NCBI RefSeq assembly: GCF_014775655.1
Contig: NZ_CP061274.1
Location: 62,001-126,000, forward strand
DNA: 64,000 nucleotides
Direction of reading: 5' to 3'
Source of the DNA: Clavibacter zhangzhiyongii
Lineage (GTDB): Bacteria > Actinomycetota > Actinomycetes > Actinomycetales > Microbacteriaceae
The position numbers were made by a program, and so were the translations under genes. Shown here one piece after another: positions 1 to 64,000 of the stretch (the stretch's first letter is position 1; each line of letters opens with the position of its first letter). The notes beneath the pieces were generated by a model. It was not told the origin of the DNA, made no database searches, and saw nothing but the letters and a program-made list of their open reading frames with translations.

Positions 1-290
1 CGCGCCGCCTGCTCGGGCGCCTCCTCCTCGGCGACGATCCGCGGGGTGCGGGCCCGGGCGCGGTGCACGTCGAGGATCACCCGCCGCTCGATCGCGAACA
101 GCCAGGTGCGCGCGCTGCCGCGCTCGCCGTCGAAGGAGTCGCGGGCGCGCCAGGCGCGGAGGAACGTCTCCTGCACGCAGTCCTCGGCGAGCTGGCGGTC
201 CTGCAGGGCGTTGACCGCGAAGCCGAGCAGCGCGCTCCCGTGCTCCGCGAACGCCCGGCGCACGTCGAGGCCGGGCGGGGATGCGCTCAT
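1..290 (-). CDS. ECF RNA polymerase sigma factor (3' end outside window)
   Basis: The first 96 codons of a sigma-70 family factor are visible. Residues about 10-75 match sigma region 2: an ALLGFAVNALQDRQLAEDCVQETFLRAW-type stretch with the DCVQETFLRAW core, then a GSARTWLFAIERRVILD helix and an Arg-rich linker. This size and layout fit extracytoplasmic-function factors, which redirect RNA polymerase to a small regulon. ATG at 288-290 is preceded by CGGAG at suitable spacing. Region 4 and any anti-sigma partner lie beyond the left edge. The family call is firm; which ECF group it belongs to cannot be told. Confidence 0.85.
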   Translation of the reverse strand, partial: MSASPPGLDVRRAFAEHGSALLGFAVNALQDRQLAEDCVQETFLRAWRARDSFDGERGSARTWLFAIERRVILDVHRARARTPRIVAEEEAPEQAA

Positions 291-435
291 CGTGCTCCGC
301 TCGGGTGCAGGTGCCGGACGCGTCAGGACGAGCGCCATCGTGATCCCCAGCCTAGGCGGCGGGTGCGCGCCCTCACCGGGGGATACGTCGGCGGAGGCGC
401 CGGCGTTCATCGCGGGGCCGGGAGGGACCCCCGCC

Positions 436-477
436 CGCACGGGATCGTCCGCACGAGATCGCCCGCACGAGATCGCC
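436..477. repeat. Three tandem 14-bp direct repeats upstream of the CHRD gene
   Basis: Units at 436-449, 450-463 and 464-477. The last two are identical (CGCACGAGATCGCC) and the first differs at two positions. They sit in the 289-bp gap between the divergent sigma factor gene and the CHRD gene, about 100 bp before the CHRD start. Phased direct repeats in a shared promoter region could be regulator sites or simple duplication. The rest of the gap shows no gene. Confidence 0.6.
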
Positions 478-579
478 CGGATCGATCCCGGCACCCGATG
501 AACGCCCGCCGCCCGCCGTGCGTATGCCCTGTCAGAAGCGGTGCCCGCTCGGGCGCCCCACCACGAGAGGCTGCACGCG

Positions 580-1290
580 ATGACGCACACGAGACTCGTC
601 CGGAACACGACCATCGGGGGCGCCGCCGCGGTCGCCCTCACCCTCCTCGCCGCGACGCCCGCGTCCGCCGAGACGACCGTCCCCGAGCCCGACCGCTTCA
701 CGAGCGCGTTCACCGTGATGGCGACGCCCGACCAGGTCCTCAACGCCGACGGCGTCGCGACCCCCGGCGAGCCCGGCGCGACCGGCCGGTTCGACCTGCG
801 CCTCGACTCGACGTCGAACACGATCTGCTACGACATCACCCTCACGGGCGTCACCGGCGAGTACAAGAGCCCGGCGAAGACGGCCACGCACATCCACCAG
901 GCCGCCGCGGGCAAGGCCGGCCCGCCCCGGATCGCCTTCCCGAACCCCGCGGACGCCGGCACCGGCACCCGCACCAGCTCCGGCTGCATGCAGGGGCCCT
1001 TCACCACGGGCATCGCCCCGGACGGCAAGGACACCGGCGAGGGCTTCACGGTCGCGCAGATCGAGGCCGACCCGTCCGCGTTCGCGGCCGACAGCCACAC
1101 CGCGTCGTTCGCGGCGGGCGCCGTGCGCGGCCAGCTGACCCAGGTGCCGGTCGGCGGCGTCGACACGGGCGCCGGCGGATCCGCCGCCTCCCCCTCGGCC
1201 GCCCTCCCGCTCGTCGCGGGCGGCGGTGCCGTCGCGCTCGCCGCGGCCGGCGTCGTGCTGATGCGCCGCCACCGCGCCCAGGAGTCCTGA
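580..1290 (+). CDS. CHRD-domain surface protein with C-terminal anchor
   Basis: Precursor of 236 residues. Residues 1-30 are a signal peptide (basic MTHTRLVRN, hydrophobic core, ASA cleavage site). Residues about 40-190 resemble a CHRD domain, with TATHIHQA near the middle and a late GAVRGQLTQV strand. The C terminus has LPLVAGGG, a hydrophobic helix and an RRHR tail, the architecture of a sortase sorting signal although the motif is not a canonical LPxTG. ATG at 580 follows AGAGG by 9 bp; an upstream in-frame start at 541 would bury the signal peptide. The downstream sortase gene starts 6 bp after its stop, so the protein may be that sortase's substrate. CHRD domains have no settled biochemical role. 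Confidence 0.8.
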   Translation: MTHTRLVRNTTIGGAAAVALTLLAATPASAETTVPEPDRFTSAFTVMATPDQVLNADGVATPGEPGATGRFDLRLDSTSNTICYDITLTGVTGEYKSPAKTATHIHQAAAGKAGPPRIAFPNPADAGTGTRTSSGCMQGPFTTGIAPDGKDTGEGFTVAQIEADPSAFAADSHTASFAAGAVRGQLTQVPVGGVDTGAGGSAASPSAALPLVAGGGAVALAAAGVVLMRRHRAQES

Positions 1291-1295
1291 TCCCC

Positions 1296-1946
1296 GTGCA
1301 CCGCGGTCCGGCGGATGCGTCGCCCGCGCGGCGCGCCCGTCGGGCCACGGTGCTCGCGGCCGCGCTGATCCCGCTCGCCGTGCTGGCGGGATGCGCGCCC
1401 GCGGATCCGGCACCCGCTCCGGCGGCCCCTCCCGCGTCCGCGCCCCCGAACGCCGCGCCGAGCGCCCAGCCCACGACCGACCCCCAGGTCGTGCAGGGCC
1501 TCGGCGCGGTCCCGACCCGCGTCGCCATCCCCGCCATCGAGCTCGACGAGCCGCTCATCGACCTCGGCATCGCGCCCGACGGCCGGATGGAGGTGCCCGT
1601 CGACTTCGACGACGTCGGCTGGTTCACGGGCGGCGGTCGCCCCGGCGGACGCGGACCCACCGTGATCGCCGCGCACGTCGACTCGCGCGTGGGGCCCGCG
1701 GCGTTCGCCCGGCTCGCCGAGCTCGGCGTCGGCGACGAGGTGTCCGTGCAGGACGTCGACGGCGGCGCGACGCGCTACGCCGTGACCGAGGTCGCGGACT
1801 TCGCCAAGGCCGACTTCCCGACCGCGCGCGTCTTCGGCGCCCAGCCCACGGATCAGCTGCGCCTCATCACCTGCGGCGGGATCTTCGACCGCAGCGTCGG
1901 CCACTACGAGGACAACCGCGTCGTGTTCGCGGAGCCGGTCGGCTGA
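1296..1946 (+). CDS. Class F sortase
   Basis: A 216-residue transpeptidase expected outside the membrane. The N terminus has a basic stretch and a hydrophobic segment ending in LAVLAGC (possible lipobox Cys33), followed by an Ala/Pro linker (34-60). The catalytic domain spans about 70-216. His127 lies in TVIAAHVDSR, Cys193 in LITCGG, and Arg208 in YEDNRVVF is the likely third active-site residue. This is the short Gly-rich layout usual for actinobacterial class F sortases. GTG at 1296 has AGGAG 11 bp upstream, inside the end of the CHRD gene, so the two genes form an operon. Class F targets are poorly known. Confidence 0.85.
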   Translation: MHRGPADASPARRARRATVLAAALIPLAVLAGCAPADPAPAPAAPPASAPPNAAPSAQPTTDPQVVQGLGAVPTRVAIPAIELDEPLIDLGIAPDGRMEVPVDFDDVGWFTGGGRPGGRGPTVIAAHVDSRVGPAAFARLAELGVGDEVSVQDVDGGATRYAVTEVADFAKADFPTARVFGAQPTDQLRLITCGGIFDRSVGHYEDNRVVFAEPVG

Positions 1947-1963
1947 TCCGGGACGCGATGCCG

Positions 1964-2221
1964 TCAGGCGGCCGGATCCTCCGACCCCGGACCCCCGACG
2001 TCCGGCAGCCCCGCGCGCAACCGAGCCGTGCGGTCGCGCACCAGCTCGAGCCGGGCCTCGTCGAGCGCCGCGGATGCGACCCGTGCTCGGTGGCCGGCGC
2101 GCAGGGATCGGCTGAGCGCCACCAGCGCGATCACGATCGCGACGAGGACGACGACCGTGACGATCGACCAGACCACGTCGTAGCCGGTCGGCAGCACGAT
2201 GCTGTCGTACGTGTCGTCCAC
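1964..2221 (-). CDS. Small membrane protein (paralogue of its upstream neighbour)
   Basis: An 85-residue protein with one hydrophobic helix (about residues 17-41, rich in Val/Ile/Ala), then a charged cytoplasmic tail carrying EARLELVRDRTARLRAG. The gene just upstream ends in almost the same tail (EARLELIREQTARLQA), so the pair arose by duplication. GTG at 2219-2221 starts 2 bp after the upstream stop, indicating translational coupling. No known family was recognised; function unknown. Confidence 0.65.
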   Translation of the reverse strand: MDDTYDSIVLPTGYDVVWSIVTVVVLVAIVIALVALSRSLRAGHRARVASAALDEARLELVRDRTARLRAGLPDVGGPGSEDPAA

Positions 2222-2223
2222 GC

Positions 2224-2487
2224 TCAGGCGACCGGTCCGACGGGCCCCGCGCCGGGCGCGTACGGCCCGCCCGGCTGATCCCCGTCGTCGGCCTGCAGCC
2301 GAGCCGTCTGCTCGCGGATCAGCTCGAGCCGCGCCTCCTGCAGCGTCGTCGTGACGAGCAGCGTCCGCCGGGCCGCGAGCGCGAGCCGGATGAGCACGAC
2401 GGCCAGCACGACGGAGAGCACGACGACCGCGAGCGTGACGAACAGGTACCACGTGAGGCCGAAGCCGATGCCGGGGGAGGAGATCAT
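2224..2487 (-). CDS. Small membrane protein
   Basis: An 87-residue protein: short N terminus (MISSPGIGFGLTW), one long transmembrane helix (about 13-37), a basic turn, then an amphipathic region EARLELIREQTARLQAD and a Gly/Pro-rich end. It is paralogous to the protein encoded 2 bp downstream. Both look like single-pass proteins with a cytoplasmic helix that could pair with each other. No recognised domain. Confidence 0.7.
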   Translation of the reverse strand: MISSPGIGFGLTWYLFVTLAVVVLSVVLAVVLIRLALAARRTLLVTTTLQEARLELIREQTARLQADDGDQPGGPYAPGAGPVGPVA

Positions 2488-2550
2488 GCCCCGAAGCTAT
2501 CGGCCGCGGGCGCACCAGGGCGAGGCCCCGTCGCACGTGGTGCGGACGCC

Positions 2551-2585
2551 GACGGGCCCGGCCCCGTGGAGGAGCCGGGCCCGTC
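2551..2585 (-). terminator. GC-rich hairpin after the secreted Ig-repeat gene
   Basis: Perfect 12-bp stem (GACGGGCCCGGC at 2551-2562, GCCGGGCCCGTC at 2574-2585) with an 11-nt loop, 18 bp past the stop of the minus-strand gene at 2604. No U-tract, as is common in high-GC actinobacteria. Confidence 0.7.
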
Positions 2586-2603
2586 GGGCGGTGGATGCGC
2601 GGG

Positions 2604-3881
2604 TCAGCGCACCTTCACGCCCGCGCTCGCCACGGCGGCGCGGTCGTAGAGGTAGATGACCCCGCTCACGACCACGTGGACGGTGTGCCCGCGGTCGGCC
2701 TCCGTCAGCGTGTACGTCTTCGCGGTCGCGCCGGGGATGACCTTCCCGTCGCGCTTCCACTGGTAGCCGAGCTCCAGCGTCGACGGCTTCCAGACGCCGG
2801 GCTGCGCGGTGAGCGTGCGGCCGACGACCGGGTTGCCGGTGACGCGGGGCGTGCCCGCGGTGACGACGGGCTCCGCGACCTTCTTGGTCGGACCCGAGGT
2901 GCGGGTCTGCGCGATGTAGCCGTCACGCGATCCGCGCACAGAGACCGTGATGCGGTGCCCGATGTCGGCGCCGCGCACCTCGTAGGTCGGCGTCTGGACG
3001 CCGGTCCGCACGCCGTCGCGGTACCACTGGTACTCGAGCGTCACGGGTGCGGGCTGCCATGCGCCCGTGCGCACCGAGAGCGTCTGGCCGAAGTCGGCGG
3101 AGCCGACGATCGACGGCAGGGGCGCGGCGGTCAGGCGCTTCGCACCCGGGGCGTCGGCCGTGACACCGTCGACGTGGACGGTCAGGTAGGTGTCGGCGAT
3201 GAAGCCGTAGGTGAGGTCGAAGCCGACGCGCTTGCCGTAGCCGGGGCTGACCGTGACCGATCCCACGCCGCCGACCTCCACGAACGCGCCGTCGTCGAGC
3301 TGGTAGAAGATGCGGCTCTCCTCGGGGGTGACCCCGTTGAGGGCCTCGCGGACGTCCCAGCGGAAGGTGACGGACGGCCCGTCCACGACGACCTCGGGCG
3401 TGGTCTCGAGCGTCCCGCCGACGAAGCGGGCCTCCTGGGGCGCGGATGCGGCGCCGGTGACCGGGACGCCGTCCACCGTCCCGACCACGCGCACGCTGAG
3501 CAGGTGCGTCCCGGAGGCCCCGGGGAGGTAGACCTCGTCGTCGTCGAACCCGGACACGCTGGTGTATCCGGCGGAGCGCCAGGTCCCCGTGCCGTCGACC
3601 TGGTACTCGTAGCGGAGGTCGCGGTCGGCGCCGTCGGGGAGGCCCGACAGGTCGGCGGTGACGAAGCCGTGGAACACCGGCGTGGAGCCGAACTCGAACG
3701 AGCTCGGCCTCACCTGGGGGGCCGGGATGGGGATCGCGGCGGCGGCCGCGTCAGCGGCGGGAGCGGGCGTCGGCGCGGTCGCGGCCTGCGCGGGCGCGAC
3801 GCCCGCGAACGCGGTGCCGGCGGCGACCACGACGGCCAGTGCGGTGAGCGGGAGTCGTCGTCCCCCGGTGATGCGGATCAT
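2604..3881 (-). CDS. Secreted protein with C-terminal Ig-like repeats
   Basis: A 425-residue exported protein. Signal peptide at residues 1-34 (MIRITGGRR, hydrophobic core, AQA-A). A unique middle region (about 50-240) has beta-rich stretches resembling fibronectin/Ig folds. Two C-terminal repeats follow (about 245-330 and 335-425), each carrying an EYQWYRDG or GYQWKRDG core, a downstream T-Y pair, and the D-x-GH turn typical of Ig-like modules in Microbacteriaceae extracellular proteins. ATG at 3881 has GGAAGGA nearby. No catalytic motif and no anchor were seen. It may bind polymers or surfaces. Confidence 0.75.
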   Translation of the reverse strand: MIRITGGRRLPLTALAVVVAAGTAFAGVAPAQAATAPTPAPAADAAAAAIPIPAPQVRPSSFEFGSTPVFHGFVTADLSGLPDGADRDLRYEYQVDGTGTWRSAGYTSVSGFDDDEVYLPGASGTHLLSVRVVGTVDGVPVTGAASAPQEARFVGGTLETTPEVVVDGPSVTFRWDVREALNGVTPEESRIFYQLDDGAFVEVGGVGSVTVSPGYGKRVGFDLTYGFIADTYLTVHVDGVTADAPGAKRLTAAPLPSIVGSADFGQTLSVRTGAWQPAPVTLEYQWYRDGVRTGVQTPTYEVRGADIGHRITVSVRGSRDGYIAQTRTSGPTKKVAEPVVTAGTPRVTGNPVVGRTLTAQPGVWKPSTLELGYQWKRDGKVIPGATAKTYTLTEADRGHTVHVVVSGVIYLYDRAAVASAGVKVR

Positions 3882-4025
3882 GTGGTTCCTTCCCTGTGGG
3901 GCGTCCTCGTCCCCGCGTCGATGCTCCTCCGTGCCCCCGCTCGCCGCATCCCCCCGTAGGGGTCCGCCTCGAGAGGGGGCGTAGCGTGGCATCCGCCCCC
4001 ACCCCCGCACGTCAGGAGCCCCCGC

Positions 4026-4667
4026 ATGCCCACCGTCCTCCTCACCGGATTCGAGCCCTTCGACGGCGACACCAGCAACCCCTCGTGGACGGCCGTGCAG
4101 GAGGTGCGCGACCGCTGGGACGGCGACGCGGAGATCCAGGTGCGCCAGCTGCCCGTCGACTTCGCGAAGGTCGACGACGCGCTGCGGGCGGCGCTCGCCG
4201 AGGTGCAGCCGGACGTCGTGATCTCCGTGGGCCTCGCCGGCGGCATCGAGACGCTCGAGGTGGAGCGCGTCGCGATCAACGTCGACGACGCCCGCATCCC
4301 GGACAACACCGGCTTCCAGCCCATCGACGAGCCGGTGGTCGACGGCGGCCCGGCGGCCTACTTCAGCACCCTGCCGATCAAGGCGGCAGTCCAGGCCGTG
4401 CGCACGAAGGGGATCCCCGCGATCGTCTCGCAGACCGCGGGCACCTACACCTGCAACCACGTCTTCTACCTGCTGATGCACGAGCTGCGCGAGCGCCCGG
4501 GCACCCGCGGCGGCTTCGTCCACATCCCGTACTCGACGGAGGAGGCGATCGGCACCGACCGCCCCTACATGCGCATGGACCAGCTCGCGACGGCCCTCAC
4601 TGCCGTGGTGCGCGCGACGCTCGCCAACGCGACCGACGTGAAGGTGGGCGGCGGGTCGCTCGACTGA
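4026..4667 (+). CDS. pcp: Pyroglutamyl-peptidase I (pyrrolidone-carboxylate peptidase)
   Basis: Cytoplasmic cysteine peptidase of 213 residues, the usual family length, that removes N-terminal pyroglutamate from peptides. It opens with VLLTGFEPFDGDTSNPSW, the family signature. The catalytic triad is complete: Glu80 in EVERVAIN, Cys143 in GTYTCNHVFY and His166 in FVHIPY. ATG at 4026 is preceded by AGGAG. It stands alone, convergent with the MFS gene that ends 12 bp away. Confidence 0.95.
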   Translation: MPTVLLTGFEPFDGDTSNPSWTAVQEVRDRWDGDAEIQVRQLPVDFAKVDDALRAALAEVQPDVVISVGLAGGIETLEVERVAINVDDARIPDNTGFQPIDEPVVDGGPAAYFSTLPIKAAVQAVRTKGIPAIVSQTAGTYTCNHVFYLLMHELRERPGTRGGFVHIPYSTEEAIGTDRPYMRMDQLATALTAVVRATLANATDVKVGGGSLD

Positions 4668-4679
4668 TCCGCGGCGGGG

Positions 4680-6065
4680 TCAGACCCGCGCGTCCGCCCC
4701 GCGCACCCGCAGCATGAGCAGCAGCCCCGCGAGCAGCACGATCACGATGCCGATGATCCCGAAGCGCGTGTCGCCCGTGATCGCCACGGCGATGCCGAAG
4801 AGGCCGGGCGCGAGGAACGAGACCGCGCGGCCGGTGGTCGTGTAGAGGCCGAACATCTCGCCCTCGCGGCCGGCGGGGGAGATGCGCGCGAGGAACGTGC
4901 GGCTCGACGACTGCACGGGCCCCACGAAGAGGCAGAGGAAGAGGCCGGTCGCCCAGAAGCCGGCCTTGGCGTCGCCGACGGCGAGCACGGCGGATCCGCC
5001 GACGATGAGGCACGCGAGCGACACCAGGATGACGGGCTTCGCGCCGAACCGGTCGTCGAACCAGCCGGCCGCGAAGGTCCCGATGCCGGCCACCACGTTG
5101 GCCGCGACGCCGAACAGCAGCACCTCCGTGGTCGTGAAGCCGAAGACCTGGGCCGCGATGATCGCCCCGAACGTGAAGACCGCCGCGAGCCCGTCGCGGA
5201 ACACCGCGCTCGCGAGCAGGAACACGAGCACGCGCGGCGACTCCCGGTACAGCTCGGCGATCCGGCGGAACAGCGTGCGGTACGACGCGACGATGCCCTG
5301 GCGCGCGCGCCCCGGCGTCGCGGGGATCTCGGGCACGCCCACGAGCACGGGGATCGAGAACACGGCGCACCAGATCGCGGCCACGAGGATCGCGATGCGC
5401 ACGTCGAGCGCGCCGCCCTCGGCGCCCGAGGGCAGGCCGAGGAGACCCGATGCGCCGGGCGTCCCGAAGTCGAAGAGGAAGAGCGCGAGCAGCAGCGCGA
5501 GCAGCACGATGCCGCCGACGTAGCCCATGCCCCAGCCGAGCCCGGAGACGCGGCCGACCGTGCGCGGCGTGCTCACCTGCACGAGCATCGCGTTGTAGTT
5601 CACGCTCGCGAACTCGAAGAACACGTTGCCGGTGGCGAGCAGCACGGCGCCGAGCCACAGGTAGGAGGGCACGGGCTCCACGAGCACCATGCCGAGCATC
5701 GCGAGCACGACGACGCCCGTGTTGATCCCGAGCCACAGCCGCCGGCGCCCGGAGCCGTCGGAGCGCTGCCCCAGCACGGGGGCGAGCACGGCGATGAGGA
5801 GGCCCGCGACGGTGAGCGCGAGCGAGATCACGCCGGACGTGTCGGCCTTCGCCGCGACGAGCGCCGGGTTCCGGTCGTCGTCGCCCGCGGCCGCGACGAT
5901 CGCGGGATCCACGAACAGGCTGCTGGCGAGGTAGGTGCTGAACACGAAGGTGGTGACGACCGCGTTGAAGGCGGCGGATCCCCAGTCCCAGAGCGCCCAC
6001 GCGGCGACGCGTCGGCGGGGCGGGGCGGCGGGCTCGTCGGTGCGTCCGGGCGCGGTGGTGCTCAT
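4680..6065 (-). CDS. MFS permease, Atg22/UMF1-like family
   Basis: A 461-residue multi-pass membrane protein with about 12 hydrophobic segments. The N-terminal VAAWALWDWGSAAFNAVVTTFVFSTYL stretch (WALWDWGSAAFNAV core) is characteristic of the vacuole-effluxer Atg22-like branch of the major facilitator superfamily. A central cytoplasmic loop (about 215-255) carries the mid-protein charged stretch. Yeast Atg22 exports amino acids; bacterial members have no assigned substrate. ATG at 6065. Divergent from the phosphotransferase gene, with a 71-bp shared promoter region. Confidence 0.85.
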   Translation of the reverse strand: MSTTAPGRTDEPAAPPRRRVAAWALWDWGSAAFNAVVTTFVFSTYLASSLFVDPAIVAAAGDDDRNPALVAAKADTSGVISLALTVAGLLIAVLAPVLGQRSDGSGRRRLWLGINTGVVVLAMLGMVLVEPVPSYLWLGAVLLATGNVFFEFASVNYNAMLVQVSTPRTVGRVSGLGWGMGYVGGIVLLALLLALFLFDFGTPGASGLLGLPSGAEGGALDVRIAILVAAIWCAVFSIPVLVGVPEIPATPGRARQGIVASYRTLFRRIAELYRESPRVLVFLLASAVFRDGLAAVFTFGAIIAAQVFGFTTTEVLLFGVAANVVAGIGTFAAGWFDDRFGAKPVILVSLACLIVGGSAVLAVGDAKAGFWATGLFLCLFVGPVQSSSRTFLARISPAGREGEMFGLYTTTGRAVSFLAPGLFGIAVAITGDTRFGIIGIVIVLLAGLLLMLRVRGADARV

Positions 6066-6136
6066 GCTCGCAACCTAGCGGGTGGGTGTGTCGCGCCGGG
6101 GTCGTGCGGCCGCCCGCCCCGCCCTACGCTGGCCCG

Positions 6137-6877
6137 ATGGACGGACCCCTCGCAGGCGGCAACATGAACCGCGTCGAGCGCGAGGGCGACACCGTCCTCC
6201 GCGACGCCGGCCCCTGGACCCCGACCGTGCACCGCTACCTCCGTCACCTGGCGCTCGCGGGCGTCGAGGGGATCCCGGAGCCGCTCGGCATCGAGGGCGA
6301 CCGCGAGCGCCTCTCCTTCCTCCCCGGCGACGTGCCCGTGTACCCGCTGCCCGACTGGATCTGGGCCGACGACGTGCTCGTCCAGGCGGGCCGCCGCCTC
6401 CGCGAGCTGCACGACGCGAGCGTGGGCTTCGCGCTCGACGGCGCGATCTGGCAGTCGAACACGAAGGTGCCGAGCGAGGTGATCTGCCACAACGACTTCG
6501 CGCCGCACAACCTGGTCTTCGCGGGCGGCCGCCTCACGGGCGTGATCGACGTGGACATGTGCTCGCCCGGCCCGCGCATCTGGGATCTCGCGTACCTGGC
6601 CACCCGCGCGGTGCCGCTCACGGGATCCACGCCGGAGGGCGCGCCCCGGATGGACGACGCGCGTCGTCGCGTGCGGCTGCTCCTCGACGCGTACGGGTCC
6701 GACGCGACGTGGGCCGACGTGATCCGCGTCGCCATGCTGCGCCTCCACGACCTCGCCGCCATGTCGGACGAGAAGGCCGACGAGCTCGGCAAGCCGCACC
6801 TCCGCGACGAGGCCGTGCTCTACGAGGCGGACGCGGCCGTCCTCCGACGGATCCTCGAGGCCGAGCGCGCCCGCTGA
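6137..6877 (+). CDS. Aminoglycoside-phosphotransferase-fold kinase
   Basis: A 246-residue soluble kinase-fold protein. LAGGNMNRVEREGDTVLR at residues 5-22 is the glycine-loop-like start. His118-Asp120 with Asn125 (ICHNDFAPHNLVF) forms the catalytic loop, and Asp138 in GVIDVDMCSPGP is the metal-binding aspartate. The fold covers aminoglycoside, choline and other small-molecule kinases; the substrate cannot be told. The start was chosen at ATG 6137 because the family begins with this GGN segment; a longer upstream ORF exists but looks non-coding. Confidence 0.85.
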   Translation: MDGPLAGGNMNRVEREGDTVLRDAGPWTPTVHRYLRHLALAGVEGIPEPLGIEGDRERLSFLPGDVPVYPLPDWIWADDVLVQAGRRLRELHDASVGFALDGAIWQSNTKVPSEVICHNDFAPHNLVFAGGRLTGVIDVDMCSPGPRIWDLAYLATRAVPLTGSTPEGAPRMDDARRRVRLLLDAYGSDATWADVIRVAMLRLHDLAAMSDEKADELGKPHLRDEAVLYEADAAVLRRILEAERAR

Positions 6878-6887
6878 GTCCCGCGCC

Positions 6888-7307
6888 TCATCCGCGCGGC
6901 AGCCGCCCCGCGACCTCCCGCAGCACGTCCGCGTCCTCGTACGCCAGCTCCATCGCGACGGCCTCGTCGAGCGCGAACCACGCGACGCGCTGCCCCTCGG
7001 TGAGGCGGATCTCCTCCGCCGGCACGTCGAGCCGCGCCGCGAAGGTGTGCTCGATCCCGTAGGAGCGCGTGCGCGTGAGGAGGTGCGTCACCTCCTCGGC
7101 CGGGATCCGCGCGCCCAGCTCCTCCTCCACCTCGCGCACGACGCACGCGAGCGGCGTCTCGCCCGGCTCGAGCATCCCGCCGGGGACGGCCCACATCCCG
7201 GGGAAGGGGATGGTGGGGATGTCGTCGCGCAGCTGCAGCAGGATCCGCCCGGCCCGGTCGACGAGCACCACCTGGCATCCCTCGGCGGGGTCGGGCCCGT
7301 CGCTCAC
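6888..7307 (-). CDS. Nudix hydrolase
   Basis: A 139-residue protein with a complete Nudix box (GGMLEPGETPLACVVREVEEELGA region, matching G-x5-E-x7-RE-x2-EE-x-G) at about residues 46-68, preceded by MWAVPGG. It hydrolyses a nucleoside diphosphate linked to another group; the exact substrate is open (NTP, NDP-sugar, or oxidised nucleotide). GTG at 7305-7307 overlaps the stop of the MarR gene (GTGA), so the two are co-translated. The MarR protein may therefore control it. Confidence 0.85.
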   Translation of the reverse strand: MSDGPDPAEGCQVVLVDRAGRILLQLRDDIPTIPFPGMWAVPGGMLEPGETPLACVVREVEEELGARIPAEEVTHLLTRTRSYGIEHTFAARLDVPAEEIRLTEGQRVAWFALDEAVAMELAYEDADVLREVAGRLPRG

Positions 7308-7807
7308 GACCCCGCCGCCGCGTCCGGCCCGTCGATGGTGTGCGCCGTCATGGCGACGGCGGCGCGCGCGATGTCCTCCGCCGTCTCCTCCGTGCCGAGC
7401 GCGGGCGACGCGTGCAGCGCCACCGCCGCGGCGGCCCGGTAGTCGTCGGTCATCCGCGCGAGCGTCCTCCGTCCCGCGTCCGTGAGCTCGAGGAAGACGC
7501 TCCGGCGGTCCCGCGGGTTGGGCACGCGGCCGAGGTGGCCGGCGCCGACCAGCCGGTCGATCACGGCGGTCACCGCGCCCGTGCCCATGGAGATCTCGGA
7601 GGCCAGCATCTTGGGCGTCATCCGGCCGAGGTCGCCGACGACGCTGATCACCGTGAGGTCGGTCACGTTCACGCCGATGTCCTGCGCGATGCGGGTGCGG
7701 AGGTGCCGCTGGGCCGTCTCGACCATGTGCAGCGCGTTCGCGAGGGCCTCCACGGCCGTGGCGTCGTCGTCGCGGCGGCGGCGGGGAGCGGTTCTCTCCG
7801 GGGTCAT
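7304..7807 (-). CDS. MarR family transcriptional regulator
   Basis: A 167-residue regulator with a winged helix-turn-helix at about residues 50-115: recognition region PKMLASEISMGTGAVTAVIDRL, then wing GHLGRVPNPRDRRSVFLELT. The N-terminal 16 residues are Arg-rich and probably disordered. MarR proteins act as dimers that leave DNA on binding small aromatic ligands or on oxidation. Overlaps the Nudix gene. A MarR-type palindrome lies about 150 bp upstream at 7955-7975, suggesting autoregulation and possibly control of the divergent surface-protein locus. Confidence 0.85.
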   Translation of the reverse strand: MTPERTAPRRRRDDDATAVEALANALHMVETAQRHLRTRIAQDIGVNVTDLTVISVVGDLGRMTPKMLASEISMGTGAVTAVIDRLVGAGHLGRVPNPRDRRSVFLELTDAGRRTLARMTDDYRAAAAVALHASPALGTEETAEDIARAAVAMTAHTIDGPDAAAGS

Positions 7808-7954
7808 CGGGCGTCCCTGCGTCGGGGGCTCCGGGCGGGGTCCCGGATGCGGTCCAGCGACTGTAACGCGACACCGGCCGTCCCGTCCCCTGCGGCGGAC
7901 GCATGCCCCCCGGAGTGGGGACTTCGCACGATCCTGGAGTAGCTATACATTCGA

Positions 7955-7975
7955 GTTACTTGCAAAGCGAGTCAC
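7955..7975. promoter_or_regulatory. MarR-type operator between marR and the surface-protein locus
   Basis: Imperfect palindrome: GTTACTTGC, AAA, GCGAGTCAC (7 of 9 pairs match). Spacing and sequence resemble the ACTTGC-N3-GCAAGT sites of many MarR proteins. A minus-strand -10-like TATAGC (around 7942-7947) lies beside it, and a plus-strand TATACAT overlaps the same AT-rich patch, so one site could affect both directions. Inference from sequence only. Confidence 0.55.
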
Positions 7976-8034
7976 CAACTTCTCGTCGGGGGCTCACCCA
8001 GCCCCTTCCCCCTCTACGCACCCGGAGTCAGATC

Positions 8035-8697
8035 ATGTCGAACCACATCGCCCCCGCCGCCAAGACCAAGCGCGTCCGCTTCGCCCCCCTCGCCATCGCG
8101 ACCGGCGTCGCCGCCGCCGTCCTCCTCTCCGTCTCGATGTCCGGCACGCTGTCGGGCTTCGTGGCCTCGATCACCAACGACACCAACACCGCGGCCTCCG
8201 GCTCGCTCGTCATGCAGGAGTCGCAGGCCGGCGCCAACGGCGCCCCCACCGTCACCTGCCTCAGCACGAGCGCCGCGACCGGCGTCGACTCCAACGCCGC
8301 GACCTGCTCCACCATCAACAAGTTCGGCGGCTCGACCACGATGATCCCCGGCCAGACGGTCACGAGCGTCGTCAACATCAAGAACGTCGGCACCTCCAAG
8401 GCCTCGACCTTCACGCTGACCCCCGGCGCGGCCTGCACGCAGACCAAGAGCGGCACCGTCAACGGCACCGCCACGGACTTCTGCTCCAAGCTCAGCGTCG
8501 TCATCACCTCCGGCGGCGTCAACGTCTTCACCGGCACCGCCGCGACCCTCGCCGGCTCCTCCGCCAAGACGCTGACCGCCCTCGCCGCGAACGCGAGCAG
8601 CGACTTCACCTTCGCCGTCACGCTCGACTCCTCCGCCGGCAACACGTACCAGGGCCTCGCCGCCTCGCTGCCCCTCACCTGGACCTTCGCGGCCTAG
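8035..8697 (+). CDS. Secreted protein with SipW-cognate-like signal (surface locus 1)
   Basis: A 220-residue exported protein. Residues 1-45 form a long signal: basic AKTKRVRFAP, hydrophobic ATGVAAAVLLSVSMSGTLSGF, then VASITNDTNTAAS. This resembles the leaders of TasA/camelysin-type proteins cut by ER-type signal peptidases. The mature part is Thr/Ser/Ala-rich, beta-strand-like, with two probable Cys pairs (VTCLSTS, ATCSTIN, AACTQT, DFCSKL). ATG 8035 follows GGAG by 7 bp. The signal peptidase gene is next downstream, after a hairpin. Likely a surface or matrix subunit; no enzyme motif. Confidence 0.75.
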   Translation: MSNHIAPAAKTKRVRFAPLAIATGVAAAVLLSVSMSGTLSGFVASITNDTNTAASGSLVMQESQAGANGAPTVTCLSTSAATGVDSNAATCSTINKFGGSTTMIPGQTVTSVVNIKNVGTSKASTFTLTPGAACTQTKSGTVNGTATDFCSKLSVVITSGGVNVFTGTAATLAGSSAKTLTALAANASSDFTFAVTLDSSAGNTYQGLAASLPLTWTFAA

Positions 8698-8711
8698 CAC
8701 CCGCTCGACCC

Positions 8712-8737
8712 GGCGGGGCCGCCTCGGCGGCCCCGCC
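8712..8737 (+). terminator. Hairpin between surface subunit and signal peptidase genes
   Basis: Perfect 12-bp inverted repeat GGCGGGGCCGCC / GGCGGCCCCGCC separated by 2 nt, 14 bp after the stop of the secreted-protein gene and 48 bp before the peptidase gene. It may act as a partial terminator or an RNA-stabilising stem that favours expression of the subunit over the peptidase. Confidence 0.6.
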
Positions 8738-8785
8738 CACCCGCACGACCATCCCCTCTGAAGCCCCTGACCCGGGAGGTGCCCC

Positions 8786-9874
8786 ATGACCGACATCCAG
8801 GACCGCTCCACCGGCCCCGCGACCGACTCCGGCCGCACGGACGCCTCCGGCCGCACGGACGCCTCCGCGATCGACGCCCTCGAGCTCGACCTCCTCGAGC
8901 TGGACCTCCTCGAGCTCGACGTCGTCGAGCTGGAGCCCGTCGACCGGGATGCCGTCGCCCTGGACGTCGTCACGGAGGAGGCGGACCACGACCCCGCCTC
9001 CTCCGCCCTCCCCGCGCGCGGCGCCGCCCGTCGCGCCGCGCGCACCTCCCGCTCCTTCCGCCGCCGCACCGTCGTGATGTGGACGGCCACCGTCCTCCTC
9101 ACGCTCCTCGTCGCGGCGACGCTCCTCTTCCAGGCCTCCGGCGGCCGCTGGTTCGTCGTCCAGACCCCCTCGATGGGCACCACGGCCCCCGTCGGCACGC
9201 TGCTGCTCACCACCCCCGTGCTCGTCGAGGACGTCCAGCCCGGCGACGTCGTGAGCTTCCACCCCTCCACGACCCCCGACGAGACCTACACGCACCGCGT
9301 CATCGCGGTCGACGCCGACGGCCTCACCACGCAGGGCGACATCAACGGCGCGGTGGATCCGTGGAAGACCGACCAGCACCACCTCATCGGCCAGGCCACC
9401 ACGATCCTCCCCGGCTTCGGCTGGCTCGCGAAGGGCCTGCCGCTGATGCTCGCGGGCCTCGTCATCGTGACGATCCTCACCCGCCTCATCGCCTCGCCCA
9501 CGCACCGCGCCTCGATGCGCATGCTCGGCGGATCCCTCGTCGCGGCCCTCACCGTCTTCGTCCTGAAGCCCTTCGTCGGCCTCGTCGTCCTCGACGCCGT
9601 CACCGCCGGCACCGACGTGCGCGCCACCATCGTCAACACCGGCCTCCTGCCCATCCGGGTCGCGGCCGAGGGCGGCACCGCCACCTCCGTCGTCTCCGGC
9701 GCGGTCAGCACGATCACGGCCCCTGCGGGCGAGGCCGGCCAGTTCCACGACATCTCCTCCACCCTCGACCTGCCGCTCTGGGGCTGGGTCGTCTTCTACG
9801 GCCTCTGCGCCGTCCCCCTCCTCTACACGCTCGTCGTCGGCCTCCCCGCCGAGAAGGAGGGGCGCCGCGCATGA
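8786..9874 (+). CDS. ER-type (SipW-like) signal peptidase I with acidic Leu-repeat N terminus
   Basis: A 362-residue membrane peptidase. Residues 30-62 form an unusual repeat (LELDLLELDLLELDVVELE region), preceded by two SGRTDA repeats. TM1 is about 96-116. The catalytic domain has Ser129 in VQTPSMG, His170 in YTHRVIAV replacing the bacterial Lys, and Asp185 in QGDINGAVDPW: the Ser/His ER-type arrangement. Further helices lie near 214-233, 248-270 and 335-355. Expected to cleave leaders of the neighbouring secreted proteins outside the membrane. The long acidic cytoplasmic extension is not part of the normal family. ATGA overlap with the next gene. Confidence 0.85.
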   Translation: MTDIQDRSTGPATDSGRTDASGRTDASAIDALELDLLELDLLELDVVELEPVDRDAVALDVVTEEADHDPASSALPARGAARRAARTSRSFRRRTVVMWTATVLLTLLVAATLLFQASGGRWFVVQTPSMGTTAPVGTLLLTTPVLVEDVQPGDVVSFHPSTTPDETYTHRVIAVDADGLTTQGDINGAVDPWKTDQHHLIGQATTILPGFGWLAKGLPLMLAGLVIVTILTRLIASPTHRASMRMLGGSLVAALTVFVLKPFVGLVVLDAVTAGTDVRATIVNTGLLPIRVAAEGGTATSVVSGAVSTITAPAGEAGQFHDISSTLDLPLWGWVVFYGLCAVPLLYTLVVGLPAEKEGRRA

Positions 9875-10767
9875 GCGTCGTCGCCCGCCTCCTCCGCCGC
9901 ACCGCCGCATCCGACGCGCCCGCCGGCCCCCGCCGCGCCTCGCGCCTCGCCGGCATCGCCGCGGCCGTCTCCGCCGCCGCCCTCGGCGCCGTGCTGCTCC
10001 TCGCGCCCGGCACGAACGGCGCGTACACCGCCTCCATCAGGAACACGAACAACACGGCCGCGTCGTCCGCCGCCTTCTTCACCTGCTCGAGCGCCTTCGC
10101 GGCCGACCGGGCCGACGCGCTGTTCGCCTACCCGCTCAACGAGGCGACGGGATCCACGACCGCCGTCGACGCGGCGACCGGCGCCTACCCCGGCACCTAC
10201 CGCGGTGCCATGGCGAGCGACACGACCAGCACGCGGGCCTGCCCCCGCGACACCGGCGGCGCGTACGTGCTCGACGGCTCCGACTTCGTCACCAACGCCC
10301 TGCAGGCCCGCGGCCCGGCCGTGTTCAGCACCGAGGTGTGGTTCAAGACGACCGTCAAGGGCGGCAAGCTCATCGGCTTCGGCAACTCGCAGTCCGGCTC
10401 GTCGTCGGCCTACGACCGCCACACCTACATCTCCACGACGGGCCAGCTGGCGTTCGGCACCTACAACGGCGGGTACCAGACGATCGTGAGCCCCGCCAGC
10501 GTCGCCGACGGCGCCTGGCACCACGTCGTGGCCACGATGTCGTCCGCGGGCATGGTGCTCTACCTCGACGGCGCGCGCGTCGCCGGCAACGCCGCCTTCA
10601 CGGCGCCCGAGAGCAACAGCGGCTACTGGCGGATCGGCTACGACAACACGTCGGGCTGGCCGAACGCGGGATCCGCCTACTTCGTCGGCAGCATGCGCTT
10701 CGCCGCGGTCTACAAGACGGCGCTCACGCCGGCGCAGGTGCAGGCCCACTACACCGCCGGCCGCTGA
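9871..10767 (+). CDS. Secreted LamG-domain protein (surface locus 1)
   Basis: A 298-residue exported protein. The leader (1-55) has a basic start, a hydrophobic core and GAYTASIRNTNNTAAS, nearly the same post-core motif as the first gene of the locus. Residues about 80-298 are a concanavalin-like LamG fold: LFAYPLNEATG, FSTEVWFKT, GAWHHVVATMSSAGMVLYLDG, and a final FVGSMRFAAVYKTALTPAQVQAHY helix, the usual end of LamG/laminin_G_3 modules, which bind carbohydrate or protein ligands. ATG overlaps the peptidase stop, so they are coupled. Probably processed by that peptidase and exposed on the surface. Confidence 0.82.
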   Translation: MSVVARLLRRTAASDAPAGPRRASRLAGIAAAVSAAALGAVLLLAPGTNGAYTASIRNTNNTAASSAAFFTCSSAFAADRADALFAYPLNEATGSTTAVDAATGAYPGTYRGAMASDTTSTRACPRDTGGAYVLDGSDFVTNALQARGPAVFSTEVWFKTTVKGGKLIGFGNSQSGSSSAYDRHTYISTTGQLAFGTYNGGYQTIVSPASVADGAWHHVVATMSSAGMVLYLDGARVAGNAAFTAPESNSGYWRIGYDNTSGWPNAGSAYFVGSMRFAAVYKTALTPAQVQAHYTAGR

Positions 10768-10771
10768 CGCG

Positions 10772-10802
10772 ACGACGGACGGTCGTCGGACCGTCCCGTC
10801 GT
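10772..10802. terminator. Bidirectional hairpin between convergent genes
   Basis: Left arm 10772-10783, right arm 10790-10802, 12 pairs with one bulged base and a 6-nt loop. It lies between the LamG gene (+) and the SnoaL-like lipoprotein gene (-), placed to end both transcripts. Confidence 0.55.
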
Positions 10803-10834
10803 GGTGCGTCGTCTGTCGTCTGTCGTGCGTCGGA

Positions 10835-11812
10835 TCAGCTCGCGGGCACCACGTCCCAGTGCTCGCGGATGAGGCCGCCGTCGACGCGGAAGATGTCCGC
10901 GGCGAGGAACGGGTCGTCCGCCTTCGCGCCCACGGGCTGCGAGAAGGTCCAGACGAGGTCGCCGTCCGCGATCGAGATGACGGACTGCTGCGCCGGGAAC
11001 TGCGCGCCGCCCGAGAAGAACGCCTTCAGCGCCGCCGTGCCGTTCGCCGCGACGGCGTTGTGCTGGAGGTAGGCCGGGTCGAACGAGCGGTCGAGCACGC
11101 TCGCGTCGTGATCCCGGAACAGGGTGTCGTAGGCGCCCACGGCCAGCTGCCGGTCCGCCTCCTCCTGCTGCTCGGTGGGCGGGGCCTGGTCGTCGGATCC
11201 CCGGTAGAGGTCGCTGAACATCGTGTTGGTGTTGCCGCTCGCGGGGGTGCCCTGCGCGATGGGCTGGTCGAAGGACCAGGTCTCGGTGACCTTGCCGTCG
11301 GCGAGGCGGAAGAGGTCGACCGCGGCCTCGCCGGTGCGCTCGTCGTCCGGGTTCGAGGCGACCTGCCAGTGCACGGCGACGAGGTCGCCGTCGGCCGCAA
11401 TGTGCTTGATGACGGCCTGGGCGCCGGGGACGCGCTGGTGCGCGGCGTCGAACCCGGCGAGGACGCCGCCGGGGCCGGCCTTCGCGCCCGTGCCGTGCGC
11501 CGTGGCGTCGGGGGCGACGGCCGCGAGGGCGGCGGCCTGCGCGGCGTCGGATCCGGGGTCGGGGAACGCCGTCTCGAAGAGCGTCGAGATGACCTCGGCG
11601 TTCGCGTCCTCCGTGGCGGAGTCGGCGCGGTCGGCCGTGGTGCCGCCGTCGCCCGCGGAGGCGGATGCCGCGACGGCGGAGGTCGCGTCGGGGGCGGACC
11701 CGGGCGAGGCGGACGCCAGCCCGGGGGCCTGGCAGCCGGCGAGGACCACCACTCCGGCGAGGGCGGCCGTGCCGCGGAGGAGCAGGGATGCGGGGGTTCG
11801 TTGAACGTTCAT
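10835..11812 (-). CDS. Lipoprotein with two SnoaL-like (NTF2-fold) domains
   Basis: A 325-residue precursor. Signal with lipobox LAGC (VVVLAGCQAP) near residue 26, then an Ala/Ser/Asp-rich linker to about residue 70. Two related domains follow (about 73-185 and 200-325). Both carry the pattern of SnoaL-like polyketide-cyclase folds: a helix, H-x-F/FDAAH or YLQHN, an aspartate-bearing GDLVAVHW or GDLVWTF strand, and a final DLFRLADGKVTETWSF or DIFRVDGGLIREHWDVV strand. The second repeat supports an internal duplication. No catalytic role can be assigned. ATG 11812 chosen for the lipoprotein signal. Confidence 0.78.
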   Translation of the reverse strand: MNVQRTPASLLLRGTAALAGVVVLAGCQAPGLASASPGSAPDATSAVAASASAGDGGTTADRADSATEDANAEVISTLFETAFPDPGSDAAQAAALAAVAPDATAHGTGAKAGPGGVLAGFDAAHQRVPGAQAVIKHIAADGDLVAVHWQVASNPDDERTGEAAVDLFRLADGKVTETWSFDQPIAQGTPASGNTNTMFSDLYRGSDDQAPPTEQQEEADRQLAVGAYDTLFRDHDASVLDRSFDPAYLQHNAVAANGTAALKAFFSGGAQFPAQQSVISIADGDLVWTFSQPVGAKADDPFLAADIFRVDGGLIREHWDVVPAS

Positions 11813-11995
11813 GCACGTACCCTGCGACCCGCGGCTGGGAGGGTCCGATGTGCATGGATGCCGCGTCCATCGGGGCTTCCTGGTACGGCGTGGCCGCCGG
11901 GGATCGCACCGGTCCCGCGCGCCCGCCCGAACGCACGTCGGCTCCGAAGGCCACGCACCGGGACCCGAGTCGCCCGGCAGGGGCCCTCTCGCTGC

Positions 11996-12130
11996 GCATG
12001 CGAGGGGGCTTCCCTGCGTCAGGGGCGCGCGTCGTCGGCGGCCGCGTGCGAGGGGCTTGCCTGCGTCGGGGCGCGCGCGTCGTCGGCGCCGCATGCGAGG
12101 GGGCTTCCCTGCGTGCGGGGGGGGGCGCCG
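11996..12130. repeat. Imperfect ~47-bp tandem repeat, about 2.8 units
   Basis: Units begin at 11996, 12044 and 12091. Each starts GCRTGCGAGGGGGCTTSCCTGC and continues into a GGGGCGCGCG-CGTCGTCGGC block; the third degenerates into a run of G. Located in the 412-bp gap between two minus-strand lipoprotein genes, upstream of the SnoaL-like gene. No gene was seen in the gap; it also holds the hairpin at 12155-12195. Confidence 0.65.
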
Positions 12131-12154
12131 TCGGTCTGCGACGACGCCGGACGC

Positions 12155-12195
12155 ACGACGAACGGCCCGGCGTCGAGGGCCGGGCCGTGCGTCGT
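12155..12195 (-). terminator. Long hairpin after lipoprotein gene
   Basis: 17-bp stem with one mismatch (arms 12155-12171 and 12179-12195, 7-nt loop), 30 bp beyond the stop of the minus-strand lipoprotein gene at 12225. Strong factor-independent terminator candidate without a U-tract. Confidence 0.7.
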
Positions 12196-12224
12196 GCTGT
12201 CCGGGGCGTGCCCGGGTCGGGGTG

Positions 12225-12917
12225 CTACTTGGTGTTGACGGTGATCTTGGCGATGCCGACGACGAGCTCGTCGGTGACGGCGTCGGTGCCGAAGGTGCTG
12301 TTCAGCAGGGCGGCGGCGTCGGGGCTGACCTTGACCGTGGTGCCCTCGAGGACGGCGTTGTCGCCCTCCATGGCGAGGGGCTTCAGGGTCGTGCCGTCGA
12401 GGTTGAAGATGTAGACGTCGTTCATGATCTCGCCCTCGCCGACCTGGACCGAGCCCGTGAGGCGGCTGGTGCCGGGGTCGATGACGAAGTCGGTGAGCTT
12501 CACGACGGTGTCGCCGGCGGTGAGGCTGATGCCGGAGCCGTCGTGGTCGATCTCGCCCTGGACGTAGGGGCGGTAGTCCATCTCGGGGTCGAAGTACTTC
12601 ACGTTGCCGCCGGTGATGGGGAACGCGAGGGTGCCGGTGGCGCCGTCGAGGGTCGCGCCGCCGATGACGCCGGGGGTCAGGCCCAGGGTCGTGAGGGCGC
12701 CGGTGAAGCCGGAGTCGAGGGTGACCTTGGTGTCGACGCCGGTGAGGGTCGGGATCGTCGCGAGCGGCGTGGGGTTCGCCTCGGTCGTGGCCGACGCGGA
12801 CGGCGCGGCGGACGAGGAGGACGACGGGCTCTCGGCGGGGGTCGAGCAGGCCGCGAGGCCGACGACGAGGAAGCCCGCGGTGGCGAGGCCGAAGACGGAC
12901 TTGGTGAGGTTGCGCAT
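12225..12917 (-). CDS. Putative lipoprotein of unknown function
   Basis: A 230-residue precursor. Lipobox LAAC at about residues 21-24 (VVGLAACSTP), then a Ser/Ala/Thr/Pro-rich linker to about residue 55. The remainder looks all-beta: TKVTLDSGFTGAL, GTLAFPITGGNVKYFD, GEIDHDGSGISLTAGDTVVKLTDFVIDPGTSRLTGSV and a late VVGIAKITVNTK. The blocks on HxGxGxxL and FVIDPGTSxLTG recall HtaA-like or other secreted beta-domains in actinobacteria, but I cannot assign one. It has its own terminator and a 159-bp upstream gap before the surface locus 2 genes. Confidence 0.7.
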   Translation of the reverse strand: MRNLTKSVFGLATAGFLVVGLAACSTPAESPSSSSSAAPSASATTEANPTPLATIPTLTGVDTKVTLDSGFTGALTTLGLTPGVIGGATLDGATGTLAFPITGGNVKYFDPEMDYRPYVQGEIDHDGSGISLTAGDTVVKLTDFVIDPGTSRLTGSVQVGEGEIMNDVYIFNLDGTTLKPLAMEGDNAVLEGTTVKVSPDAAALLNSTFGTDAVTDELVVGIAKITVNTK

Positions 12918-13076
12918 GGTGTTTCCTTATGGTCAGGGCGGCCGACGTGGTCGCCGGTTGGAGTCGCAAGGTCCTTCGGCGCCCCTCGCCGGACGGTTGG
13001 GTCCCGTGATGCTTTCGTGACCTGCGCGGCCCGTCGACCGGCGTCACGGCCCCGTCACGGGCGACCGCGGGAGGGT

Positions 13077-13745
13077 TCAGCGCTGCGTGCCCGGGCGCTG
13101 CTCGCCGTCGACCCGGAGCGTCACGGATCCGCCGACGCCCTGCGCGGCCGGCGGCGCGGAGGTCGCGAGCCGGACCGTGAGGCGCAGGTGGTCGCGGCCG
13201 CCGACCGCGCGCGCGGGCGAGTCCGCCAGCGCGACGCGGCCCTGCGCCGGGCGGTCGGCGGCCACGGCGGTGATCGTGCCCGCGCAGGTGGCGGTGCCCG
13301 GGGCGCCGGTCCAGGCGACGGAGCAGCGGTCGAGCGCGACCTGCAGGCCGTCGGAGGTGCTCGCGACCGGGGTGCCGCCGAGGGTCAGCATCAGCTGCGG
13401 GGCGGCGACCGTGCCCGTGTTGGCGAGGTCGACCAGCCGCACCTGCGCGTCGCCGGGGCGGAGGCCCGTCACCGGCACGGCGAGCTGATCCGCGCCGCCG
13501 CCGCCCCAGTCGAGCTCGACGGCGCCGGCGCCCACGGTCGTGGAGGTGGTCGCGCGGTCGGCGAGCACGGCGTAGGCGGTGCCGGAACCCGCGATCGCGA
13601 GGGCGACGGCGATCGCGGGGACGAGCAGCGGGCGGAGGCGGCGGGCGGAGCCGGCCGGGCGCGCGGCGGCGCGGCGGCCGTGGGGGAGGGGGGTCGCGGG
13701 ATCCGCGGCGGGCGCGGGTGCGGCGCGGTGCCGGGCGCCGGCCAT
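13077..13745 (-). CDS. Secreted protein with SipW-cognate-like signal (surface locus 2)
   Basis: A 222-residue exported protein. The N terminus is Arg/Ala/Pro-rich for about 40 residues, then a hydrophobic core LLVPAIAVALAIAGSGTAYAVLADRATTSTT, similar to TasA/camelysin-type leaders. The mature part is beta-rich (VELDWGGGGADQLAVPVTGLRPGD, VRLVDLANTGTVAAPQLMLTL), a pattern seen in SipW-dependent subunits, with one Cys pair (DRCSVAW, ATCAGT). ATG 13745 overlaps the stop of the upstream signal peptidase gene by one base (TGATG), so it is coupled to it. Confidence 0.72.
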   Translation of the reverse strand: MAGARHRAAPAPAADPATPLPHGRRAAARPAGSARRLRPLLVPAIAVALAIAGSGTAYAVLADRATTSTTVGAGAVELDWGGGGADQLAVPVTGLRPGDAQVRLVDLANTGTVAAPQLMLTLGGTPVASTSDGLQVALDRCSVAWTGAPGTATCAGTITAVAADRPAQGRVALADSPARAVGGRDHLRLTVRLATSAPPAAQGVGGSVTLRVDGEQRPGTQR

Positions 13746-14365
13746 CAGGCGGATCCGCCCGTCGTGCGGGCGGCCGCGGATGCGGCCTCGACGGGTGCTG
13801 CTTCGACCCCGGCGTCCGCGGGCGCCGCGGGGCGCCGCCAGATCGCGGCCAGCGCCCACGCGGTGGCGCCCGCGCCCACGACGGCGAAGGCGATCATCCG
13901 CACGAGCGGGTCGCCGAGCCACACGAAGGGCCAGCCGAGGAACGGGACCACCGAGGTGCGCTCCCAGACGGCGTCGTCGCCGATGGTGACGATCCACGGA
14001 TCGCCCGAGGGGTTGTTGTCGCCCTTCGTCTCGATGGCCAGCCGGTCGGCCGACCAGCCCTCGAGCCGCTCGGCGTCCTCGGGCCCGAAGACGCGGGTGA
14101 CCCGGTGGATGACGCGCACCCGCGGGCCGACCGGGGCCGTGAACACGACGACGTCGCCGACCGCGACGTCCGCGCGCGGGACCGGGGCGGTGACCGCCAT
14201 CGAGCCCACCGGCATGCCGGGCGCCATCGAGTCCGAGAGCACGGGGACGAAGCGGGTGATCCCGAGCGCGGAGAGGCCGATGACCGCGATGACGGCCAGG
14301 GCGACCGCGGCGGTGGCGAGGCCGCCGAGCACGCCGAGCGCGCGGCGGGCCGGGGAGCGGGTCAC
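13745..14365 (-). CDS. ER-type (SipW-like) signal peptidase I
   Basis: A 206-residue membrane peptidase. TM1 is about 10-36. Ser46 (VLSDSMAPGM) is the nucleophile, His87 (VIHRVTRV) takes the place of the usual lysine, and Asp116 (IETKGDNNPSGDPW) completes the ER-type signature. A second helix (about 152-172) and an Ala/Pro tail follow. GTG at 14365 overlaps the stop of the LPVTG-protein gene (GTGA). Second such peptidase within 6 kb; this one lacks the acidic repeat extension of the first. Likely serves the TasA-like and related leaders of this operon. Confidence 0.87.
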   Translation of the reverse strand: MTRSPARRALGVLGGLATAAVALAVIAVIGLSALGITRFVPVLSDSMAPGMPVGSMAVTAPVPRADVAVGDVVVFTAPVGPRVRVIHRVTRVFGPEDAERLEGWSADRLAIETKGDNNPSGDPWIVTIGDDAVWERTSVVPFLGWPFVWLGDPLVRMIAFAVVGAGATAWALAAIWRRPAAPADAGVEAAPVEAASAAARTTGGSA

Positions 14366-15147
14366 GAGGCGGTCCCGGGGTCGCGGCGGCGCCGGCGCGA
14401 GGCGAGGAGGAGGATCCCGCCGCCGAGGAGCGCGAGCAGGGCGCCGACGACGGCCGAGGCGACGTCGCGGCCGGTGACGGGGAGCAGGTCGTGCGGCGCG
14501 TCGGCGGACGGCGCGGACGCGGCGGGCGCGAGGGGGCCGCCGCCGGGCGCGTCGACGCCGGGGACCGGCACGGCGCCCGCGTCGTCGGCCAGCGCGAAGG
14601 AGATGCGGAGGCGGCCGTCGGTGGACTCCATCCGGTTGTCCGCCTCGGCGGGGAAGCGGACGCGCACGGCGACGCCGACGGTCTCGCCCGGCTCGAGCGG
14701 GGTGCTCGTGACGATGCCGTCGAGGGTGGCGGCGGGACCGGATCCGAGCGGCTCGACGGCGCCGCGGCAGCGCATGGGTGCGGAGAGGGAGGTGAAGCCG
14801 CCCTCGCAGAGCCGGACGGCGAGCTGGAGGCCGCCGCCGGGATCGCCGGTGAGGGCCATCGACGTGGCCGCGTCGATGCGGACGGCGAGCGGCGAGCCGT
14901 CGCCGGAGACGTTGGTGACCTGGGCGGCCCAGTCGACCGTGTCGCCGGGCGCGAGGTCGTCGAGGGGGATCTCGGGGCCGGTCAGCTCCTGCACCTCGAG
15001 GGCGGGCGCGGCAGCGGCGGGCGCGGCGACGGAGGCGCGGGCGACGGCCTCGGCGGGGGCGACGGCGGCGACGGCCGGCGTCGCGGCGACCAGCGCCAGG
15101 CACAGCGCGGCGGCGGCGATGGTGCCGGGGCCGCGGTGGGGGCGCAT
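14362..15147 (-). CDS. LPXTG-type wall-anchored surface protein
   Basis: A 261-residue precursor. Signal peptide at about 1-28. The mature region 50-185 is a beta-rich domain with QVTNVSGDGSPLAVRIDA and LEPGETVGVAVRVRFPAEADNRMEST, as in DUF11/SipW-operon proteins. A Pro/Ala/Gly spacer leads to a clear sorting signal: LPVTG at residues 222-226, a hydrophobic helix, then RRRRR. It should be linked to peptidoglycan by a sortase. ATG 15147 has GAGGATC upstream. It lies between the TasA-like gene and the signal peptidase gene, all on the minus strand. Confidence 0.83.
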   Translation of the reverse strand: MRPHRGPGTIAAAALCLALVAATPAVAAVAPAEAVARASVAAPAAAAPALEVQELTGPEIPLDDLAPGDTVDWAAQVTNVSGDGSPLAVRIDAATSMALTGDPGGGLQLAVRLCEGGFTSLSAPMRCRGAVEPLGSGPAATLDGIVTSTPLEPGETVGVAVRVRFPAEADNRMESTDGRLRISFALADDAGAVPVPGVDAPGGGPLAPAASAPSADAPHDLLPVTGRDVASAVVGALLALLGGGILLLASRRRRRDPGTAS

Positions 15148-15228
15148 GTTGGGATCCTCGGGGTGGGGCGTGCGGGACGGACGGGGCGGGTCGTGCGAGG
15201 TCGAGCGGGTCGTGCGGGTGGGACCCGC

Positions 15229-15256
15229 CCGGGCCCCGGCGCGTGCCGGGGCCCGG
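15229..15256 (-). terminator. Hairpin after the TasA-like gene
   Basis: Perfect 12-bp stem CCGGGCCCCGGC / GCCGGGGCCCGG with a 4-nt loop, 10 bp beyond the stop of the gene at 15267 and 81 bp before the next gene start. Placed, as in locus 1, between the abundant-subunit-type gene and the downstream anchor and peptidase genes. Confidence 0.7.
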
Positions 15257-15266
15257 ACGGACGGGA

Positions 15267-15968
15267 TCAGCGCTGCAGGCCGTCGCGCTGGATCGCGGCT
15301 GCCGTGAACGTCAGCTGGGCCGAGGCGTTCTCGTAGTCGTTGTCCGCGGTGTCCGGCAGCTGCAGGACCATCAGGGTGTCGAGCTCGAGGGCCGCGCCGT
15401 CGCTCGGGAAGGTGCCGTCGGCCGTCGGCGTGACGCCGAAGTCGGCGGGCGCGAGGGTGGTGGAGTTGCCCGCGCCGGTGATGGACGCGAGCGTGCCGGT
15501 GCCCGTCTCCTCCACGGTGCCCGAGCACGTGTAGGCGCCGACCGGGTCGGTGGCCGAGGTCCAGTCGCCGCCGACGCAGGTCTGCAGCGAGTAGGTGAGG
15601 CCGTCGACCCCGGTGACGAGGGACTCGCCGCCGCCCGGGAGCGCCGCGTCGTCCGTCCCGAGCGTCTCCGCCGTGACCGCGTAGGACAGCTCCACGGCTG
15701 CCACGAGGTCCCCGTCGTTGGTCGCGTCCGGCAGCGCCAGGAGGATCTCCCGCTGCACGGTGTCCCCGGGCGCGATGTCGGCGACCGTGTACGAGCCGGT
15801 GGCGACGATGTCGAGCTGGCCCGCGTCGGCCTGCAGGGTGGCCGTGTCGGAGTCGGTGAAGATGGCGAACGCCCCGCCGGTGACGATCGCGCCGACGGCG
15901 ACGACCGCGCCGGTGGCGACGATCTTGTTCCACGGGCGGCGGCGCGCGGGGGCTGTGGTGGTGCTCAT
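15267..15968 (-). CDS. TasA/camelysin-like secreted subunit with SipW-cognate signal
   Basis: A 233-residue exported protein. The leader RRRPWNKIVATGAVVAVGAIVTGGAFAIFTDSDTA has the ATG-x-G-hydrophobic-FAIFTDSDT form that defines SipW-cognate signals. The mature part (about 45-233) matches the TasA-like layout: LDIVATGSYTVADIAPGDTVQREILL, a paired Cys stretch (TCVGGDW, TCSGTV), and a final LPDTADNDYENASAQLTFTAAAIQ strand. Bacillus TasA forms amyloid-like matrix fibres; this protein may polymerise similarly but that is inference. ATG 15968 follows AGAGGAA. Confidence 0.85.
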   Translation of the reverse strand: MSTTTAPARRRPWNKIVATGAVVAVGAIVTGGAFAIFTDSDTATLQADAGQLDIVATGSYTVADIAPGDTVQREILLALPDATNDGDLVAAVELSYAVTAETLGTDDAALPGGGESLVTGVDGLTYSLQTCVGGDWTSATDPVGAYTCSGTVEETGTGTLASITGAGNSTTLAPADFGVTPTADGTFPSDGAALELDTLMVLQLPDTADNDYENASAQLTFTAAAIQRDGLQR

Positions 15969-16020
15969 GGTGGTTCCTCTCGATGGGTGTCGCGGTGCGC
16001 GGTGTGCGCGGGTCGTGCTG

Positions 16021-16044
16021 CTGGTGCTGGTGCTGGTGCTGGTG
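16021..16044. repeat. Hexanucleotide repeat (CTGGTG)x4 upstream of the TasA-like gene
   Basis: Four exact CTGGTG units at 16021-16044 flanked by partial copies (GTGCTG before, GTGCGG after), 53-76 bp upstream of the TasA-like start, in its 5' region. A slippage-prone tract in this position could tune promoter spacing or leader structure. Confidence 0.6.
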
Positions 16045-16120
16045 CGGTGATGGGCTGCCCCGGCGGGGCGTGTCGCCGCATCCGGGGGCGGATGCGGCAC
16101 GGGGGGTCGAGGGGCGGGCA

Positions 16121-19100
16121 TCAGCAGCCCGCCGCGGAGACGGCCGCCGGCTGGGCGACCGCGGAGGAGGGGGCGCTCGGGATGCCGACCCAGCGCTGCA
16201 GGTCGGGACGCACGCGCCACTGGTAGGAGCGGGACTCGCCGAGCCGGTCGTCCGAGAACGTCGTCGCGGCACCGGCGAGGCGGGCGACCGTGATCCAGGC
16301 GCCCGGGGCGGTGCCCGCGACGCGGCGCTCGACGAGGAGGTCGGTCGCGCCGGGGATCGCGGCCCACGCGACGGCGGTGACGGGCCGGCCGGCGACGCAG
16401 CTCGCGGCCGCCGAGGTCACGGTGGTCGTCGAGGTCCAGCTGCCGGTGGAGGCGCCGAGCGTCGCGTCATCCCGGTGCGTGAACCCGCGGGGCACGAGCG
16501 GCGCGGGATCCAGGAACACCGTGATCGTGGATGACGCGACGATCCCGGTGGCGGGCGCCGCCGGCCGGTCGGTGATCGAGTACGCGACCGCGAAGGACCC
16601 CGCGGCCCCCGACGTCGGCGCCCGGTACGTGCACAGGTCGGCCGCGCAGGAGAAGGACCCGGGGATCCCGCCGGGCGGCACGGCGCCGGTGACCGCGAGC
16701 GCGTCGCCGTCCGCGTCGGTGTCGTTCGCGCGCGGGTCGAGGGTGACCGCGGGGCCGCCGATCGTCGCCACGAGGCGGTCGGCGCGCGCCACGGGGGCGC
16801 CGTTCAACGGCGTGACCGTGATGGTGACGCGCACGTTCCACGTGCCCGCCGCGCCCTGCAGCGCGTAGTCGAAGACGTCGACGCCCGTGAACCCGACGGC
16901 GGACCGGTAGGTGCAGCGCCCGCGCTCCGTGCCGCTCGCGACGCACGTGGCGCTGCCGGCGGTCGGCGACGCGGGCACGGGACCCGCGGCGCCGCCGACG
17001 AGGATCGGGGTCGCCGAGAGCTGCGCGCGGCTGAGGGTCGCGCCCGTGGCCGCGCGGCCGTCGTTCGCGAGGACGTCGATCACGACGGGGACGCCCTGCG
17101 GAGTGGTCGCGGAGTCGGGCAGCGGATCCGGCACGGCCTGCACGGTCGCCGTCGCGGTGGCCTGCACCGGCCCGGTCGGCGCGGTCGCCGTGGCCGTCGC
17201 GGTGTTGACGATGGATCCCGCCTGCACGTCGGCCGCCGTGGCCGTGTACGTGGCGGTCGCCGTGACGACCTGGCCGGGCGCGAGGGTCCCCGCGGTGCCG
17301 GGCCAGGTGTACGCCAGGGCGGAGACGCCGGTGCGCGGATCCGCGATGGCGACGTTCGTCAGCGTGGTGGAACCGGTGTTCCGCAGCCGGAACGCGTAGG
17401 TCACCACGCCGCCTGCGGCCGGCACGTTCTGCGTCGACGCCGTCTTCTGGAGGTCCATGGTCGCGGTGCGGGTGAGCGGCACCGTGGCGCTGGCCGTCGA
17501 CTGCACCGCGACGCCGCCCGCGCTGGCGCCGCGCGCGGTGGCCGTGTTCGCGACCTGCCCGGCGTCGACGTCGGCCTGCCGCACGGTGTAGCCCGCGGTC
17601 GCCGTGACGGACTGGCCGACGGCGAGGGTCCCCGCGGTGCCGGGCCAGGCGTACGTCACGCTCGAGAGCCCGGGCAGCGGATCCGTGAGCGCCACCCCGG
17701 TGAGCGGCACGGAGCCGCTGTTGCGGAGGACGAAGGAGTACGCGACGGTCGCGCCCGGCCCGCTGCCCGTGAGCGTCGCGGTCTTGGTGAGCGCGATCGC
17801 CGCGGCGCCGGCGACGGGCGTGCTGGTGCTCGAGGTCGCCGTCGGCGCGGCCTGCCCGGCGAAGGTGCGCCCGGAGACGGTGGCGGTGTTGACGATCGGC
17901 GTCGCGGCGTCCACGTCGGCCTGGGTCACGACGTACGCGGTCGACGTGAAGGCCTGCGTGGCGCCCGGCGCGAGGGTGACGCTGGCCGGGCTGATGCCCG
18001 TGACGCGCGGATCGGCCACCGCCACCTGGTACAGCGACACGTTCCCGGAGTTCCGCGCCTGGAACGCGTACGCGATCCGCTCGCCGACGTCCGCCCGCCC
18101 GTTGCCGTTCGCGTCGGCGAGCGTGCCCGTCTTGGTGAGCGTCAGCCCCGGGGCGGGCGCGACGATCGGCACGGTCACGGAGCTCGTGTTGCTCGTGACG
18201 CCGAAGAGCAGCGTGTTGACGCCGCGCGCGCTCGCGGTGTTGACGAGGGTGCCGGACATCGCCTCCGCCGGCGTCACGACGTGACCGCCCACGCAGGTCG
18301 TCGAGGCCCCGATGAGGAGCAGGCCCAGCCCCAGCAGCATCCCGGGGCACGTGACGGACGGCACCAGGGGATCGGTCACCGTCAGGTTCGAGAGGACGAC
18401 CCCGCCCGTGTTGCTGAGCACGAACTGGTACGGGACCGTCTGCCCCTCGGCGTACGCCGCCGGCTGCGGGTTCGTGCGGTCCACCTGCTTCACGAGGTTG
18501 AGCGGGCTGAGGTCATCGATGCTCGAGACGCTCACCTCGCGGATCAGGTGCGTGTCGGTGAACGAGCCCGTGGAGGCGAGGTAGCCGAGCTTGTAGGAGG
18601 AGGGGGCGGCCGTGGTCATCGTGTACTGCAGCACCCGCGTGAGCGAGGCGGCCGACGCCCCCGCGGTGGCGCCCGCGTAGACCGTGACGACCGGGAAGCG
18701 CGCGGGCGAGACGGTGATCCGGATCCTGCGCCCGAGGTCGGCGGTGGGCGTGCTCAGCGTCGTGGTCGCGCGGAGCGACGTCGACGGCCGTGCGCCGGCG
18801 AGGTAGCAGTACCCGCTCGTGCCCGTGCCGGGGCCGCGCAGCGCGATGGTGTCGGGGCTGGCGAGGACGCCGGCGGTGACGCAGCCGGTGCCGCGGCCCT
18901 CGGTGCCGCTGGAGAAGTTGCCGTACGCGTCGAGGCCGACGCCGAGGTAGCCGCCGGCCACGCCCGGGACGTTCGTGGTCTGGGCGTAGCCGAGGGATCC
19001 GCCGGCGGCGCCCGCCGAGGTGAGCGGCACGGATCCGTCCGTGAGGAAGAAGCCGATGCCGTCCGCGCCACCCGAGGAGGTGCCGTACTGGTACTGGTCG

Positions 19101-19519
19101 AACGTGATGTCGAGGCCGCCGCTCGCGGGGATGGCCGAGTCGTAGACCACGCCGCCCACGGCGCTCGGGCGGTTGTCGGTGAGCTGCAGGGCGCCCGGGT
19201 TCGCGCTGGCGGGAGGCGCCTGGGTGCGGCTGCCGCACACGCCCAGCGTCGAGCTGCCGCTGGCCGGGGCGGAGGTCGCGCGGGTCAGGCAGGCGCTGCC
19301 GAGCGGCTTCCACGCGGGATCGGTGACGCTCGCGCCGGCGAACGACTCGCGGATCAGCTGCGACGCGGCCGTGGCGGTCTGCGCCGGCAGGCTCACGAGG
19401 AGGGCGGCGCCCACGGCGGCCGCCACGAGCGCGGCGACGCGGCGGAGCACCGGGCGCGATCGCGGTCCGCGGACGGTGCGGGACGGCTCGGCGGCATGGC
19501 GCGCACGCGCTCGATCCAC
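16121..19519 (-). CDS. Giant secreted adhesin-like protein: lectin-like domain plus DUF11-type repeats
   Basis: About 1,132 residues. Signal core VLRRVAALVAAAVGAALLVSLPAQTATAA near 24-52. A legume-lectin-like domain (about 54-310) carries ITFDQYQYGTSSGGADGIGFFLTDG. Four or five DUF11/DUF7507-type repeats (about 320-800) have LTKTxTL openings, YxFxxRNxG, LTxVxxxDP and NTATA endings. Two cadherin-like modules follow (VDVFDYALQG; DTDADGDALAVTG), then a fibronectin-like C-terminal region ending in Cys. No LPXTG or membrane anchor was seen. Start uncertain: GTG 19519 has AGGGGG 8 bp upstream; GTG 19450 gives a cleaner signal without a ribosome site; longer starts run to 19729. Probably adhesive. 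Confidence 0.8.
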   Translation of the reverse strand: MDRARARHAAEPSRTVRGPRSRPVLRRVAALVAAAVGAALLVSLPAQTATAASQLIRESFAGASVTDPAWKPLGSACLTRATSAPASGSSTLGVCGSRTQAPPASANPGALQLTDNRPSAVGGVVYDSAIPASGGLDITFDQYQYGTSSGGADGIGFFLTDGSVPLTSAGAAGGSLGYAQTTNVPGVAGGYLGVGLDAYGNFSSGTEGRGTGCVTAGVLASPDTIALRGPGTGTSGYCYLAGARPSTSLRATTTLSTPTADLGRRIRITVSPARFPVVTVYAGATAGASAASLTRVLQYTMTTAAPSSYKLGYLASTGSFTDTHLIREVSVSSIDDLSPLNLVKQVDRTNPQPAAYAEGQTVPYQFVLSNTGGVVLSNLTVTDPLVPSVTCPGMLLGLGLLLIGASTTCVGGHVVTPAEAMSGTLVNTASARGVNTLLFGVTSNTSSVTVPIVAPAPGLTLTKTGTLADANGNGRADVGERIAYAFQARNSGNVSLYQVAVADPRVTGISPASVTLAPGATQAFTSTAYVVTQADVDAATPIVNTATVSGRTFAGQAAPTATSSTSTPVAGAAAIALTKTATLTGSGPGATVAYSFVLRNSGSVPLTGVALTDPLPGLSSVTYAWPGTAGTLAVGQSVTATAGYTVRQADVDAGQVANTATARGASAGGVAVQSTASATVPLTRTATMDLQKTASTQNVPAAGGVVTYAFRLRNTGSTTLTNVAIADPRTGVSALAYTWPGTAGTLAPGQVVTATATYTATAADVQAGSIVNTATATATAPTGPVQATATATVQAVPDPLPDSATTPQGVPVVIDVLANDGRAATGATLSRAQLSATPILVGGAAGPVPASPTAGSATCVASGTERGRCTYRSAVGFTGVDVFDYALQGAAGTWNVRVTITVTPLNGAPVARADRLVATIGGPAVTLDPRANDTDADGDALAVTGAVPPGGIPGSFSCAADLCTYRAPTSGAAGSFAVAYSITDRPAAPATGIVASSTITVFLDPAPLVPRGFTHRDDATLGASTGSWTSTTTVTSAAASCVAGRPVTAVAWAAIPGATDLLVERRVAGTAPGAWITVARLAGAATTFSDDRLGESRSYQWRVRPDLQRWVGIPSAPSSAVAQPAAVSAAGC

Positions 19520-19592
19520 CTCGACCACCCCCTGGACGTCGCCCTCCCGGAGGAGCGGCGCGAGGCCCCCCGGCCTCGCCTCGGCAACGGTA

Positions 19593-19604
19593 GATCGGCC
19601 GATC
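19593..19604. promoter_or_regulatory. Palindrome upstream of giant surface protein gene
   Basis: Perfect 12-bp palindrome GATCGGCCGATC, 74 bp upstream of the chosen start; TAGATCG at 19591 also recurs inverted as CGATCTA at 19629-19635. Possible regulator site for the minus-strand gene. No regulator can be named. Confidence 0.35.
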
Positions 19605-19714
19605 ACCAGGGGAAAAGGGACCCAGTGGCGATCTAGGTGAACCAGTAGCCCCCGTTCCGGGACCCAGGCCCCCCGACCGAGGCGCACCCAGCGGCGCATC
19701 CCGGTGGATCCTGT

Positions 19715-19739
19715 GAGTTGAGCCGACATCGCTCAACTC
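19715..19739. promoter_or_regulatory. HAIR operator 1 (HspR site)
   Basis: Perfect 9-bp inverted repeat GAGTTGAGC-N7-GCTCAACTC, close to the known HspR-associated inverted repeat CTTGAGT-N7-ACTCAAG. It lies just upstream of the dnaK -35 element. HspR is encoded at the end of the operon it would repress. Confidence 0.85.
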
Positions 19740-19752
19740 CTGCTCCCGCGAC

Positions 19753-19780
19753 TTGACGCTCCGCGGCGCGCGAGTAGAGT
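19753..19780 (+). promoter_or_regulatory. dnaK operon promoter
   Basis: -35 TTGACG at 19753-19758, 16-bp spacer, -10 TAGAGT at 19775-19780, giving a leader of about 120 nt before dnaK. The -10 overlaps the second HAIR site, so bound HspR would block polymerase directly. Confidence 0.7.
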
Positions 19781-19801
19781 TGAGTCATCGCGGCTCAAGT
19801 A
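19777..19801. promoter_or_regulatory. HAIR operator 2 (HspR site)
   Basis: GAGTTGAGT-N7-GCTCAAGTA; the inner TTGAG/CTCAA half-sites are intact while the outer bases diverge. Together with the site at 19715 it brackets the promoter. Confidence 0.75.
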
Positions 19802-19910
19802 GCACGCCGCTGACGAAGCGGCACCGCGAGCGAGACTCCGCGGGACACCCGCGTCACCCACGAAGCGACCCCGTGATCCGGGGCCTGCGGCAACAGAAGG
19901 AGAACACCCC

Positions 19911-21778
<1,868 letters not shown>

Positions 21779-21782
<4 letters not shown>

Positions 21783-22432
21783 CCGAGGACACCGCGAACG
21801 GCGAGGGCCGCGTGCCCGAGGACGAGGGAGCCGAGCAGTCGGCCTCCTCGGCCCCGGCCGGGCCTGACGCCACGGCGGACGCCGCGGCCGACGCGGCCTC
21901 GGTCCCGGGCGAGGACGGCGCGTTCGTCGAGGCCGAGGGCCCCGACGTCGAGACGACCGACCCCATGGACGAGGAGCTGCAGGACCTCATCGAGAAGACC
22001 CGGAACGAGCCCGTCGAGGGCGACTCCGAGCACCTCGCGGACCTGAAGCGCGTCACCGCCGAGTACGCCAACTACCGCAAGCGCACCGAGGCCAACCGCG
22101 AGATCGAGCGCCAGCGCGCGGTCGGCGACGTGGTCAAGGGCATCCTCCCGGTGCTCGACGACCTCGATCGCGCCGAGAAGCACGGCGACCTCGCGGAGGG
22201 CGGACCGCTCACCGCGATCGTCGCCAAGCTGCGGACCAACGTGGAGCGCATCGGGCTGGTCAAGGTGGGCGCCGTCGGCGACGCCTTCGACCCGCAGGTG
22301 CACGAGGCGATCTTCCAGAAGCCGAACCCCGAGGTCCAGGTGGACACCGTCGCGGACGTCGTCGAGAGTGGCTACTACATCGGCGAGACGCTGCTGCGGG
22401 CCGCGAAGGTCGTCGTCGACAAGCCGGAGTAG
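21779..22432 (+). CDS. grpE: Nucleotide exchange factor GrpE
   Basis: A 217-residue cofactor that releases ADP from DnaK. The first 65 residues are an acidic, Ala-rich disordered tail. A coiled coil follows ([26 protein letters not shown] region, about 82-107), then the C-terminal beta domain with [13 protein letters not shown] (about 161-174) and [16 protein letters not shown] at the end. ATG overlaps the dnaK stop. A strong hairpin follows 37 bp after its stop. Confidence 0.97.
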
Positions 22433-22469
22433 CGCCATCATCCGCAGCATCGATCCGGCTGCACCCACC

Positions 22470-22507
22470 CCGGTCCGGGCGTCCGCACGCGCGGGCGCCC
22501 GGACCGG
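22470..22507 (+). terminator. Hairpin between grpE and dnaJ
   Basis: Perfect 12-bp stem CCGGTCCGGGCG / CGCCCGGACCGG with a 14-nt loop in the 117-bp grpE-dnaJ gap. It may be a partial terminator or processing stem that lowers dnaJ-hspR expression relative to dnaK-grpE. Confidence 0.6.
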
Positions 22508-22549
22508 GTCGTGCGGCCCCCACCACGAGAAGAAGAAGGGAGGCGTCTG

Positions 22550-23560
22550 ATGGCCAGCCAGGACTGGTTCGACAAGGACTTCTACAAGGTCCTCGGAGTG
22601 TCCAAGGACGTCTCGGAGGCCGACCTCAAGAAGGCCTACCGCAAGCTCGCGCGGCAGTACCACCCGGACAGCAACCCGGATCCGTCGGCCGAGGCGCGCT
22701 TCAAGGAGATCAGCGAGGCCAACGCCGTGCTGTCCGACAAGGAGCAGCGCCGCGAGTACGACCAGGTGCGCGCGATGGGATCCGGCGCCCGCTTCAGCGC
22801 GCCCGGCGCCGGCGCCCAGGGCGGCGGCTTCGAGGACGTCTTCGGCGGCATGTTCGGCCAGCAGGCCGGCGGCCGCGGGCGGCGCGCCGGGTTCGGATCC
22901 GGCCAGCCGCAGTACAGCCAGGGCGGGTTCGAGGACATCCTCGGCGGCATGTTCGGCAACGGCGGCTTCGGCCAGTCGACCGGCGGCTACCGCGGGTACG
23001 GGGCGCCCACCAAGGGCCGCGACGTGACGGCGTCGACCACGATCGACTTCCTCACCGCGGTGCAGGGCGACGTCGTGCGCCTGCAGGACTCCGACGGCCG
23101 CCCCCTCACGGTGCGCGTGCCGGCCGGCGTCTCCGACGGGCAGAAGATCCGCCTCGCCGGCAAGGGCGAGCCCTCGGGGGACGGCGGCGCGTCGGGGGAC
23201 ATCATCCTCACCGTGCACGTGCGTCCGCACCCCGTGTTCGAGCGCGACGGGCTGAACCTCCGGGTCAACGTGCCCGTGACGTTCCCCGAGGCCGCGCTCG
23301 GCGCGACCATCGAGGTGCCGACGCTCGGCGGCGATCCGGTGCGGCTGAAGGTCGCGCCCGGCACGTCGAGCGGCAAGGTGCTCCGCGTCAAGGGCCGCGG
23401 CGTCACGACCCCGAAGGGCACGGGCGACCTGCTCGCGCGCATCGAGGTCGCGGTGCCGTCGCGCCTCACGGACGCGCAGCGCGTGGCGCTCGACGCCTTC
23501 GCCAGCTCGGGCCCCGCCGAGGACCCGCGCGCGGAGCTCATCGAGCGAGCCCGGGGCTGA
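22550..23560 (+). CDS. dnaJ: DnaJ-type co-chaperone lacking the zinc-finger domain
   Basis: A 336-residue Hsp40. J-domain (about 7-73) with YHPDSN (HPD intact), then a Gly/Phe-rich linker (about 80-150) containing two similar GGFEDVFGGMFG and GGFEDILGGMFG units, then C-terminal beta domains (about 155-320). The four CxxCxGxG zinc motifs of canonical DnaJ are absent; the protein has no cysteine cluster. It is thus DnaJ2/CbpA-like in architecture although located in the dnaK operon. ATG 22550 chosen over an upstream in-frame ATG at 22511 because the J-domain starts here. Confidence 0.93.
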   Translation: MASQDWFDKDFYKVLGVSKDVSEADLKKAYRKLARQYHPDSNPDPSAEARFKEISEANAVLSDKEQRREYDQVRAMGSGARFSAPGAGAQGGGFEDVFGGMFGQQAGGRGRRAGFGSGQPQYSQGGFEDILGGMFGNGGFGQSTGGYRGYGAPTKGRDVTASTTIDFLTAVQGDVVRLQDSDGRPLTVRVPAGVSDGQKIRLAGKGEPSGDGGASGDIILTVHVRPHPVFERDGLNLRVNVPVTFPEAALGATIEVPTLGGDPVRLKVAPGTSSGKVLRVKGRGVTTPKGTGDLLARIEVAVPSRLTDAQRVALDAFASSGPAEDPRAELIERARG

Positions 23561-23561
23561 C

Positions 23562-24065
23562 GTGGATCCCCGCGACGCGATGGACGAGGACGCCCCCGTC
23601 TTCGTGATCTCCGTGGCGGCGGAGCTCTCGGGCATGCACCCGCAGACGCTCCGGCAGTACGACCGCCTCGGGCTCGTGTCGCCCACCCGCACGGCCGGGC
23701 GCTCCCGCCGCTACTCGATGCGCGACATCGTGCAGCTGCGGGAGGTCGCCCGGCTGGGCGCGGAGGGCGTGAGCCTGGAGGGGATCGCGCGGATCCTCGA
23801 GCTCGAGAACCAGGTGTCGGAGCTCCGCGGCCGCGTCCGCCAGCTCGAGTCGGCCCTCGCCGACGAGCTGCTCTCCCGGCCCGGCCGCCGCGTCTTCGCG
23901 GCCCGCGGCGACGGCGACGTGGTGTCGCTGCGCGCGGGCGTGCGGCCCTCGCGGCAGACCGAGGTCGTGCTCTACCGCGCGGCGCTCACGCGGCACGCGC
24001 CGGATCCGGGCGAGGACGCCGACGCGCATGCGGGCACCGATCCCGACGGGCGCGGCCCGCGGTGA
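23562..24065 (+). CDS. hspR: Heat-shock repressor HspR (MerR family)
   Basis: A 167-residue MerR-type repressor of the dnaK operon. Helix-turn-helix at about 14-60: VISVAAELSGMHPQTLRQYDRLGLV, then SRRYSMRDIVQLREVARL, the HspR signature. A coiled coil follows (LELENQVSELRGRVRQLESAL, about 85-108) and a variable tail. In other actinobacteria HspR needs DnaK as co-repressor and binds HAIR sites, two of which precede dnaK here. GTG 23562 is 2 bp after dnaJ; an ATG at 23580 is an alternative. Confidence 0.92.
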   Translation: MDPRDAMDEDAPVFVISVAAELSGMHPQTLRQYDRLGLVSPTRTAGRSRRYSMRDIVQLREVARLGAEGVSLEGIARILELENQVSELRGRVRQLESALADELLSRPGRRVFAARGDGDVVSLRAGVRPSRQTEVVLYRAALTRHAPDPGEDADAHAGTDPDGRGPR

Positions 24066-25282
24066 GCGACCCCGCCGCATCCGCCGCATCCGCCGCCGAC
24101 GACCTCCTCGACCTGGGCGCGCTCCGGCGCCGGCCCGACGTCGAGGCCGACAACCTGTTCGCGGCCGACGCCGCCGACCGCCTGCTCCTCGACGAGCTCG
24201 TCGCGCTGCTCGCGACCGCCGCCGACGCCGGACGCCCCGTGCAGGCCGCGGAGCTCGTCGTGGTCGGCGACGCCTACGGCGCCCTCGCGCTGGGAGCCGC
24301 CGCCGCGCTCCGCCGAGCCGGGGCCGGGGCCGCGGATCCGATCCGCCTCCGCGTGCACCAGGACGCGCTGACCTCCGAGACCGCCCTCGACCTCAACGCG
24401 GTGCTCATCGGCGAGACCGCCGGGATCGCGCACCACGGGCTCGACGACGCGCTCGCCGCGGGCGCTCGCGTGGTGCTCGCCCGCCTGCCGCGCAGCCTCG
24501 ACGCGCTCGACGAGTGGGCCGGCGTGGTCGCGCGCGCCGCGGCCGACGACGTGACCGTGCTCGCCGGCGGCCGCGTCAAGCACATGACGCCCGCGATGAC
24601 GGACGTGCTCCGCCGCCGCTTCGGCGACGTGCACGCGACCCTCGCGCGGCAGAAGTCGCGCGTGCTCGTGGCGCGCCGGCCCCTGCGCGACGCCGCGGTC
24701 GACGCGTACCCCCGCCGCGAGTCGCACCCCGACCTCGGCCTCGAGGTGCGCGCGCACGGCGCCGCCTTCGCGGGATCCAAGGTCGACATCGGTACGCGCT
24801 TCCTGCTCTCCTTCCTGCCCGACCTGCCGGCCGACGCCCGCGTCGCGGTCGACCTCGGCTGCGGCACGGGCGTCATCGCGTCGGCCGTCGCGCTCGCCCG
24901 GCCGGACCTCCGCGTCATCGCGACCGACCAGTCCTGGGCGGCCGTCGACTCGGCGCGCGCGACCGTCGCGGCCAACGGGCTCGGGGAGCGGGTGACCGTG
25001 GTGCGCGACGACGCCGGGTCCACCGTGCCCGACGGATCCGCCGACCTCGTGCTCCTCAACCCGCCGTTCCACACGGGCGCGACCGTGCACGCAGGCCTCG
25101 CGCCGCGCCTGTTCGCCGCCGCGGCGCGCATGCTCCGCCCGGGCGGCGAGCTCTGGACCGTCTACAACAGCCCGCTCGGCTACCGCCCGCAGCTGACCCG
25201 GATCGTGGGCCCGACGCGCGAGGCGGGACGGAACGCGAAGTTCACGGTCGCCGTCTCGACGCGGGCGGATCCCCGGGCCTAG
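24062..25282 (+). CDS. Class I methyltransferase, RsmC/RlmG-like (rRNA guanine-N2)
   Basis: A 406-residue protein of two Rossmann-like halves, as in RsmC/RlmG. The N-terminal half (about 1-215) lacks SAM motifs. The C-terminal half has motif I VDLGCGTGVIASAVAL (about 261-276), an acidic strand VIATDQSWAAV, and the catalytic NPPFHTG (about 327-333) used by N-methyltransferases acting on exocyclic amines. Likely methylates a guanine of 16S or 23S rRNA. GTG start overlaps the hspR stop (GTGA), so it is co-transcribed with the chaperone operon. Confidence 0.83.
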   Translation: MSDPAASAASAADDLLDLGALRRRPDVEADNLFAADAADRLLLDELVALLATAADAGRPVQAAELVVVGDAYGALALGAAAALRRAGAGAADPIRLRVHQDALTSETALDLNAVLIGETAGIAHHGLDDALAAGARVVLARLPRSLDALDEWAGVVARAAADDVTVLAGGRVKHMTPAMTDVLRRRFGDVHATLARQKSRVLVARRPLRDAAVDAYPRRESHPDLGLEVRAHGAAFAGSKVDIGTRFLLSFLPDLPADARVAVDLGCGTGVIASAVALARPDLRVIATDQSWAAVDSARATVAANGLGERVTVVRDDAGSTVPDGSADLVLLNPPFHTGATVHAGLAPRLFAAAARMLRPGGELWTVYNSPLGYRPQLTRIVGPTREAGRNAKFTVAVSTRADPRA

Positions 25283-25332
25283 CCTCGGGCCACCGCCGGC
25301 GACCCGCGCCGCCCGCTCACCGAGGAGCCGCC

Positions 25333-25773
25333 ATGCCGACCTTCCGCACCCGCGTCCTGCAGGCCCGCGTCAACGCCACCGGGCTGCCGGTGCCCGCCGA
25401 GGCGCTCGACGAGCTGGGCGCCGGGAAGCGGCCGGCCGTGGTCGTCACGGTCGCGGGGTACTCGTACCGCACGACCGTCGGCACCATGGGCGGGCAGCAC
25501 CTGCTCCCCTTGAGCGCCGCGCATCGCGCCGCCTCCGGGATCGCCGCCGACGACGAGGTCGAGGTCACGATCGAGCTCGACGCCGCTCCGCGCGAGGCCG
25601 TGGTGCCGGAGGAGGTCGCCCAGGCGTTCGCCGCGGAGCCCGCCCTGGCCGAGGCGTTCGCCGCCCTGTCGTCGAGCCGGCAGCGCGCGCTCGTGGATCC
25701 GATCGGCGAGGCGAGGACGGACGGGACGCGCGCCCGCCGGGTGGAGAAGGTGCTGGCGGCGCTGCGCGGGTGA
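25333..25773 (+). CDS. YdeI/OmpD-associated, DUF1905-domain protein
   Basis: A 146-residue small soluble protein. N-terminal DUF1905 beta domain (about 1-90): FRTRVLQARVNATGLPVPAEAL, VVVTVAGYSYRTTVGTMGGQHLLPLSAAHRAASGI, DDEVEVTIELD. C-terminal helical YdeI-like segment (about 92-146): VPEEVAQAFA, ALSSSRQRALVDPI and a final RRVEKVLAAL. Both parts are often found fused in actinobacteria. Function unknown. ATG 25333 follows GAGGAG. Confidence 0.83.
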   Translation: MPTFRTRVLQARVNATGLPVPAEALDELGAGKRPAVVVTVAGYSYRTTVGTMGGQHLLPLSAAHRAASGIAADDEVEVTIELDAAPREAVVPEEVAQAFAAEPALAEAFAALSSSRQRALVDPIGEARTDGTRARRVEKVLAALRG

Positions 25774-25798
25774 GGCGCCGCGGGATCCCGACGGGCCG

Positions 25799-26050
25799 TC
25801 AGGACGCCGCGCCTCCGGACGCCGGCGGATCCAGCACCAGCAGCTCGCCGATCTCGCACTCGAGGGCGCGGCAGACCGCGACGAGCGTGGAGTAGCGGAT
25901 CGCCCGGGCGCGGTCGTTCTTCAGCACCGACAGGTTCACCTGGCTGACGCCCACGATCGCGCTCAGCCGCGTGAGCGTCATGCCGCGGGCGGCGAGCAGC
26001 TCGTCGAGCCGGCAGTGGACCCCGGTGGGGCCGTCGTCGTCGCCCGCCAT
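25799..26050 (-). CDS. XRE-family HTH regulator (YozG/Cro type)
   Basis: An 83-residue DNA-binding protein: RLDELLAARGMTLTRLSAIVGVSQVNLSVLKNDRARAIRYSTLVAVCRALECEIGELLV is a complete Cro/CI helix-turn-helix (recognition helix SQVNLSVLKND) closing with the GELLV helix. ATG 26050 overlaps the DUF2975 stop (TGATG), so the pair is co-translated. Such short XRE proteins next to DUF2975 proteins are a common pairing of unknown role. It is the obvious candidate to bind the palindrome upstream. Confidence 0.87.
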   Translation of the reverse strand: MAGDDDGPTGVHCRLDELLAARGMTLTRLSAIVGVSQVNLSVLKNDRARAIRYSTLVAVCRALECEIGELLVLDPPASGGAAS

Positions 26051-26688
26051 CAGACGAGGCCGCGGGTGTCGCGCTGCAGGCGCTCGCCGTGCTCGACCAC
26101 GAGGCCCACGATCATCAGGGCGAAGCCGAGCGCGATGGTCGACGCGTCGACCTCCGCCGCCACGGGCCAGAACCCGTCGAGCCCCGCGGTGGGGTCGTTG
26201 AGCGCCTCGCCGACCATCCACGCCACGCCCGTGCGGACGCCGAGCGACAGCAGCGCGGCGATCATCACGATGCCGCCCGCGACCGTCACCACGAGGCTGA
26301 GGCGGCGGGCGAGCGGATCCGGCCGGAGCAGCCGCCGCGCGAGGAGCGCGACCGTGCCCGCCAGCGCGATGCCGACCGCGGCGTCGAGCGCGATGCGGAC
26401 CACGTGCATGGCGACGATGCCGCCCGGCAGGTCGCCGACCGCGACGTCGGCCGTGCGGTAGGCGCCCGAGCGGAGGTCGGCGGGACCGGCGTCGGCGCCG
26501 GCGGGCAGGGACCCGCGCATCTCCAGCGACGTGCGCACGACGCCCGTGCGGACGGTCTCGACGGCGCTGAGGGCGGCCGCGGCGGCGACCAGGAGCGCGA
26601 CGACCACGGCGAGGACGAGGGCCGCGCGGAGGATCCCGCGGGTGATGCGCGCGGAGCCGCCGGTGCCGACGAGGGGGGAGGTGGTCAT
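26050..26688 (-). CDS. DUF2975 membrane protein
   Basis: A 212-residue protein with four hydrophobic segments (about 17-42, 93-115, 127-150, 175-197). The loops and the final LIVGLVVEHGERLQRDTRGLV match the DUF2975 family, whose C terminus typically carries a similar EHG-x-x-L-x-x-D-x-x-G(L)V ending. No substrate known. Forms an operon with the XRE regulator and is preceded by a 34-bp palindrome 6 bp before its ATG. The BLUF gene lies 79 bp upstream in the same direction. Confidence 0.82.
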   Translation of the reverse strand: MTTSPLVGTGGSARITRGILRAALVLAVVVALLVAAAAALSAVETVRTGVVRTSLEMRGSLPAGADAGPADLRSGAYRTADVAVGDLPGGIVAMHVVRIALDAAVGIALAGTVALLARRLLRPDPLARRLSLVVTVAGGIVMIAALLSLGVRTGVAWMVGEALNDPTAGLDGFWPVAAEVDASTIALGFALMIVGLVVEHGERLQRDTRGLV

Positions 26689-26694
26689 GGGAGT

Positions 26695-26728
26695 CCTATC
26701 GACAGTCGTTGCAACGAATGTCGATAGG
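26695..26728. promoter_or_regulatory. 34-bp near-perfect palindrome (operator)
   Basis: Arms CCTATCGACA and TGTCGATAGG enclose a further perfect palindrome TCGTTGCAACGA; only one base pair (26705/26718) is mismatched. It starts 6 bp before the DUF2975 start codon, so a bound protein would block transcription or translation start. The XRE protein encoded in this operon is the likely ligand (inference). Confidence 0.75.
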
Positions 26729-26766
26729 GTCGCACGCGGCCGGGGCCCGTGTCGAGGCCCCGCGGA

Positions 26767-27186
26767 TCACGCCGGATGCGTGCGGAACCACTCCAGGAGC
26801 CAGCGGGCGCGCGACGGCGCGTCCGGGCGGGCCGCCGCGGAGGCCGGGCGGTCGAGGAAGTCGTCGTAGCCGTCGAGCTCGCGGACGGTCGCGTCGTCGA
26901 CCGTGCGGAAGCCCATCGACCAGGCGGGGAACTGCCGCGCGGGGATCCGCTCGTCGAGGAGCTGCCGCACCTCCGTGTGCCGGTCGTCGGCGGCGATGAC
27001 GGCGAAGACGGCCTCCACGGCCTCGTCCGGTCCCTCGAGGACCTGCATGAAGCGGCCGTCGCGATGGAGCAGGAGGCCGGTCAGGCCGGTCCGCTCGTTG
27101 TTGCGGACGCACTGGCGGAGGAGCTCCGCGAGATCCTCGTCGGTGAGGCGCCGCGTGGCGGTGCTCGTGTAGACGGTCGTGCGCAT
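26767..27186 (-). CDS. BLUF-domain blue-light photoreceptor
   Basis: A 139-residue protein made almost wholly of a BLUF domain, which binds FAD and signals blue light by hydrogen-bond rearrangement. All key residues are present with exact AppA spacing: Tyr6 (VYTSTA), Asn30 (CVRNNERTGLTG), Gln48 (RFMQVLEG), Trp89 and Met91 (FPAWSMGF). The last 40 residues are the usual helical extension. No output domain, so it must act through a partner protein, as PixD-type short BLUF proteins do. ATG 27186. Same strand as the downstream DUF2975-XRE operon. Confidence 0.95.
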   Translation of the reverse strand: MRTTVYTSTATRRLTDEDLAELLRQCVRNNERTGLTGLLLHRDGRFMQVLEGPDEAVEAVFAVIAADDRHTEVRQLLDERIPARQFPAWSMGFRTVDDATVRELDGYDDFLDRPASAAARPDAPSRARWLLEWFRTHPA

Positions 27187-27624
27187 GTGTCCCCCTCGTC
27201 CCCGTCCGACCATCCTGCCGGGTCGCGGAGCCGTGCGGGGCACTACGCGGCGATCCCGGACGGCAAGAGCCCGGCGCGTCCGCGGGTACGGGTCGTGCCG
27301 GGCTCCTGCTGCTGCCGCGTCCGTTCGGGTCGGTGCGCGGAGGGATCTGATGAGCGGCCCGCTGGGCGGGGGGACGCGGCGGGGCGCTCCTCGGGTATCC
27401 ATTCGCACAGCGGCATCGGGGGGAACCCGCTGTGTGATCACGACTCTACGCGGCCGGTCCTCATTTTGGGGGACACGGATGCGCGAAGCGCGGGTGATCC
27501 GAGGGTGAGGCGCGGGTGAGCGGCCCGCCGTCATGCGGATCCGGGGCCGTCGGCCGGGCTCCGATCGCCGGGCCGGGGATGTCCGCTGGGCGCACGACGG
27601 GGCGCGGCGCACCGCCCGGCGGCG
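27187..27624. other. 438-bp gene-free gap with a hairpin
   Basis: No convincing gene on either strand. The gap should hold the BLUF promoter and the SulP terminator. A 9-bp perfect inverted repeat GAGCCCGGC / GCCGGGCTC (27267-27275 and 27297-27305) could end the SulP transcript, though 320 bp past its stop. A locally AT-richer patch TCATTTTGG lies near 27462-27470. Confidence 0.5.
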
Positions 27625-29145
27625 TCAGTGCGCGCCGCCGAGGCGCCCCGCGAGGCGGCCGTGGATGGCGCTGCTCGCCGCGTTCATCCCGCGGATCTCG
27701 ACGGTCGTGCCGTGCGCCCGGTACCGCGTCTCGACGGCGTCGAGCGCGGCGACCGTGGAGGCGTCCCAGACGTGCGAGCGGGACAGGTCGATGACGACGC
27801 GGGGCGGGTCGTCATCGTAGGCGAAGCGCGTGGTGAGGTCGTCGCTCGAGGCGAAGAACAGCTCGCCGTCGACCGCGTAGAGCGCGCGCTCGCCGTCGGC
27901 GTCCGCCTCGAGGGTGCGGGTGACGCTCGTGAAGCCCGAGACGCGGCGGGCGAAGACGACCATCGCGGCGATCACGCCCACGACGACCCCGACGGCCAGG
28001 TCGTCGGTGGCCACCACGACCGCCACGGTGGCGACCATGACGACGGTCTCGCCGACCGGCATGCGGCGGAGGGTGGCCGGCCGGACGCTGTGCCAGTCGA
28101 AGGTGCCGACGGCGACCATCACCATCACGGCGACGAGCGCGGCCATGGGGACCACCGAGACGACGTCGCCGAGGCCCACCACGAGCACGAGCAGGAAGAC
28201 GCCCGCGAGGAAGGTGGAGATGCGGGTGCGGGCGCCGGACGCCTTCACGTTGATCATCGTCTGGCCGATCATCGCGCAGCCGCCCATGCCGCCCGCGAAC
28301 CCGGAGGCGACGTTGGCGATGCCCTGGCCGAGCGCCTCGCGCGTCTTCGGGGAGCGGGTGCCGGTGACCTCGTCGACGAGCTTGGCGGTCATGAGCGACT
28401 CGAGGAGGCCGACGACCGCCATGGCGAGCGCGTAGGGCGCGATGATCCCGAGGGTCTCCAGCGTGAGCGGCACCTGCGGCACGAAGAGGGTCGGCAGGCT
28501 GTCGGGCAGCGTGCCCTCGTCGCCCACGGTAGGCACGGCGACGGCCGCGAGCACGGTGACGAGCGTGAGCACGACGATCGCGACGAGCGGCGCCGGGATC
28601 ACGCGGGTGAGGCGGGGCAGCAGCGCCATGATCCCGATGCCGGCCGCGACGATCGGCCAGACCATCCACGGCGCCCCGACGAGGTGCGGGAGCTGCGCGG
28701 CGAGGATGAGGATCGCGAGCGCGTTCACGAAGCCGACCATCACGGAGCGCGGGATGAAGCGCATGAGCCTGGCCGCGCCGGCCGCGCCGAGGGCGAGCTG
28801 CATGAGGCCGCCGAGGATCACGGTGGCGATGAGGAAGTCGAGGCCGTGGTCGCGCATCACCGGGGCGATGACGAGCGCGATGGCGCCGGTCGCGCCCGTG
28901 ATCATGGCCGTGCGGCCGCCGACGATCGAGATGACGACGGCCATCACGAAGGCGGAGAAGAGGCCGACCTGCGGATCCACGCCCGCGATGATCGAGAACG
29001 AGATGGCCTCGGGGATGAGCGCGAGCGCGACGACGAGGCCGGCGAGCGTCTCGCGGATGAGCAGGCGCGGGTCCTTCAGCGCCTGGAGGACGGTGGGGCT
29101 GGTGCGCACGGGCGCGGGCGCCGGTGCGGGGGCGGTCCGGGTCAT
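27625..29145 (-). CDS. SulP-family anion transporter
   Basis: A 506-residue membrane protein. The SulP signature region is clear: RETLAGLVVALALIPEAISFSIIAGVDPQVGLF near the N terminus, then IVGGRTAMITGATGAIALV. About 11-12 hydrophobic helices reach to residue 395, followed by a C-terminal STAS domain (about 410-500) with VVIDLSRSHVWDASTVAALDAV. Likely carries sulfate, bicarbonate or another oxyanion with Na+ or H+; the substrate is open. ATG 29145 follows GAGGAG. A MerR-type operator lies 118-138 bp upstream. Confidence 0.9.
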   Translation of the reverse strand: MTRTAPAPAPAPVRTSPTVLQALKDPRLLIRETLAGLVVALALIPEAISFSIIAGVDPQVGLFSAFVMAVVISIVGGRTAMITGATGAIALVIAPVMRDHGLDFLIATVILGGLMQLALGAAGAARLMRFIPRSVMVGFVNALAILILAAQLPHLVGAPWMVWPIVAAGIGIMALLPRLTRVIPAPLVAIVVLTLVTVLAAVAVPTVGDEGTLPDSLPTLFVPQVPLTLETLGIIAPYALAMAVVGLLESLMTAKLVDEVTGTRSPKTREALGQGIANVASGFAGGMGGCAMIGQTMINVKASGARTRISTFLAGVFLLVLVVGLGDVVSVVPMAALVAVMVMVAVGTFDWHSVRPATLRRMPVGETVVMVATVAVVVATDDLAVGVVVGVIAAMVVFARRVSGFTSVTRTLEADADGERALYAVDGELFFASSDDLTTRFAYDDDPPRVVIDLSRSHVWDASTVAALDAVETRYRAHGTTVEIRGMNAASSAIHGRLAGRLGGAH

Positions 29146-29262
29146 GGATCTCCTCGGGAGGGGCGGGCGGTGCCCGCGGTGGCTGGACGGCGCGACGGCG
29201 CGCCGGATGCGCGCGGCGCGGGGCCGACGCGGGAAGGGTGGGGGAGCCGAGCGGCTCGGATG

Positions 29263-29283
29263 ACCCTCACGTTGCGTGAGGGT
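29263..29283. promoter_or_regulatory. MerR-type operator upstream of the SulP gene
   Basis: Perfect palindrome ACCCTCACG-TTG-CGTGAGGGT, with a third half-site CGTGAGGGT at 29307-29315. A minus-strand -10-like TAGAGT lies between them (around 29295-29300). The ACCCTCACGT-type arm is typical of MerR-family regulators such as TipA. No MerR gene other than hspR is present in the window. Confidence 0.65.
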
Positions 29284-29342
29284 GTCTGCGCCCGACTCTA
29301 CCGTTACGTGAGGGTCTGTGTCCAGCCGGGTGGTGCGCGGGG

Positions 29343-30077
29343 TCAGGCCGCGGTGCCGCCCAGGGTCCAGGTGCGCACGTGCTCCCAGGTGAGGGTGGTC
29401 CACCAGCGGCCCGACCAGTCCGGCGACGCCGTGCGGTACATCACGACGGTGTCGCCGACGAAGCCCGCGGGGACGGGCTGGTCGAGCCCGCGGATGAAGG
29501 CGCCGACCTCGTCGTGCAGGTCGGGGCGCGTGCAGAGGTCGTGCGAGGCGAGCGAGAGGTGCGCGCGGAAGCGCTCCGGGTCGAACACGTGCTGCTCGGG
29601 CGAGCGCATCGGCCGGCGGAAGGGCGCGACGACGCGGTCGATGTCGGCCGCGAGCGCGAGGAGGTCGGGGTTCGGGGATCCGTCGGGGAGGCCGTGGACG
29701 TCGTACACGAAGCCGAAGCCCTGCTCGCGGACGCCGGCGTTGTGCACCGGGAACGCGGGGCGGTCGGCGAGGAGCTCGGTGACGGCGGCGACCACGAGGC
29801 CCTCGGAGCGGCCGAGGGGCTGGCTGCCGACGAGGGTCGCGTGCGGCGGGAACGCGCCGGCGGAGACGAAGCCGTACTGCGCGCGGAGCTGGTCGGTGAC
29901 GACGGTCACGGCCCGGCAGGTGCGCGGGTCGGGGCGGAGGAAGATCCCGTAGCGGAAGGGGTCGCTGTCGTCGCGGGGGAACGCGGACGGATGCGGCCGG
30001 TCGTCCGTCCGGGCCGCCGACGCGGGCGCGGTGTCGGGGTCGGCGAGCGCGTCGGCGGTGGGGTCGTCGTGATCCAT
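29343..30077 (-). CDS. 2H phosphoesterase / 2'-5' RNA ligase-like protein
   Basis: A 244-residue protein. The N-terminal 40 residues are Asp/Ala/Pro-rich and probably disordered. The 2H fold follows, with its two H-x-T/S motifs: HAT in GAFPPHATLVGSQ (about residue 78) and HLS in FRAHLSLASHD (about 170). This superfamily includes 2'-5' RNA ligases and cyclic phosphodiesterases acting on RNA or nucleotide ends. ATG 30077 follows AGGAGG. A perfect LacI-type palindrome ends 23 bp upstream, so the LacI protein encoded next to it probably controls it. Confidence 0.8.
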   Translation of the reverse strand: MDHDDPTADALADPDTAPASAARTDDRPHPSAFPRDDSDPFRYGIFLRPDPRTCRAVTVVTDQLRAQYGFVSAGAFPPHATLVGSQPLGRSEGLVVAAVTELLADRPAFPVHNAGVREQGFGFVYDVHGLPDGSPNPDLLALAADIDRVVAPFRRPMRSPEQHVFDPERFRAHLSLASHDLCTRPDLHDEVGAFIRGLDQPVPAGFVGDTVVMYRTASPDWSGRWWTTLTWEHVRTWTLGGTAA

Positions 30078-30099
30078 GGGTCCTCCTGCGGGGCGGCGG

Positions 30100-30117
30100 C
30101 TAGGGAACGTTCCCTAG
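30100..30117. promoter_or_regulatory. LacI-family operator
   Basis: Perfect 18-bp palindrome CTAGGGAACGTTCCCTAG with the central CG typical of LacI/GalR sites. It lies 23 bp upstream of the 2H phosphoesterase start and 142 bp beyond the end of the lacI-type gene. Confidence 0.8.
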
Positions 30118-30258
30118 AGGGCGAGGACCCACCGTGCCACAGCGCGGCCGGACGCGCACGGCCGCCGGGTGAACGGCGGGTGGAGGGACGGTGCGGCGGC
30201 GCGGCGGGCCCGGTCGTCGCGGCGGATCGGGCGGATCGGCGGACGGCAGCGGCCCGGA

Positions 30259-31287
30259 TCAGGCGCGGAGGGCGACGGCCGTGCGGCCCGGGAGCAGGTC
30301 GCCGTCGACCGCGGTGTGGCGCGTGCCGGTGACGGTGCCGTCGATGCGGTCGACCACGGCGTCGACCGCGAGCGCGCCGATGACGGGGAGCGGCTGCCGC
30401 CACGACGTGAAGCCGAGCAGCTCGCTCGTGAAGGGCGGCAGGCCGTCGTAGCCGGTGATCGAGATGCCGTCGGGGGCGGTGATCCCGCGGCGGCCGAGGC
30501 CGTCGAGGATCGCGAGCGCCCAGACGTCGCTCGGCGCCATGACCGCGGTCACGCCGCCCGCGTCGACGATCGCCCGGGCGACGCCGTCGGCCCCGTCGAT
30601 GTGGCCGGCCGCGTGGTCCTCGCCGCGGACGTGCACGACGTCGAGCCCGAGCTCGCGCAGGCGGTCGAGCATCGCGAAGGTGCGGGCGGAGATCGTCAGG
30701 GAGAGCGCGGGCGCCAGCGTGACGACGGCGATGCGGCGGTGCCCGAGCGAGGCCACGTGGTCGGCGAGGCCCCGGCCGCCCGTGGACTCGTCGCAGTAGA
30801 CGCTGCTGAGGGAGGCGTCCACCTCGGGGCGGCCCGCCACGACCGTGGGGATCCGCCGGGCCGACGGCAGGATGTCCTCGACCGGCAGCGCGCCGCTGCA
30901 CACGATGAGCCCCTCGACCTGCAGCGAGACGAGCGTCTCGAGGGCCCGGCGCTCCTCGGCGATGTCGAAGGACCCGAAGCCCGTCGTCGTGACGACGCGG
31001 TACCCGCGCTCGGACGCCCGCTGCTGCAGGGCCGTGAGCAGGTGCCCGTAGAAGGGGGTGGAGGCGTCGCGCACGAGGACGCCGAGCGTGTGCGTGCGGT
31101 GCGCCGACATGCCGCGAGCGTGGGCGTTGGCGACGTAGCCGAGGTCGGCGGCGGCGTCCCGGACCGTCCGCTGGGTGGCGGCCGCGACGCCCGGGGCGCC
31201 GGAGAGTGCGCGCGAGACGACGGACTTGGAGACGCCGGCGCGTGCGGCGACGTCGTGGATGGTGGGGGCGGCGCCCGGGCGGCTCAC
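30259..31287 (-). CDS. LacI family transcriptional regulator
   Basis: A 342-residue repressor. N-terminal helix-turn-helix TIHDVAARAGVSKSVVSRALSGAPGVAAATQ and hinge region (about 10-65), then a periplasmic-binding-like ligand domain (about 66-342) with TLGVLVRDASTPFYGHLL, VEGLIVCSG and ISITGYDGLPPFT. The usual ligand is a sugar or nucleoside. GTG 31287 chosen because the HTH starts ten residues later; the frame stays open upstream to GTG 31659, see the entry there. A LacI-type palindrome lies 142 bp downstream. Confidence 0.9.
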   Translation of the reverse strand: MSRPGAAPTIHDVAARAGVSKSVVSRALSGAPGVAAATQRTVRDAAADLGYVANAHARGMSAHRTHTLGVLVRDASTPFYGHLLTALQQRASERGYRVVTTTGFGSFDIAEERRALETLVSLQVEGLIVCSGALPVEDILPSARRIPTVVAGRPEVDASLSSVYCDESTGGRGLADHVASLGHRRIAVVTLAPALSLTISARTFAMLDRLRELGLDVVHVRGEDHAAGHIDGADGVARAIVDAGGVTAVMAPSDVWALAILDGLGRRGITAPDGISITGYDGLPPFTSELLGFTSWRQPLPVIGALAVDAVVDRIDGTVTGTRHTAVDGDLLPGRTAVALRA

Positions 31288-31914
31288 GCGCGGATCCGTG
31301 CGGACGCGGGCGACGGCGCGGGGAGCGGGGCGGCGGGGAGCACGTGTCCACGGTAGCGACGCGCGGGGCCGACCGACGGCCGGCGGGCTATTTGAGGGCG
31401 CGGGGCGGGGCGCCGGGCGGATCCGCGGGCGGCGGGCGGGCCGGAGCGGGAGTCCGGTCGCGCTGGCGCCGAGGCGGTCGAGGATCGCGCGGCAGGAGGA
31501 GCGGAGCAGCGCGGCGGTGCGCGGGCGGGATGCGGCGGCGGCCTCGCGGCGGGCGGCGCGCAGCGGGTCGTCGTCGGCGGGATCGCCCGGCCAGGCGTCG
31601 TGCAGCGCGCGCAGGCGCTCCCGCAGGAGGTCGTCGTCGCGGTCGGGGCTGCTCAGCACGCGGCGGATCCGGGTCGGGAGCGGGCGTTCGGGCGGCCCGA
31701 GGACGCGTGGCGCGCGCCGGGCGCATGGACGTGCGGGCGCGGGTGCGGAGCGTGCGGCATGGGACCTCGGGGCGGCGCGGACGGGAGGGGCACGAGGCTA
31801 CGGGCGGCGCGGATCCGTCGTCGCGCGTCCTGCACACCCGGGCGCGCTGCGCGCTCCTGCACTGAGCCGCGGCCGGATGCGCGATCCGCCCGCGCCGCCG
31901 CCTACGCTCGCGGG
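31288..31914. other. Gap with a coding-like open frame joined to the lacI frame
   Basis: No confident gene. On the minus strand, from GTG 31659, the lacI frame stays open and its first 70 codons look coding by composition (VLSSPDRDDDLLRERL, HDAWPGDPADDDPLRAARREA, RSSCRAILDRLG), then turn into Pro/Arg-rich sequence until the LacI start. It may be a remnant or frame-shifted small gene; if real it would have no stop of its own. The rest should hold promoters for lacI (-) and the GH18 gene (+). Confidence 0.35.
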
Positions 31915-32925
31915 ATGAGCCCCTCCCGCCGCGCCCGCCGTCCCGTCGCCGTCGCGGCGGGGGCCGCGGTCGCGTTCGCCCTCGTCGGCGCGTCCCTGCC
32001 CGCCCACGCGGCGGCGCCGTTCGAGGTCGTCGGGTACGCGGAGGGCGGATCCACGCCGGTGTCCCGCCTCGACGCGAGCGCCGCCGCCCTCACCTCCGTC
32101 GTGGTCGACGGCGTCAACGTCAACGCCGACGGCCGGGGCGTGGGCGCCCCGTCGGCCGAGGCGCTCGCGGTGCTCCGGCAGGCGCACGCGCGCGGCGAGC
32201 GGGTCGAGCTGCTGGTCGGGAACTACGACGAGGCCCTCGGCGACTTCTCGCCCGGCATCTCGGACGCGCTGCTCGGATCCGCCGCGAACGTCGACCGGGT
32301 CGTGCGCCAGCTCGCCGCCGAGGTCGCGAGGAGCGGCTGGGACGGGGTCACGGTCGACCTCGAGAGCCTGTCGGGCGCGCACCCGGCCGGCCTCACCCGG
32401 TTCGTGTCGGGGCTGAAGGCGGCGCTCGGATCCGCGCGCAGCGTCTCCGTCTGCCTCATGGCGACCACGGGCGACTACCGCCCGCTCGGCTACGACCTGG
32501 CCGCGCTCGGCCGCGCCGCCGACCACGTGGTGCTCATGGCGTACGACCAGCACGGGCCCACGTGGTCCGGCGCCGGGCCCGTCGGCGGCATGCCGTGGGT
32601 GAGGGCCGCGCTCGCGCCGGTGCGGAAGGCGGTGCCGACGGCGCGGATCCAGCTCGGGATCGCCGGGTACGGCTACACCTGGCCGCGCACGGGCGAGGGA
32701 CGGCAGCTCTCCGACCAGGCGGCGCGCGACCTCGTGGCGGCGCAGAGGGCGACGCCCGTGTGGAGCGTCCCGCAGCAGGAGTGGCGCGCCACGCTGCGCG
32801 ACGGCACGGTCGTCTGGTGGTCGGACGCGCGGTCGTACGACGCGCGCGTCTCGCTCGCGAGGCAGCTGGGGCTCGGGGGCGTGGCCGTGTGGTCGCTCGG
32901 GCTGTCGGATCCGCTGACGCGATGA
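31915..32925 (+). CDS. Secreted GH18-like (YaaH-type) glycosidase
   Basis: A 336-residue exported protein. Signal peptide at 1-35 (RRARRPVAVAAG core, AHAAAP). The TIM-barrel domain opens with FEVVGYAEGG. The catalytic strand WDGVTVDLESL (about 142-152) corresponds to the GH18 DxxDxDxE motif, with the terminal Glu in place. Then VLMAYDQHGPTWSGAGPVGGMPWV and LGIAGYGYTWP follow, as in spore-cortex YaaH/SleL-like enzymes. It probably cleaves chitin- or peptidoglycan-type amino-sugar glycans outside the cell. ATGA overlap with the amidohydrolase gene. Confidence 0.8.
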   Translation: MSPSRRARRPVAVAAGAAVAFALVGASLPAHAAAPFEVVGYAEGGSTPVSRLDASAAALTSVVVDGVNVNADGRGVGAPSAEALAVLRQAHARGERVELLVGNYDEALGDFSPGISDALLGSAANVDRVVRQLAAEVARSGWDGVTVDLESLSGAHPAGLTRFVSGLKAALGSARSVSVCLMATTGDYRPLGYDLAALGRAADHVVLMAYDQHGPTWSGAGPVGGMPWVRAALAPVRKAVPTARIQLGIAGYGYTWPRTGEGRQLSDQAARDLVAAQRATPVWSVPQQEWRATLRDGTVVWWSDARSYDARVSLARQLGLGGVAVWSLGLSDPLTR

Positions 32926-33974
32926 CGGGCGGGGCGGGCGCGGGCGGCGGCGCGGGCGTGGGTCGCCTGCCGGCCGACGGCGTCTGGATCGTGCGCGAGC
33001 TGCGGCTCGAGCGCACGGAGCGGGAGGTCGCGGTGCGGATCGGCGGCGGGGGCGTCGCGCTCGCCGACCCGGCCGATCCCGTGCGCGGGCGGCTCGACCT
33101 GAGCATCAGCCACGGCGTGGTCGACCGGCACGTGCACCTCGGGCTCGTCGACCCCGCCGGGTTCGCCGGATCGCCCGTCACGGCGGTCGTCGACCTCGGG
33201 TGGGATCCGGCGGAGATCGCCCGCATCGCCGCCCGCCCTCCCGCGGGCGTGACCGTCCGCTACGCGGGTCCGTTCCACACCGCCGTGGGAGGTTACCCCT
33301 CGGATCGCGCGTGGGCGCCCGCCGCCGCGGTCCGCGAGGTCGCGCGCGCGGCGGACGCGGCGGGGGCCGTCGCGGAGGCGCGCGCGGGCGGATCCGGCGC
33401 GGTCAAGATCGTGCTGCACGACGGCGGGCCGCTCCTCGCGGACGACGTGCTGGCCGCGCTGGTCGAGGCCGCGCACGCCGCGGGCATGCGGGCGGCCGTG
33501 CACGCGGAGGGCGCCGGCCAGGCCGGGCGGGCGATCCGCGCGGGCGCCGACGTGCTCGTGCACGTCCCGTGGACCGAGCGGCTCGACGACGCCACGCTGC
33601 GGGAGTCCGCGGCGCGCGACGTGCTCTGGATCTCGACCCTGGCCATCCACGACGGCGCCGACCTCGCGACGGCCCTCGACAACGCGCGCCGGTACGCCGC
33701 GCTCGGCGGGCGGATCGCCTACGGCACCGACCTCGGCAACGGCGACCTCCCCGTGGGCCTGAACGCCCGCGAGGTGGAGCTGCTCGGCGAGGTCGGCCTC
33801 CGCGGCGCCGCGCTCCTGGCCGCGGTGCTCGGCAGCGCGCCCGGCCGCATCGAGCACGCCCTCGCGAGCGCCGAGCCGCTGCCGTCCGTCGCCGACGCGA
33901 CCGCGGACGACCTCGTCGCGTGGCTCCGCGACGCGCACCGGCTCAGTCCGCGCGACCTGCCGCCGACGGCCTGA
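32922..33974 (+). CDS. Amidohydrolase-family metal-dependent hydrolase
   Basis: A 350-residue protein with amidohydrolase landmarks in order: HxH in VVDRHVHLGLVD (about 67-69), a Lys in AVKIVLHDGG (possible carbamylated bridge), His in AAVHAEGAGQ, His in DVLVHVPWTE, and Asp in RIAYGTDLGNGD. These are the metal ligands and catalytic Asp of the superfamily, so a zinc or iron enzyme cleaving C-N or C-O bonds is expected; substrate unknown. ATG overlaps the GH18 stop, so it is coupled to that gene. Confidence 0.8.
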   Translation: MTGGAGAGGGAGVGRLPADGVWIVRELRLERTEREVAVRIGGGGVALADPADPVRGRLDLSISHGVVDRHVHLGLVDPAGFAGSPVTAVVDLGWDPAEIARIAARPPAGVTVRYAGPFHTAVGGYPSDRAWAPAAAVREVARAADAAGAVAEARAGGSGAVKIVLHDGGPLLADDVLAALVEAAHAAGMRAAVHAEGAGQAGRAIRAGADVLVHVPWTERLDDATLRESAARDVLWISTLAIHDGADLATALDNARRYAALGGRIAYGTDLGNGDLPVGLNAREVELLGEVGLRGAALLAAVLGSAPGRIEHALASAEPLPSVADATADDLVAWLRDAHRLSPRDLPPTA

Positions 33975-34222
33975 CGCCGGCCCGCCCGCCGGCCCGCCCG
34001 CCGGGCGTCTCGTGAACGCTCGCCGGGCATCCGCCCGCGATCGGGCCGCGTCGCCGGATGCGCGCCTACGGTGGGGCGACCCCTGAACGCCGGGCCAGCG
34101 CGGCACCCGCCGCCCGCACGACGGAGAGCACGCTCTCCGGCACACCCGCCCCTCCGCGCGGACCACCGCCGTCGGCGGCCGGACGCCGGCAGGGCGGATC
34201 CGCCCGCTCCCCCAGGATCCCC

Positions 34223-34963
34223 ATGCGCCGACTGCTCCCCCGTCTCCTGCCCGTGCTCGCCCTCCCCGGCATCGCCGCCCGCGGGGCGGAGTTCCTCTTC
34301 CGCCGCTCGGACGCGTCCGGCGACATCCACCCCGACGACGCGCGCCAGGGCACGGTCGAGGGCCCGGATCCCGACCGCATCGCCGTCGTGGGCGAGACCG
34401 GCATGATCAGCCTCGGCGTGCGCACGCACCAGATCGCCCTGCCCGCGTTCCTCGCCCGCCACCACGCGGCGCGCACGGGACGCGGCGTCGTCTGGTCGAT
34501 CGCGCCCCTGCCGGGCTCGCGGCTCCGCGAAGCGTCCGCCGTCATCGCCGGCGCCGAGTGCGACCTCGTCCGCGTGGACGCCGTGGTGCTTCTGGTCGGC
34601 ATCACCGACGTGCTGCGCGTCACCTCCGTGCGCGCGTGGGGCCGGCAGATGCGGAGCGCGATCGACGCCCTGCGCGAGCACCTGCCGCGGGACGCGTGGA
34701 TCCTCGTCGCCGACATCCCGCCCCTCGACAACGCCGGGAGCCTGTCGCGGCCGGCGCGGCTCGCCGCCGGGATCCACGCGGAGGCGCTCAACCGGCGCAC
34801 CCGCGAAGTCATCGACGGCCTGGGGTTCACCCGCGCGATCACCTTCCCCGAGGAGCTCACGCGCTCGCTGTGGCGGCCCGAGGGGGAGGAGAGCCGCTAC
34901 CAGGGCACCTACCGGACGTGGGGCGCGCACCTCGCCGACGCGCTCGTCGAGGCGCGCGGCTGA
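34223..34963 (+). CDS. SGNH/GDSL hydrolase-like protein
   Basis: A 246-residue protein, possibly exported or membrane-tethered (MRRLLPRLLPVLALPGIAA start, weak signal). RIAVVGETGMISLGV near residue 55 aligns with the first SGNH block, though the expected GDS/GES serine is replaced by Thr and Gly. LLVGITDVLR matches the block III N/D region. The C-terminal YRTWGAHLADAL lacks the usual DxxH. The fold is likely but activity is doubtful. It stands alone between the amidohydrolase gene and the iron operon. Confidence 0.6.
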   Translation: MRRLLPRLLPVLALPGIAARGAEFLFRRSDASGDIHPDDARQGTVEGPDPDRIAVVGETGMISLGVRTHQIALPAFLARHHAARTGRGVVWSIAPLPGSRLREASAVIAGAECDLVRVDAVVLLVGITDVLRVTSVRAWGRQMRSAIDALREHLPRDAWILVADIPPLDNAGSLSRPARLAAGIHAEALNRRTREVIDGLGFTRAITFPEELTRSLWRPEGEESRYQGTYRTWGAHLADALVEARG

Positions 34964-35007
34964 TCCCCTCCGGAGGGCCGTGCGGGGCCGCGGCTTGTCC
35001 CCGCGGC

Positions 35008-35026
35008 TGAGGTTAGGCTAACCTCA
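35008..35026. promoter_or_regulatory. IdeR/DtxR iron box
   Basis: Perfect 19-bp palindrome TGAGGTTAGGCTAACCTCA, matching the IdeR/DtxR consensus (TTAGGTTAGSCTAACCTAA) closely. It ends 6 bp before the GTG of the siderophore ATPase gene, so it overlaps the transcription start. Iron-loaded repressor should shut the operon. Confidence 0.92.
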
Positions 35027-35032
35027 CCAATC

Positions 35033-35941
35033 GTGACCTCCCCCGCCTCGACCGCCCCGGTCCCGCGCGCCGCCGAGCCGGCCCGGCCGCATCCGACGGC
35101 GGCGGGTCCCGCCGGATCCGCCCTCGCGGCCCGCGACGTCACGGTCGCGTACGGCGACACGGAGGTCGTGCACGGCGCCGGCCTCGAGATCCGCCCGGGC
35201 TGCGTCACCGTGCTCGTCGGCCCGAACGGCAGCGGCAAGTCGACCCTCCTGCGCACCATGGCCCGGCTGCAGGCGGCCCGCTCCGGATCCCTCGCGCTCG
35301 TCGAGGAGGGGGCGGGTGCCGAGACCGACGCCCTCGACCTCTCCCTCCGCCGCTTCGCCCGCCGCGTCGCGCTCCTCACCCAGGGTCGGCCGACGCCCGG
35401 CGGCCTCAGCGTCCGCGACGTCGTCGAGTTCGGCCGCTACCCGCACCGCGGCCGCTTCGGCGGGGCGGATCCCGAGGGCCGCGCCGCCGTCGACCGCGCG
35501 CTCGACCTCACGGGCCTCGTCGCCCTCGCCGACCGCGGCGTCGACCAGCTCTCCGGCGGCCAGCTCCAGCGCGTCTGGCTCGCGAGCTGCCTCGCCCAGG
35601 AGACCGGCGTGCTCCTGCTCGACGAGCCCACCACCTACCTCGACCTGCGCTACCAGGTCGAGCTCCTCGACCTCGTGCGCGACCTCGCCGACGACGGACG
35701 CATCGCCGTCGGCGTGGTGCTGCACGACCTCGATCAGGCCGCGGCGCTCGCGGACACCGTCGCGCTGCTGCACGACGGCCGGATCGTGAAGACCGGCACC
35801 CCCGCCGAGGTGCTCACCCCCGACCTCCTCACGGAGGTCTACGGCATCCCCGTCGAGGTCCACGCGGACCCGACGACGGGCAGCCTGCGCACCCGCGCGG
35901 TCGCCCGCCACCACCACAGGAACGAGAGGCTCCACCCGTGA
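35033..35941 (+). CDS. Iron-siderophore ABC transporter, ATPase (FecE type)
   Basis: A 302-residue ATPase. Walker A GPNGSGKS at 63-70, signature LSGGQ at 173-177, Walker B VLLLDEP at 193-199, H-loop His231 (VVLHDLDQA). The first 30 residues are an Ala/Pro tail. Energises the permease encoded two genes on. GTG 35033 lies 6 bp after the iron box; with no room for a ribosome site the transcript may be leaderless. GTGA overlap with the binding-protein gene. Iron-regulated through the box. Confidence 0.93.
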   Translation: MTSPASTAPVPRAAEPARPHPTAAGPAGSALAARDVTVAYGDTEVVHGAGLEIRPGCVTVLVGPNGSGKSTLLRTMARLQAARSGSLALVEEGAGAETDALDLSLRRFARRVALLTQGRPTPGGLSVRDVVEFGRYPHRGRFGGADPEGRAAVDRALDLTGLVALADRGVDQLSGGQLQRVWLASCLAQETGVLLLDEPTTYLDLRYQVELLDLVRDLADDGRIAVGVVLHDLDQAAALADTVALLHDGRIVKTGTPAEVLTPDLLTEVYGIPVEVHADPTTGSLRTRAVARHHHRNERLHP

Positions 35942-36927
35942 TCACGAGACGACGAACCCTGGCGATGACCGCCCTCGCCGCCGCGGCAGCGCTCACGCTG
36001 ACCGCATGCGGCACCACCGAGGAGGCATCCACGGGCGCCGGATCCACCCCGAGCGGCGAGGGGATCACCCTCACCGACGGCACGGGCGCGGAGGTCACGC
36101 TCGACGGGCCCGCGACCAAGGTCGTCGGCACCGAGTGGAACGTCGTGGAGAACCTCGTGTCGCTGGGCGTGGATCCCGTCGGCGTCGCGGACGTCGCGGG
36201 CTACGGCGCCTGGTCGTCGGCCGTCCCGCTCGTGAACGAGCCCGCCGACATCGGCACGCGCGGCGAGCCGAGCGTGGAGACCATCGCGTCGCTCGCGCCC
36301 GACCTCATCGTCGCGACCACCGACCTGCCCGCGGACGCCGTCGAGCAGCTGAAGGCCATCGCACCCGTGCTGCAGGTGAAGTCGGCGGACGGCACCAAGC
36401 AGATCCAGCAGAGCGAGGACAACCTCGAGCTCATCGCGAAGGCGACGGGCACCGAGGACAAGGCGACCCAGGTCATCGACGCCTACGACCAGGCCGTCAC
36501 CGACGCCAAGGCGAAGCTCGACGCGGCCGGCCTGGCGGGGGCGGAGTTCCTGTTCGCGGACGCCTACGTCGACGCCGGCGCCGTCACCGTCCGCCCGTTC
36601 GGGAAGGGCTCGCTCATCGGCGACGTGACCGCCGAGCTCGGCCTCGAGAACGCGTGGACGGGCGAGGTCGACCCCGCCTACGGCCTCGGGTCCACCGACG
36701 TCGAGGGCCTCACGACCGTCGGCGACGTGCAGTTCGTCTACAACGCGAACGCCACCCAGGGCGACGACCCCTTCGCGACCCAGCTCGCGGGCAACGCGGT
36801 CTGGCAGTCCCTCCCGTTCGTGAAGGCGGGCGAGGTGCACCGCATGCCCGAGGGCGTGTGGGTCTTCGGCGGCCCGGCGTCCATGACGGCGTACGCGGAG
36901 GACCTCGCCGACCTGCTCGTCGGCTGA
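35938..36927 (+). CDS. Iron-siderophore ABC transporter, substrate-binding lipoprotein
   Basis: A 329-residue precursor. MITRRRTLAM-type leader with lipobox LTAC near residue 24 (LTLTACGTT). The mature part is a type III periplasmic-binding fold (about 45-329): TWNVVENLVSLGVDPVGVADV-like start, SVETIASLAPDLIV, and late GEVHRMPEGVWVFGGPAS. It captures ferric siderophore outside and delivers it to the double permease. Its GTG overlaps the ATPase stop; the permease ATG is 22 bp after its stop. Confidence 0.92.
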   Translation: MITRRRTLAMTALAAAAALTLTACGTTEEASTGAGSTPSGEGITLTDGTGAEVTLDGPATKVVGTEWNVVENLVSLGVDPVGVADVAGYGAWSSAVPLVNEPADIGTRGEPSVETIASLAPDLIVATTDLPADAVEQLKAIAPVLQVKSADGTKQIQQSEDNLELIAKATGTEDKATQVIDAYDQAVTDAKAKLDAAGLAGAEFLFADAYVDAGAVTVRPFGKGSLIGDVTAELGLENAWTGEVDPAYGLGSTDVEGLTTVGDVQFVYNANATQGDDPFATQLAGNAVWQSLPFVKAGEVHRMPEGVWVFGGPASMTAYAEDLADLLVG

Positions 36928-36949
36928 TCCCGCCCGTCCTCCCGATCCG

Positions 36950-39106
36950 ATGACCGCTCCCGCCCGCACCGCGCCCCCGCCGGCCGACGCGCCCGTCGCG
37001 TCCGCCGAGCGGGTGGCCGTCCCGGCCCCCGTCCCGTCGCTCGCCGCCGTCGCGCGCGCCGACGGGGCGGGCCGGATCCCGGTGCGAGCGATCGCGGTCG
37101 TCGGCCTCCTCGCGCTCGTCGTGGCGGTGCTCGCGGTGATCGACGTCACCCAGGGCACCGCCGCGGTCGGGCCGCGCGAGGTGTGGGACGCCCTCCTCGG
37201 CCGCGCGACGCCGGGCGACGCGTCCGTCGTGGTCGCGTCGCGGCTGCCGCGCATGGCCGCGGGGATCCTCGTCGGCCTCGCCCTCGGCGCCGCCGGCGCC
37301 GCGCTCCAGACCGTGAGCCGCAACGTGCTCGCCTCGCCCGACACCCTCGCCGTGAACGCGGGCGCCTACGCCGCCCTCGCGGTCGCGGCGGTCACCGGGC
37401 TGACCCTGCCGGTGCTCGCGGGCGCGGGCGTCGCGTTCGTCGGCGGGCTCGTCGCGGCGGCGATCGTGCTCGCGGTCTCGGGCCTCGGATCCGGCACCGT
37501 GCGCCTCGTGCTGGCGGGCAGCGCGCTCGCGCTCGGCCTCGGATCCGTCACCAGCGCGCTCCTCCTCCTCTTCCCGCAGCGCACCGGCGGCCTCTACCGC
37601 TGGGGCCAGGGCGGCATCGGGCAGAACGGCTTCGAGGCGGTCGCCCAGATGGCGCCCGTCGTGGTCGTCGCGCTCGTGATCCTGCTGCTGCTCACCCGCC
37701 GGCTCGACGCGCTCGGGCTAGGCGACGACGCCGCCCGCAGCCTCGGCGTCGACGTGCGCGCGACCCGCGTGCTCGCCGTGCTCGCCTCCGTCCTCCTCGC
37801 CGCCGCGGCCGTCACGGTCGCCGGCCCGATCGGCTTCGTCGGCCTGTACGCGCCCGCGTTCGTGCGGCCGCTCCGCCGGCTCGTGCCGGGCGTCCGCCGC
37901 TCGTGGGTCTTCATCCCCGTCGCGGGCCTGATGGGCGCGGCCGTCGTGCTGCTCGCCGACGTGCTGCTGCGCGCGGTCCTCGGCGCCGAGGCGTCCGTGG
38001 CGGTGCCGACCGGGCTCGTCACCTCCCTCATCGGTGCCATCGTGCTCGTGGTGCTCGCCGTCCGCGCCCGCGACAGCGCGACGCCCGCGCCCACCGAGCG
38101 GCACGGCGTGGTCACCCGCCGCCGCGTCGCGCTCGTGGTCGGCGCGCTGGTCGCGGTGCTCGTCGGCCTGCTCGTCGCGTCCGTCCTCCTCGGCGACGCG
38201 AAGCTGCTCCTCGGCGACGTCGTGAACGGGATCCGCGGCACCGCCGGCCCCGTCGTCAGCTACGTGCTCGACACCCGCGTGCCCCGCGTGCTCGCCGCCG
38301 TGCTCGCGGGCGCGGCGCTCGCGCTCGCCGGCGTGCTCGTGCAGGCCGTGACGCGGAACCCGCTCGCCGATCCCGCGATCCTCGGCGTCTCCGGCGGCGC
38401 GGGCCTCGGCGCCGTGCTGTTCGTGACCACCGCGCCTCTCGCGTCCGGCTGGGGCATCGCGGGCGCGGCCGGCGTGGGCGCGTTCGCCGCGGCGGGCGTC
38501 GTGTTCGGCCTGGCCGCGCGCGGCGGCTTCCCGCAGAACAGGCTCGTGCTCATCGGCGTCGGCGTCTCGGCGGGCACGGCCGCGGCGATCAGCATGATCA
38601 TCGTGCTCACCGACCCCTTCAACGGGGCGAAGGCGCTGACCTGGCTCTCCGGATCCACGTACGGCCGCGGCCTCGACGACGCCCTGCCGGTGCTCGTCGC
38701 CCTCGCGCTCGCCGTGGCGCTCGCGGCCCCGCGGCACCGGATGCTCGACCTCGTCGCCCTCGACGACGACACCCCGCGCCTCCTCGGCGTCGGCCTCGGC
38801 CGCTCGCGCCTCCTCGCCCTCTCGATCGCGGTCGTGCTCACGGCCACGGCGGTCGCGGCGGTCGGCGTGATCGGCTTCGTCGGCCTGGTCGCGCCGCACG
38901 CAGCCCGCGCGCTCGTCGGCTCGCGGCACGCGCGCGTGCTGCCGGTCGCGATCCTGCTCGGCGCCGCCCTCGTGACCCTCGCCGACCTGCTCGGCCGCAC
39001 CGTGATCGCCCCCGCCCAGCTCGGCGCCGGCCTCGTGACCGCCCTCGTCGGCACGCCGTACTTCGTGTGGCTGCTGTGGCGCGGGCGGGCGGCGCGGGGG
39101 CGGTAG
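36950..39106 (+). CDS. Fused double FecCD permease (FhuB-like)
   Basis: A 718-residue membrane protein made of two FecCD halves (about 40-370 and 395-715), together about 18-20 helices. Both halves carry the family marks: SRLPRMAAGILVGLALGAAGAALQ versus TRVPRVLAAVLAGAALALAGVLVQAVTRNPLADPAILG, and GPIGFVGLYAPAFVRPL versus GVIGFVGLVAPHAARALV. FhuB in other bacteria is a similar fusion, while most actinobacterial siderophore permeases are two genes. Works with the ATPase and lipoprotein upstream. Confidence 0.93.
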   Translation: MTAPARTAPPPADAPVASAERVAVPAPVPSLAAVARADGAGRIPVRAIAVVGLLALVVAVLAVIDVTQGTAAVGPREVWDALLGRATPGDASVVVASRLPRMAAGILVGLALGAAGAALQTVSRNVLASPDTLAVNAGAYAALAVAAVTGLTLPVLAGAGVAFVGGLVAAAIVLAVSGLGSGTVRLVLAGSALALGLGSVTSALLLLFPQRTGGLYRWGQGGIGQNGFEAVAQMAPVVVVALVILLLLTRRLDALGLGDDAARSLGVDVRATRVLAVLASVLLAAAAVTVAGPIGFVGLYAPAFVRPLRRLVPGVRRSWVFIPVAGLMGAAVVLLADVLLRAVLGAEASVAVPTGLVTSLIGAIVLVVLAVRARDSATPAPTERHGVVTRRRVALVVGALVAVLVGLLVASVLLGDAKLLLGDVVNGIRGTAGPVVSYVLDTRVPRVLAAVLAGAALALAGVLVQAVTRNPLADPAILGVSGGAGLGAVLFVTTAPLASGWGIAGAAGVGAFAAAGVVFGLAARGGFPQNRLVLIGVGVSAGTAAAISMIIVLTDPFNGAKALTWLSGSTYGRGLDDALPVLVALALAVALAAPRHRMLDLVALDDDTPRLLGVGLGRSRLLALSIAVVLTATAVAAVGVIGFVGLVAPHAARALVGSRHARVLPVAILLGAALVTLADLLGRTVIAPAQLGAGLVTALVGTPYFVWLLWRGRAARGR

Positions 39107-39134
39107 GGGCGGCGGCGCCGCGTAGGTTCGGGGC

Positions 39135-39779
39135 ATGACCCGACGCATGGCCGACGACGACTTCCGCACCTCGCAGGAGGACACGGCCGAGACCGCGCCG
39201 CACATGGCGCCGATCAACGCGTTCGTCGCCGCGATCTCGGAGCCGGACCCGGAGGGGTTCGTCCCCCGCATCGCCCCGCACCACGGCGGCACCGACGCGC
39301 GCGTCCTCAGCGTCCTGCGGGATCCCGGGCCGGCGACGCAGGTGGGCGTCGGATCCGGCTTCCTCAGCATCGAGAACGACGACCCGACCGCGGAGCGTCA
39401 GGCCGCGCTGTTCTCCGAGCACGGGATCCGCGACCGCGACGTGATGCCGTGGAACGCGTACCCCTGGTACATCAACGCGGCGCCGGATGCGGCGCAGGGG
39501 CGCGTGGGAGCCCGGGCGCTCGTGGAGCTCGTGGCGCTCCTGCCGGACCTCGAGGTCGTGCTGCTGCAGGGCCGCGACGCCGAGCGGATCTGGCGCTACG
39601 CGGTCGAGCTGGACGGGACGCTCGCCGAGGGGATCCGCTTCCCCGTCGTCGCGACCATCCACCCCGGTCGCCAGGCGCTCTTCCACCCCGACCCGGAGGT
39701 GCGGGCCGAGCGGCAGGAGCGTCAGGCGACCGCGTTCGCCGAGGTCGGGTCGATCCTCGCGAGGGGACGCGCATCGTGA
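39135..39779 (+). CDS. Uracil-DNA glycosylase superfamily protein
   Basis: A 214-residue protein. VLSVLRDPGPA, WNAYPWYIN (about 101-109), VLLQGRDAERIW and TIHPGRQALFHPD follow the order of motifs in UDG-superfamily members (water-activating, base-stacking and His-Pro loop). Substrate range is unknown; single-strand or mismatch repair is possible. ATG 39135 lies 28 bp after the permease stop, with an alternative ATG at 39147. Not part of the iron operon by function. Confidence 0.75.
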   Translation: MTRRMADDDFRTSQEDTAETAPHMAPINAFVAAISEPDPEGFVPRIAPHHGGTDARVLSVLRDPGPATQVGVGSGFLSIENDDPTAERQAALFSEHGIRDRDVMPWNAYPWYINAAPDAAQGRVGARALVELVALLPDLEVVLLQGRDAERIWRYAVELDGTLAEGIRFPVVATIHPGRQALFHPDPEVRAERQERQATAFAEVGSILARGRAS

Positions 39780-39819
39780 GCGCGTCCCCGGGCGGATCCC
39801 GCGCGAGGAGGATGGACCC

Positions 39820-40203
39820 ATGACCGCCCTCCCCGCGACCGACATCGCCGCCGAGCTCCGCCAGGTGACCGCCCACTGGACCCCGCGAGTCGTCGGGCGG
39901 GTGAACGACCAGTACGTGAAGGTCGCGAAGCTCCTCGGCGAGCTCACCTGGCACGCGCACGACGCGGAGGACGAGATGTTCCTCGTGATCTCGGGCCGGC
40001 TCCGGATCCAGCTGCCCGACGACGAGGAGGTCGTGCTCGGGCCCGGGCAGTTCCACGTGGTGCCGCGGGGCGTGCAGCACAACCCCGTGGCGGACGAGGA
40101 GGTGGAGATCGTCCTCATCGAGACCGTCACCACCGCCCACACCGGCGACGTGATCGTGCCGGGCACCGTCCCGGTCGAGCGGCAGGTGGGCGGCTTCCGC
40201 TGA
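39820..40203 (+). CDS. Cupin-domain protein
   Basis: A 127-residue beta-barrel protein. LTWHAHDAEDEMFLVISGRLRI (about 42-63) gives the metal-ligand motif H-x-H-x4-E, and GPGQFHVVPRGVQHNPVADEEVEIVLIE the second cupin motif with His. Likely binds a metal or small ligand; often annotated as mannose-6-phosphate isomerase-like. ATG 39820 has a strong GAGGAGG upstream. Confidence 0.85.
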   Translation: MTALPATDIAAELRQVTAHWTPRVVGRVNDQYVKVAKLLGELTWHAHDAEDEMFLVISGRLRIQLPDDEEVVLGPGQFHVVPRGVQHNPVADEEVEIVLIETVTTAHTGDVIVPGTVPVERQVGGFR

Positions 40204-40240
40204 CGCGCTGATGCGCTGACGAGCCCACGCGCCCGGCGCT

Positions 40241-40753
40241 TCAGACCAGCGCGCGCCCCATCTGGATCCGCCGCCCGAGCCGATCGAGCCCGAGCCGCGC
40301 CTCCGTCTCCGCGAGGCGGAGGTGGAAGTGCGTCACCGGCGGCTCCTCGACGAACCCGGCGCGGGAGTACGCGGGCGCGTTCCACGGGACGTCGGCGAAG
40401 GTGCGCAGCGTGATGCGCGTGTGCCCGCGCCGTCCAGCCTCCTCGGCGGTGGCCTCGACGAGCGCGCCGCCGTGCCCGCGGCGCCCGTGCTCGGGCGGCA
40501 CCGCCACCTGCTCGAGGTGCGCGAGGCCGTCGACCTCGAGCACGTGCGCGAAGCCGACGAGGGTGCCGTCGCCCACCTCCGCGTCCTCCGCGACCAGCAG
40601 GAACCCCGGCTCGGCCGCGCGCTCCGCCCCGGTCGGCGCCGGCCACCACTCGGCGGGCCGGAGCAGCTCGACGAGGATCCGGTCGGCCCGGTCCTCGATG
40701 CCCTGCAGCGCGTCGAGGTCGCGGGCGGCGGCGAGGCGGATGCGGGTGGGCAT
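40241..40753 (-). CDS. GNAT N-acetyltransferase
   Basis: A 170-residue acetyl-CoA-dependent transferase. Opening RIRLAAARDLDALQGIEDRADRI, then LEQVAVPPEHGRRGHGGALVEATAEEA, where RRGHGG is the acetyl-CoA pyrophosphate loop, and NAPAYSRAGFVEEP near the C terminus. Acceptor unknown. Its stop lies 37 bp from the convergent cupin gene. Confidence 0.88.
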   Translation of the reverse strand: MPTRIRLAAARDLDALQGIEDRADRILVELLRPAEWWPAPTGAERAAEPGFLLVAEDAEVGDGTLVGFAHVLEVDGLAHLEQVAVPPEHGRRGHGGALVEATAEEAGRRGHTRITLRTFADVPWNAPAYSRAGFVEEPPVTHFHLRLAETEARLGLDRLGRRIQMGRALV

Positions 40754-40796
40754 GTCGGGAGCGTACGCGGCAGGCGCGTCCCGATCGGTCCCGGAC

Positions 40797-41879
40797 TCAG
40801 TCGAGCGCGTGATCCGCCGCCGCGAGCAGCACGTCGAGCAGCGCCGTCAGCTCCGCCTGCGCGTGCTCCGCCGGCTCGTCCGGGAGGCTGCCGCGGCGCA
40901 TCGCCGACCCGGCGTCGAGCGCGACCACGAGGTCGGCCGCGAGCTTCCAACGCAGGGCGATCGCGGCGTCGAGGCCACGGCGCACGAGATCCAGCGGCAC
41001 GGGACCGCCGACCGCGCGGATCCCCTCGGCGTACCGGACCACGGCGTCGTCGAGCACGGCGGACACGTCGACGACCGAGGCGTCGCCGCGCCGGACGGAG
41101 GAGAACAGCAGCGACGCGAGATCCGCGCCCACTGGCCCCGGCCCCACCGACTCCCAGTCGATGAGCACGATCCCGTCGTCGTCCGCGAACACGTTGGCGC
41201 CCGTCGCGTCGTGGTGGCAGAGCGTGCTCGGCAGGCCCCCGAGCGCGGCGCGCACGTGGTCCTGGTGCGCGAGGAGCCGGGCGGCGGCCGGGATCCGCTC
41301 GCCGAGCAGCGCGGTCGCGCGCGGCCCGGGCGCGGCGAGCGCGCGCGCACCGGCCGCCGCGGCCGCGGGCTGCGCGTGCCGGTCGATCCACCCGGCGAAG
41401 AGCCACGGATCCTCAGGCGGCCGACCCAGCCAGCGTCCGGCGAGCGAACCCAGCGCCTCCGCGGCGTCGAGCAGCGTGGCCGGACCCAGCGGCCGGGGCG
41501 CCGCGTGCCGCACCTCCTCGAGCCGCAGGGTCACGCCGCCGTCCGCGTCGTGCGCCGTCCCGTGCGCGCGCGGCGCCCGGATCCCCGGGGGCAGCGCGTC
41601 GAGCAGTCCCGACCGGTAGGCCGCCAGCTCCCGGGCGCCGTTCGCGACGAGGTACGGCACGGCCAGCGCGGGCCCCTCCGTACGCTTCTCGACGAGCGAC
41701 CACGGCAGCCGCGCGCCGCCCGCGAGCACGGCCTGCCCGCGGATCCGCGTCACGGCCCGGTGCGCGAGGAACGCGTCGTACTCGAGCGGCTCGCGGCGCA
41801 CGTCCACCAGCTCGACGACCGGTCGCCCGAGGAGGTCGCCGACGGCGTCCCGCAGCCCCGCGTCCCGTCCGTCGTCCAT
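40797..41879 (-). CDS. Aminoglycoside-phosphotransferase-family kinase
   Basis: A 360-residue kinase-fold protein. STLCHHDATGANVFADDDGIVLIDWESVGPGPVGADLA contains the catalytic HxD-x4-N loop and the metal-binding Asp. The N-terminal third is a beta-rich lobe with LVEKRTEGPA. Unrelated in sequence to the kinase at 6137 apart from the fold. Substrate unknown. Confidence 0.82.
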   Translation of the reverse strand: MDDGRDAGLRDAVGDLLGRPVVELVDVRREPLEYDAFLAHRAVTRIRGQAVLAGGARLPWSLVEKRTEGPALAVPYLVANGARELAAYRSGLLDALPPGIRAPRAHGTAHDADGGVTLRLEEVRHAAPRPLGPATLLDAAEALGSLAGRWLGRPPEDPWLFAGWIDRHAQPAAAAAGARALAAPGPRATALLGERIPAAARLLAHQDHVRAALGGLPSTLCHHDATGANVFADDDGIVLIDWESVGPGPVGADLASLLFSSVRRGDASVVDVSAVLDDAVVRYAEGIRAVGGPVPLDLVRRGLDAAIALRWKLAADLVVALDAGSAMRRGSLPDEPAEHAQAELTALLDVLLAAADHALD

Positions 41880-41957
41880 CCCCCGACGCTAGCGAGCCCG
41901 CGACTGGCACGGCTGCCCCGCGGGCGGGATGATCGGGGAGACGACGGGGGAGCGCCG

Positions 41958-42413
41958 ATGCAGCAGGGGACGACGCGGAGCAGGACGCTCCGCGCGGCGA
42001 CGGTCGTCGCGGTCGCCGTCGCGGTCGCCGCGTCGATCACCGGCTGCGCGCCGGCGGACGACGGCTTCCTGACCCTGGGACCGACGGAGATCGACGACCC
42101 GGAGTGCCCGTGGATCCGCGACATCCCCGTCGAGGAGCTCGACGACCCCGTGCGGGAGCCCTGCGTGCCGGTCGGATCGACCCTCGTGTTCCCGGACGGG
42201 GAGCGCGCGGACGTCTTCGCCGGCAGCGGCGGCGCGTCGTCGGCCACGGATCCCGACGTGTGGCTCGTCTACTCCACGGTCGGCGACTACGGCGTCATCG
42301 CGGCGCGATACGGCCCGGGCTGCGCCGACGTCACGACCTGGGGTCCCCGCGGAGCGCTGGAGAAGGTGCGCGCCGCCTTCGGCCAGCAGTGGCCGTGCGA
42401 CCCCGAGGGTTGA
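41958..42413 (+). CDS. Small lipoprotein, function unknown
   Basis: A 151-residue precursor. Signal with lipobox ITGC (VAASITGCAPADD) near residue 30. The mature part has four cysteines (ECPW, EPCVP, PGCADV, WPCDPEG) that could form two disulfides, and acidic segments. No recognised domain. Divergent from the kinase gene, 78-bp gap. Confidence 0.7.
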   Translation: MQQGTTRSRTLRAATVVAVAVAVAASITGCAPADDGFLTLGPTEIDDPECPWIRDIPVEELDDPVREPCVPVGSTLVFPDGERADVFAGSGGASSATDPDVWLVYSTVGDYGVIAARYGPGCADVTTWGPRGALEKVRAAFGQQWPCDPEG

Positions 42414-42480
42414 TCCGCGCCCCCGCCTGCCATGCTCGACGCGGGCCGCGGCGCGTGGACCGGAGCAGCCGGAGGCCCGC

Positions 42481-42774
42481 ATGCACTACCGGCTGATGAA
42501 CGAGTACGACGTCGACCGCCCGCTCTGGGGCGACGAGGGCCTCTGCCCCGATGGCACGCCGGAGCTCCCGCCGCCGGTCGAGGCGGCGGTCCGCGAGTGG
42601 GCGGCCGTGTTCCAGGCCGGCTTCCGGTGGGACCGCGGCTGGCGGGATCGCGCGGTCGCCCGCGAGCACGCGGCCGAGGGGCAGCGGCTGATCGCGATCC
42701 TCGCGGGCCTGCTCGGGCCGGACGACACGGTGGAGCTCCTGTACTGGGAGACCGACCGGCGCCCCACCCGCTGA
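42481..42774 (+). CDS. Hypothetical protein, 97 aa
   Basis: A Trp-rich small soluble protein (MHYRLMNEYDVDRPLWGDEGLCPDG start; RWDRGWRDR; YWETDRR end) with one long helix containing REHAAEGQRLIAILAGLLG. Composition looks coding and it fills the gap between neighbours. No domain recognised. Confidence 0.6.
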   Translation: MHYRLMNEYDVDRPLWGDEGLCPDGTPELPPPVEAAVREWAAVFQAGFRWDRGWRDRAVAREHAAEGQRLIAILAGLLGPDDTVELLYWETDRRPTR

Positions 42775-42778
42775 CCCC

Positions 42779-43120
42779 TCAGCTCTCCGGGTCGTCCCCG
42801 AACGCGCGCACCTCCTGCGCGCACCGGCACGCCGCCGCGATCCGCGCCGCCCAGCCGTACGCGGCCTCCCGGGTCGGCAGGTCGAGGATCGAGTAGCCGC
42901 CCTCGAGCCGCCGCGTCTGCGGGTACGTGCCGGGCGTCACGGATCCGTCGGCCGCCACCCGCACGGGCGGGACGGACTCGTCGATCCCGCCGCCGAACAC
43001 CCACACGCCCGCGGCCTTCGCCTCCCGCACGACGGCGTGCGACTCGTCCACCACCGTCTGCCACTCGCCGTCGGGCACGTCCATCTCCCCGCTCGGGAAC
43101 GAGATCAACCACTTCGTCAT
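42779..43120 (-). CDS. YciI-like (DGPF-type) domain protein
   Basis: A 113-residue protein matching the YCII/DGPF ferredoxin-like fold: MTKWLISFPSGEMDVP start, VVREAKAAGVWVFGGGIDES, YPQTRRLEGGYSILDLPTREAAYGWAARIAAACRCAQEVRAFG. Such proteins often neighbour ECF sigma factors in actinobacteria; none is adjacent here. Start ATG 43120 chosen at the conserved opening; longer in-frame ORF upstream not supported. Confidence 0.82.
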   Translation of the reverse strand: MTKWLISFPSGEMDVPDGEWQTVVDESHAVVREAKAAGVWVFGGGIDESVPPVRVAADGSVTPGTYPQTRRLEGGYSILDLPTREAAYGWAARIAAACRCAQEVRAFGDDPES

Positions 43121-43312
43121 CGTCGGCCTCCTCGCCGTCATCCCATCCCCCGACGCTACCCACCTGTGAGGCGTTGGACGACCCAGCGGTCTCGCGGGGC
43201 GGATGCGGCGGATGGCCCGCATCCGCCTCGCAGGCCGGGGCGACCTCGCGCCGCCCGCTCGATATCGTGGGCCCCACCCGCGTCACCCGCGCGGCGTTCG
43301 AGGAGGAGCACC

Positions 43313-44692
43313 ATGAGCAGCTACGCCGTCACCGATCCGACCACCGGCGAGACCGTCGCCGAGCATCCCGAGATCACCGACGAGGAGCTGCAGGACGCGA
43401 TCGCAGCCGCCGAGGGCGCGTACCGCGGCTGGTCGCGCCGCACCGCGATCGCCGAGCGCGCCGCCCTCATCGCCCGCGTCGCGGAGCTGCACGTGGAGCG
43501 CCGCGACGAGCTGGCGCGGATCATCGTGCGCGAGATGGGCAAGCCCCTCGACCAGGCGCTCGGCGAGGTCGACTTCGCGGCGGACATCCTCGGCTACTAC
43601 GCCCGGGGCGCCGAGGAGTTCCTCGCCGACGAGCCGATCGCGCTCGCCGACGGCACCGGCTCCGCGTTCGTGCGCCGCTCGGGCCTCGGCGTGCTGCTCG
43701 GGATCATGCCGTGGAACTTCCCGTACTACCAGGTGGCCCGCTTCGCCGGCCCCGCGATCGTGACCGGGAACACGATCCTGCTCAAGCACGCGCCGCAGTG
43801 CCCGGAGTCGGCCGAGGCGATCCAGCGCATGTACCGCGACGCGGCGGCGGAGCTCGGCGCCGACCTGGGCGTCTACGCGAGCGTGCTCGCGACGAACGCG
43901 CAGGTCGAGACGGTCATCGCCGACCCGCGCGTGCAGGGCGTCTCCGTCACGGGATCCGAACGTGCGGGCGCCGCCGTCGCCGAGATCGCGGGCCGGCACC
44001 TCAAGAAGGTCGTGCTGGAGCTCGGCGGATCCGACCCGTTCATCCTGCTGTCGACCGACGACCTCGACGCCGTCGTCGCCGATGCGGTCAACGCGCGCCT
44101 CGACAACAACGGCCAGTCCTGCAACGGCGCCAAGCGCTTCCTCGTGGTCGACCACCTCTACGACGACTTCGCCGCCCGCTTCACGGCGGCGCTCACGGCG
44201 GCCCAGCCCGCGGATCCGATGGCCGACGGGACCCTGCTCGGCCCGCTCTCCTCGCGCGCCGCGACCGAGCGCCTCACGGAGCAGCTGTCCCGCGCCGTGG
44301 CGCAGGGCGCGACCTTCCTCGCGAGCGGGGAGCCGGTCGGCAACATGTTCCCGCCCGCGGTCCTCGCCGACGTGACGCCCGAGATGGACGCCTACCGCGA
44401 GGAGTTCTTCGGCCCCGTCGCCGCGCTCTACCGCGTGGCGGATGAGGAGGAGGCCGTGCGGATCGCCAACGACACCCCGTTCGGCCTCGGCTCGTACGTC
44501 TACACGACGGATCCGGAGCAGGCGCTGCGGGTGGCGGACGGCATCGACGCGGGCATGGTGTGGGTGAACCTCGTGCTCGGCGACGCGGCCGAGCTGCCCT
44601 TCGGCGGCGTGAAGCGCTCGGGCTCGGGCCGCGAGCTCGGCCGCCATGCGGTCGACGAGTTCGCGAACAGGAAGCTGATCCGCATCGCGTGA
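43313..44692 (+). CDS. Aldehyde dehydrogenase, succinate-semialdehyde dehydrogenase-like
   Basis: A 459-residue NAD(P)-dependent enzyme. Active-site residues are all present: Asn135 in MPWNFPYYQ, Lys158 in ILLKHAP, Glu236 in LELGGSDPF, Cys270 in NGQSCNGAKR. The length and the short N terminus (TDPTTGETV) are typical of GabD1-type succinate-semialdehyde dehydrogenases, which finish GABA breakdown; other aldehydes are possible. ATG 43313 follows AGGAGGAG. Stands alone. Confidence 0.88.
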   Translation: MSSYAVTDPTTGETVAEHPEITDEELQDAIAAAEGAYRGWSRRTAIAERAALIARVAELHVERRDELARIIVREMGKPLDQALGEVDFAADILGYYARGAEEFLADEPIALADGTGSAFVRRSGLGVLLGIMPWNFPYYQVARFAGPAIVTGNTILLKHAPQCPESAEAIQRMYRDAAAELGADLGVYASVLATNAQVETVIADPRVQGVSVTGSERAGAAVAEIAGRHLKKVVLELGGSDPFILLSTDDLDAVVADAVNARLDNNGQSCNGAKRFLVVDHLYDDFAARFTAALTAAQPADPMADGTLLGPLSSRAATERLTEQLSRAVAQGATFLASGEPVGNMFPPAVLADVTPEMDAYREEFFGPVAALYRVADEEEAVRIANDTPFGLGSYVYTTDPEQALRVADGIDAGMVWVNLVLGDAAELPFGGVKRSGSGRELGRHAVDEFANRKLIRIA

Positions 44693-44778
44693 TCGGCGTC
44701 CGCGTCGGCCGGTGTCGAGCGGGCGCGACGGGGGCGCGCGGCCGGCAGCGGGTCCCGGGACCCGAATACCCTGCACCC

Positions 44779-45132
44779 ATGACGGATCCGCACGACGTCG
44801 CACTCCGACCGCGCTCCCGCGCTTGGCTGCTCGGCTGGCTGAGCCTCATCGGGCCGGCGGGGGTCGTCGCGTCGATCGTGCTCGTGCAGCTGCTCCGCGA
44901 GGTGCAGTTCTACGTCGGGGTGATCCTGTTCGCCGTCGTGTCGGTCGTCACGTTCGCGTTCGGGATCGCGGCCGTCCGGCGGGGGATCCGCGACGCGCGC
45001 CGACACCCGGCGGAGCGTCCGCGCCTCATCGGGGGCGGGATCGCGGTGGCCTCGGTCGGGCTGCTCGCCTCCGGTGCCGTGGTGCTGGTGATCGGCGGGA
45101 TCCTGTTCGCGCTCTCGCAGTACCGCCCGTAG
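44779..45132 (+). CDS. Small membrane protein
   Basis: A 117-residue protein with three hydrophobic helices (about 16-37, 45-66, 85-112) and a basic loop (RRGIRDARRHPAERPR). No family recognised. Short intergenic spacing on both sides. Confidence 0.7.
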   Translation: MTDPHDVALRPRSRAWLLGWLSLIGPAGVVASIVLVQLLREVQFYVGVILFAVVSVVTFAFGIAAVRRGIRDARRHPAERPRLIGGGIAVASVGLLASGAVVLVIGGILFALSQYRP

Positions 45133-45173
45133 GGGACGGGGACGGCGGCGCAGGCGACGCGGGCGACGCGAGC

Positions 45174-46514
45174 TCAGGCGCCGGACGCGGCCGACGGACC
45201 CCGGCGCGCCGCCACCGCGGCCTCCAGCCCCGCGGCGATGACCTCGACCGGATCCGGCAGGGCCGCGATCGCCGCGGCGAGCTCGCGGCTCCGCATCCAG
45301 TAGGACGGCGTGGTGAGCACCTCGCGCACGGCGCGGCGCACGGCGTCCGGCCGCGGGGATCCCGTGCGCAGGTCGCGGCCGCAGCCGGCCCAGGAGACGC
45401 GCGCCGCCACCTCGGGCTTGTCCTCCGTGGATCCCGCGACCACGAGCGGCAGGCCGTGCGCGATGACCCGCTGCACGCCGCCGAACCCGCCGTTCGTGAC
45501 GACCGCGTCGGTCAGCGGCAGCAGCAGGTCGTAGGGGAGGAACTCCGCCACGCGCGCGTTGGCCGGCAGCGGGCCGCCGAGCGCGCGCTCCACCTCCGCG
45601 ACGGGACGGCCGCCCGTGCTGGCCACGACGAGGACGTCCTCGTCGGCCAGCGCGCGCAGGGTCGGGGCGATGAGGCGGCCGAGGTCGGCGTTGTCGATGG
45701 TGCCCTGCGTGACGTGCACGACGGGACGGCCGTCGACGAGGTCGGGCCACCACTCCGGCAGCGCGATCTCGTCGGCGAGGCCCGGTGCCTCCCGCAGCGG
45801 CCCGACGAACCGCACCGTGCCCGGCAGCTCCCGGCGCGGGTACTCGAGCTCGGCGGGGCTCAGCTGGAAGAGCGCGTCGAAGCAGCGGTAGGCGTAGTCG
45901 AAGGGGTCCGCGCGGGAGGCGGGCGCGCCGATCCCCGCGAGCACGGCGTCCACCGCCTCGCGCAGCGGCCGCGTGAGCCCGGGTCGGACGGCGAGTGCGA
46001 GCGCCCGGTTCCGCAGCCGTCCGAGCGGGCCGCGGCCGGGCGGGAGGCCCGTCCCGAACGGGGCCGCATCGACGCTCGCGAGCACGACGGGCGTGGTGCC
46101 GATGCCCAGCACGGGCAGGCGCTCCGCCGGCGGGCGGGCGAGGTAGGGGACGAGCCCGGTGAACGACCCCTCCGCGAGCACGGCGTCGAACGGCTCGGCG
46201 TCGAGGAGCGCGAGCAGGGCGTGGTGCTGCCCGGGGATCACGCGCACGAACACGGCGATCATCCCCTCCCGGATCGCCGCCACGCCGCGCGCCGCGGAGG
46301 CGCTCGCGAGCAGCTCCTCGAGGTCGGCGTCGTCGAAGTCGGCGTCGGCGGGCAGCGGCGCGAAGCGGAGCCCGGCCCCCGTGACGAGGTCGCGGTACTT
46401 GTCCCCGGTGAGGACGGTGATCCCGTGACCGCGTGCGGCCAGCCCGCTGCCGACGGTGACGAGCGGCGCGAGGTGCCCGTAGATGGGCGGGGCGCAGAGC
46501 AGGTAGGAGGACAC
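45174..46514 (-). CDS. Glycosyltransferase, UDP-glucosyltransferase/MGT type
   Basis: A 446-residue GT-B enzyme. The N-terminal acceptor domain opens APPIYGHLAPLVTVGSGLAARGHGITVLTG; the C-terminal donor domain has VVHVTQGTIDNADLGRLIAPTLRALADEDVLVVASTGG and VTNGGFGGVQRVIAHGLPLVV, the family's nucleotide-sugar motif (with NGGFGG in place of HGGxGT). Similar enzymes glucosylate macrolides, flavonoids or other small molecules. GTG 46514. The small membrane protein gene 67 bp upstream is on the same strand and may be co-transcribed. Confidence 0.85.
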   Translation of the reverse strand: MSSYLLCAPPIYGHLAPLVTVGSGLAARGHGITVLTGDKYRDLVTGAGLRFAPLPADADFDDADLEELLASASAARGVAAIREGMIAVFVRVIPGQHHALLALLDAEPFDAVLAEGSFTGLVPYLARPPAERLPVLGIGTTPVVLASVDAAPFGTGLPPGRGPLGRLRNRALALAVRPGLTRPLREAVDAVLAGIGAPASRADPFDYAYRCFDALFQLSPAELEYPRRELPGTVRFVGPLREAPGLADEIALPEWWPDLVDGRPVVHVTQGTIDNADLGRLIAPTLRALADEDVLVVASTGGRPVAEVERALGGPLPANARVAEFLPYDLLLPLTDAVVTNGGFGGVQRVIAHGLPLVVAGSTEDKPEVAARVSWAGCGRDLRTGSPRPDAVRRAVREVLTTPSYWMRSRELAAAIAALPDPVEVIAAGLEAAVAARRGPSAASGA

Positions 46515-46581
46515 GATGCTGCTTCCGATGGGGCGCGCGGCGCGCAGGAGGGAGGGCGGAGGTGCGGTGACGTGCGGCGCG

Positions 46582-46755
46582 TCAGGGGTGCGCGGCGTCG
46601 GGCCACGGCGCCACCGGATCCGCGAGGAGCAGCCGCTGGAACCGGATCACGCCCACCGCGAGGACCCCGACGGCCCCCGCGGCGATGCACGCGGAGCCGA
46701 GGGCGACGACGCCGAGGGCGAGGGGCAGGCCGTGAGGTCGGGCGGCGCGACGCAT
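46582..46755 (-). CDS. Small single-pass membrane protein, 57 aa
   Basis: MRRAARPHG, one or two hydrophobic stretches (LPLALGVVALGSACIAAGAVGVLAVGVI) and a tail ending DPVAPWPDAAHP. ATG 46755 is preceded by AGGGAGAT. It sits upstream of the glycosyltransferase on the same strand. No family recognised. Confidence 0.5.
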   Translation of the reverse strand: MRRAARPHGLPLALGVVALGSACIAAGAVGVLAVGVIRFQRLLLADPVAPWPDAAHP

Positions 46756-46989
46756 GCTGGATCTCCCTCGTCGCACGCGGGAGCGCTGCGGTCCCGAGGA
46801 GGGTAGGCATCGGGGCTGGGATCGGCGCGCGACCGTCCACACCCCGCGCTGCGGGTGCGTCGCGACCGGCCTGGCGTGCCGTGGGCGAGGCCGCGGGCGC
46901 TCGTCGAGCGCGCGGAGTTCGCGTCGCGGCGCGCGTCCGGCTGAGGCCGGCGCGCGGGCGGGCGGGAGCGCCGGCTCGCCGGGCGCGGA

Positions 46990-47751
<762 letters not shown>

Positions 47752-47757
<6 letters not shown>

Positions 47758-47784
47758 AGACTGCCACCTGGTCCGAGTCTGACA
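47752..47784. promoter_or_regulatory. Imperfect inverted repeat between tetR and efflux gene
   Basis: TGTCATAGACT at 47752-47762 faces AGTCTGACA at 47776-47784; the arms match except for two extra bases. It covers the tetR start codon region and lies 66 bp before the MFS start, a good place for a TetR site acting on both genes. Confidence 0.55.
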
Positions 47785-47849
47785 TCCGGACCTCCCCGGC
47801 CTCGCAGCGTCGCGCGCGCCCCGCCTTCCACTCCCGGAGAACGCATCAC

Positions 47850-49388
47850 ATGAGCACGCCGCCCACCGCCGACACCGCACGCGACGAGACCCTGCCCGCC
47901 GCCGCGCACGCGGCGGCCGACCGCGCCGCCGCCGACCGCGCCGTCGCCCCCGAGGACGAGCGCCTGCCGCACGGCGCCGGCCTCGTCATCGGCCTGCTCG
48001 TCGTCGCCGCCTTCGTCGTGATCCTCAACGAGACGATCATGAGCGTCGCCCTGCCGAGCCTCATGGCCGACCTCGAGATCACCACCGCCACCGCGCAGTG
48101 GCTCACCACCGGCTTCATGCTGACGATGGCCGTCGTGATCCCCGCGACCGGCTTCATCCTCCAGCGCTTCTCGACGCGCCAGGTCTTCGGCGCCGCCATG
48201 ACGCTGTTCTCGATCGGCACGCTCGTCGCGGCCATCGCGCCCGGCTTCGGCGTGCTGCTCGTCGGCCGCGTGGTGCAGGCCAGCGGCACGGCCATCATGA
48301 TGCCGCTGCTGTTCACGACCGTCCTCAACCTGGTGCCCGCCGCCCGTCGCGGCCGCCTCATGGGCGTCATCTCCATCGTCATCGCGGTCGCCCCGGCGAT
48401 CGGCCCGACGGTGTCCGGCCTCATCCTCAGCTCGCTGTCGTGGCGCTTCATGTTCTGGATCGTGCTGCCCATCGCGCTCATCGCGCTCGGGCTCGGCCTC
48501 TGGAAGATCACGAACCTCACGACCCCGCGGAAGCTGCCCTTCGACATCCTCTCGGTCGTGCTCTCCACGCTCGCGTTCGGCGGCCTGATCTACGGCCTCA
48601 GCAGCCTGGGCGAGTCCGCCGAGGGCAACGCGCCCCTGCCGCTGTGGATCCCCATCGCGGTCGGCGTCATCGCGCTCGCCGCGTTCATCGCCCGCCAGAT
48701 CGGCCTGCAGCGCGAGGACCGCGCCCTCATGGACCTGCGCACCTTCCGCAGCCGCCCGTTCGTGGTCGCGATCATCATGGTCGCCGTCAGCATGATGGCG
48801 CTCTTCGGCAGCCTCATCGTCCTGCCGCTCTACCTCCAGAACGTGCTGGAGCTCGGCACGCTCGAGACCGGTCTGCTCCTGCTCCCCGGCGGCGCGCTCA
48901 TGGCCGTCATGTCGCCCTTCGTCGGCCGCCTCTTCGACCGCGTCGGCCCGCGTCCGCTCGTGATCCCCGGCGCGATCGTCGTCTCCATCGCCCTCTGGGG
49001 CATGACCGCGATGCTGCACGAGGGCACGTCCATCGGCTGGGTCATCGGCGTGCACCTGGTGCTGAACGCGGGCCTCGCGCTCATGTTCACGCCGCTGTTC
49101 ACCTCAGCCCTCGGATCCCTGCCGCCCCGCCTCTACTCGCACGGCAGCGCGACGGTCTCGACCATGCAGCAGCTCGCGGGCGCCGCCGGCACGGCGCTGT
49201 TCGTCACGGTGCTCACCACCACCACGGTCGGCGGCCTGTCCGACGGCCTCTCCGAGGTCTCCGCGACCGCGGCCGGCGTGCAGGCGGCCTTCATGATCGG
49301 CGGCTTCATCTCGCTCGCCGCGATCGTGGCGTCGTTCTTCGTGCGCCGCCCGGCGGAGCCGCTGCCGGAGGGCGTGGCGGGGCACTAG
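47850..49388 (+). CDS. DHA2-family MFS drug transporter (EmrB/QacA-like)
   Basis: A 512-residue proton-driven exporter, 14 helices expected. The N-terminal cytoplasmic stretch has AAADRAAADRAVAPEDE repeats. VILNETIMSVALPSLMADL (motif D1-like) begins TM1, then WLTTGFMLTMAVVIPATGFI and GRVVQASGTAIMMPLL. Exports drugs, dyes or small toxic molecules; ligand unknown. Divergent from a TetR gene with a shared operator. Confidence 0.9.
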   Translation: MSTPPTADTARDETLPAAAHAAADRAAADRAVAPEDERLPHGAGLVIGLLVVAAFVVILNETIMSVALPSLMADLEITTATAQWLTTGFMLTMAVVIPATGFILQRFSTRQVFGAAMTLFSIGTLVAAIAPGFGVLLVGRVVQASGTAIMMPLLFTTVLNLVPAARRGRLMGVISIVIAVAPAIGPTVSGLILSSLSWRFMFWIVLPIALIALGLGLWKITNLTTPRKLPFDILSVVLSTLAFGGLIYGLSSLGESAEGNAPLPLWIPIAVGVIALAAFIARQIGLQREDRALMDLRTFRSRPFVVAIIMVAVSMMALFGSLIVLPLYLQNVLELGTLETGLLLLPGGALMAVMSPFVGRLFDRVGPRPLVIPGAIVVSIALWGMTAMLHEGTSIGWVIGVHLVLNAGLALMFTPLFTSALGSLPPRLYSHGSATVSTMQQLAGAAGTALFVTVLTTTTVGGLSDGLSEVSATAAGVQAAFMIGGFISLAAIVASFFVRRPAEPLPEGVAGH

Positions 49389-49413
49389 GCCGCAACGACC
49401 GGCCCAGCTCCGT

Positions 49414-50163
49414 TCAGTCCCAGGACGCGGAGCCGGGCCGGACGGCCGCCCGGGTCCCCCCGCTCCACCGCGCGATCGACTGCTCCACGTACTCGCCGAC
49501 GAGGGCGGGGAGGTCCAGCCGCGCGTTGTGGATCCACTGGATCTCGAGCCCGTCGAGGATCGCGAGGAAGCACGCGGCCTCGTAGTCGAGGGTCGCGTCG
49601 TCCATCGGCGGCACCTGGCCGAGGCTGACGGCCTCGGCGATGCGGCGGCGGATCTGCGCGATCGTGCGGGCGTACCTCCCGCGCATGTACTCGTGGGCGG
49701 GGTGCGTCGCGTCGCTGGTCTCGGTCGCGAAGGTCAGGTACAGCTCGAGGAAGCCGCGGTGCTCCACGTGGTACCGCATCAGGTCGACGAAGGCGCGGAT
49801 CGCGGGGAGGCCGGGAGCCGCATCCGCCACGAACGGCTGCTGCCGGTCCCACTGCCGGAGCACCTCGGTGAGCAGCTCCTCCTTGCGGAAGTAGCGCAGC
49901 ACGGCGGCGGGGGAGACGCCCACCTCGTCGGCGATTTCCTTGATGGTCGCGGCGCCGTAGCCGCGGACGCCGAACACGCGCACGGCCGCGGCGACGATCT
50001 CCGCACGCCGGCGCACGCCGGTGGAGTACAGGCCGCGGGACGACGTGCCGGTCTCGAGGCCCGATCCCGTGGCCGCGCTCTCATCCGCATCCGGGCGCGG
50101 GGACGGCTCCTCCGGCCCGGCGGACTCGCGGCGCCTCGGGGTGGCGCTTCTCGACTCGGTCAC
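49414..50163 (-). CDS. TetR family regulator
   Basis: A 249-residue regulator. The first 50 residues are Ser/Glu/Pro-rich. HTH at about 52-100: RRRAEIVAAAVRVFGVRGYGAATIKEIADEVGVSPAAVLRYFRKEELL. The ligand domain ends at residue 249. GTG 50163, divergent from the Gfo/Idh-sugar ABC operon with a palindrome between them, so it probably controls that operon. The 25-bp space to the convergent efflux gene holds nothing. Confidence 0.87.
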   Translation of the reverse strand: MTESRSATPRRRESAGPEEPSPRPDADESAATGSGLETGTSSRGLYSTGVRRRAEIVAAAVRVFGVRGYGAATIKEIADEVGVSPAAVLRYFRKEELLTEVLRQWDRQQPFVADAAPGLPAIRAFVDLMRYHVEHRGFLELYLTFATETSDATHPAHEYMRGRYARTIAQIRRRIAEAVSLGQVPPMDDATLDYEAACFLAILDGLEIQWIHNARLDLPALVGEYVEQSIARWSGGTRAAVRPGSASWD

Positions 50164-50215
50164 GATCTCGATCCTGCCCCTTGTGCCTCCGTGGACGCCG
50201 ACGTATGGTGACTCA

Positions 50216-50227
50216 ACCGTAAACGGT
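50216..50227. promoter_or_regulatory. Palindrome between tetR and sugar operon
   Basis: ACCGT-AA-ACGGT, flanked by TGAC and GTCA one base out of register. Located 53 bp from the TetR start and 46 bp from the oxidoreductase start. Plausible TetR operator. Confidence 0.45.
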
Positions 50228-50272
50228 GCGTCAGCATTCGTCGTGCGGTCATCAGCTAGGGACGAGGGCGTC

Positions 50273-51364
50273 GTGGGCGAAGAGGTGTTCGGTGTGGGCC
50301 TGATCGGGGCCGGACCGGTAGGGCAGGCCATCCACCTGCCGACGTTGGCGCGCATGCCCGACCGCTTCCGGGTCGTCCACGTGATGGACGTCGACGCCGA
50401 GGTCGCCGAGCGGGTCGCCGCCCGAGCGGGAGCCCGGCACTCGACCGACGCGGACGCGCTCATCGCGGATCCCGCCGTCGACGTCGTCGTCATCGGCAGC
50501 CCGAACCGCTTCCACGCCGAGCAGGTCATCGCCGCGTGCCGCGCGGGCAAGCGCGCCGTCCTCTGCGAGAAGCCGCTGGCCGTCTCGGCCGAGGAGGGCG
50601 AGGCCATCGCCCGCGCGTCCGCCGAGCACGGCGTGCCCGTGATCGTCGGCACGATGCACGCGTTCGACCCCGCCTGGATCGCGGCGCTCGACGGCTGGGA
50701 CGCGTCCGGCGCGCCGGCGCACACCGTGCGCATCTCCGCCGTCATCCCGCCGAACCCCGACTCCGAGGACTCCGCCACCGAGATCGTCGGCCGGCCCGCG
50801 CCGCGCCCCGCGGGCGAGCCCGACGTCGAGGCGCAGGCGCTCGCGGTGACCGGCGGCGTGCTCGGCCTCGCGATCCACGACCTGCCGCTCGCGCGCCGGC
50901 TCCTCCCCGACGCCCCGCCGCGCGTCGTCAGCGCCCGGGCGCTCCGGCCGTGGGGCTACGAGATCGTCGCGCTGGTCGGCGACACCGTCCTCGAGGTGCA
51001 CGGCGTCGGCGGCGCCTCGTGGGATCCCGAGTGGACGCTCGACGCGGTCGCCCGCGACCGCTCCCTCCACCTCGACTTCTCCCTCTCCTACGTGCACGCC
51101 GGATCCAGCACCGCCACCCTCGCCGACGCCCGCAGCACCACCGGCTGGGGTCCGTTCCCGGACAACGGCTACCTCGGCGAGTGGGAGCACGTGCACGACG
51201 TGGTCACCGGCCGTGCCGCGCCCGTGTCGATGGACGCGCAGCTCGCCGACCTCGCGCTCGCGATCGACATCGCCGAGCAGAGCGCCGCGCTGATCCGCGC
51301 GGGTGCCGACGGCACCGCGTCGTCCGCCGCCGAGCGCTCCGCCCGGACGGAGGTCGCCGCATGA
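50273..51364 (+). CDS. Gfo/Idh/MocA-family oxidoreductase
   Basis: A 363-residue NAD(P)-dependent enzyme. Rossmann start VGLIGAGPVGQAIHLPTLARM (about 8-28), then VVVIGSPNRFHAEQVIAACRAGKRAVLCEKPLAVSAEEG with the EKP active-site motif, and a C-terminal substrate-binding sheet. Members oxidise sugars, inositols or related polyols. First gene of the operon leading into the sugar importer, so its substrate is likely what the importer brings in. GTG 50273; GTG 50285 is an alternative. ATGA overlap with the next gene. Confidence 0.9.
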   Translation: MGEEVFGVGLIGAGPVGQAIHLPTLARMPDRFRVVHVMDVDAEVAERVAARAGARHSTDADALIADPAVDVVVIGSPNRFHAEQVIAACRAGKRAVLCEKPLAVSAEEGEAIARASAEHGVPVIVGTMHAFDPAWIAALDGWDASGAPAHTVRISAVIPPNPDSEDSATEIVGRPAPRPAGEPDVEAQALAVTGGVLGLAIHDLPLARRLLPDAPPRVVSARALRPWGYEIVALVGDTVLEVHGVGGASWDPEWTLDAVARDRSLHLDFSLSYVHAGSSTATLADARSTTGWGPFPDNGYLGEWEHVHDVVTGRAAPVSMDAQLADLALAIDIAEQSAALIRAGADGTASSAAERSARTEVAA

Positions 51365-52173
51365 GCGCGCTCACCCTCCGCATCGACCCGGCCGCGTCCC
51401 CCGTGCACGCGGGCGCCGCCGTCGCCACGCTCGCCTCCCTGCCGGAGTCCTTCCGCCGCACCGACGACGCGGGCGACGTGGTCGTCGTCGCCGGCGGATC
51501 CGGCTGGGCCGGTCGCGCGACCGACGCCGCCCGCGCGGGCGCCCGCGCCCTCCTCGTGCTCGACCCCGGCCCGGCCGACGACGCCGAGCTCGCCGCGCTC
51601 CAGGAGACGGGCGCGCCCGTGGTCCTCGACGTGCCGTGGCGGCACGACGAGGCGGTCCGTCGGGTCGCCCCGCGGATCCACCGGCTGGTCGCGCCCGGTG
51701 CCCTGCTCGAGGCGCGGGCCACCGTGGCCGGCGCCGACGACCTCGCCGGCGCCGCCCGGGCCCTCGCGCTCACGGCACAGGCGCTCGCCGGATCCCCGAT
51801 CGCGGAGCTGACGACGCTCGCCCGGACGCCCGACCACCTGATGCTCACGGGCCAGATGGCCTCCGGCGTCCACGTGATCCTCAGCGCCGTCGTCGCGGCC
51901 CACGGCCACGGCTGCGCGACCTTCCGCCTCGTCGTCGGCGACCGCGCCGCGCACGTCGCCCTCCCCGCGCCGGACACGGCCGCGCCCGGCCGCGCGAGCG
52001 TCACCGACGCCGCCGGCCGCGAGGACCTCCCCGTCGTCTTCGAGTCCGGCCACCGCACCGCGATGCGCCTCGCCCGCGACGCCGCCCACGGCCGATGCGC
52101 CCCCGCCGACGTCGCCGACCTCCGCTCCCTCCTCGCCGCCGCGCCCGCGCTGGCGGGCGAGCCGCCGAGCTGA
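51361..52173 (+). CDS. Unrecognised protein coupled to Gfo/Idh oxidoreductase
   Basis: A 270-residue soluble protein. The first half is Rossmann-like (VVVVAGGSGWAGRATDAARAGARALLVLDPG). The second half looks like a compact alpha/beta fold (RTPDHLMLTGQMASGVHVILSAVV, FRLVVGDRAAHVALPAP). No family recognised. It may be a subunit or accessory domain of the upstream oxidoreductase: some Gfo/Idh proteins carry an extra C-terminal domain that could be split here. ATG overlaps the oxidoreductase stop. Confidence 0.75.
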   Translation: MSALTLRIDPAASPVHAGAAVATLASLPESFRRTDDAGDVVVVAGGSGWAGRATDAARAGARALLVLDPGPADDAELAALQETGAPVVLDVPWRHDEAVRRVAPRIHRLVAPGALLEARATVAGADDLAGAARALALTAQALAGSPIAELTTLARTPDHLMLTGQMASGVHVILSAVVAAHGHGCATFRLVVGDRAAHVALPAPDTAAPGRASVTDAAGREDLPVVFESGHRTAMRLARDAAHGRCAPADVADLRSLLAAAPALAGEPPS

Positions 52174-52232
52174 CCCACGATCCCTTCCCCTCCACCACAC
52201 ATCAGGCACCACAACATGCAACGGAGCACGAA

Positions 52233-53558
52233 ATGCCACAGCAGTCATCCAGCGCCTTCGGCAACGGACTCACCCGTCGATCCCTCCTGAGCGCCGGCGT
52301 CGGCGCGGCGGCCGTCGGCCTCCTCGCCGCCTGCAGCGGCGGCGGGGGAGGTGCGGGCGGAGGCGCCGGCGCCCCCCTCAAGTTCTGGAACATGCCCTGG
52401 GGCGCGCCCGCCTTCCTCACCGAGGACAAGGCGATCTCCGCGGCCTACAAGCCGGCCAGCGGCATGGGCGGCGTCAGCTACCAGCAGGTCCAGTGGGCCA
52501 ACTTCACGCAGACGTTCTCGACCGCGGTCGCGGCGAACAACGGTCCGGCCGTGAGCTCCGGAGGCGGGACGACGGCGTTCCTCTTCGAGTCGCAGGGCAA
52601 GATCGCGTACGCGGACGACCTCATCGAGTCGTGGAAGTCGAACGGCATCTACGACGACTTCCTCCCGGGCCTCGTCGACACCCTGAAGACGGCCAACGGC
52701 TACGCGGCCGTCCCGTACAACCTCGACATGCGCATGTACTGGTACCGCAAGGACCTCCTCGAGAAGGCCGGCGTCGAGGCGCCCACCGACTGGGACTCCT
52801 ACGAGGCCGCGTGCGCCGGGCTCAAGAAGATCGGCGTCTACGGCTACGGCACCCGCTCGGGCGCCGGCGCCTTCACCGGCTTCCACCAGATCGTCGCCCA
52901 CATGATCAACAACGGCGGCGGCCTCTTCGACCCCGACCAGAACCCCGACGTCGTCACCGACAAGAACATCGAGGCCGTCGAGTGGGTCCTCGGCATGGTG
53001 AAGAACGGCTACGTGGACCCCCGCAGCGCCACCTACACCTCGGACAACGCGTACCAGCAGATGGACGCCGGCACGTTCGGCATGCTCTGGGACGGCGCGG
53101 GCGCCACGGCGAACGTGAGCCCGGAGACCGCGGCGAACATGGTGGTCGGCGACCCGCTCGTGGGCCCCGGCGGCGAGAAGGGCGCGCTCTACTTCCCGAA
53201 CAACATCATGATGTACAAGTCGACGCCCAGCCAGGAGAACAGCGAGGCGTTCCTCACGTACTACTACCAGAACATGAAGTCGCTCTGGACGAAGCAGACC
53301 GGCATCGGCCTGCCGCCGCTGAAGTCCATCGCCGAGGAGGCGTACGCGGACGACGCGAACACCACGAAGATCCTCAACGACTGGCAGCCGATCTCGAAGA
53401 CGTGGGGCGCCCCCGGCTCCAACACGGTCTTCCAGAACGTGACCAAGGTCGACGGCACGCAGCCGACGATCTCGTTCGCGCAGGCCGTCCTCGGCGGCAC
53501 CGTCACCGCGCGCGAGTCCCTCGAGAAGCTCCAGAAGGAGCTCGAGGCCGGCGCGTGA
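52233..53558 (+). CDS. Sugar ABC transporter, substrate-binding lipoprotein
   Basis: A 441-residue precursor. Twin-arginine-like leader TRRSLLSAGVGAAAVGLLAACSGG with lipobox AAC near 33-35. The mature part is a family 1 solute-binding protein (about 50-441): LKFWNMPWGAP, KIAYADDLIESWKS, VPYNLDMRMYWYRKDLLEKAGVEAPTDWDSYE, all typical of oligosaccharide and glycoside binders. The two permease genes follow, and no ATPase gene is in the cluster. Confidence 0.92.
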   Translation: MPQQSSSAFGNGLTRRSLLSAGVGAAAVGLLAACSGGGGGAGGGAGAPLKFWNMPWGAPAFLTEDKAISAAYKPASGMGGVSYQQVQWANFTQTFSTAVAANNGPAVSSGGGTTAFLFESQGKIAYADDLIESWKSNGIYDDFLPGLVDTLKTANGYAAVPYNLDMRMYWYRKDLLEKAGVEAPTDWDSYEAACAGLKKIGVYGYGTRSGAGAFTGFHQIVAHMINNGGGLFDPDQNPDVVTDKNIEAVEWVLGMVKNGYVDPRSATYTSDNAYQQMDAGTFGMLWDGAGATANVSPETAANMVVGDPLVGPGGEKGALYFPNNIMMYKSTPSQENSEAFLTYYYQNMKSLWTKQTGIGLPPLKSIAEEAYADDANTTKILNDWQPISKTWGAPGSNTVFQNVTKVDGTQPTISFAQAVLGGTVTARESLEKLQKELEAGA

Positions 53559-53600
53559 TGCGCGTCCACCGGGAGGTCATGACATGGACGGGATGAGCTG

Positions 53601-54587
53601 ATGGCGGTCGACACGCGCGTCACCGACAAGATCGGGATGGCCCGCCGCGGCGTCGGCGTGGCCGGCTCCGGCCGCCCGCCCGGCCCCCCGCGCAAGGGCT
53701 CCGGGAAGACGCCGCTCGGACGCGCGGGCGCGACGCTGGCGCTGTTCGCGCTGCCGTCGCTGATCCTGCTCGTGCTGCTCAACGTCTACCCGGTCGTCTA
53801 CTCCTTCCTGCAGTCGCTGCAGCAGGGGACGCCGTCGACGCTGCCGTGGGAGACGCCGTTCGTCGGGCTCCAGAACTACACCGACGTGCTCATGTCGGAG
53901 CAGTTCCGCAACGCGACGACGTTCACGATCGTGTTCACCGTCGTGGGCGTCTTCGGCTCGTGGCTCGTGGGCCTCGCCCTCGCGCTGCTGCTCCGCACCC
54001 GGATCCCCGCCAACGGGCTCTTCAAGGTGCTGCTGCTGCTGCCGTGGATCGTCCCGGTGGTCGTCTCGTCGACGTCGTGGAACTGGCTGGTGGCGACGCC
54101 CCAGAGCCCGGTGCCGATCATCCTGGAGACGCTCGGGTTCCCCGACGCGAACTTCCTGGGCGACCCCGTGCTCGCGCAGGTCGTGGTCTGCGTCTTCAAG
54201 GTCTGGATCAGCTTCCCGTTCATGCTGATGATGATGTCCTCGGCGCTCGCGTCGGTGGACACCAACGTCTACGAGGCGGCGAAGATGGACGGCGCGAACG
54301 CCTGGCAGGCGTTCCGCGGCGTGACCCTCCCGATCATCTCGAGGACCACCTACATCAGCTGGGTGCTGATGACGATCTTCTGCGTCAACGACTTCCCGAC
54401 GATCTTCCTGCTCACGCAGGGCGGTCCCGTGAACGCGACGACGTCGCTGATCGTGCTGGCGTACCAGCAGGCGTTCCAGAACCTGCAGACCGGCCCGGCG
54501 ACCGCGGTGGCCTTCATGATGACGGCCGTGCTGGTCATCGTGTCGACCCTGCTGTACCGGCAGATCAAGAAGGCGGACATCGAATGA
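53601..54587 (+). CDS. Sugar ABC transporter permease 1 (MalF-like)
   Basis: A 328-residue membrane protein. Cytoplasmic Gly/Pro start, then six helices (first about 44-66). EAA loop YEAAKMDGANAWQAFRGVTLPI (about 226-247) contacts the ATPase. Works with the second permease, whose ATG overlaps its stop (ATGA). Confidence 0.93.
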   Translation: MAVDTRVTDKIGMARRGVGVAGSGRPPGPPRKGSGKTPLGRAGATLALFALPSLILLVLLNVYPVVYSFLQSLQQGTPSTLPWETPFVGLQNYTDVLMSEQFRNATTFTIVFTVVGVFGSWLVGLALALLLRTRIPANGLFKVLLLLPWIVPVVVSSTSWNWLVATPQSPVPIILETLGFPDANFLGDPVLAQVVVCVFKVWISFPFMLMMMSSALASVDTNVYEAAKMDGANAWQAFRGVTLPIISRTTYISWVLMTIFCVNDFPTIFLLTQGGPVNATTSLIVLAYQQAFQNLQTGPATAVAFMMTAVLVIVSTLLYRQIKKADIE

Positions 54588-55465
54588 GCCAGCCACTCGC
54601 GGCCGTCGGCGCCACCTCGGCGACCGTCGGCGACATCAAGCGCACGTCGGCGAAGGAGCGCGAGCAGAAGGGCCAGTGGTGGCGCTTCCTGTTCATCGCG
54701 ATCATCACGCTGATCGTGATCACGCCCATCCTCGCGGTGCTGTTCCTCTCCACCCAGCCGGGGCAGAACTCGACGGCCACCGGGTTCACGCTGGAGAACT
54801 TCCAGCGCGTGCTCGGCGGCACCGACGTGATGATCTGGCTGGGCAACAGCCTGCTCGTCGCGCTGGTGACGGTCGTGGTCTCGGTCGTCATCGCCGCGCC
54901 CGCCGGCTACGTGCTCAGCCGTTCGCGGTCGCGGCTCGTGTCCGGGTACTCGCTCGTGCTGTTCGTGGTGCAGGCGCTGCCGGTGGTGACGGCGGCGATC
55001 CCGCTGTTCATCACGTTCTCGGCCATGGGCCTCATCAACACGCTGCAGGGCGTGGCGATCATCTACATCGGGTCGACCATGTCGGTCGCGATCTGGATGA
55101 TGGCGGCCTATATCGACTCCATCCCCATCACCCTCGAGGAGGCGGCGTGGATGGACGGCGCGAGCGTGTTCAGCGGCTTCATCCACGTGGTGATGCGCAA
55201 CTCCCTGCCGGGCATCCTCTCGACCGCGATCTTCTCGTTCCTGCTGGCGTGGAACGACTACCTGATCGCGCTCCTGTTCCTGCAGGACTTCACGAAGTAC
55301 ACCCTCCCCATCGGCCTCAACACGTTCTTCCAGCAGAACGCGGCCGACTGGGGCTCGGTGATGGCGGTCGCGGTCATCATGATGCTGCCGCCCGTGCTGA
55401 TCTTCGCCTTCCTGAACAAGTACTTCAGCGTCGGCGGGATCGGCGGGTCGCTCGCCGGGAGGTGA
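54584..55465 (+). CDS. Sugar ABC transporter permease 2 (MalG-like)
   Basis: A 293-residue membrane protein. Six helices (first about 34-56). EAA-type loop LEEAAWMDGASVFSGFIHVVMRNSLPG (about 185-211), and the MalG-family start LENFQRVLGGTDVMIWLGNSLLVALV. Completes the importer channel. A strong terminator follows 35 bp after its stop. Confidence 0.93.
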   Translation: MSQPLAAVGATSATVGDIKRTSAKEREQKGQWWRFLFIAIITLIVITPILAVLFLSTQPGQNSTATGFTLENFQRVLGGTDVMIWLGNSLLVALVTVVVSVVIAAPAGYVLSRSRSRLVSGYSLVLFVVQALPVVTAAIPLFITFSAMGLINTLQGVAIIYIGSTMSVAIWMMAAYIDSIPITLEEAAWMDGASVFSGFIHVVMRNSLPGILSTAIFSFLLAWNDYLIALLFLQDFTKYTLPIGLNTFFQQNAADWGSVMAVAVIMMLPPVLIFAFLNKYFSVGGIGGSLAGR

Positions 55466-55500
55466 GGCGGCCGGTGCGCGGGTGATGCCGCGCGCGAGAC

Positions 55501-55545
55501 GAGAGCCCGCTCCGGGATCCCACGCGGATCCGGGGGCGGGCTCTC
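55501..55545 (+). terminator. Terminator of the sugar ABC operon
   Basis: 20-bp stem with two mismatches (55501-55520 and 55526-55545) and a 5-nt loop. Begins GAGAGCCCGC, ends GCGGGCTCTC. One of the strongest hairpins in the window, ending the operon that starts at 50273. Confidence 0.85.
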
Positions 55546-55646
55546 GCCGTGCACGGCGCCGGACGCTTCGTCCGCGAACGGATGGGTCCTAGGCTGAGCG
55601 GCGCGTCACGCACGCCGAGGTGCGCGACGCCGACCCCAGGAGCACG

Positions 55647-58013
55647 ATGAGCGCCGCACCCCATCCCGCCGACCGCCACGACCTCATCCGCGTGCAGGGC
55701 GCACGCGAGAACAACCTCAAGGACGTCTCGCTCGACATCCCGAAGCGCCGCCTCACGGTGTTCACGGGGGTGTCGGGCTCCGGCAAGTCGTCGCTCGTGT
55801 TCGGCACGATCGCGGCCGAGTCCAAGCGCATGATCGACGAGACGTACCCGTCGTTCGTGCAGGGCTTCATGCCGTCGCTCGCGCGGCCGGAGGTGGATCG
55901 CCTCGAGGGCCTGACGACGGCGATCATCGTCGACCAGGAGCGGCTGGGGGCGAACCCCCGCTCGACCGTCGGCACCGCGACCGACGTCAACGCCATGCTG
56001 CGCATCCTCTTCTCGCGCCTGGGCGACCCGCACATCGGCTCGCCCAACGCGTTCTCGTTCAACGTGCCCAGCGTGCGCGTGCAGGGCTCGATGACGGTCG
56101 AGAGGGGCGCCGCGACGCACGCGGTCGCGCAGGACCACACGATGCTCGGCGGCATGTGCCCGCGCTGCGAGGGCCTCGGTCGCGTCAACGACATCGACCT
56201 CGCGCAGATCGTCGACGACTCGCGGTCGCTGCTCGAGGGCGCGATCACCGTGCCGGGCTACACGGCCGACGGCTGGCTCGTGAGGATCTTCGCCGCCTCC
56301 GGGTTCGTGCCCGGCGACGTGCCCATCCGCGACCTCACCGACGAGCAGCGGCACGACTTCCTCTACCGGGAGGCGACCAAGGTCAAGGTCGACTCGATGA
56401 ACATGACCTACGAGGGTCTCGTGCCGAAGATCCAGCGGTCGATCCTGTCGAAGGACAAGGAGTCGATGCAGCCGCACATCCGGGCGTTCGTCGAGCGCGC
56501 GGTGACGTTCCAGACGTGTCCCGACTGCGACGGCACGCGGCTCGCGGCGCCGGCGAGGTCCGCCAAGGTCGCGGGGCTGTCGATCGCGGAGGCCTGCAGC
56601 GTGCAGATCTCCGACCTCGCCGCCTGGGTGCGCGGCATCGACGAGCCGACGGTCGTGCCGCTCGTGCAGTCGCTCGCGCAGACGCTCGACTCGTTCGTGT
56701 CGATCGGCCTCGGCTACCTGTCGCTCGACCGCGCCTCCGGCACGCTCAGCGGGGGAGAGGCGCAGCGCACGAAGCTCATCCGGCACCTCGGCTCGGCGCT
56801 CACCGACGTGACGTACGTGTTCGACGAGCCGACGATCGGCCTGCACCCGCACGACATCCAGCGCATGAACGACCTGCTGCTGCAGCTGCGCGACAAGGGC
56901 AACACGGTGCTGGTCGTCGAGCACAAGCCCGAGACGATCGCGATCGCCGACCACGTCGTCGACCTCGGCCCGGGAGCGGGGTCGCACGGCGGGGAGATCC
57001 GGTTCGAGGGGACGGTCGAGGCGCTGCGTGCCAGCGGCACCCTGACGGGGCGGCACCTCGACGACCGGGCGCGCCTCAAGGAGGCGGTCCGCGAGCGGTC
57101 GGGCGTGCTCGAGGTGCGCGGCGCGTCCACCCACAACCTGAAGGACGTGGACGTCGACGTGCCGCTCGGCGTGCTCACGGTGGTGACCGGCGTCGCCGGC
57201 TCCGGCAAGTCGTCGCTCATCCACGGCTCCGTCGCCGGGCGCGACGGCGTCGTGTCGATCGACCAGACGGCGATCCGCGGCTCCCGCCGCTCCAACCCCG
57301 CCACGTACACGGGCCTGCTCGAGCCCGTGCGCAAGGCGTTCGCGAAGGCCAACGGGGTGAAGCCCGCGCTCTTCAGCGCGAACTCCGACGGCGCGTGCCC
57401 CACCTGCAACGGCGCCGGGGTCATCTTCACCGACCTCGGGCCGATGTCGACGGTGTCGACGACGTGCGAGGACTGCGGCGGCAAGCGCTTCATGGCCTCG
57501 GTGCTCGAGTACACGCTGGGCGGCAAGGACATCAGCGAGGTGCTCGCGCTGCCCATCGCCGAGGCGCGCGCGTACTTCTCGGACGGCGAGGCGCGGACGC
57601 CGGCGGCGGTGGCGATCCTGTCGCGGCTCGAGGACGTGGGGCTCGGGTACGTGACGCTCGGGCAGCCGCTCACGACCCTGTCCGGCGGCGAGCGGCAGCG
57701 GCTGAAGCTCGCGGTGCAGATGGCCGAGAGGCAGGGCGGGGTGTACGTGCTCGACGAGCCGACGACGGGCCTGCACCTCGCCGACGTCGCGCAGCTGCTG
57801 GGCCTCCTGGACCGCCTCGTCGAGTCGGGGAAGACGGTGATCGTCATCGAGCACCATCAGGCGGTCATGGCGCACGCCGACTGGATCATCGACGTGGGGC
57901 CCGGCGCGGGTCACGACGGCGGCAGGGTCGTGTTCGAGGGCACGCCCGCCGAGCTCGTCGCGTCGCGCTCGACCATCACGGGCGAGCACCTCGCGGCGTA
58001 CGTCGGCGGGTGA
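55647..58013 (+). CDS. UvrA-like ABC ATPase (UvrA2/drug-resistance type)
   Basis: A 788-residue protein, shorter than UvrA (about 950). Two ABC units: Walker A GVSGSGKSS at 41-49 and GVAGSGKSS in the second half, signatures LSGGEAQR and LSGGERQR, Walker B VFDEPTIGLHPHD and VLDEPTTGLHLAD. Zinc-type cysteine pairs (CPRCEGLG, CPDCDG, CPTCNGAG, CEDCGG) are retained. The short form belongs with UvrA-like proteins linked to antibiotic self-protection or DNA damage tolerance. ATG 55647 follows CCCAGGAG. No uvrB or uvrC nearby. Confidence 0.88.
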   Translation: MSAAPHPADRHDLIRVQGARENNLKDVSLDIPKRRLTVFTGVSGSGKSSLVFGTIAAESKRMIDETYPSFVQGFMPSLARPEVDRLEGLTTAIIVDQERLGANPRSTVGTATDVNAMLRILFSRLGDPHIGSPNAFSFNVPSVRVQGSMTVERGAATHAVAQDHTMLGGMCPRCEGLGRVNDIDLAQIVDDSRSLLEGAITVPGYTADGWLVRIFAASGFVPGDVPIRDLTDEQRHDFLYREATKVKVDSMNMTYEGLVPKIQRSILSKDKESMQPHIRAFVERAVTFQTCPDCDGTRLAAPARSAKVAGLSIAEACSVQISDLAAWVRGIDEPTVVPLVQSLAQTLDSFVSIGLGYLSLDRASGTLSGGEAQRTKLIRHLGSALTDVTYVFDEPTIGLHPHDIQRMNDLLLQLRDKGNTVLVVEHKPETIAIADHVVDLGPGAGSHGGEIRFEGTVEALRASGTLTGRHLDDRARLKEAVRERSGVLEVRGASTHNLKDVDVDVPLGVLTVVTGVAGSGKSSLIHGSVAGRDGVVSIDQTAIRGSRRSNPATYTGLLEPVRKAFAKANGVKPALFSANSDGACPTCNGAGVIFTDLGPMSTVSTTCEDCGGKRFMASVLEYTLGGKDISEVLALPIAEARAYFSDGEARTPAAVAILSRLEDVGLGYVTLGQPLTTLSGGERQRLKLAVQMAERQGGVYVLDEPTTGLHLADVAQLLGLLDRLVESGKTVIVIEHHQAVMAHADWIIDVGPGAGHDGGRVVFEGTPAELVASRSTITGEHLAAYVGG

Positions 58014-58133
58014 TCGAGCGCCCGGAGGAGGGGAGCCCGGTGACGATGCCGCCGTCGGCCGCCGGGTGCGCGCGTCTCGATCCGGTCGAGCCCGGCTGCT
58101 CGCGGGGGCGAGCTGGGGATCCTCCGAGCGGAG

Positions 58134-58149
58134 TTGGCCACTTGGCCAA
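58134..58149. promoter_or_regulatory. TetR-type operator ahead of the SMR efflux operon
   Basis: Perfect inverted repeat TTGGCCA-CT-TGGCCAA, 19 bp upstream of the tetR start. A -10-like TAGGGT lies beside it, so the TetR protein encoded here probably represses its own operon. Confidence 0.75.
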
Positions 58150-58168
58150 ATTACCGTAGGGTCTCCTC

Positions 58169-58780
58169 ATGCCTCCCCGCGAACACCGCCCCCAGGACGA
58201 ACGACGGCGCCAGCTGATCGACGCGGCCGTCGCCGTCATGACCGAGGAGGGGGTCGCGGCCGTCACGACCCGCGCCGTGACGACCCGCGCGGGGCTGCCG
58301 CACGGGTCCTTCCACTACTGCTTCGACTCGAAGGCCGACCTCTTCTCGGCGGTGCTCAGCCAGGAGCTCCGCACCGTCCTCGTGGCGGCCTTCGACCCGC
58401 CCGCCGAGGCCCTCCCACCGGTCGAGCGCATCGCCTTCGGCCTCCGGGCGCGGCTCGACCTCGTCGCCGCGCGGCCCGACCACGCGCTCGCCCTCGTCGA
58501 GCTCACGGCTCTCTCGCACCGCGACCCGGCCCTCGCGCATCTCGCCCGGTGGGAGCAGGCGGAGTACCGGCGCGAGGTGACGCGCGACGTCGACGAGTGG
58601 ACGGCGTCCGACGGGCTCCGGTGGTCGGCGCCGACGCCGCGGATCGCCGCCCTGCTCATCGCCGTCGCCGACGGCATCGCGAACTCCTGGCTCGCCGACC
58701 GCGACGACGAGGCCGCCCAGGCCTCCATCGTCCTGGCCGCCCGGTCCGTCGCCGCGCTGCTGGAAGGGAGCGGATCGTGA
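58169..58780 (+). CDS. TetR/AcrR family regulator of the SMR operon
   Basis: A 203-residue regulator. HTH at about 12-58: RRRQLIDAAVAVMTEEGVAAVTTRAVTTRAGLPHGSFHYCFDSKADLF. The ligand domain runs to residue 203. GTG of the first SMR gene overlaps its stop (GTGA). The operator lies just upstream. Confidence 0.9.
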   Translation: MPPREHRPQDERRRQLIDAAVAVMTEEGVAAVTTRAVTTRAGLPHGSFHYCFDSKADLFSAVLSQELRTVLVAAFDPPAEALPPVERIAFGLRARLDLVAARPDHALALVELTALSHRDPALAHLARWEQAEYRREVTRDVDEWTASDGLRWSAPTPRIAALLIAVADGIANSWLADRDDEAAQASIVLAARSVAALLEGSGS

Positions 58781-59145
58781 AGTGGCTCTGGCTCACCTCC
58801 GCCGTGGCCGTCGAGGTGACCGCCTCACTGGCCCTCCAGGCGGCCGTCGACGCCCCCGGCTGGTACGTGCTCGTCGTCGCGGGCTACCTCTCGGCGTTCG
58901 TCTGCCTGACCCGGGTGCTGAAGGCCGGCATGGCCATCGGCGTCGCCTACGGGATCTGGGGCGCCGCCGGCGTCGCGCTGACCGCCGTCATGGCCTCGGT
59001 CCTCTTCGGCCAGCCGTTGACCGGGGTCATGGTCGTCGGCCTCGTCCTCATCATCGTCGGCGTCCTGCTCGTGGAGCTCGGCTCGCAGCGTGCGCATGCG
59101 GCACGCGCCCGCGGTGCCGCGGATCACAGCGGCGGGACCGTCTGA
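58777..59145 (+). CDS. SMR efflux subunit 1
   Basis: A 122-residue small multidrug resistance protein with four helices. Conserved Glu in SAVAVEVTASLALQA (position 13-14), GIWGAAGVALTAV as helix 3 and LIIVGVLLVELGS as helix 4. The C-terminal 20 residues are an extra basic tail. Paired with the next gene, as in EbrAB/YkkCD heterodimers. GTG start. Confidence 0.9.
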   Translation: MKWLWLTSAVAVEVTASLALQAAVDAPGWYVLVVAGYLSAFVCLTRVLKAGMAIGVAYGIWGAAGVALTAVMASVLFGQPLTGVMVVGLVLIIVGVLLVELGSQRAHAARARGAADHSGGTV

Positions 59146-59459
59146 TGGGCTGGGTGCTGCTGTCGATCGCCATCCTGTGCGAGGTCGCCGCGACGATCAG
59201 CCTCAAGCTCGCGACCGACGGGAGGAAGGGCTGGTACGTCGTGGTCGGCATCGGCTACGTCGTCGCCTTCTCGCTCCTCGCCGGAGCCCTCGCGCTCGGC
59301 CTCCCCATCGGGGTCGCCTACGGCGTCTGGGCGGCGACCGGCGTCGCCCTCACCGCGGTGCTCGGGCGGCTCCTCTTCAAGGACCCGCTCACCTGGCTGA
59401 TGAGCGCGGGCATCGCCTGCATCATCGTCGGGGTCGTCCTCATCGAGGTGGGCCACTAG
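59145..59459 (+). CDS. SMR efflux subunit 2
   Basis: A 104-residue partner: MGWVLLSIAILCEVAATISLKLATDG contains the drug-binding Glu (position 13), then LPIGVAYGVWAATGVALTAVLGRLLFKDP and a final IIVGVVLIEVGH. ATG overlaps the previous stop (TGATG). The two make an antiparallel heterodimeric drug/proton antiporter for cationic compounds or guanidine-like substrates. Confidence 0.92.
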   Translation: MGWVLLSIAILCEVAATISLKLATDGRKGWYVVVGIGYVVAFSLLAGALALGLPIGVAYGVWAATGVALTAVLGRLLFKDPLTWLMSAGIACIIVGVVLIEVGH

Positions 59460-59481
59460 GCACGCTCGGGCCGCCTCCGGA

Positions 59482-61335
<1,854 letters not shown>

Positions 61336-61448
61336 GGGCGGGTCCTTCTGTCGCGGGAGGCCGGGCGGACGTGCTCGGGATCCACTCTCGCGCAGCCGGG
61401 TGGGACCGTCCCGGGAGGATCGCCGCGGGCCGGGAGGACCGCCGCGGG

Positions 61449-61475
61449 CCGGGCGCCGGGCACCCGGGCGCCCGG
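61449..61475 (-). terminator. Hairpin after MMPL gene
   Basis: CCGGGCGCCGGG (61449-61460) and CCCGGGCGCCCGG (61463-61475) pair with one bulge, 12 bp past the stop of the MMPL gene. Beside it, at 61412-61430 and 61431-61449, is a 19-bp tandem duplication differing at one base. Confidence 0.6.
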
Positions 61476-61486
61476 CCGACCGCCGC

Positions 61487-64000
61487 CTACCGCTCGTGCG
61501 GCGCGGCCTCCGTCTCGGCCCGGACGGTCGACGCCGTGGGCGGCGCCGCGTGCGCCCCGTGCCCGCCGTCGGCCGGCAGCCCCTCGGGCAGCTCGGTCGC
61601 GGGGACCCCGGCAGCGGCCGACGCGTGCGGGTGCGTGCGCTCGAGCGCCGCGCCCTCGATGTCGACGTCCGGCAGGATCCGGTCGAGCCAGCGCGGCAGC
61701 CACCAGGCCGAGCGGCCGAGCAGGTGCATGAGCGCGGGCATCAGCAGCATCCGCACCACGAACGCGTCGAGGAGCACGCCGAACGCGAGGCCGAAGCCGA
61801 TGGACCGGATGATGGTCGACTCCGAGAAGATGAAGCCGCCGAACACCGACACCATGATGAGCGCCGCCGCCGTCACGACCGCGCGCCCGGCCCGGAGGCC
61901 CTGCACCACCGCGAGCCGCGCCTCGGCGCCGTGCACGTACGCCTCCCGCATGCCGCTCGCGAGGAACAGCTGGTAGTCCATGGCGAGGCCGAACAGGATC
62001 CCGACGAGGATCACCGGCAGGAAGCTCAGGATCGGCCCCGGGCTCTCCAGCCCGATCAGCCCCGCGCCCCAGCCGAACTGGAACACCGCGACGATGAGGC
62101 CGTAGGTCGCGAACAGCGACAGCACGAACCCGCCCGTCGCGATGAGCGGCAGGAGGATCGAGCGGAACACGACGATCAGGATCAGCAGCGACAGCCCCAC
62201 GACCACGAGCAGGTAGAGCGGCAGCACCGCGGCCAGCGCCTCGGAGATGTCGATGTTGGTGGCGGCCTGCCCGGCGACGCCGAGCGAGATCCCGCCGTCG
62301 AGCTCGGGCATCGCGCGGATGTCCTGCACCAGCTGCTCGGTCGACTCGCTGTTCGGGCCCTCCTCGGGGAGCACCTGGAACGCGAGCACGGTGCCGTCGT
62401 CGGTGTTCGCGACGGGTGCCACGGCGACCACGTCGTCGAGGTCGTGCAGGGCCTGCGCGACGTCGACCTGGGTGGCGAGGAGGTCGGCCTCGGCGACGCC
62501 CGCGGGCACGTCGGCGACCACGAGCAGCGGGCCGTTGGCGCCCTCGCCGAACTCGGCGGCGACCGTGGAGAAGGCGCGCTCGCTGGTGGATCCGGCGGGC
62601 TCGCTCGACCCGTCCGGGAGCCCGAGGCGCATCGACAGGCTGGGGATCGCGACCACGAGCAGGGCCACGACCGTGCCGAGCACCGTGAGCACGGCGCGCG
62701 CGTTCGACATGGGCTTCAGGGCCTTCGCCGCGTCCTGCGGGCGGGCCGGGTCGGCGGCCGCCGCGCGCTCGCGGTCGCGCTTCCGCAGCACGCGCGCGCC
62801 GGCGAGGCCGAGCACCGCGGGCGTGAGGGTGATGGCGACCAGCACCGCGACGAGCACGCAGACGGCGCCCACCGTGCCCATCAGCGCGAGGAACGGCACG
62901 CCCGTGATGTTGAGGGCGAGGAGCGCGACGATCACGGTGGATCCCGCGAACACGACCGCCGTTCCCGAGGTGCCGTTGGCGAGCCCGATCGACTCGCGCA
63001 CGCCCGTGCCGGCGAGCATCTGCTTGCGGTGCCGGTTGACGATGAAGAGGGAGTAGTCGATGCCGACCGCGAGGCCGAGCATCACGCCGAGCACCGGGGT
63101 CACCGACGCCATGTCCACGACGCCGGAGAACGCGAGCGAGGCCGTGACGCCGACGCCCACGCCGACCACCGCGGTGACGATGGGGAGCGAGGCGGCGATG
63201 AGCGTGCCGAGCATCACGATCAGGACGATGGCGGCGAACACGAGGCCGACGACCTCGCCGATGCCGAAGATCTCGGGGACGCCCTGCGCCAGGTCGGTCG
63301 CGAAGTCGACGCGCGTGCCGTCGACGGGGGAGTCCTGGAAGTGGGCGATGGCCTCCTGCTTGGTCTCCTCGGAGAGCTCGAGGCGCGGCTCCGTGAAGGA
63401 GACGTTGACGATCGCGGTCGAGCCGTCCTCCGAGACGACGCCGATGCCGTCCGTGAGGCCGAGGAGCGTGCGGCCGAGTTCGGCCTGCTCGGCGCCGGAC
63501 TCGAGCTGCGTGCGGTTCGCGTCGACCGTCGCCTGCTGCTCCTGGAGCGCCTGGGTCTGCTGGTCGAGCTGGGCCTGCTGCGCGTCGAGCGGCGCGAGCT
63601 GGGCCGCCTGCGCGCCCGCGGCCTCGGCCTGCTGGCGCGCGGCGGTGAGCTGCTGCTGGCCGGCCTCGAGCTGCGCCTTCCCGGCGTCGAGCTGCTGCTG
63701 CGCCTGGTCGAGCTGGCTGCGGCCCGCGGTGATCTGCTCGTCGCCGCTCTGCAGCTGCGCGGCCTGGTCGGCGCGCTGCTGGGTGACGGCGAAGGGATCC
63801 ACCACGGAGGCGACGCCATCGAGGTCGCCCGCGCTCGTCGCGAGGGCCGAGATGTCCGCCTTCTGCTGGTCGGTGAAGGCCGAGCCGTCGGTGGTCGTGT
63901 AGACGACCGTGCCGGTGCCGCCCGCGGTGTCCGGGAGCGTCCGGGCGAGCTCGTCGGTGACGGCGCCGGACGCCGTGCCCGGGATGTCGAAGCTGTTGCC
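61487..64000 (-). CDS. MMPL/RND-type membrane exporter (5' end outside window)
   Basis: 837 residues are visible of a multi-pass transporter; the start lies beyond the right edge. The visible N-terminal part is extracytoplasmic (LARTLPDTAGGTGTVVYTTTDG). A Gln/Ala-rich coiled coil of about 110 residues follows, full of QLDQAQQQLDAGKAQLEAG-type heptads. Two membrane blocks carry the MMPL signatures GIDYSLFIVNRHRK and GLAMDYQLFLASGMRE. MMPL proteins export lipids or hydrophobic compounds using proton flow. The coiled coil is the unusual part and may form a periplasmic stalk. Confidence 0.88.
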   Translation of the reverse strand, partial: GNSFDIPGTASGAVTDELARTLPDTAGGTGTVVYTTTDGSAFTDQQKADISALATSAGDLDGVASVVDPFAVTQQRADQAAQLQSGDEQITAGRSQLDQAQQQLDAGKAQLEAGQQQLTAARQQAEAAGAQAAQLAPLDAQQAQLDQQTQALQEQQATVDANRTQLESGAEQAELGRTLLGLTDGIGVVSEDGSTAIVNVSFTEPRLELSEETKQEAIAHFQDSPVDGTRVDFATDLAQGVPEIFGIGEVVGLVFAAIVLIVMLGTLIAASLPIVTAVVGVGVGVTASLAFSGVVDMASVTPVLGVMLGLAVGIDYSLFIVNRHRKQMLAGTGVRESIGLANGTSGTAVVFAGSTVIVALLALNITGVPFLALMGTVGAVCVLVAVLVAITLTPAVLGLAGARVLRKRDRERAAAADPARPQDAAKALKPMSNARAVLTVLGTVVALLVVAIPSLSMRLGLPDGSSEPAGSTSERAFSTVAAEFGEGANGPLLVVADVPAGVAEADLLATQVDVAQALHDLDDVVAVAPVANTDDGTVLAFQVLPEEGPNSESTEQLVQDIRAMPELDGGISLGVAGQAATNIDISEALAAVLPLYLLVVVGLSLLILIVVFRSILLPLIATGGFVLSLFATYGLIVAVFQFGWGAGLIGLESPGPILSFLPVILVGILFGLAMDYQLFLASGMREAYVHGAEARLAVVQGLRAGRAVVTAAALIMVSVFGGFIFSESTIIRSIGFGLAFGVLLDAFVVRMLLMPALMHLLGRSAWWLPRWLDRILPDVDIEGAALERTHPHASAAAGVPATELPEGLPADGGHGAHAAPPTASTVRAETEAAPHER

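What the first reader, a model, noticed from the sequence alone, without database searches (positions are those of the whole stretch)
8035..19519. Two adjacent SipW/TasA-like surface-fibre loci with two different ER-type signal peptidases
Within 11.5 kb there are two Ser/His (ER-type) signal peptidases, at least three small secreted proteins with SipW-cognate-like leaders, a LamG protein, an LPVTG-anchored protein and an 1.1-kaa lectin/DUF11 repeat protein. The parts list resembles a matrix-fibre assembly line (subunit, processing peptidase, wall anchor, adhesive tip) but does not match Bacillus tapA-sipW-tasA in gene content. This is my main candidate for a poorly described system.
Basis: partly seen in the sequence, partly recalled or inferred. 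Interest (0 to 1): 0.72.

Follow-up and report, generated by a model that had tools for sequence, protein, structure and literature searches.

The report
Two separate TasA-like fibre gene clusters
Side by side in a Clavibacter genome lie two independent gene sets that each look built to make a protein fibre on the cell surface with its own processing enzyme; one of them is a conserved three-gene cassette in which the enzyme carries an extra domain that may help start the fibre.

Summary
Locus A (8035-10767, +): A1, a secreted subunit whose predicted fold matches TasA fibres best although sequence models miss it; A2, an ER-type signal peptidase with an added Ig-like domain; A3, a LamG protein. 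A1-A2-A3 stands in this order in 65 of 66 related loci with enough sequence; A2 and A3 are fused in five. A1 and A3 share a mature N-terminus, read here as a donor strand. Locus B (19729-13077, -): a DUF7507 surface protein, two camelysin subunits, a wall-anchored subunit copy without that strand, a second ER-type peptidase. In 398 family genomes the A1 family occurs in 42 and the B2 family in 17; they lie 6.3-6.6 kb apart in all 7 Clavibacter genomes with both on one contig, but far apart or on other contigs in three Rathayibacter. Most likely: two independent TasA-like fibres with private peptidases, A3 capping fibre A, B3 anchoring fibre B. Homology, gene order and predicted fold are shown; polymerisation, tip and anchor roles and peptidase specificity are inferred. 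New variant of a known kind.

The parts
7304..7807 (-). MarR-type regulator gene, divergent from A1
   Evidence: Divergent homologue (>=40 bits to this MarR) next to A1 in 56 of 78 loci with >=1.2 kb upstream; 3 of the other 22 (L115, L123, L126) have a MarR-like ORF by eye. In the 12 family loci with full-length A2 (window included): 10 of 12. That it controls A is inference.
8035..8697 (+). A1: TasA-fold secreted subunit, 220 aa, four conserved Cys (75, 91, 134, 150)
8155..8202 (+). Proposed mature N-terminal segment of A1 (G41 to G56): proposed donor strand
   Evidence: F+2, A+4, I+6, N+8 in 77 of 77 A1 sequences; the same segment in A3. Cut site and donor-strand role are inference.
8712..8737 (+). 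Stem-loop directly after A1 (12-nt perfect arms, 2 nt between)
   Evidence: I16. Stem >=10 bp within 90 nt after the A1 stop in 47 of 73 loci, 34 distinct left arms; controls 1 of 77 inside A1, 6 of 70 inside A2, 2 of 70 at the end of A2, 17 of 66 after A3.
8786..9874 (+). A2: ER-type signal peptidase with extra TM - Ig-like domain - TM
   Evidence: PF10502 29.2 bits, cut-off 22.9; model mean pLDDT 82.7; catalytic part 118-216 matches signal peptidases; beta domain 265-329 between helices 238-260 and 331-351; G286, P289, G305 invariant in 35 rows.
9871..10767 (+). A3: LamG protein with the leader class and mature N-terminus of A1; start overlaps the A2 stop (ATGA)
   Evidence: PF13385 1.3e-21; hhalign to A1 96.5% over 49 N-terminal columns only; fused to A2 in L155, L158, L159, L160, L161.
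16121..19729 (-). B1: large surface protein: weak L-type lectin match, 4 DUF7507, 2 Big_9, conserved C-terminus ending in GC
   Evidence: all six B1 proteins examined end in GC, although the L083 copy has a different N-terminal part.
15267..15968 (-). B2: TasA/camelysin subunit
   Evidence: PF12389 35.9 bits, cut-off 22.5; B2-B5 hhalign 97.6%.
15225..15260 (-). Stem-loop directly after B2 (16-nt arms, 94% complementary)
   Evidence: (I10); seen in the window only, conservation not tested.
14362..15147 (-). B3: subunit paralogue with LPVTG anchor, ordinary-looking leader, no donor-strand-like N-terminus
   Evidence: tblastn B2 to B3 27.8% over 162 aa, E 1.8e-4; hhalign B2-B3 91.6%, B5-B3 90.9%; anchor models below their cut-offs: NF058582 18.8 of 27, TIGR01167 14.9 of 15.9.
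13745..14365 (-). B4: ER-type signal peptidase, 206 aa
   Evidence: TIGR02228 64.3 bits, over its cut-off; orthologues in G034, G109, G083, G116.
13077..13745 (-). B5: second TasA/camelysin subunit
   Evidence: PF12389 26.5 bits, cut-off 22.5.

Best explanation
Two independent TasA-like fibre systems, each with a dedicated ER-type signal peptidase. In A, A2 cuts the leaders of A1 and A3. Mature A1 has a TasA-type jelly-roll and a free N-terminal strand (G-F-x-A-x-I-x-N) that would complete the fold of the next A1, so A1 polymerises by donor-strand exchange. A3 carries the same strand on an unrelated LamG domain, so it could donate but not accept and would cap one fibre end with a binding head, as TapA shares the TasA donor-strand motif in Bacillus. 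The Ig-like domain of A2 would hold or pair the first subunits at the membrane. A stem-loop after A1 would keep A1 in excess over A2-A3. In B, B4 cuts B2 and B5, which would form the fibre; B3, a subunit copy without the strand but with LPVTG, would be the wall-bound acceptor at the base; B1 would be the adhesin. Shown: homology, predicted fold, gene order, fusions, shared N-termini, stem-loops. Inferred: polymerisation, tip and base roles, peptidase specificity, function of the Ig-like domain, use of the stem-loops.
For: Fold of A1. Camelysin matches of B2 and B5. Profile links B2-B5 97.6%, B2-B3 91.6%, B5-B3 90.9%, A1-B5 81%. Cassette order in 65 of 66 loci and in all 12 loci with full-length A2 (11 fetched plus the window). 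A2-A3 fusions in 5 of the 70 A2 ORFs recovered, with a small-residue cut site and the A3 mature motif kept in all 5 (one of the 70, L087, runs on in a wrong frame and is no fusion). Shared A1/A3 N-terminus: hhalign 96.5% over 49 N-terminal columns; a matrix of A1 positions +2 to +16 beats all 100 shuffles in 55 of 68 A3 proteins and in 0 of 7 other secreted proteins. Catalytic residues invariant. Stem-loop counts. The full B operon stands without A in the 19 kb of L082. TapA/TasA precedent: PMC9674648 and PMC10151520 (passages).
Confidence: 0.6

Rival explanations
1. A1 is a secreted or surface-coat protein of TasA-like fold that does not polymerise; A2 is only its private signal peptidase and A3 a separate secreted LamG protein of the same export class.
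Against: The conserved segment runs about 15 residues beyond the proposed cut site, past the -3 to +1 region that signal peptidases are known to read (recalled); the nearest folds are fibre subunits; A1-A2-A3 linkage is nearly absolute.
Confidence: 0.25
2. A3 is a membrane-bound LamG protein that works with A2 at the membrane (as the fused forms suggest), not a fibre tip.
For: A2-A3 fusions in L155, L158, L159, L160, L161.
Against: All five fusions keep a small-residue cut site before the mature segment, so the LamG part could be released (by eye); L158 and L161 also have a separate A3 gene; A3 is a separate gene in the other loci with A2 and A3.
Confidence: 0.2
3. The 11.5 kb is one system: a single fibre built from subunits of both loci.
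For: Adjacent, at nearly constant distance, in 7 of 7 Clavibacter genomes with both on one contig.
Against: A1 family in 42 of 398 genomes, B2 family in 17, both in 11 (8 Clavibacter, 3 Rathayibacter); in the three Rathayibacter they are not close (1.3 Mb apart in G773; different contigs in G562 and G653). Leaders of the two loci differ by eye, and the A1 segment matrix does not find B2, B3 or B5.
Confidence: 0.08
4. Ordinary sortase-assembled pili.
For: LPVTG in B3; two sortases in the genome, one at window 1524-1940.
Against: Among the locus A and B proteins only B3 has a sorting-like signal; no sortase gene inside either operon.
Confidence: 0.04

Closest known systems
Bacillus subtilis tapA-sipW-tasA
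   Same: SipW peptidase with a TasA-fold subunit; a second protein sharing the subunit's N-terminal strand (TapA there, A3 here); TapA has a V-set Ig domain (PMC10151520, passages) and A2 carries an Ig-like domain.
   Different: No protein here hit a model named TapA; the Ig-like domain sits inside the peptidase; the strand-sharing partner is a LamG protein; four conserved Cys in A1; different leader motif; a divergent MarR gene, against SinR control there (passage).
Bacillus cereus sipW-calY/tasA with CapP
   Same: Two camelysin subunits beside one SipW, sortase-independent (PMC13082335, abstract and section list; operon named in a passage of PMC10151520); resembles B2, B5, B4.
   Different: B has a wall-anchored subunit paralogue and a 1.2-kaa DUF7507 protein in the same operon.
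Clostridium perfringens sipW-bsaABCRSD
   Same: Peptidase and subunit in one operon; a predicted terminator gives a short sipW-bsaA transcript plus readthrough (PMC7395162, passages), comparable to the stem-loop after A1.
   Different: Order peptidase-subunit; no LamG partner and no Ig-like domain in the peptidase mentioned in the passages seen.
[quoted passage not shown]
   Different: Archaeal; its own paper is not held and was not read.
Streptococcus pyogenes SipA (4n31)
   Different: A2 keeps the Ser and His of an active ER-type peptidase and has the extra Ig-like domain.

Membership tests
TasA/camelysin subunit (PF12389) - A1 | TasA jelly-roll fold | tested here: met
TasA/camelysin subunit (PF12389) - A1 | Score over the Pfam gathering cut-off | tested here: not met
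   No PF12389 hit for the window A1 at E <= 1; 2 of 31 family members match at E <= 0.01, best 9.5e-4. So A1 folds like a camelysin but is not filed as PF12389.
TasA/camelysin subunit (PF12389) - A1 | SipW-cognate leader (TIGR04088) | tested here: not met
   No hit for A1 at E <= 1; 0 of 31 members at E <= 0.01.
TasA/camelysin subunit (PF12389) - B2 and B5 | Score over the Pfam gathering cut-off | tested here: met
   35.9 and 26.5 bits against 22.5.
TasA/camelysin subunit (PF12389) - A1, B2, B5 | Forms fibres by donor-strand exchange | not testable with these tools
   Needs protein and electron microscopy.
ER-type signal peptidase I (TIGR02228) - A2 | Score over the curated cut-off | tested here: inconclusive
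   50.9 bits against 51.85 in hmmscan; 53 bits, over the cut-off, in the genome search.
ER-type signal peptidase I (TIGR02228) - A2 | Ser and His catalytic residues | tested here: met
   S129 and H170 invariant in 35 rows (window plus 34 of 47 non-redundant ORFs, fused and badly started ones left out).
ER-type signal peptidase I (TIGR02228) - B4 | Score over the curated cut-off | tested here: met
   64.3 bits.
tapA-sipW-tasA operon | A TapA gene | tested here: inconclusive
   None of the ten proteins scanned hit a model named TapA; no dedicated TapA search was run; an Ig-like domain is present within A2.
Sortase-assembled pilus | Pilin-type sortase gene in the cluster | tested here: not met
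   The two PF04203 matches of the genome are at C1:14887-15279 and window 1524-1940, not within either operon.

The most novel reading that the evidence does not exclude
A2 is peptidase and fibre initiator in one polypeptide: its Ig-like domain does the work of TapA, catching freshly cut A1 and pairing it with the A3 strand, so that processing, nucleation and tip attachment happen in one membrane complex. In some lineages peptidase, Ig-like domain and LamG tip are a single protein that could cut itself. This would be a new way to couple leader cleavage to fibre nucleation, private to locus A and separate from the two other ER-type peptidases over the cut-off in the same genome.
Probability: 0.3. 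Interest if true: 0.75.

Novelty: new variant of a known kind. Interest (0 to 1): 0.58.

Why it matters
In the papers listed here TasA-kind fibres are studied mainly in Bacillus. Ten searches of an open-licence library (lists capped, for example 20 of 433) showed no title or abstract start that describes the A cassette; papers outside that library were not seen. If right, a conserved three-gene cassette with a subunit that standard models miss gives many plant- and soil-associated actinobacteria a donor-strand fibre with a LamG end. The A2-A3 fusions and the strand shared by A1 and A3 make it directly testable how leader cleavage is coupled to fibre initiation. One genome with three ER-type peptidase loci and three leader styles is also a natural test of peptidase specificity.
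Full report
What is there. The window lies at C1:62001-126000 of a 3.1-Mb one-contig genome. Its A1 protein is 87-92% identical to seven Clavibacter loci, so the genus is taken to be Clavibacter. Locus A (+): A1 8035-8697, A2 8786-9874, A3 9871-10767. Locus B (-): B1 19729-16121, B2 15968-15267, B3 15147-14362, B4 14365-13745, B5 13745-13077; B3-B4-B5 overlap, the other gaps are about 120-150 nt. Between the loci lie a SnoaL-type lipoprotein gene (10835-11812, -) and another lipoprotein gene (12225-12917, -), both present in the two other same-genus loci.

Families. Pfam and NCBIfam: B2 and B5 are camelysins over the cut-off, B4 an archaeal/ER-type peptidase over the cut-off, A2 an S26 peptidase, A3 a LamG protein, B1 has DUF7507 and Big_9 domains. 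The window A1 has no hit near a cut-off. In its 31-member family, at E <= 0.01, Pfam gives Cohesin for 3, CARDB for 2, PF12389 for 2, fn3_5 and NPCBM_assoc for 1 each, NCBIfam TIGR01451 for 2: scattered weak hits to beta-sandwich families.

A is a conserved cassette. Of 120 family genomes, 12 hold a full-length A2, and all 12 loci (11 fetched plus the window) have A1-A2-A3. A scan of one genome per species gave 90 relatives of A1; 80 were kept, mostly Microbacteriaceae by title, also Arthrobacter, Paenarthrobacter, Pseudarthrobacter, Microlunatus and Actinomycetospora. In 65 of 66 of these loci with at least 2.6 kb downstream, A2 and A3 follow A1 in order; the exception, L163, is A1-A3-A2. In five loci A2 and A3 are one ORF of 566-586 aa, each keeping a small-residue cut site and the motif [FL]-x-A-x-[IV]-x-N. 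A3 of L099 and L142 has an extra insert between leader and LamG.

Shared mature N-terminus. Aligned on the motif, A1 (77 of 77) and A3 (55 of 68 by regular expression) agree not only at the motif positions, which the expression forces, but also at -3 (T), +9 (S), +11 (N), +12 (T), +13 (A) and +14 (A), which it does not. Profile comparison of A1 (31 rows) and A3 (24 rows, chosen from 66) gives 96.5% over the leader and this segment only; B2 against A3 gives 1.9%. A matrix from A1 positions +2 to +16 beats all 100 shuffles in 55 of 68 A3 proteins and in 0 of 7 controls (B2, B5, B3, three third-locus proteins, one further secreted protein). In Bacillus, TapA shares the donor-strand motif of TasA and is thought to give the first strand (PMC9674648 and PMC10151520, passages). 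By analogy A3 would donate but not accept.

Stem-loops. A stem of at least 10 bp follows the A1 stop in 47 of 73 loci, with 34 different left arms, against 1 of 77, 6 of 70 and 2 of 70 in coding controls and 17 of 66 after A3. By folding energy 44 of 67 have z below -2, against 10 of 70 inside A2 and 21 of 66 after A3; the window's own z is -1.5. In the window a similar stem follows B2 and a shorter one precedes it. This fits an excess of the subunit over peptidase and tip; termination or stabilisation was not shown.

A and B are separate. In 398 family genomes, at E <= 1e-20, the A1 family is in 42 (9 of 85 genera) and the B2 family in 17 (3 of 85 genera) (handles show the same draw). Ten same-genus genomes are listed: A1 in 9, B2 in 9, both in 8; on one contig in 7, always 6.3-6.6 kb apart on opposite strands (the eighth, G719, has them on different contigs of a draft). 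G687 lacks A1; G746, a draft, lacks B2. In the genus of G045 (Rathayibacter, by a contig of equal length) B2 is in 7 and A1 in 4 listed genomes, both in 3, never close: 1.3 Mb apart in G773, on different contigs in G562 and G653. The complete B operon stands in L082 with no A cassette in the 19 kb fetched, and B1-B2-B4-B5 in L083.

Third line. A further ER-type peptidase with three secreted proteins lies at about C1:1229735-1232720. Leader styles differ by eye: A G-F-x-A-S-I-T-N, B A-F-A-I-F-T-D, third locus S-F-A-L-W-N. That the peptidases are private to them is inferred.

Standing. Works like a TasA/SipW fibre locus: likely. Member of PF12389: yes for B2 and B5, not by score for A1.

Noticed in passing
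G000 C1 about 1229735-1232720 (L005 about 7736-10720, -): Third ER-type signal peptidase locus with three secreted proteins whose leaders read FALWN-like; one of them matches PF12389.
   Followed up: partly
window 541-1946 (+): Secreted protein with a C-terminal membrane helix (CHRD-like by eye, recalled) directly before a sortase (PF04203, 73.3 bits); the nearer of the genome's two sortases to locus B.
   Followed up: partly
window 16121-19729 C-terminus; L071, L072, L082, L083, L087: All six B1 proteins examined end in GC with a similar last 100 residues, while the N-terminal part differs in L083; the last Cys is unexplained.
   Followed up: partly
L137 544-3499: Two A1-type genes around one A2, followed by another peptidase-like stretch.
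   Followed up: no
G016, G592, G647: Genomes with three A1-family matches each, so the subunit family has paralogues.
   Followed up: no
window 8872-8957: Near-palindromic repeat coding for an acidic LELDLLELD stretch at the A2 N-terminus, low confidence in the model; its length varies between Clavibacter sequences.
   Followed up: no
window 12153-12197: 19-nt, 95% complementary inverted repeat just downstream of the lipoprotein gene (12225-12917, -); looks like a terminator.
   Followed up: no
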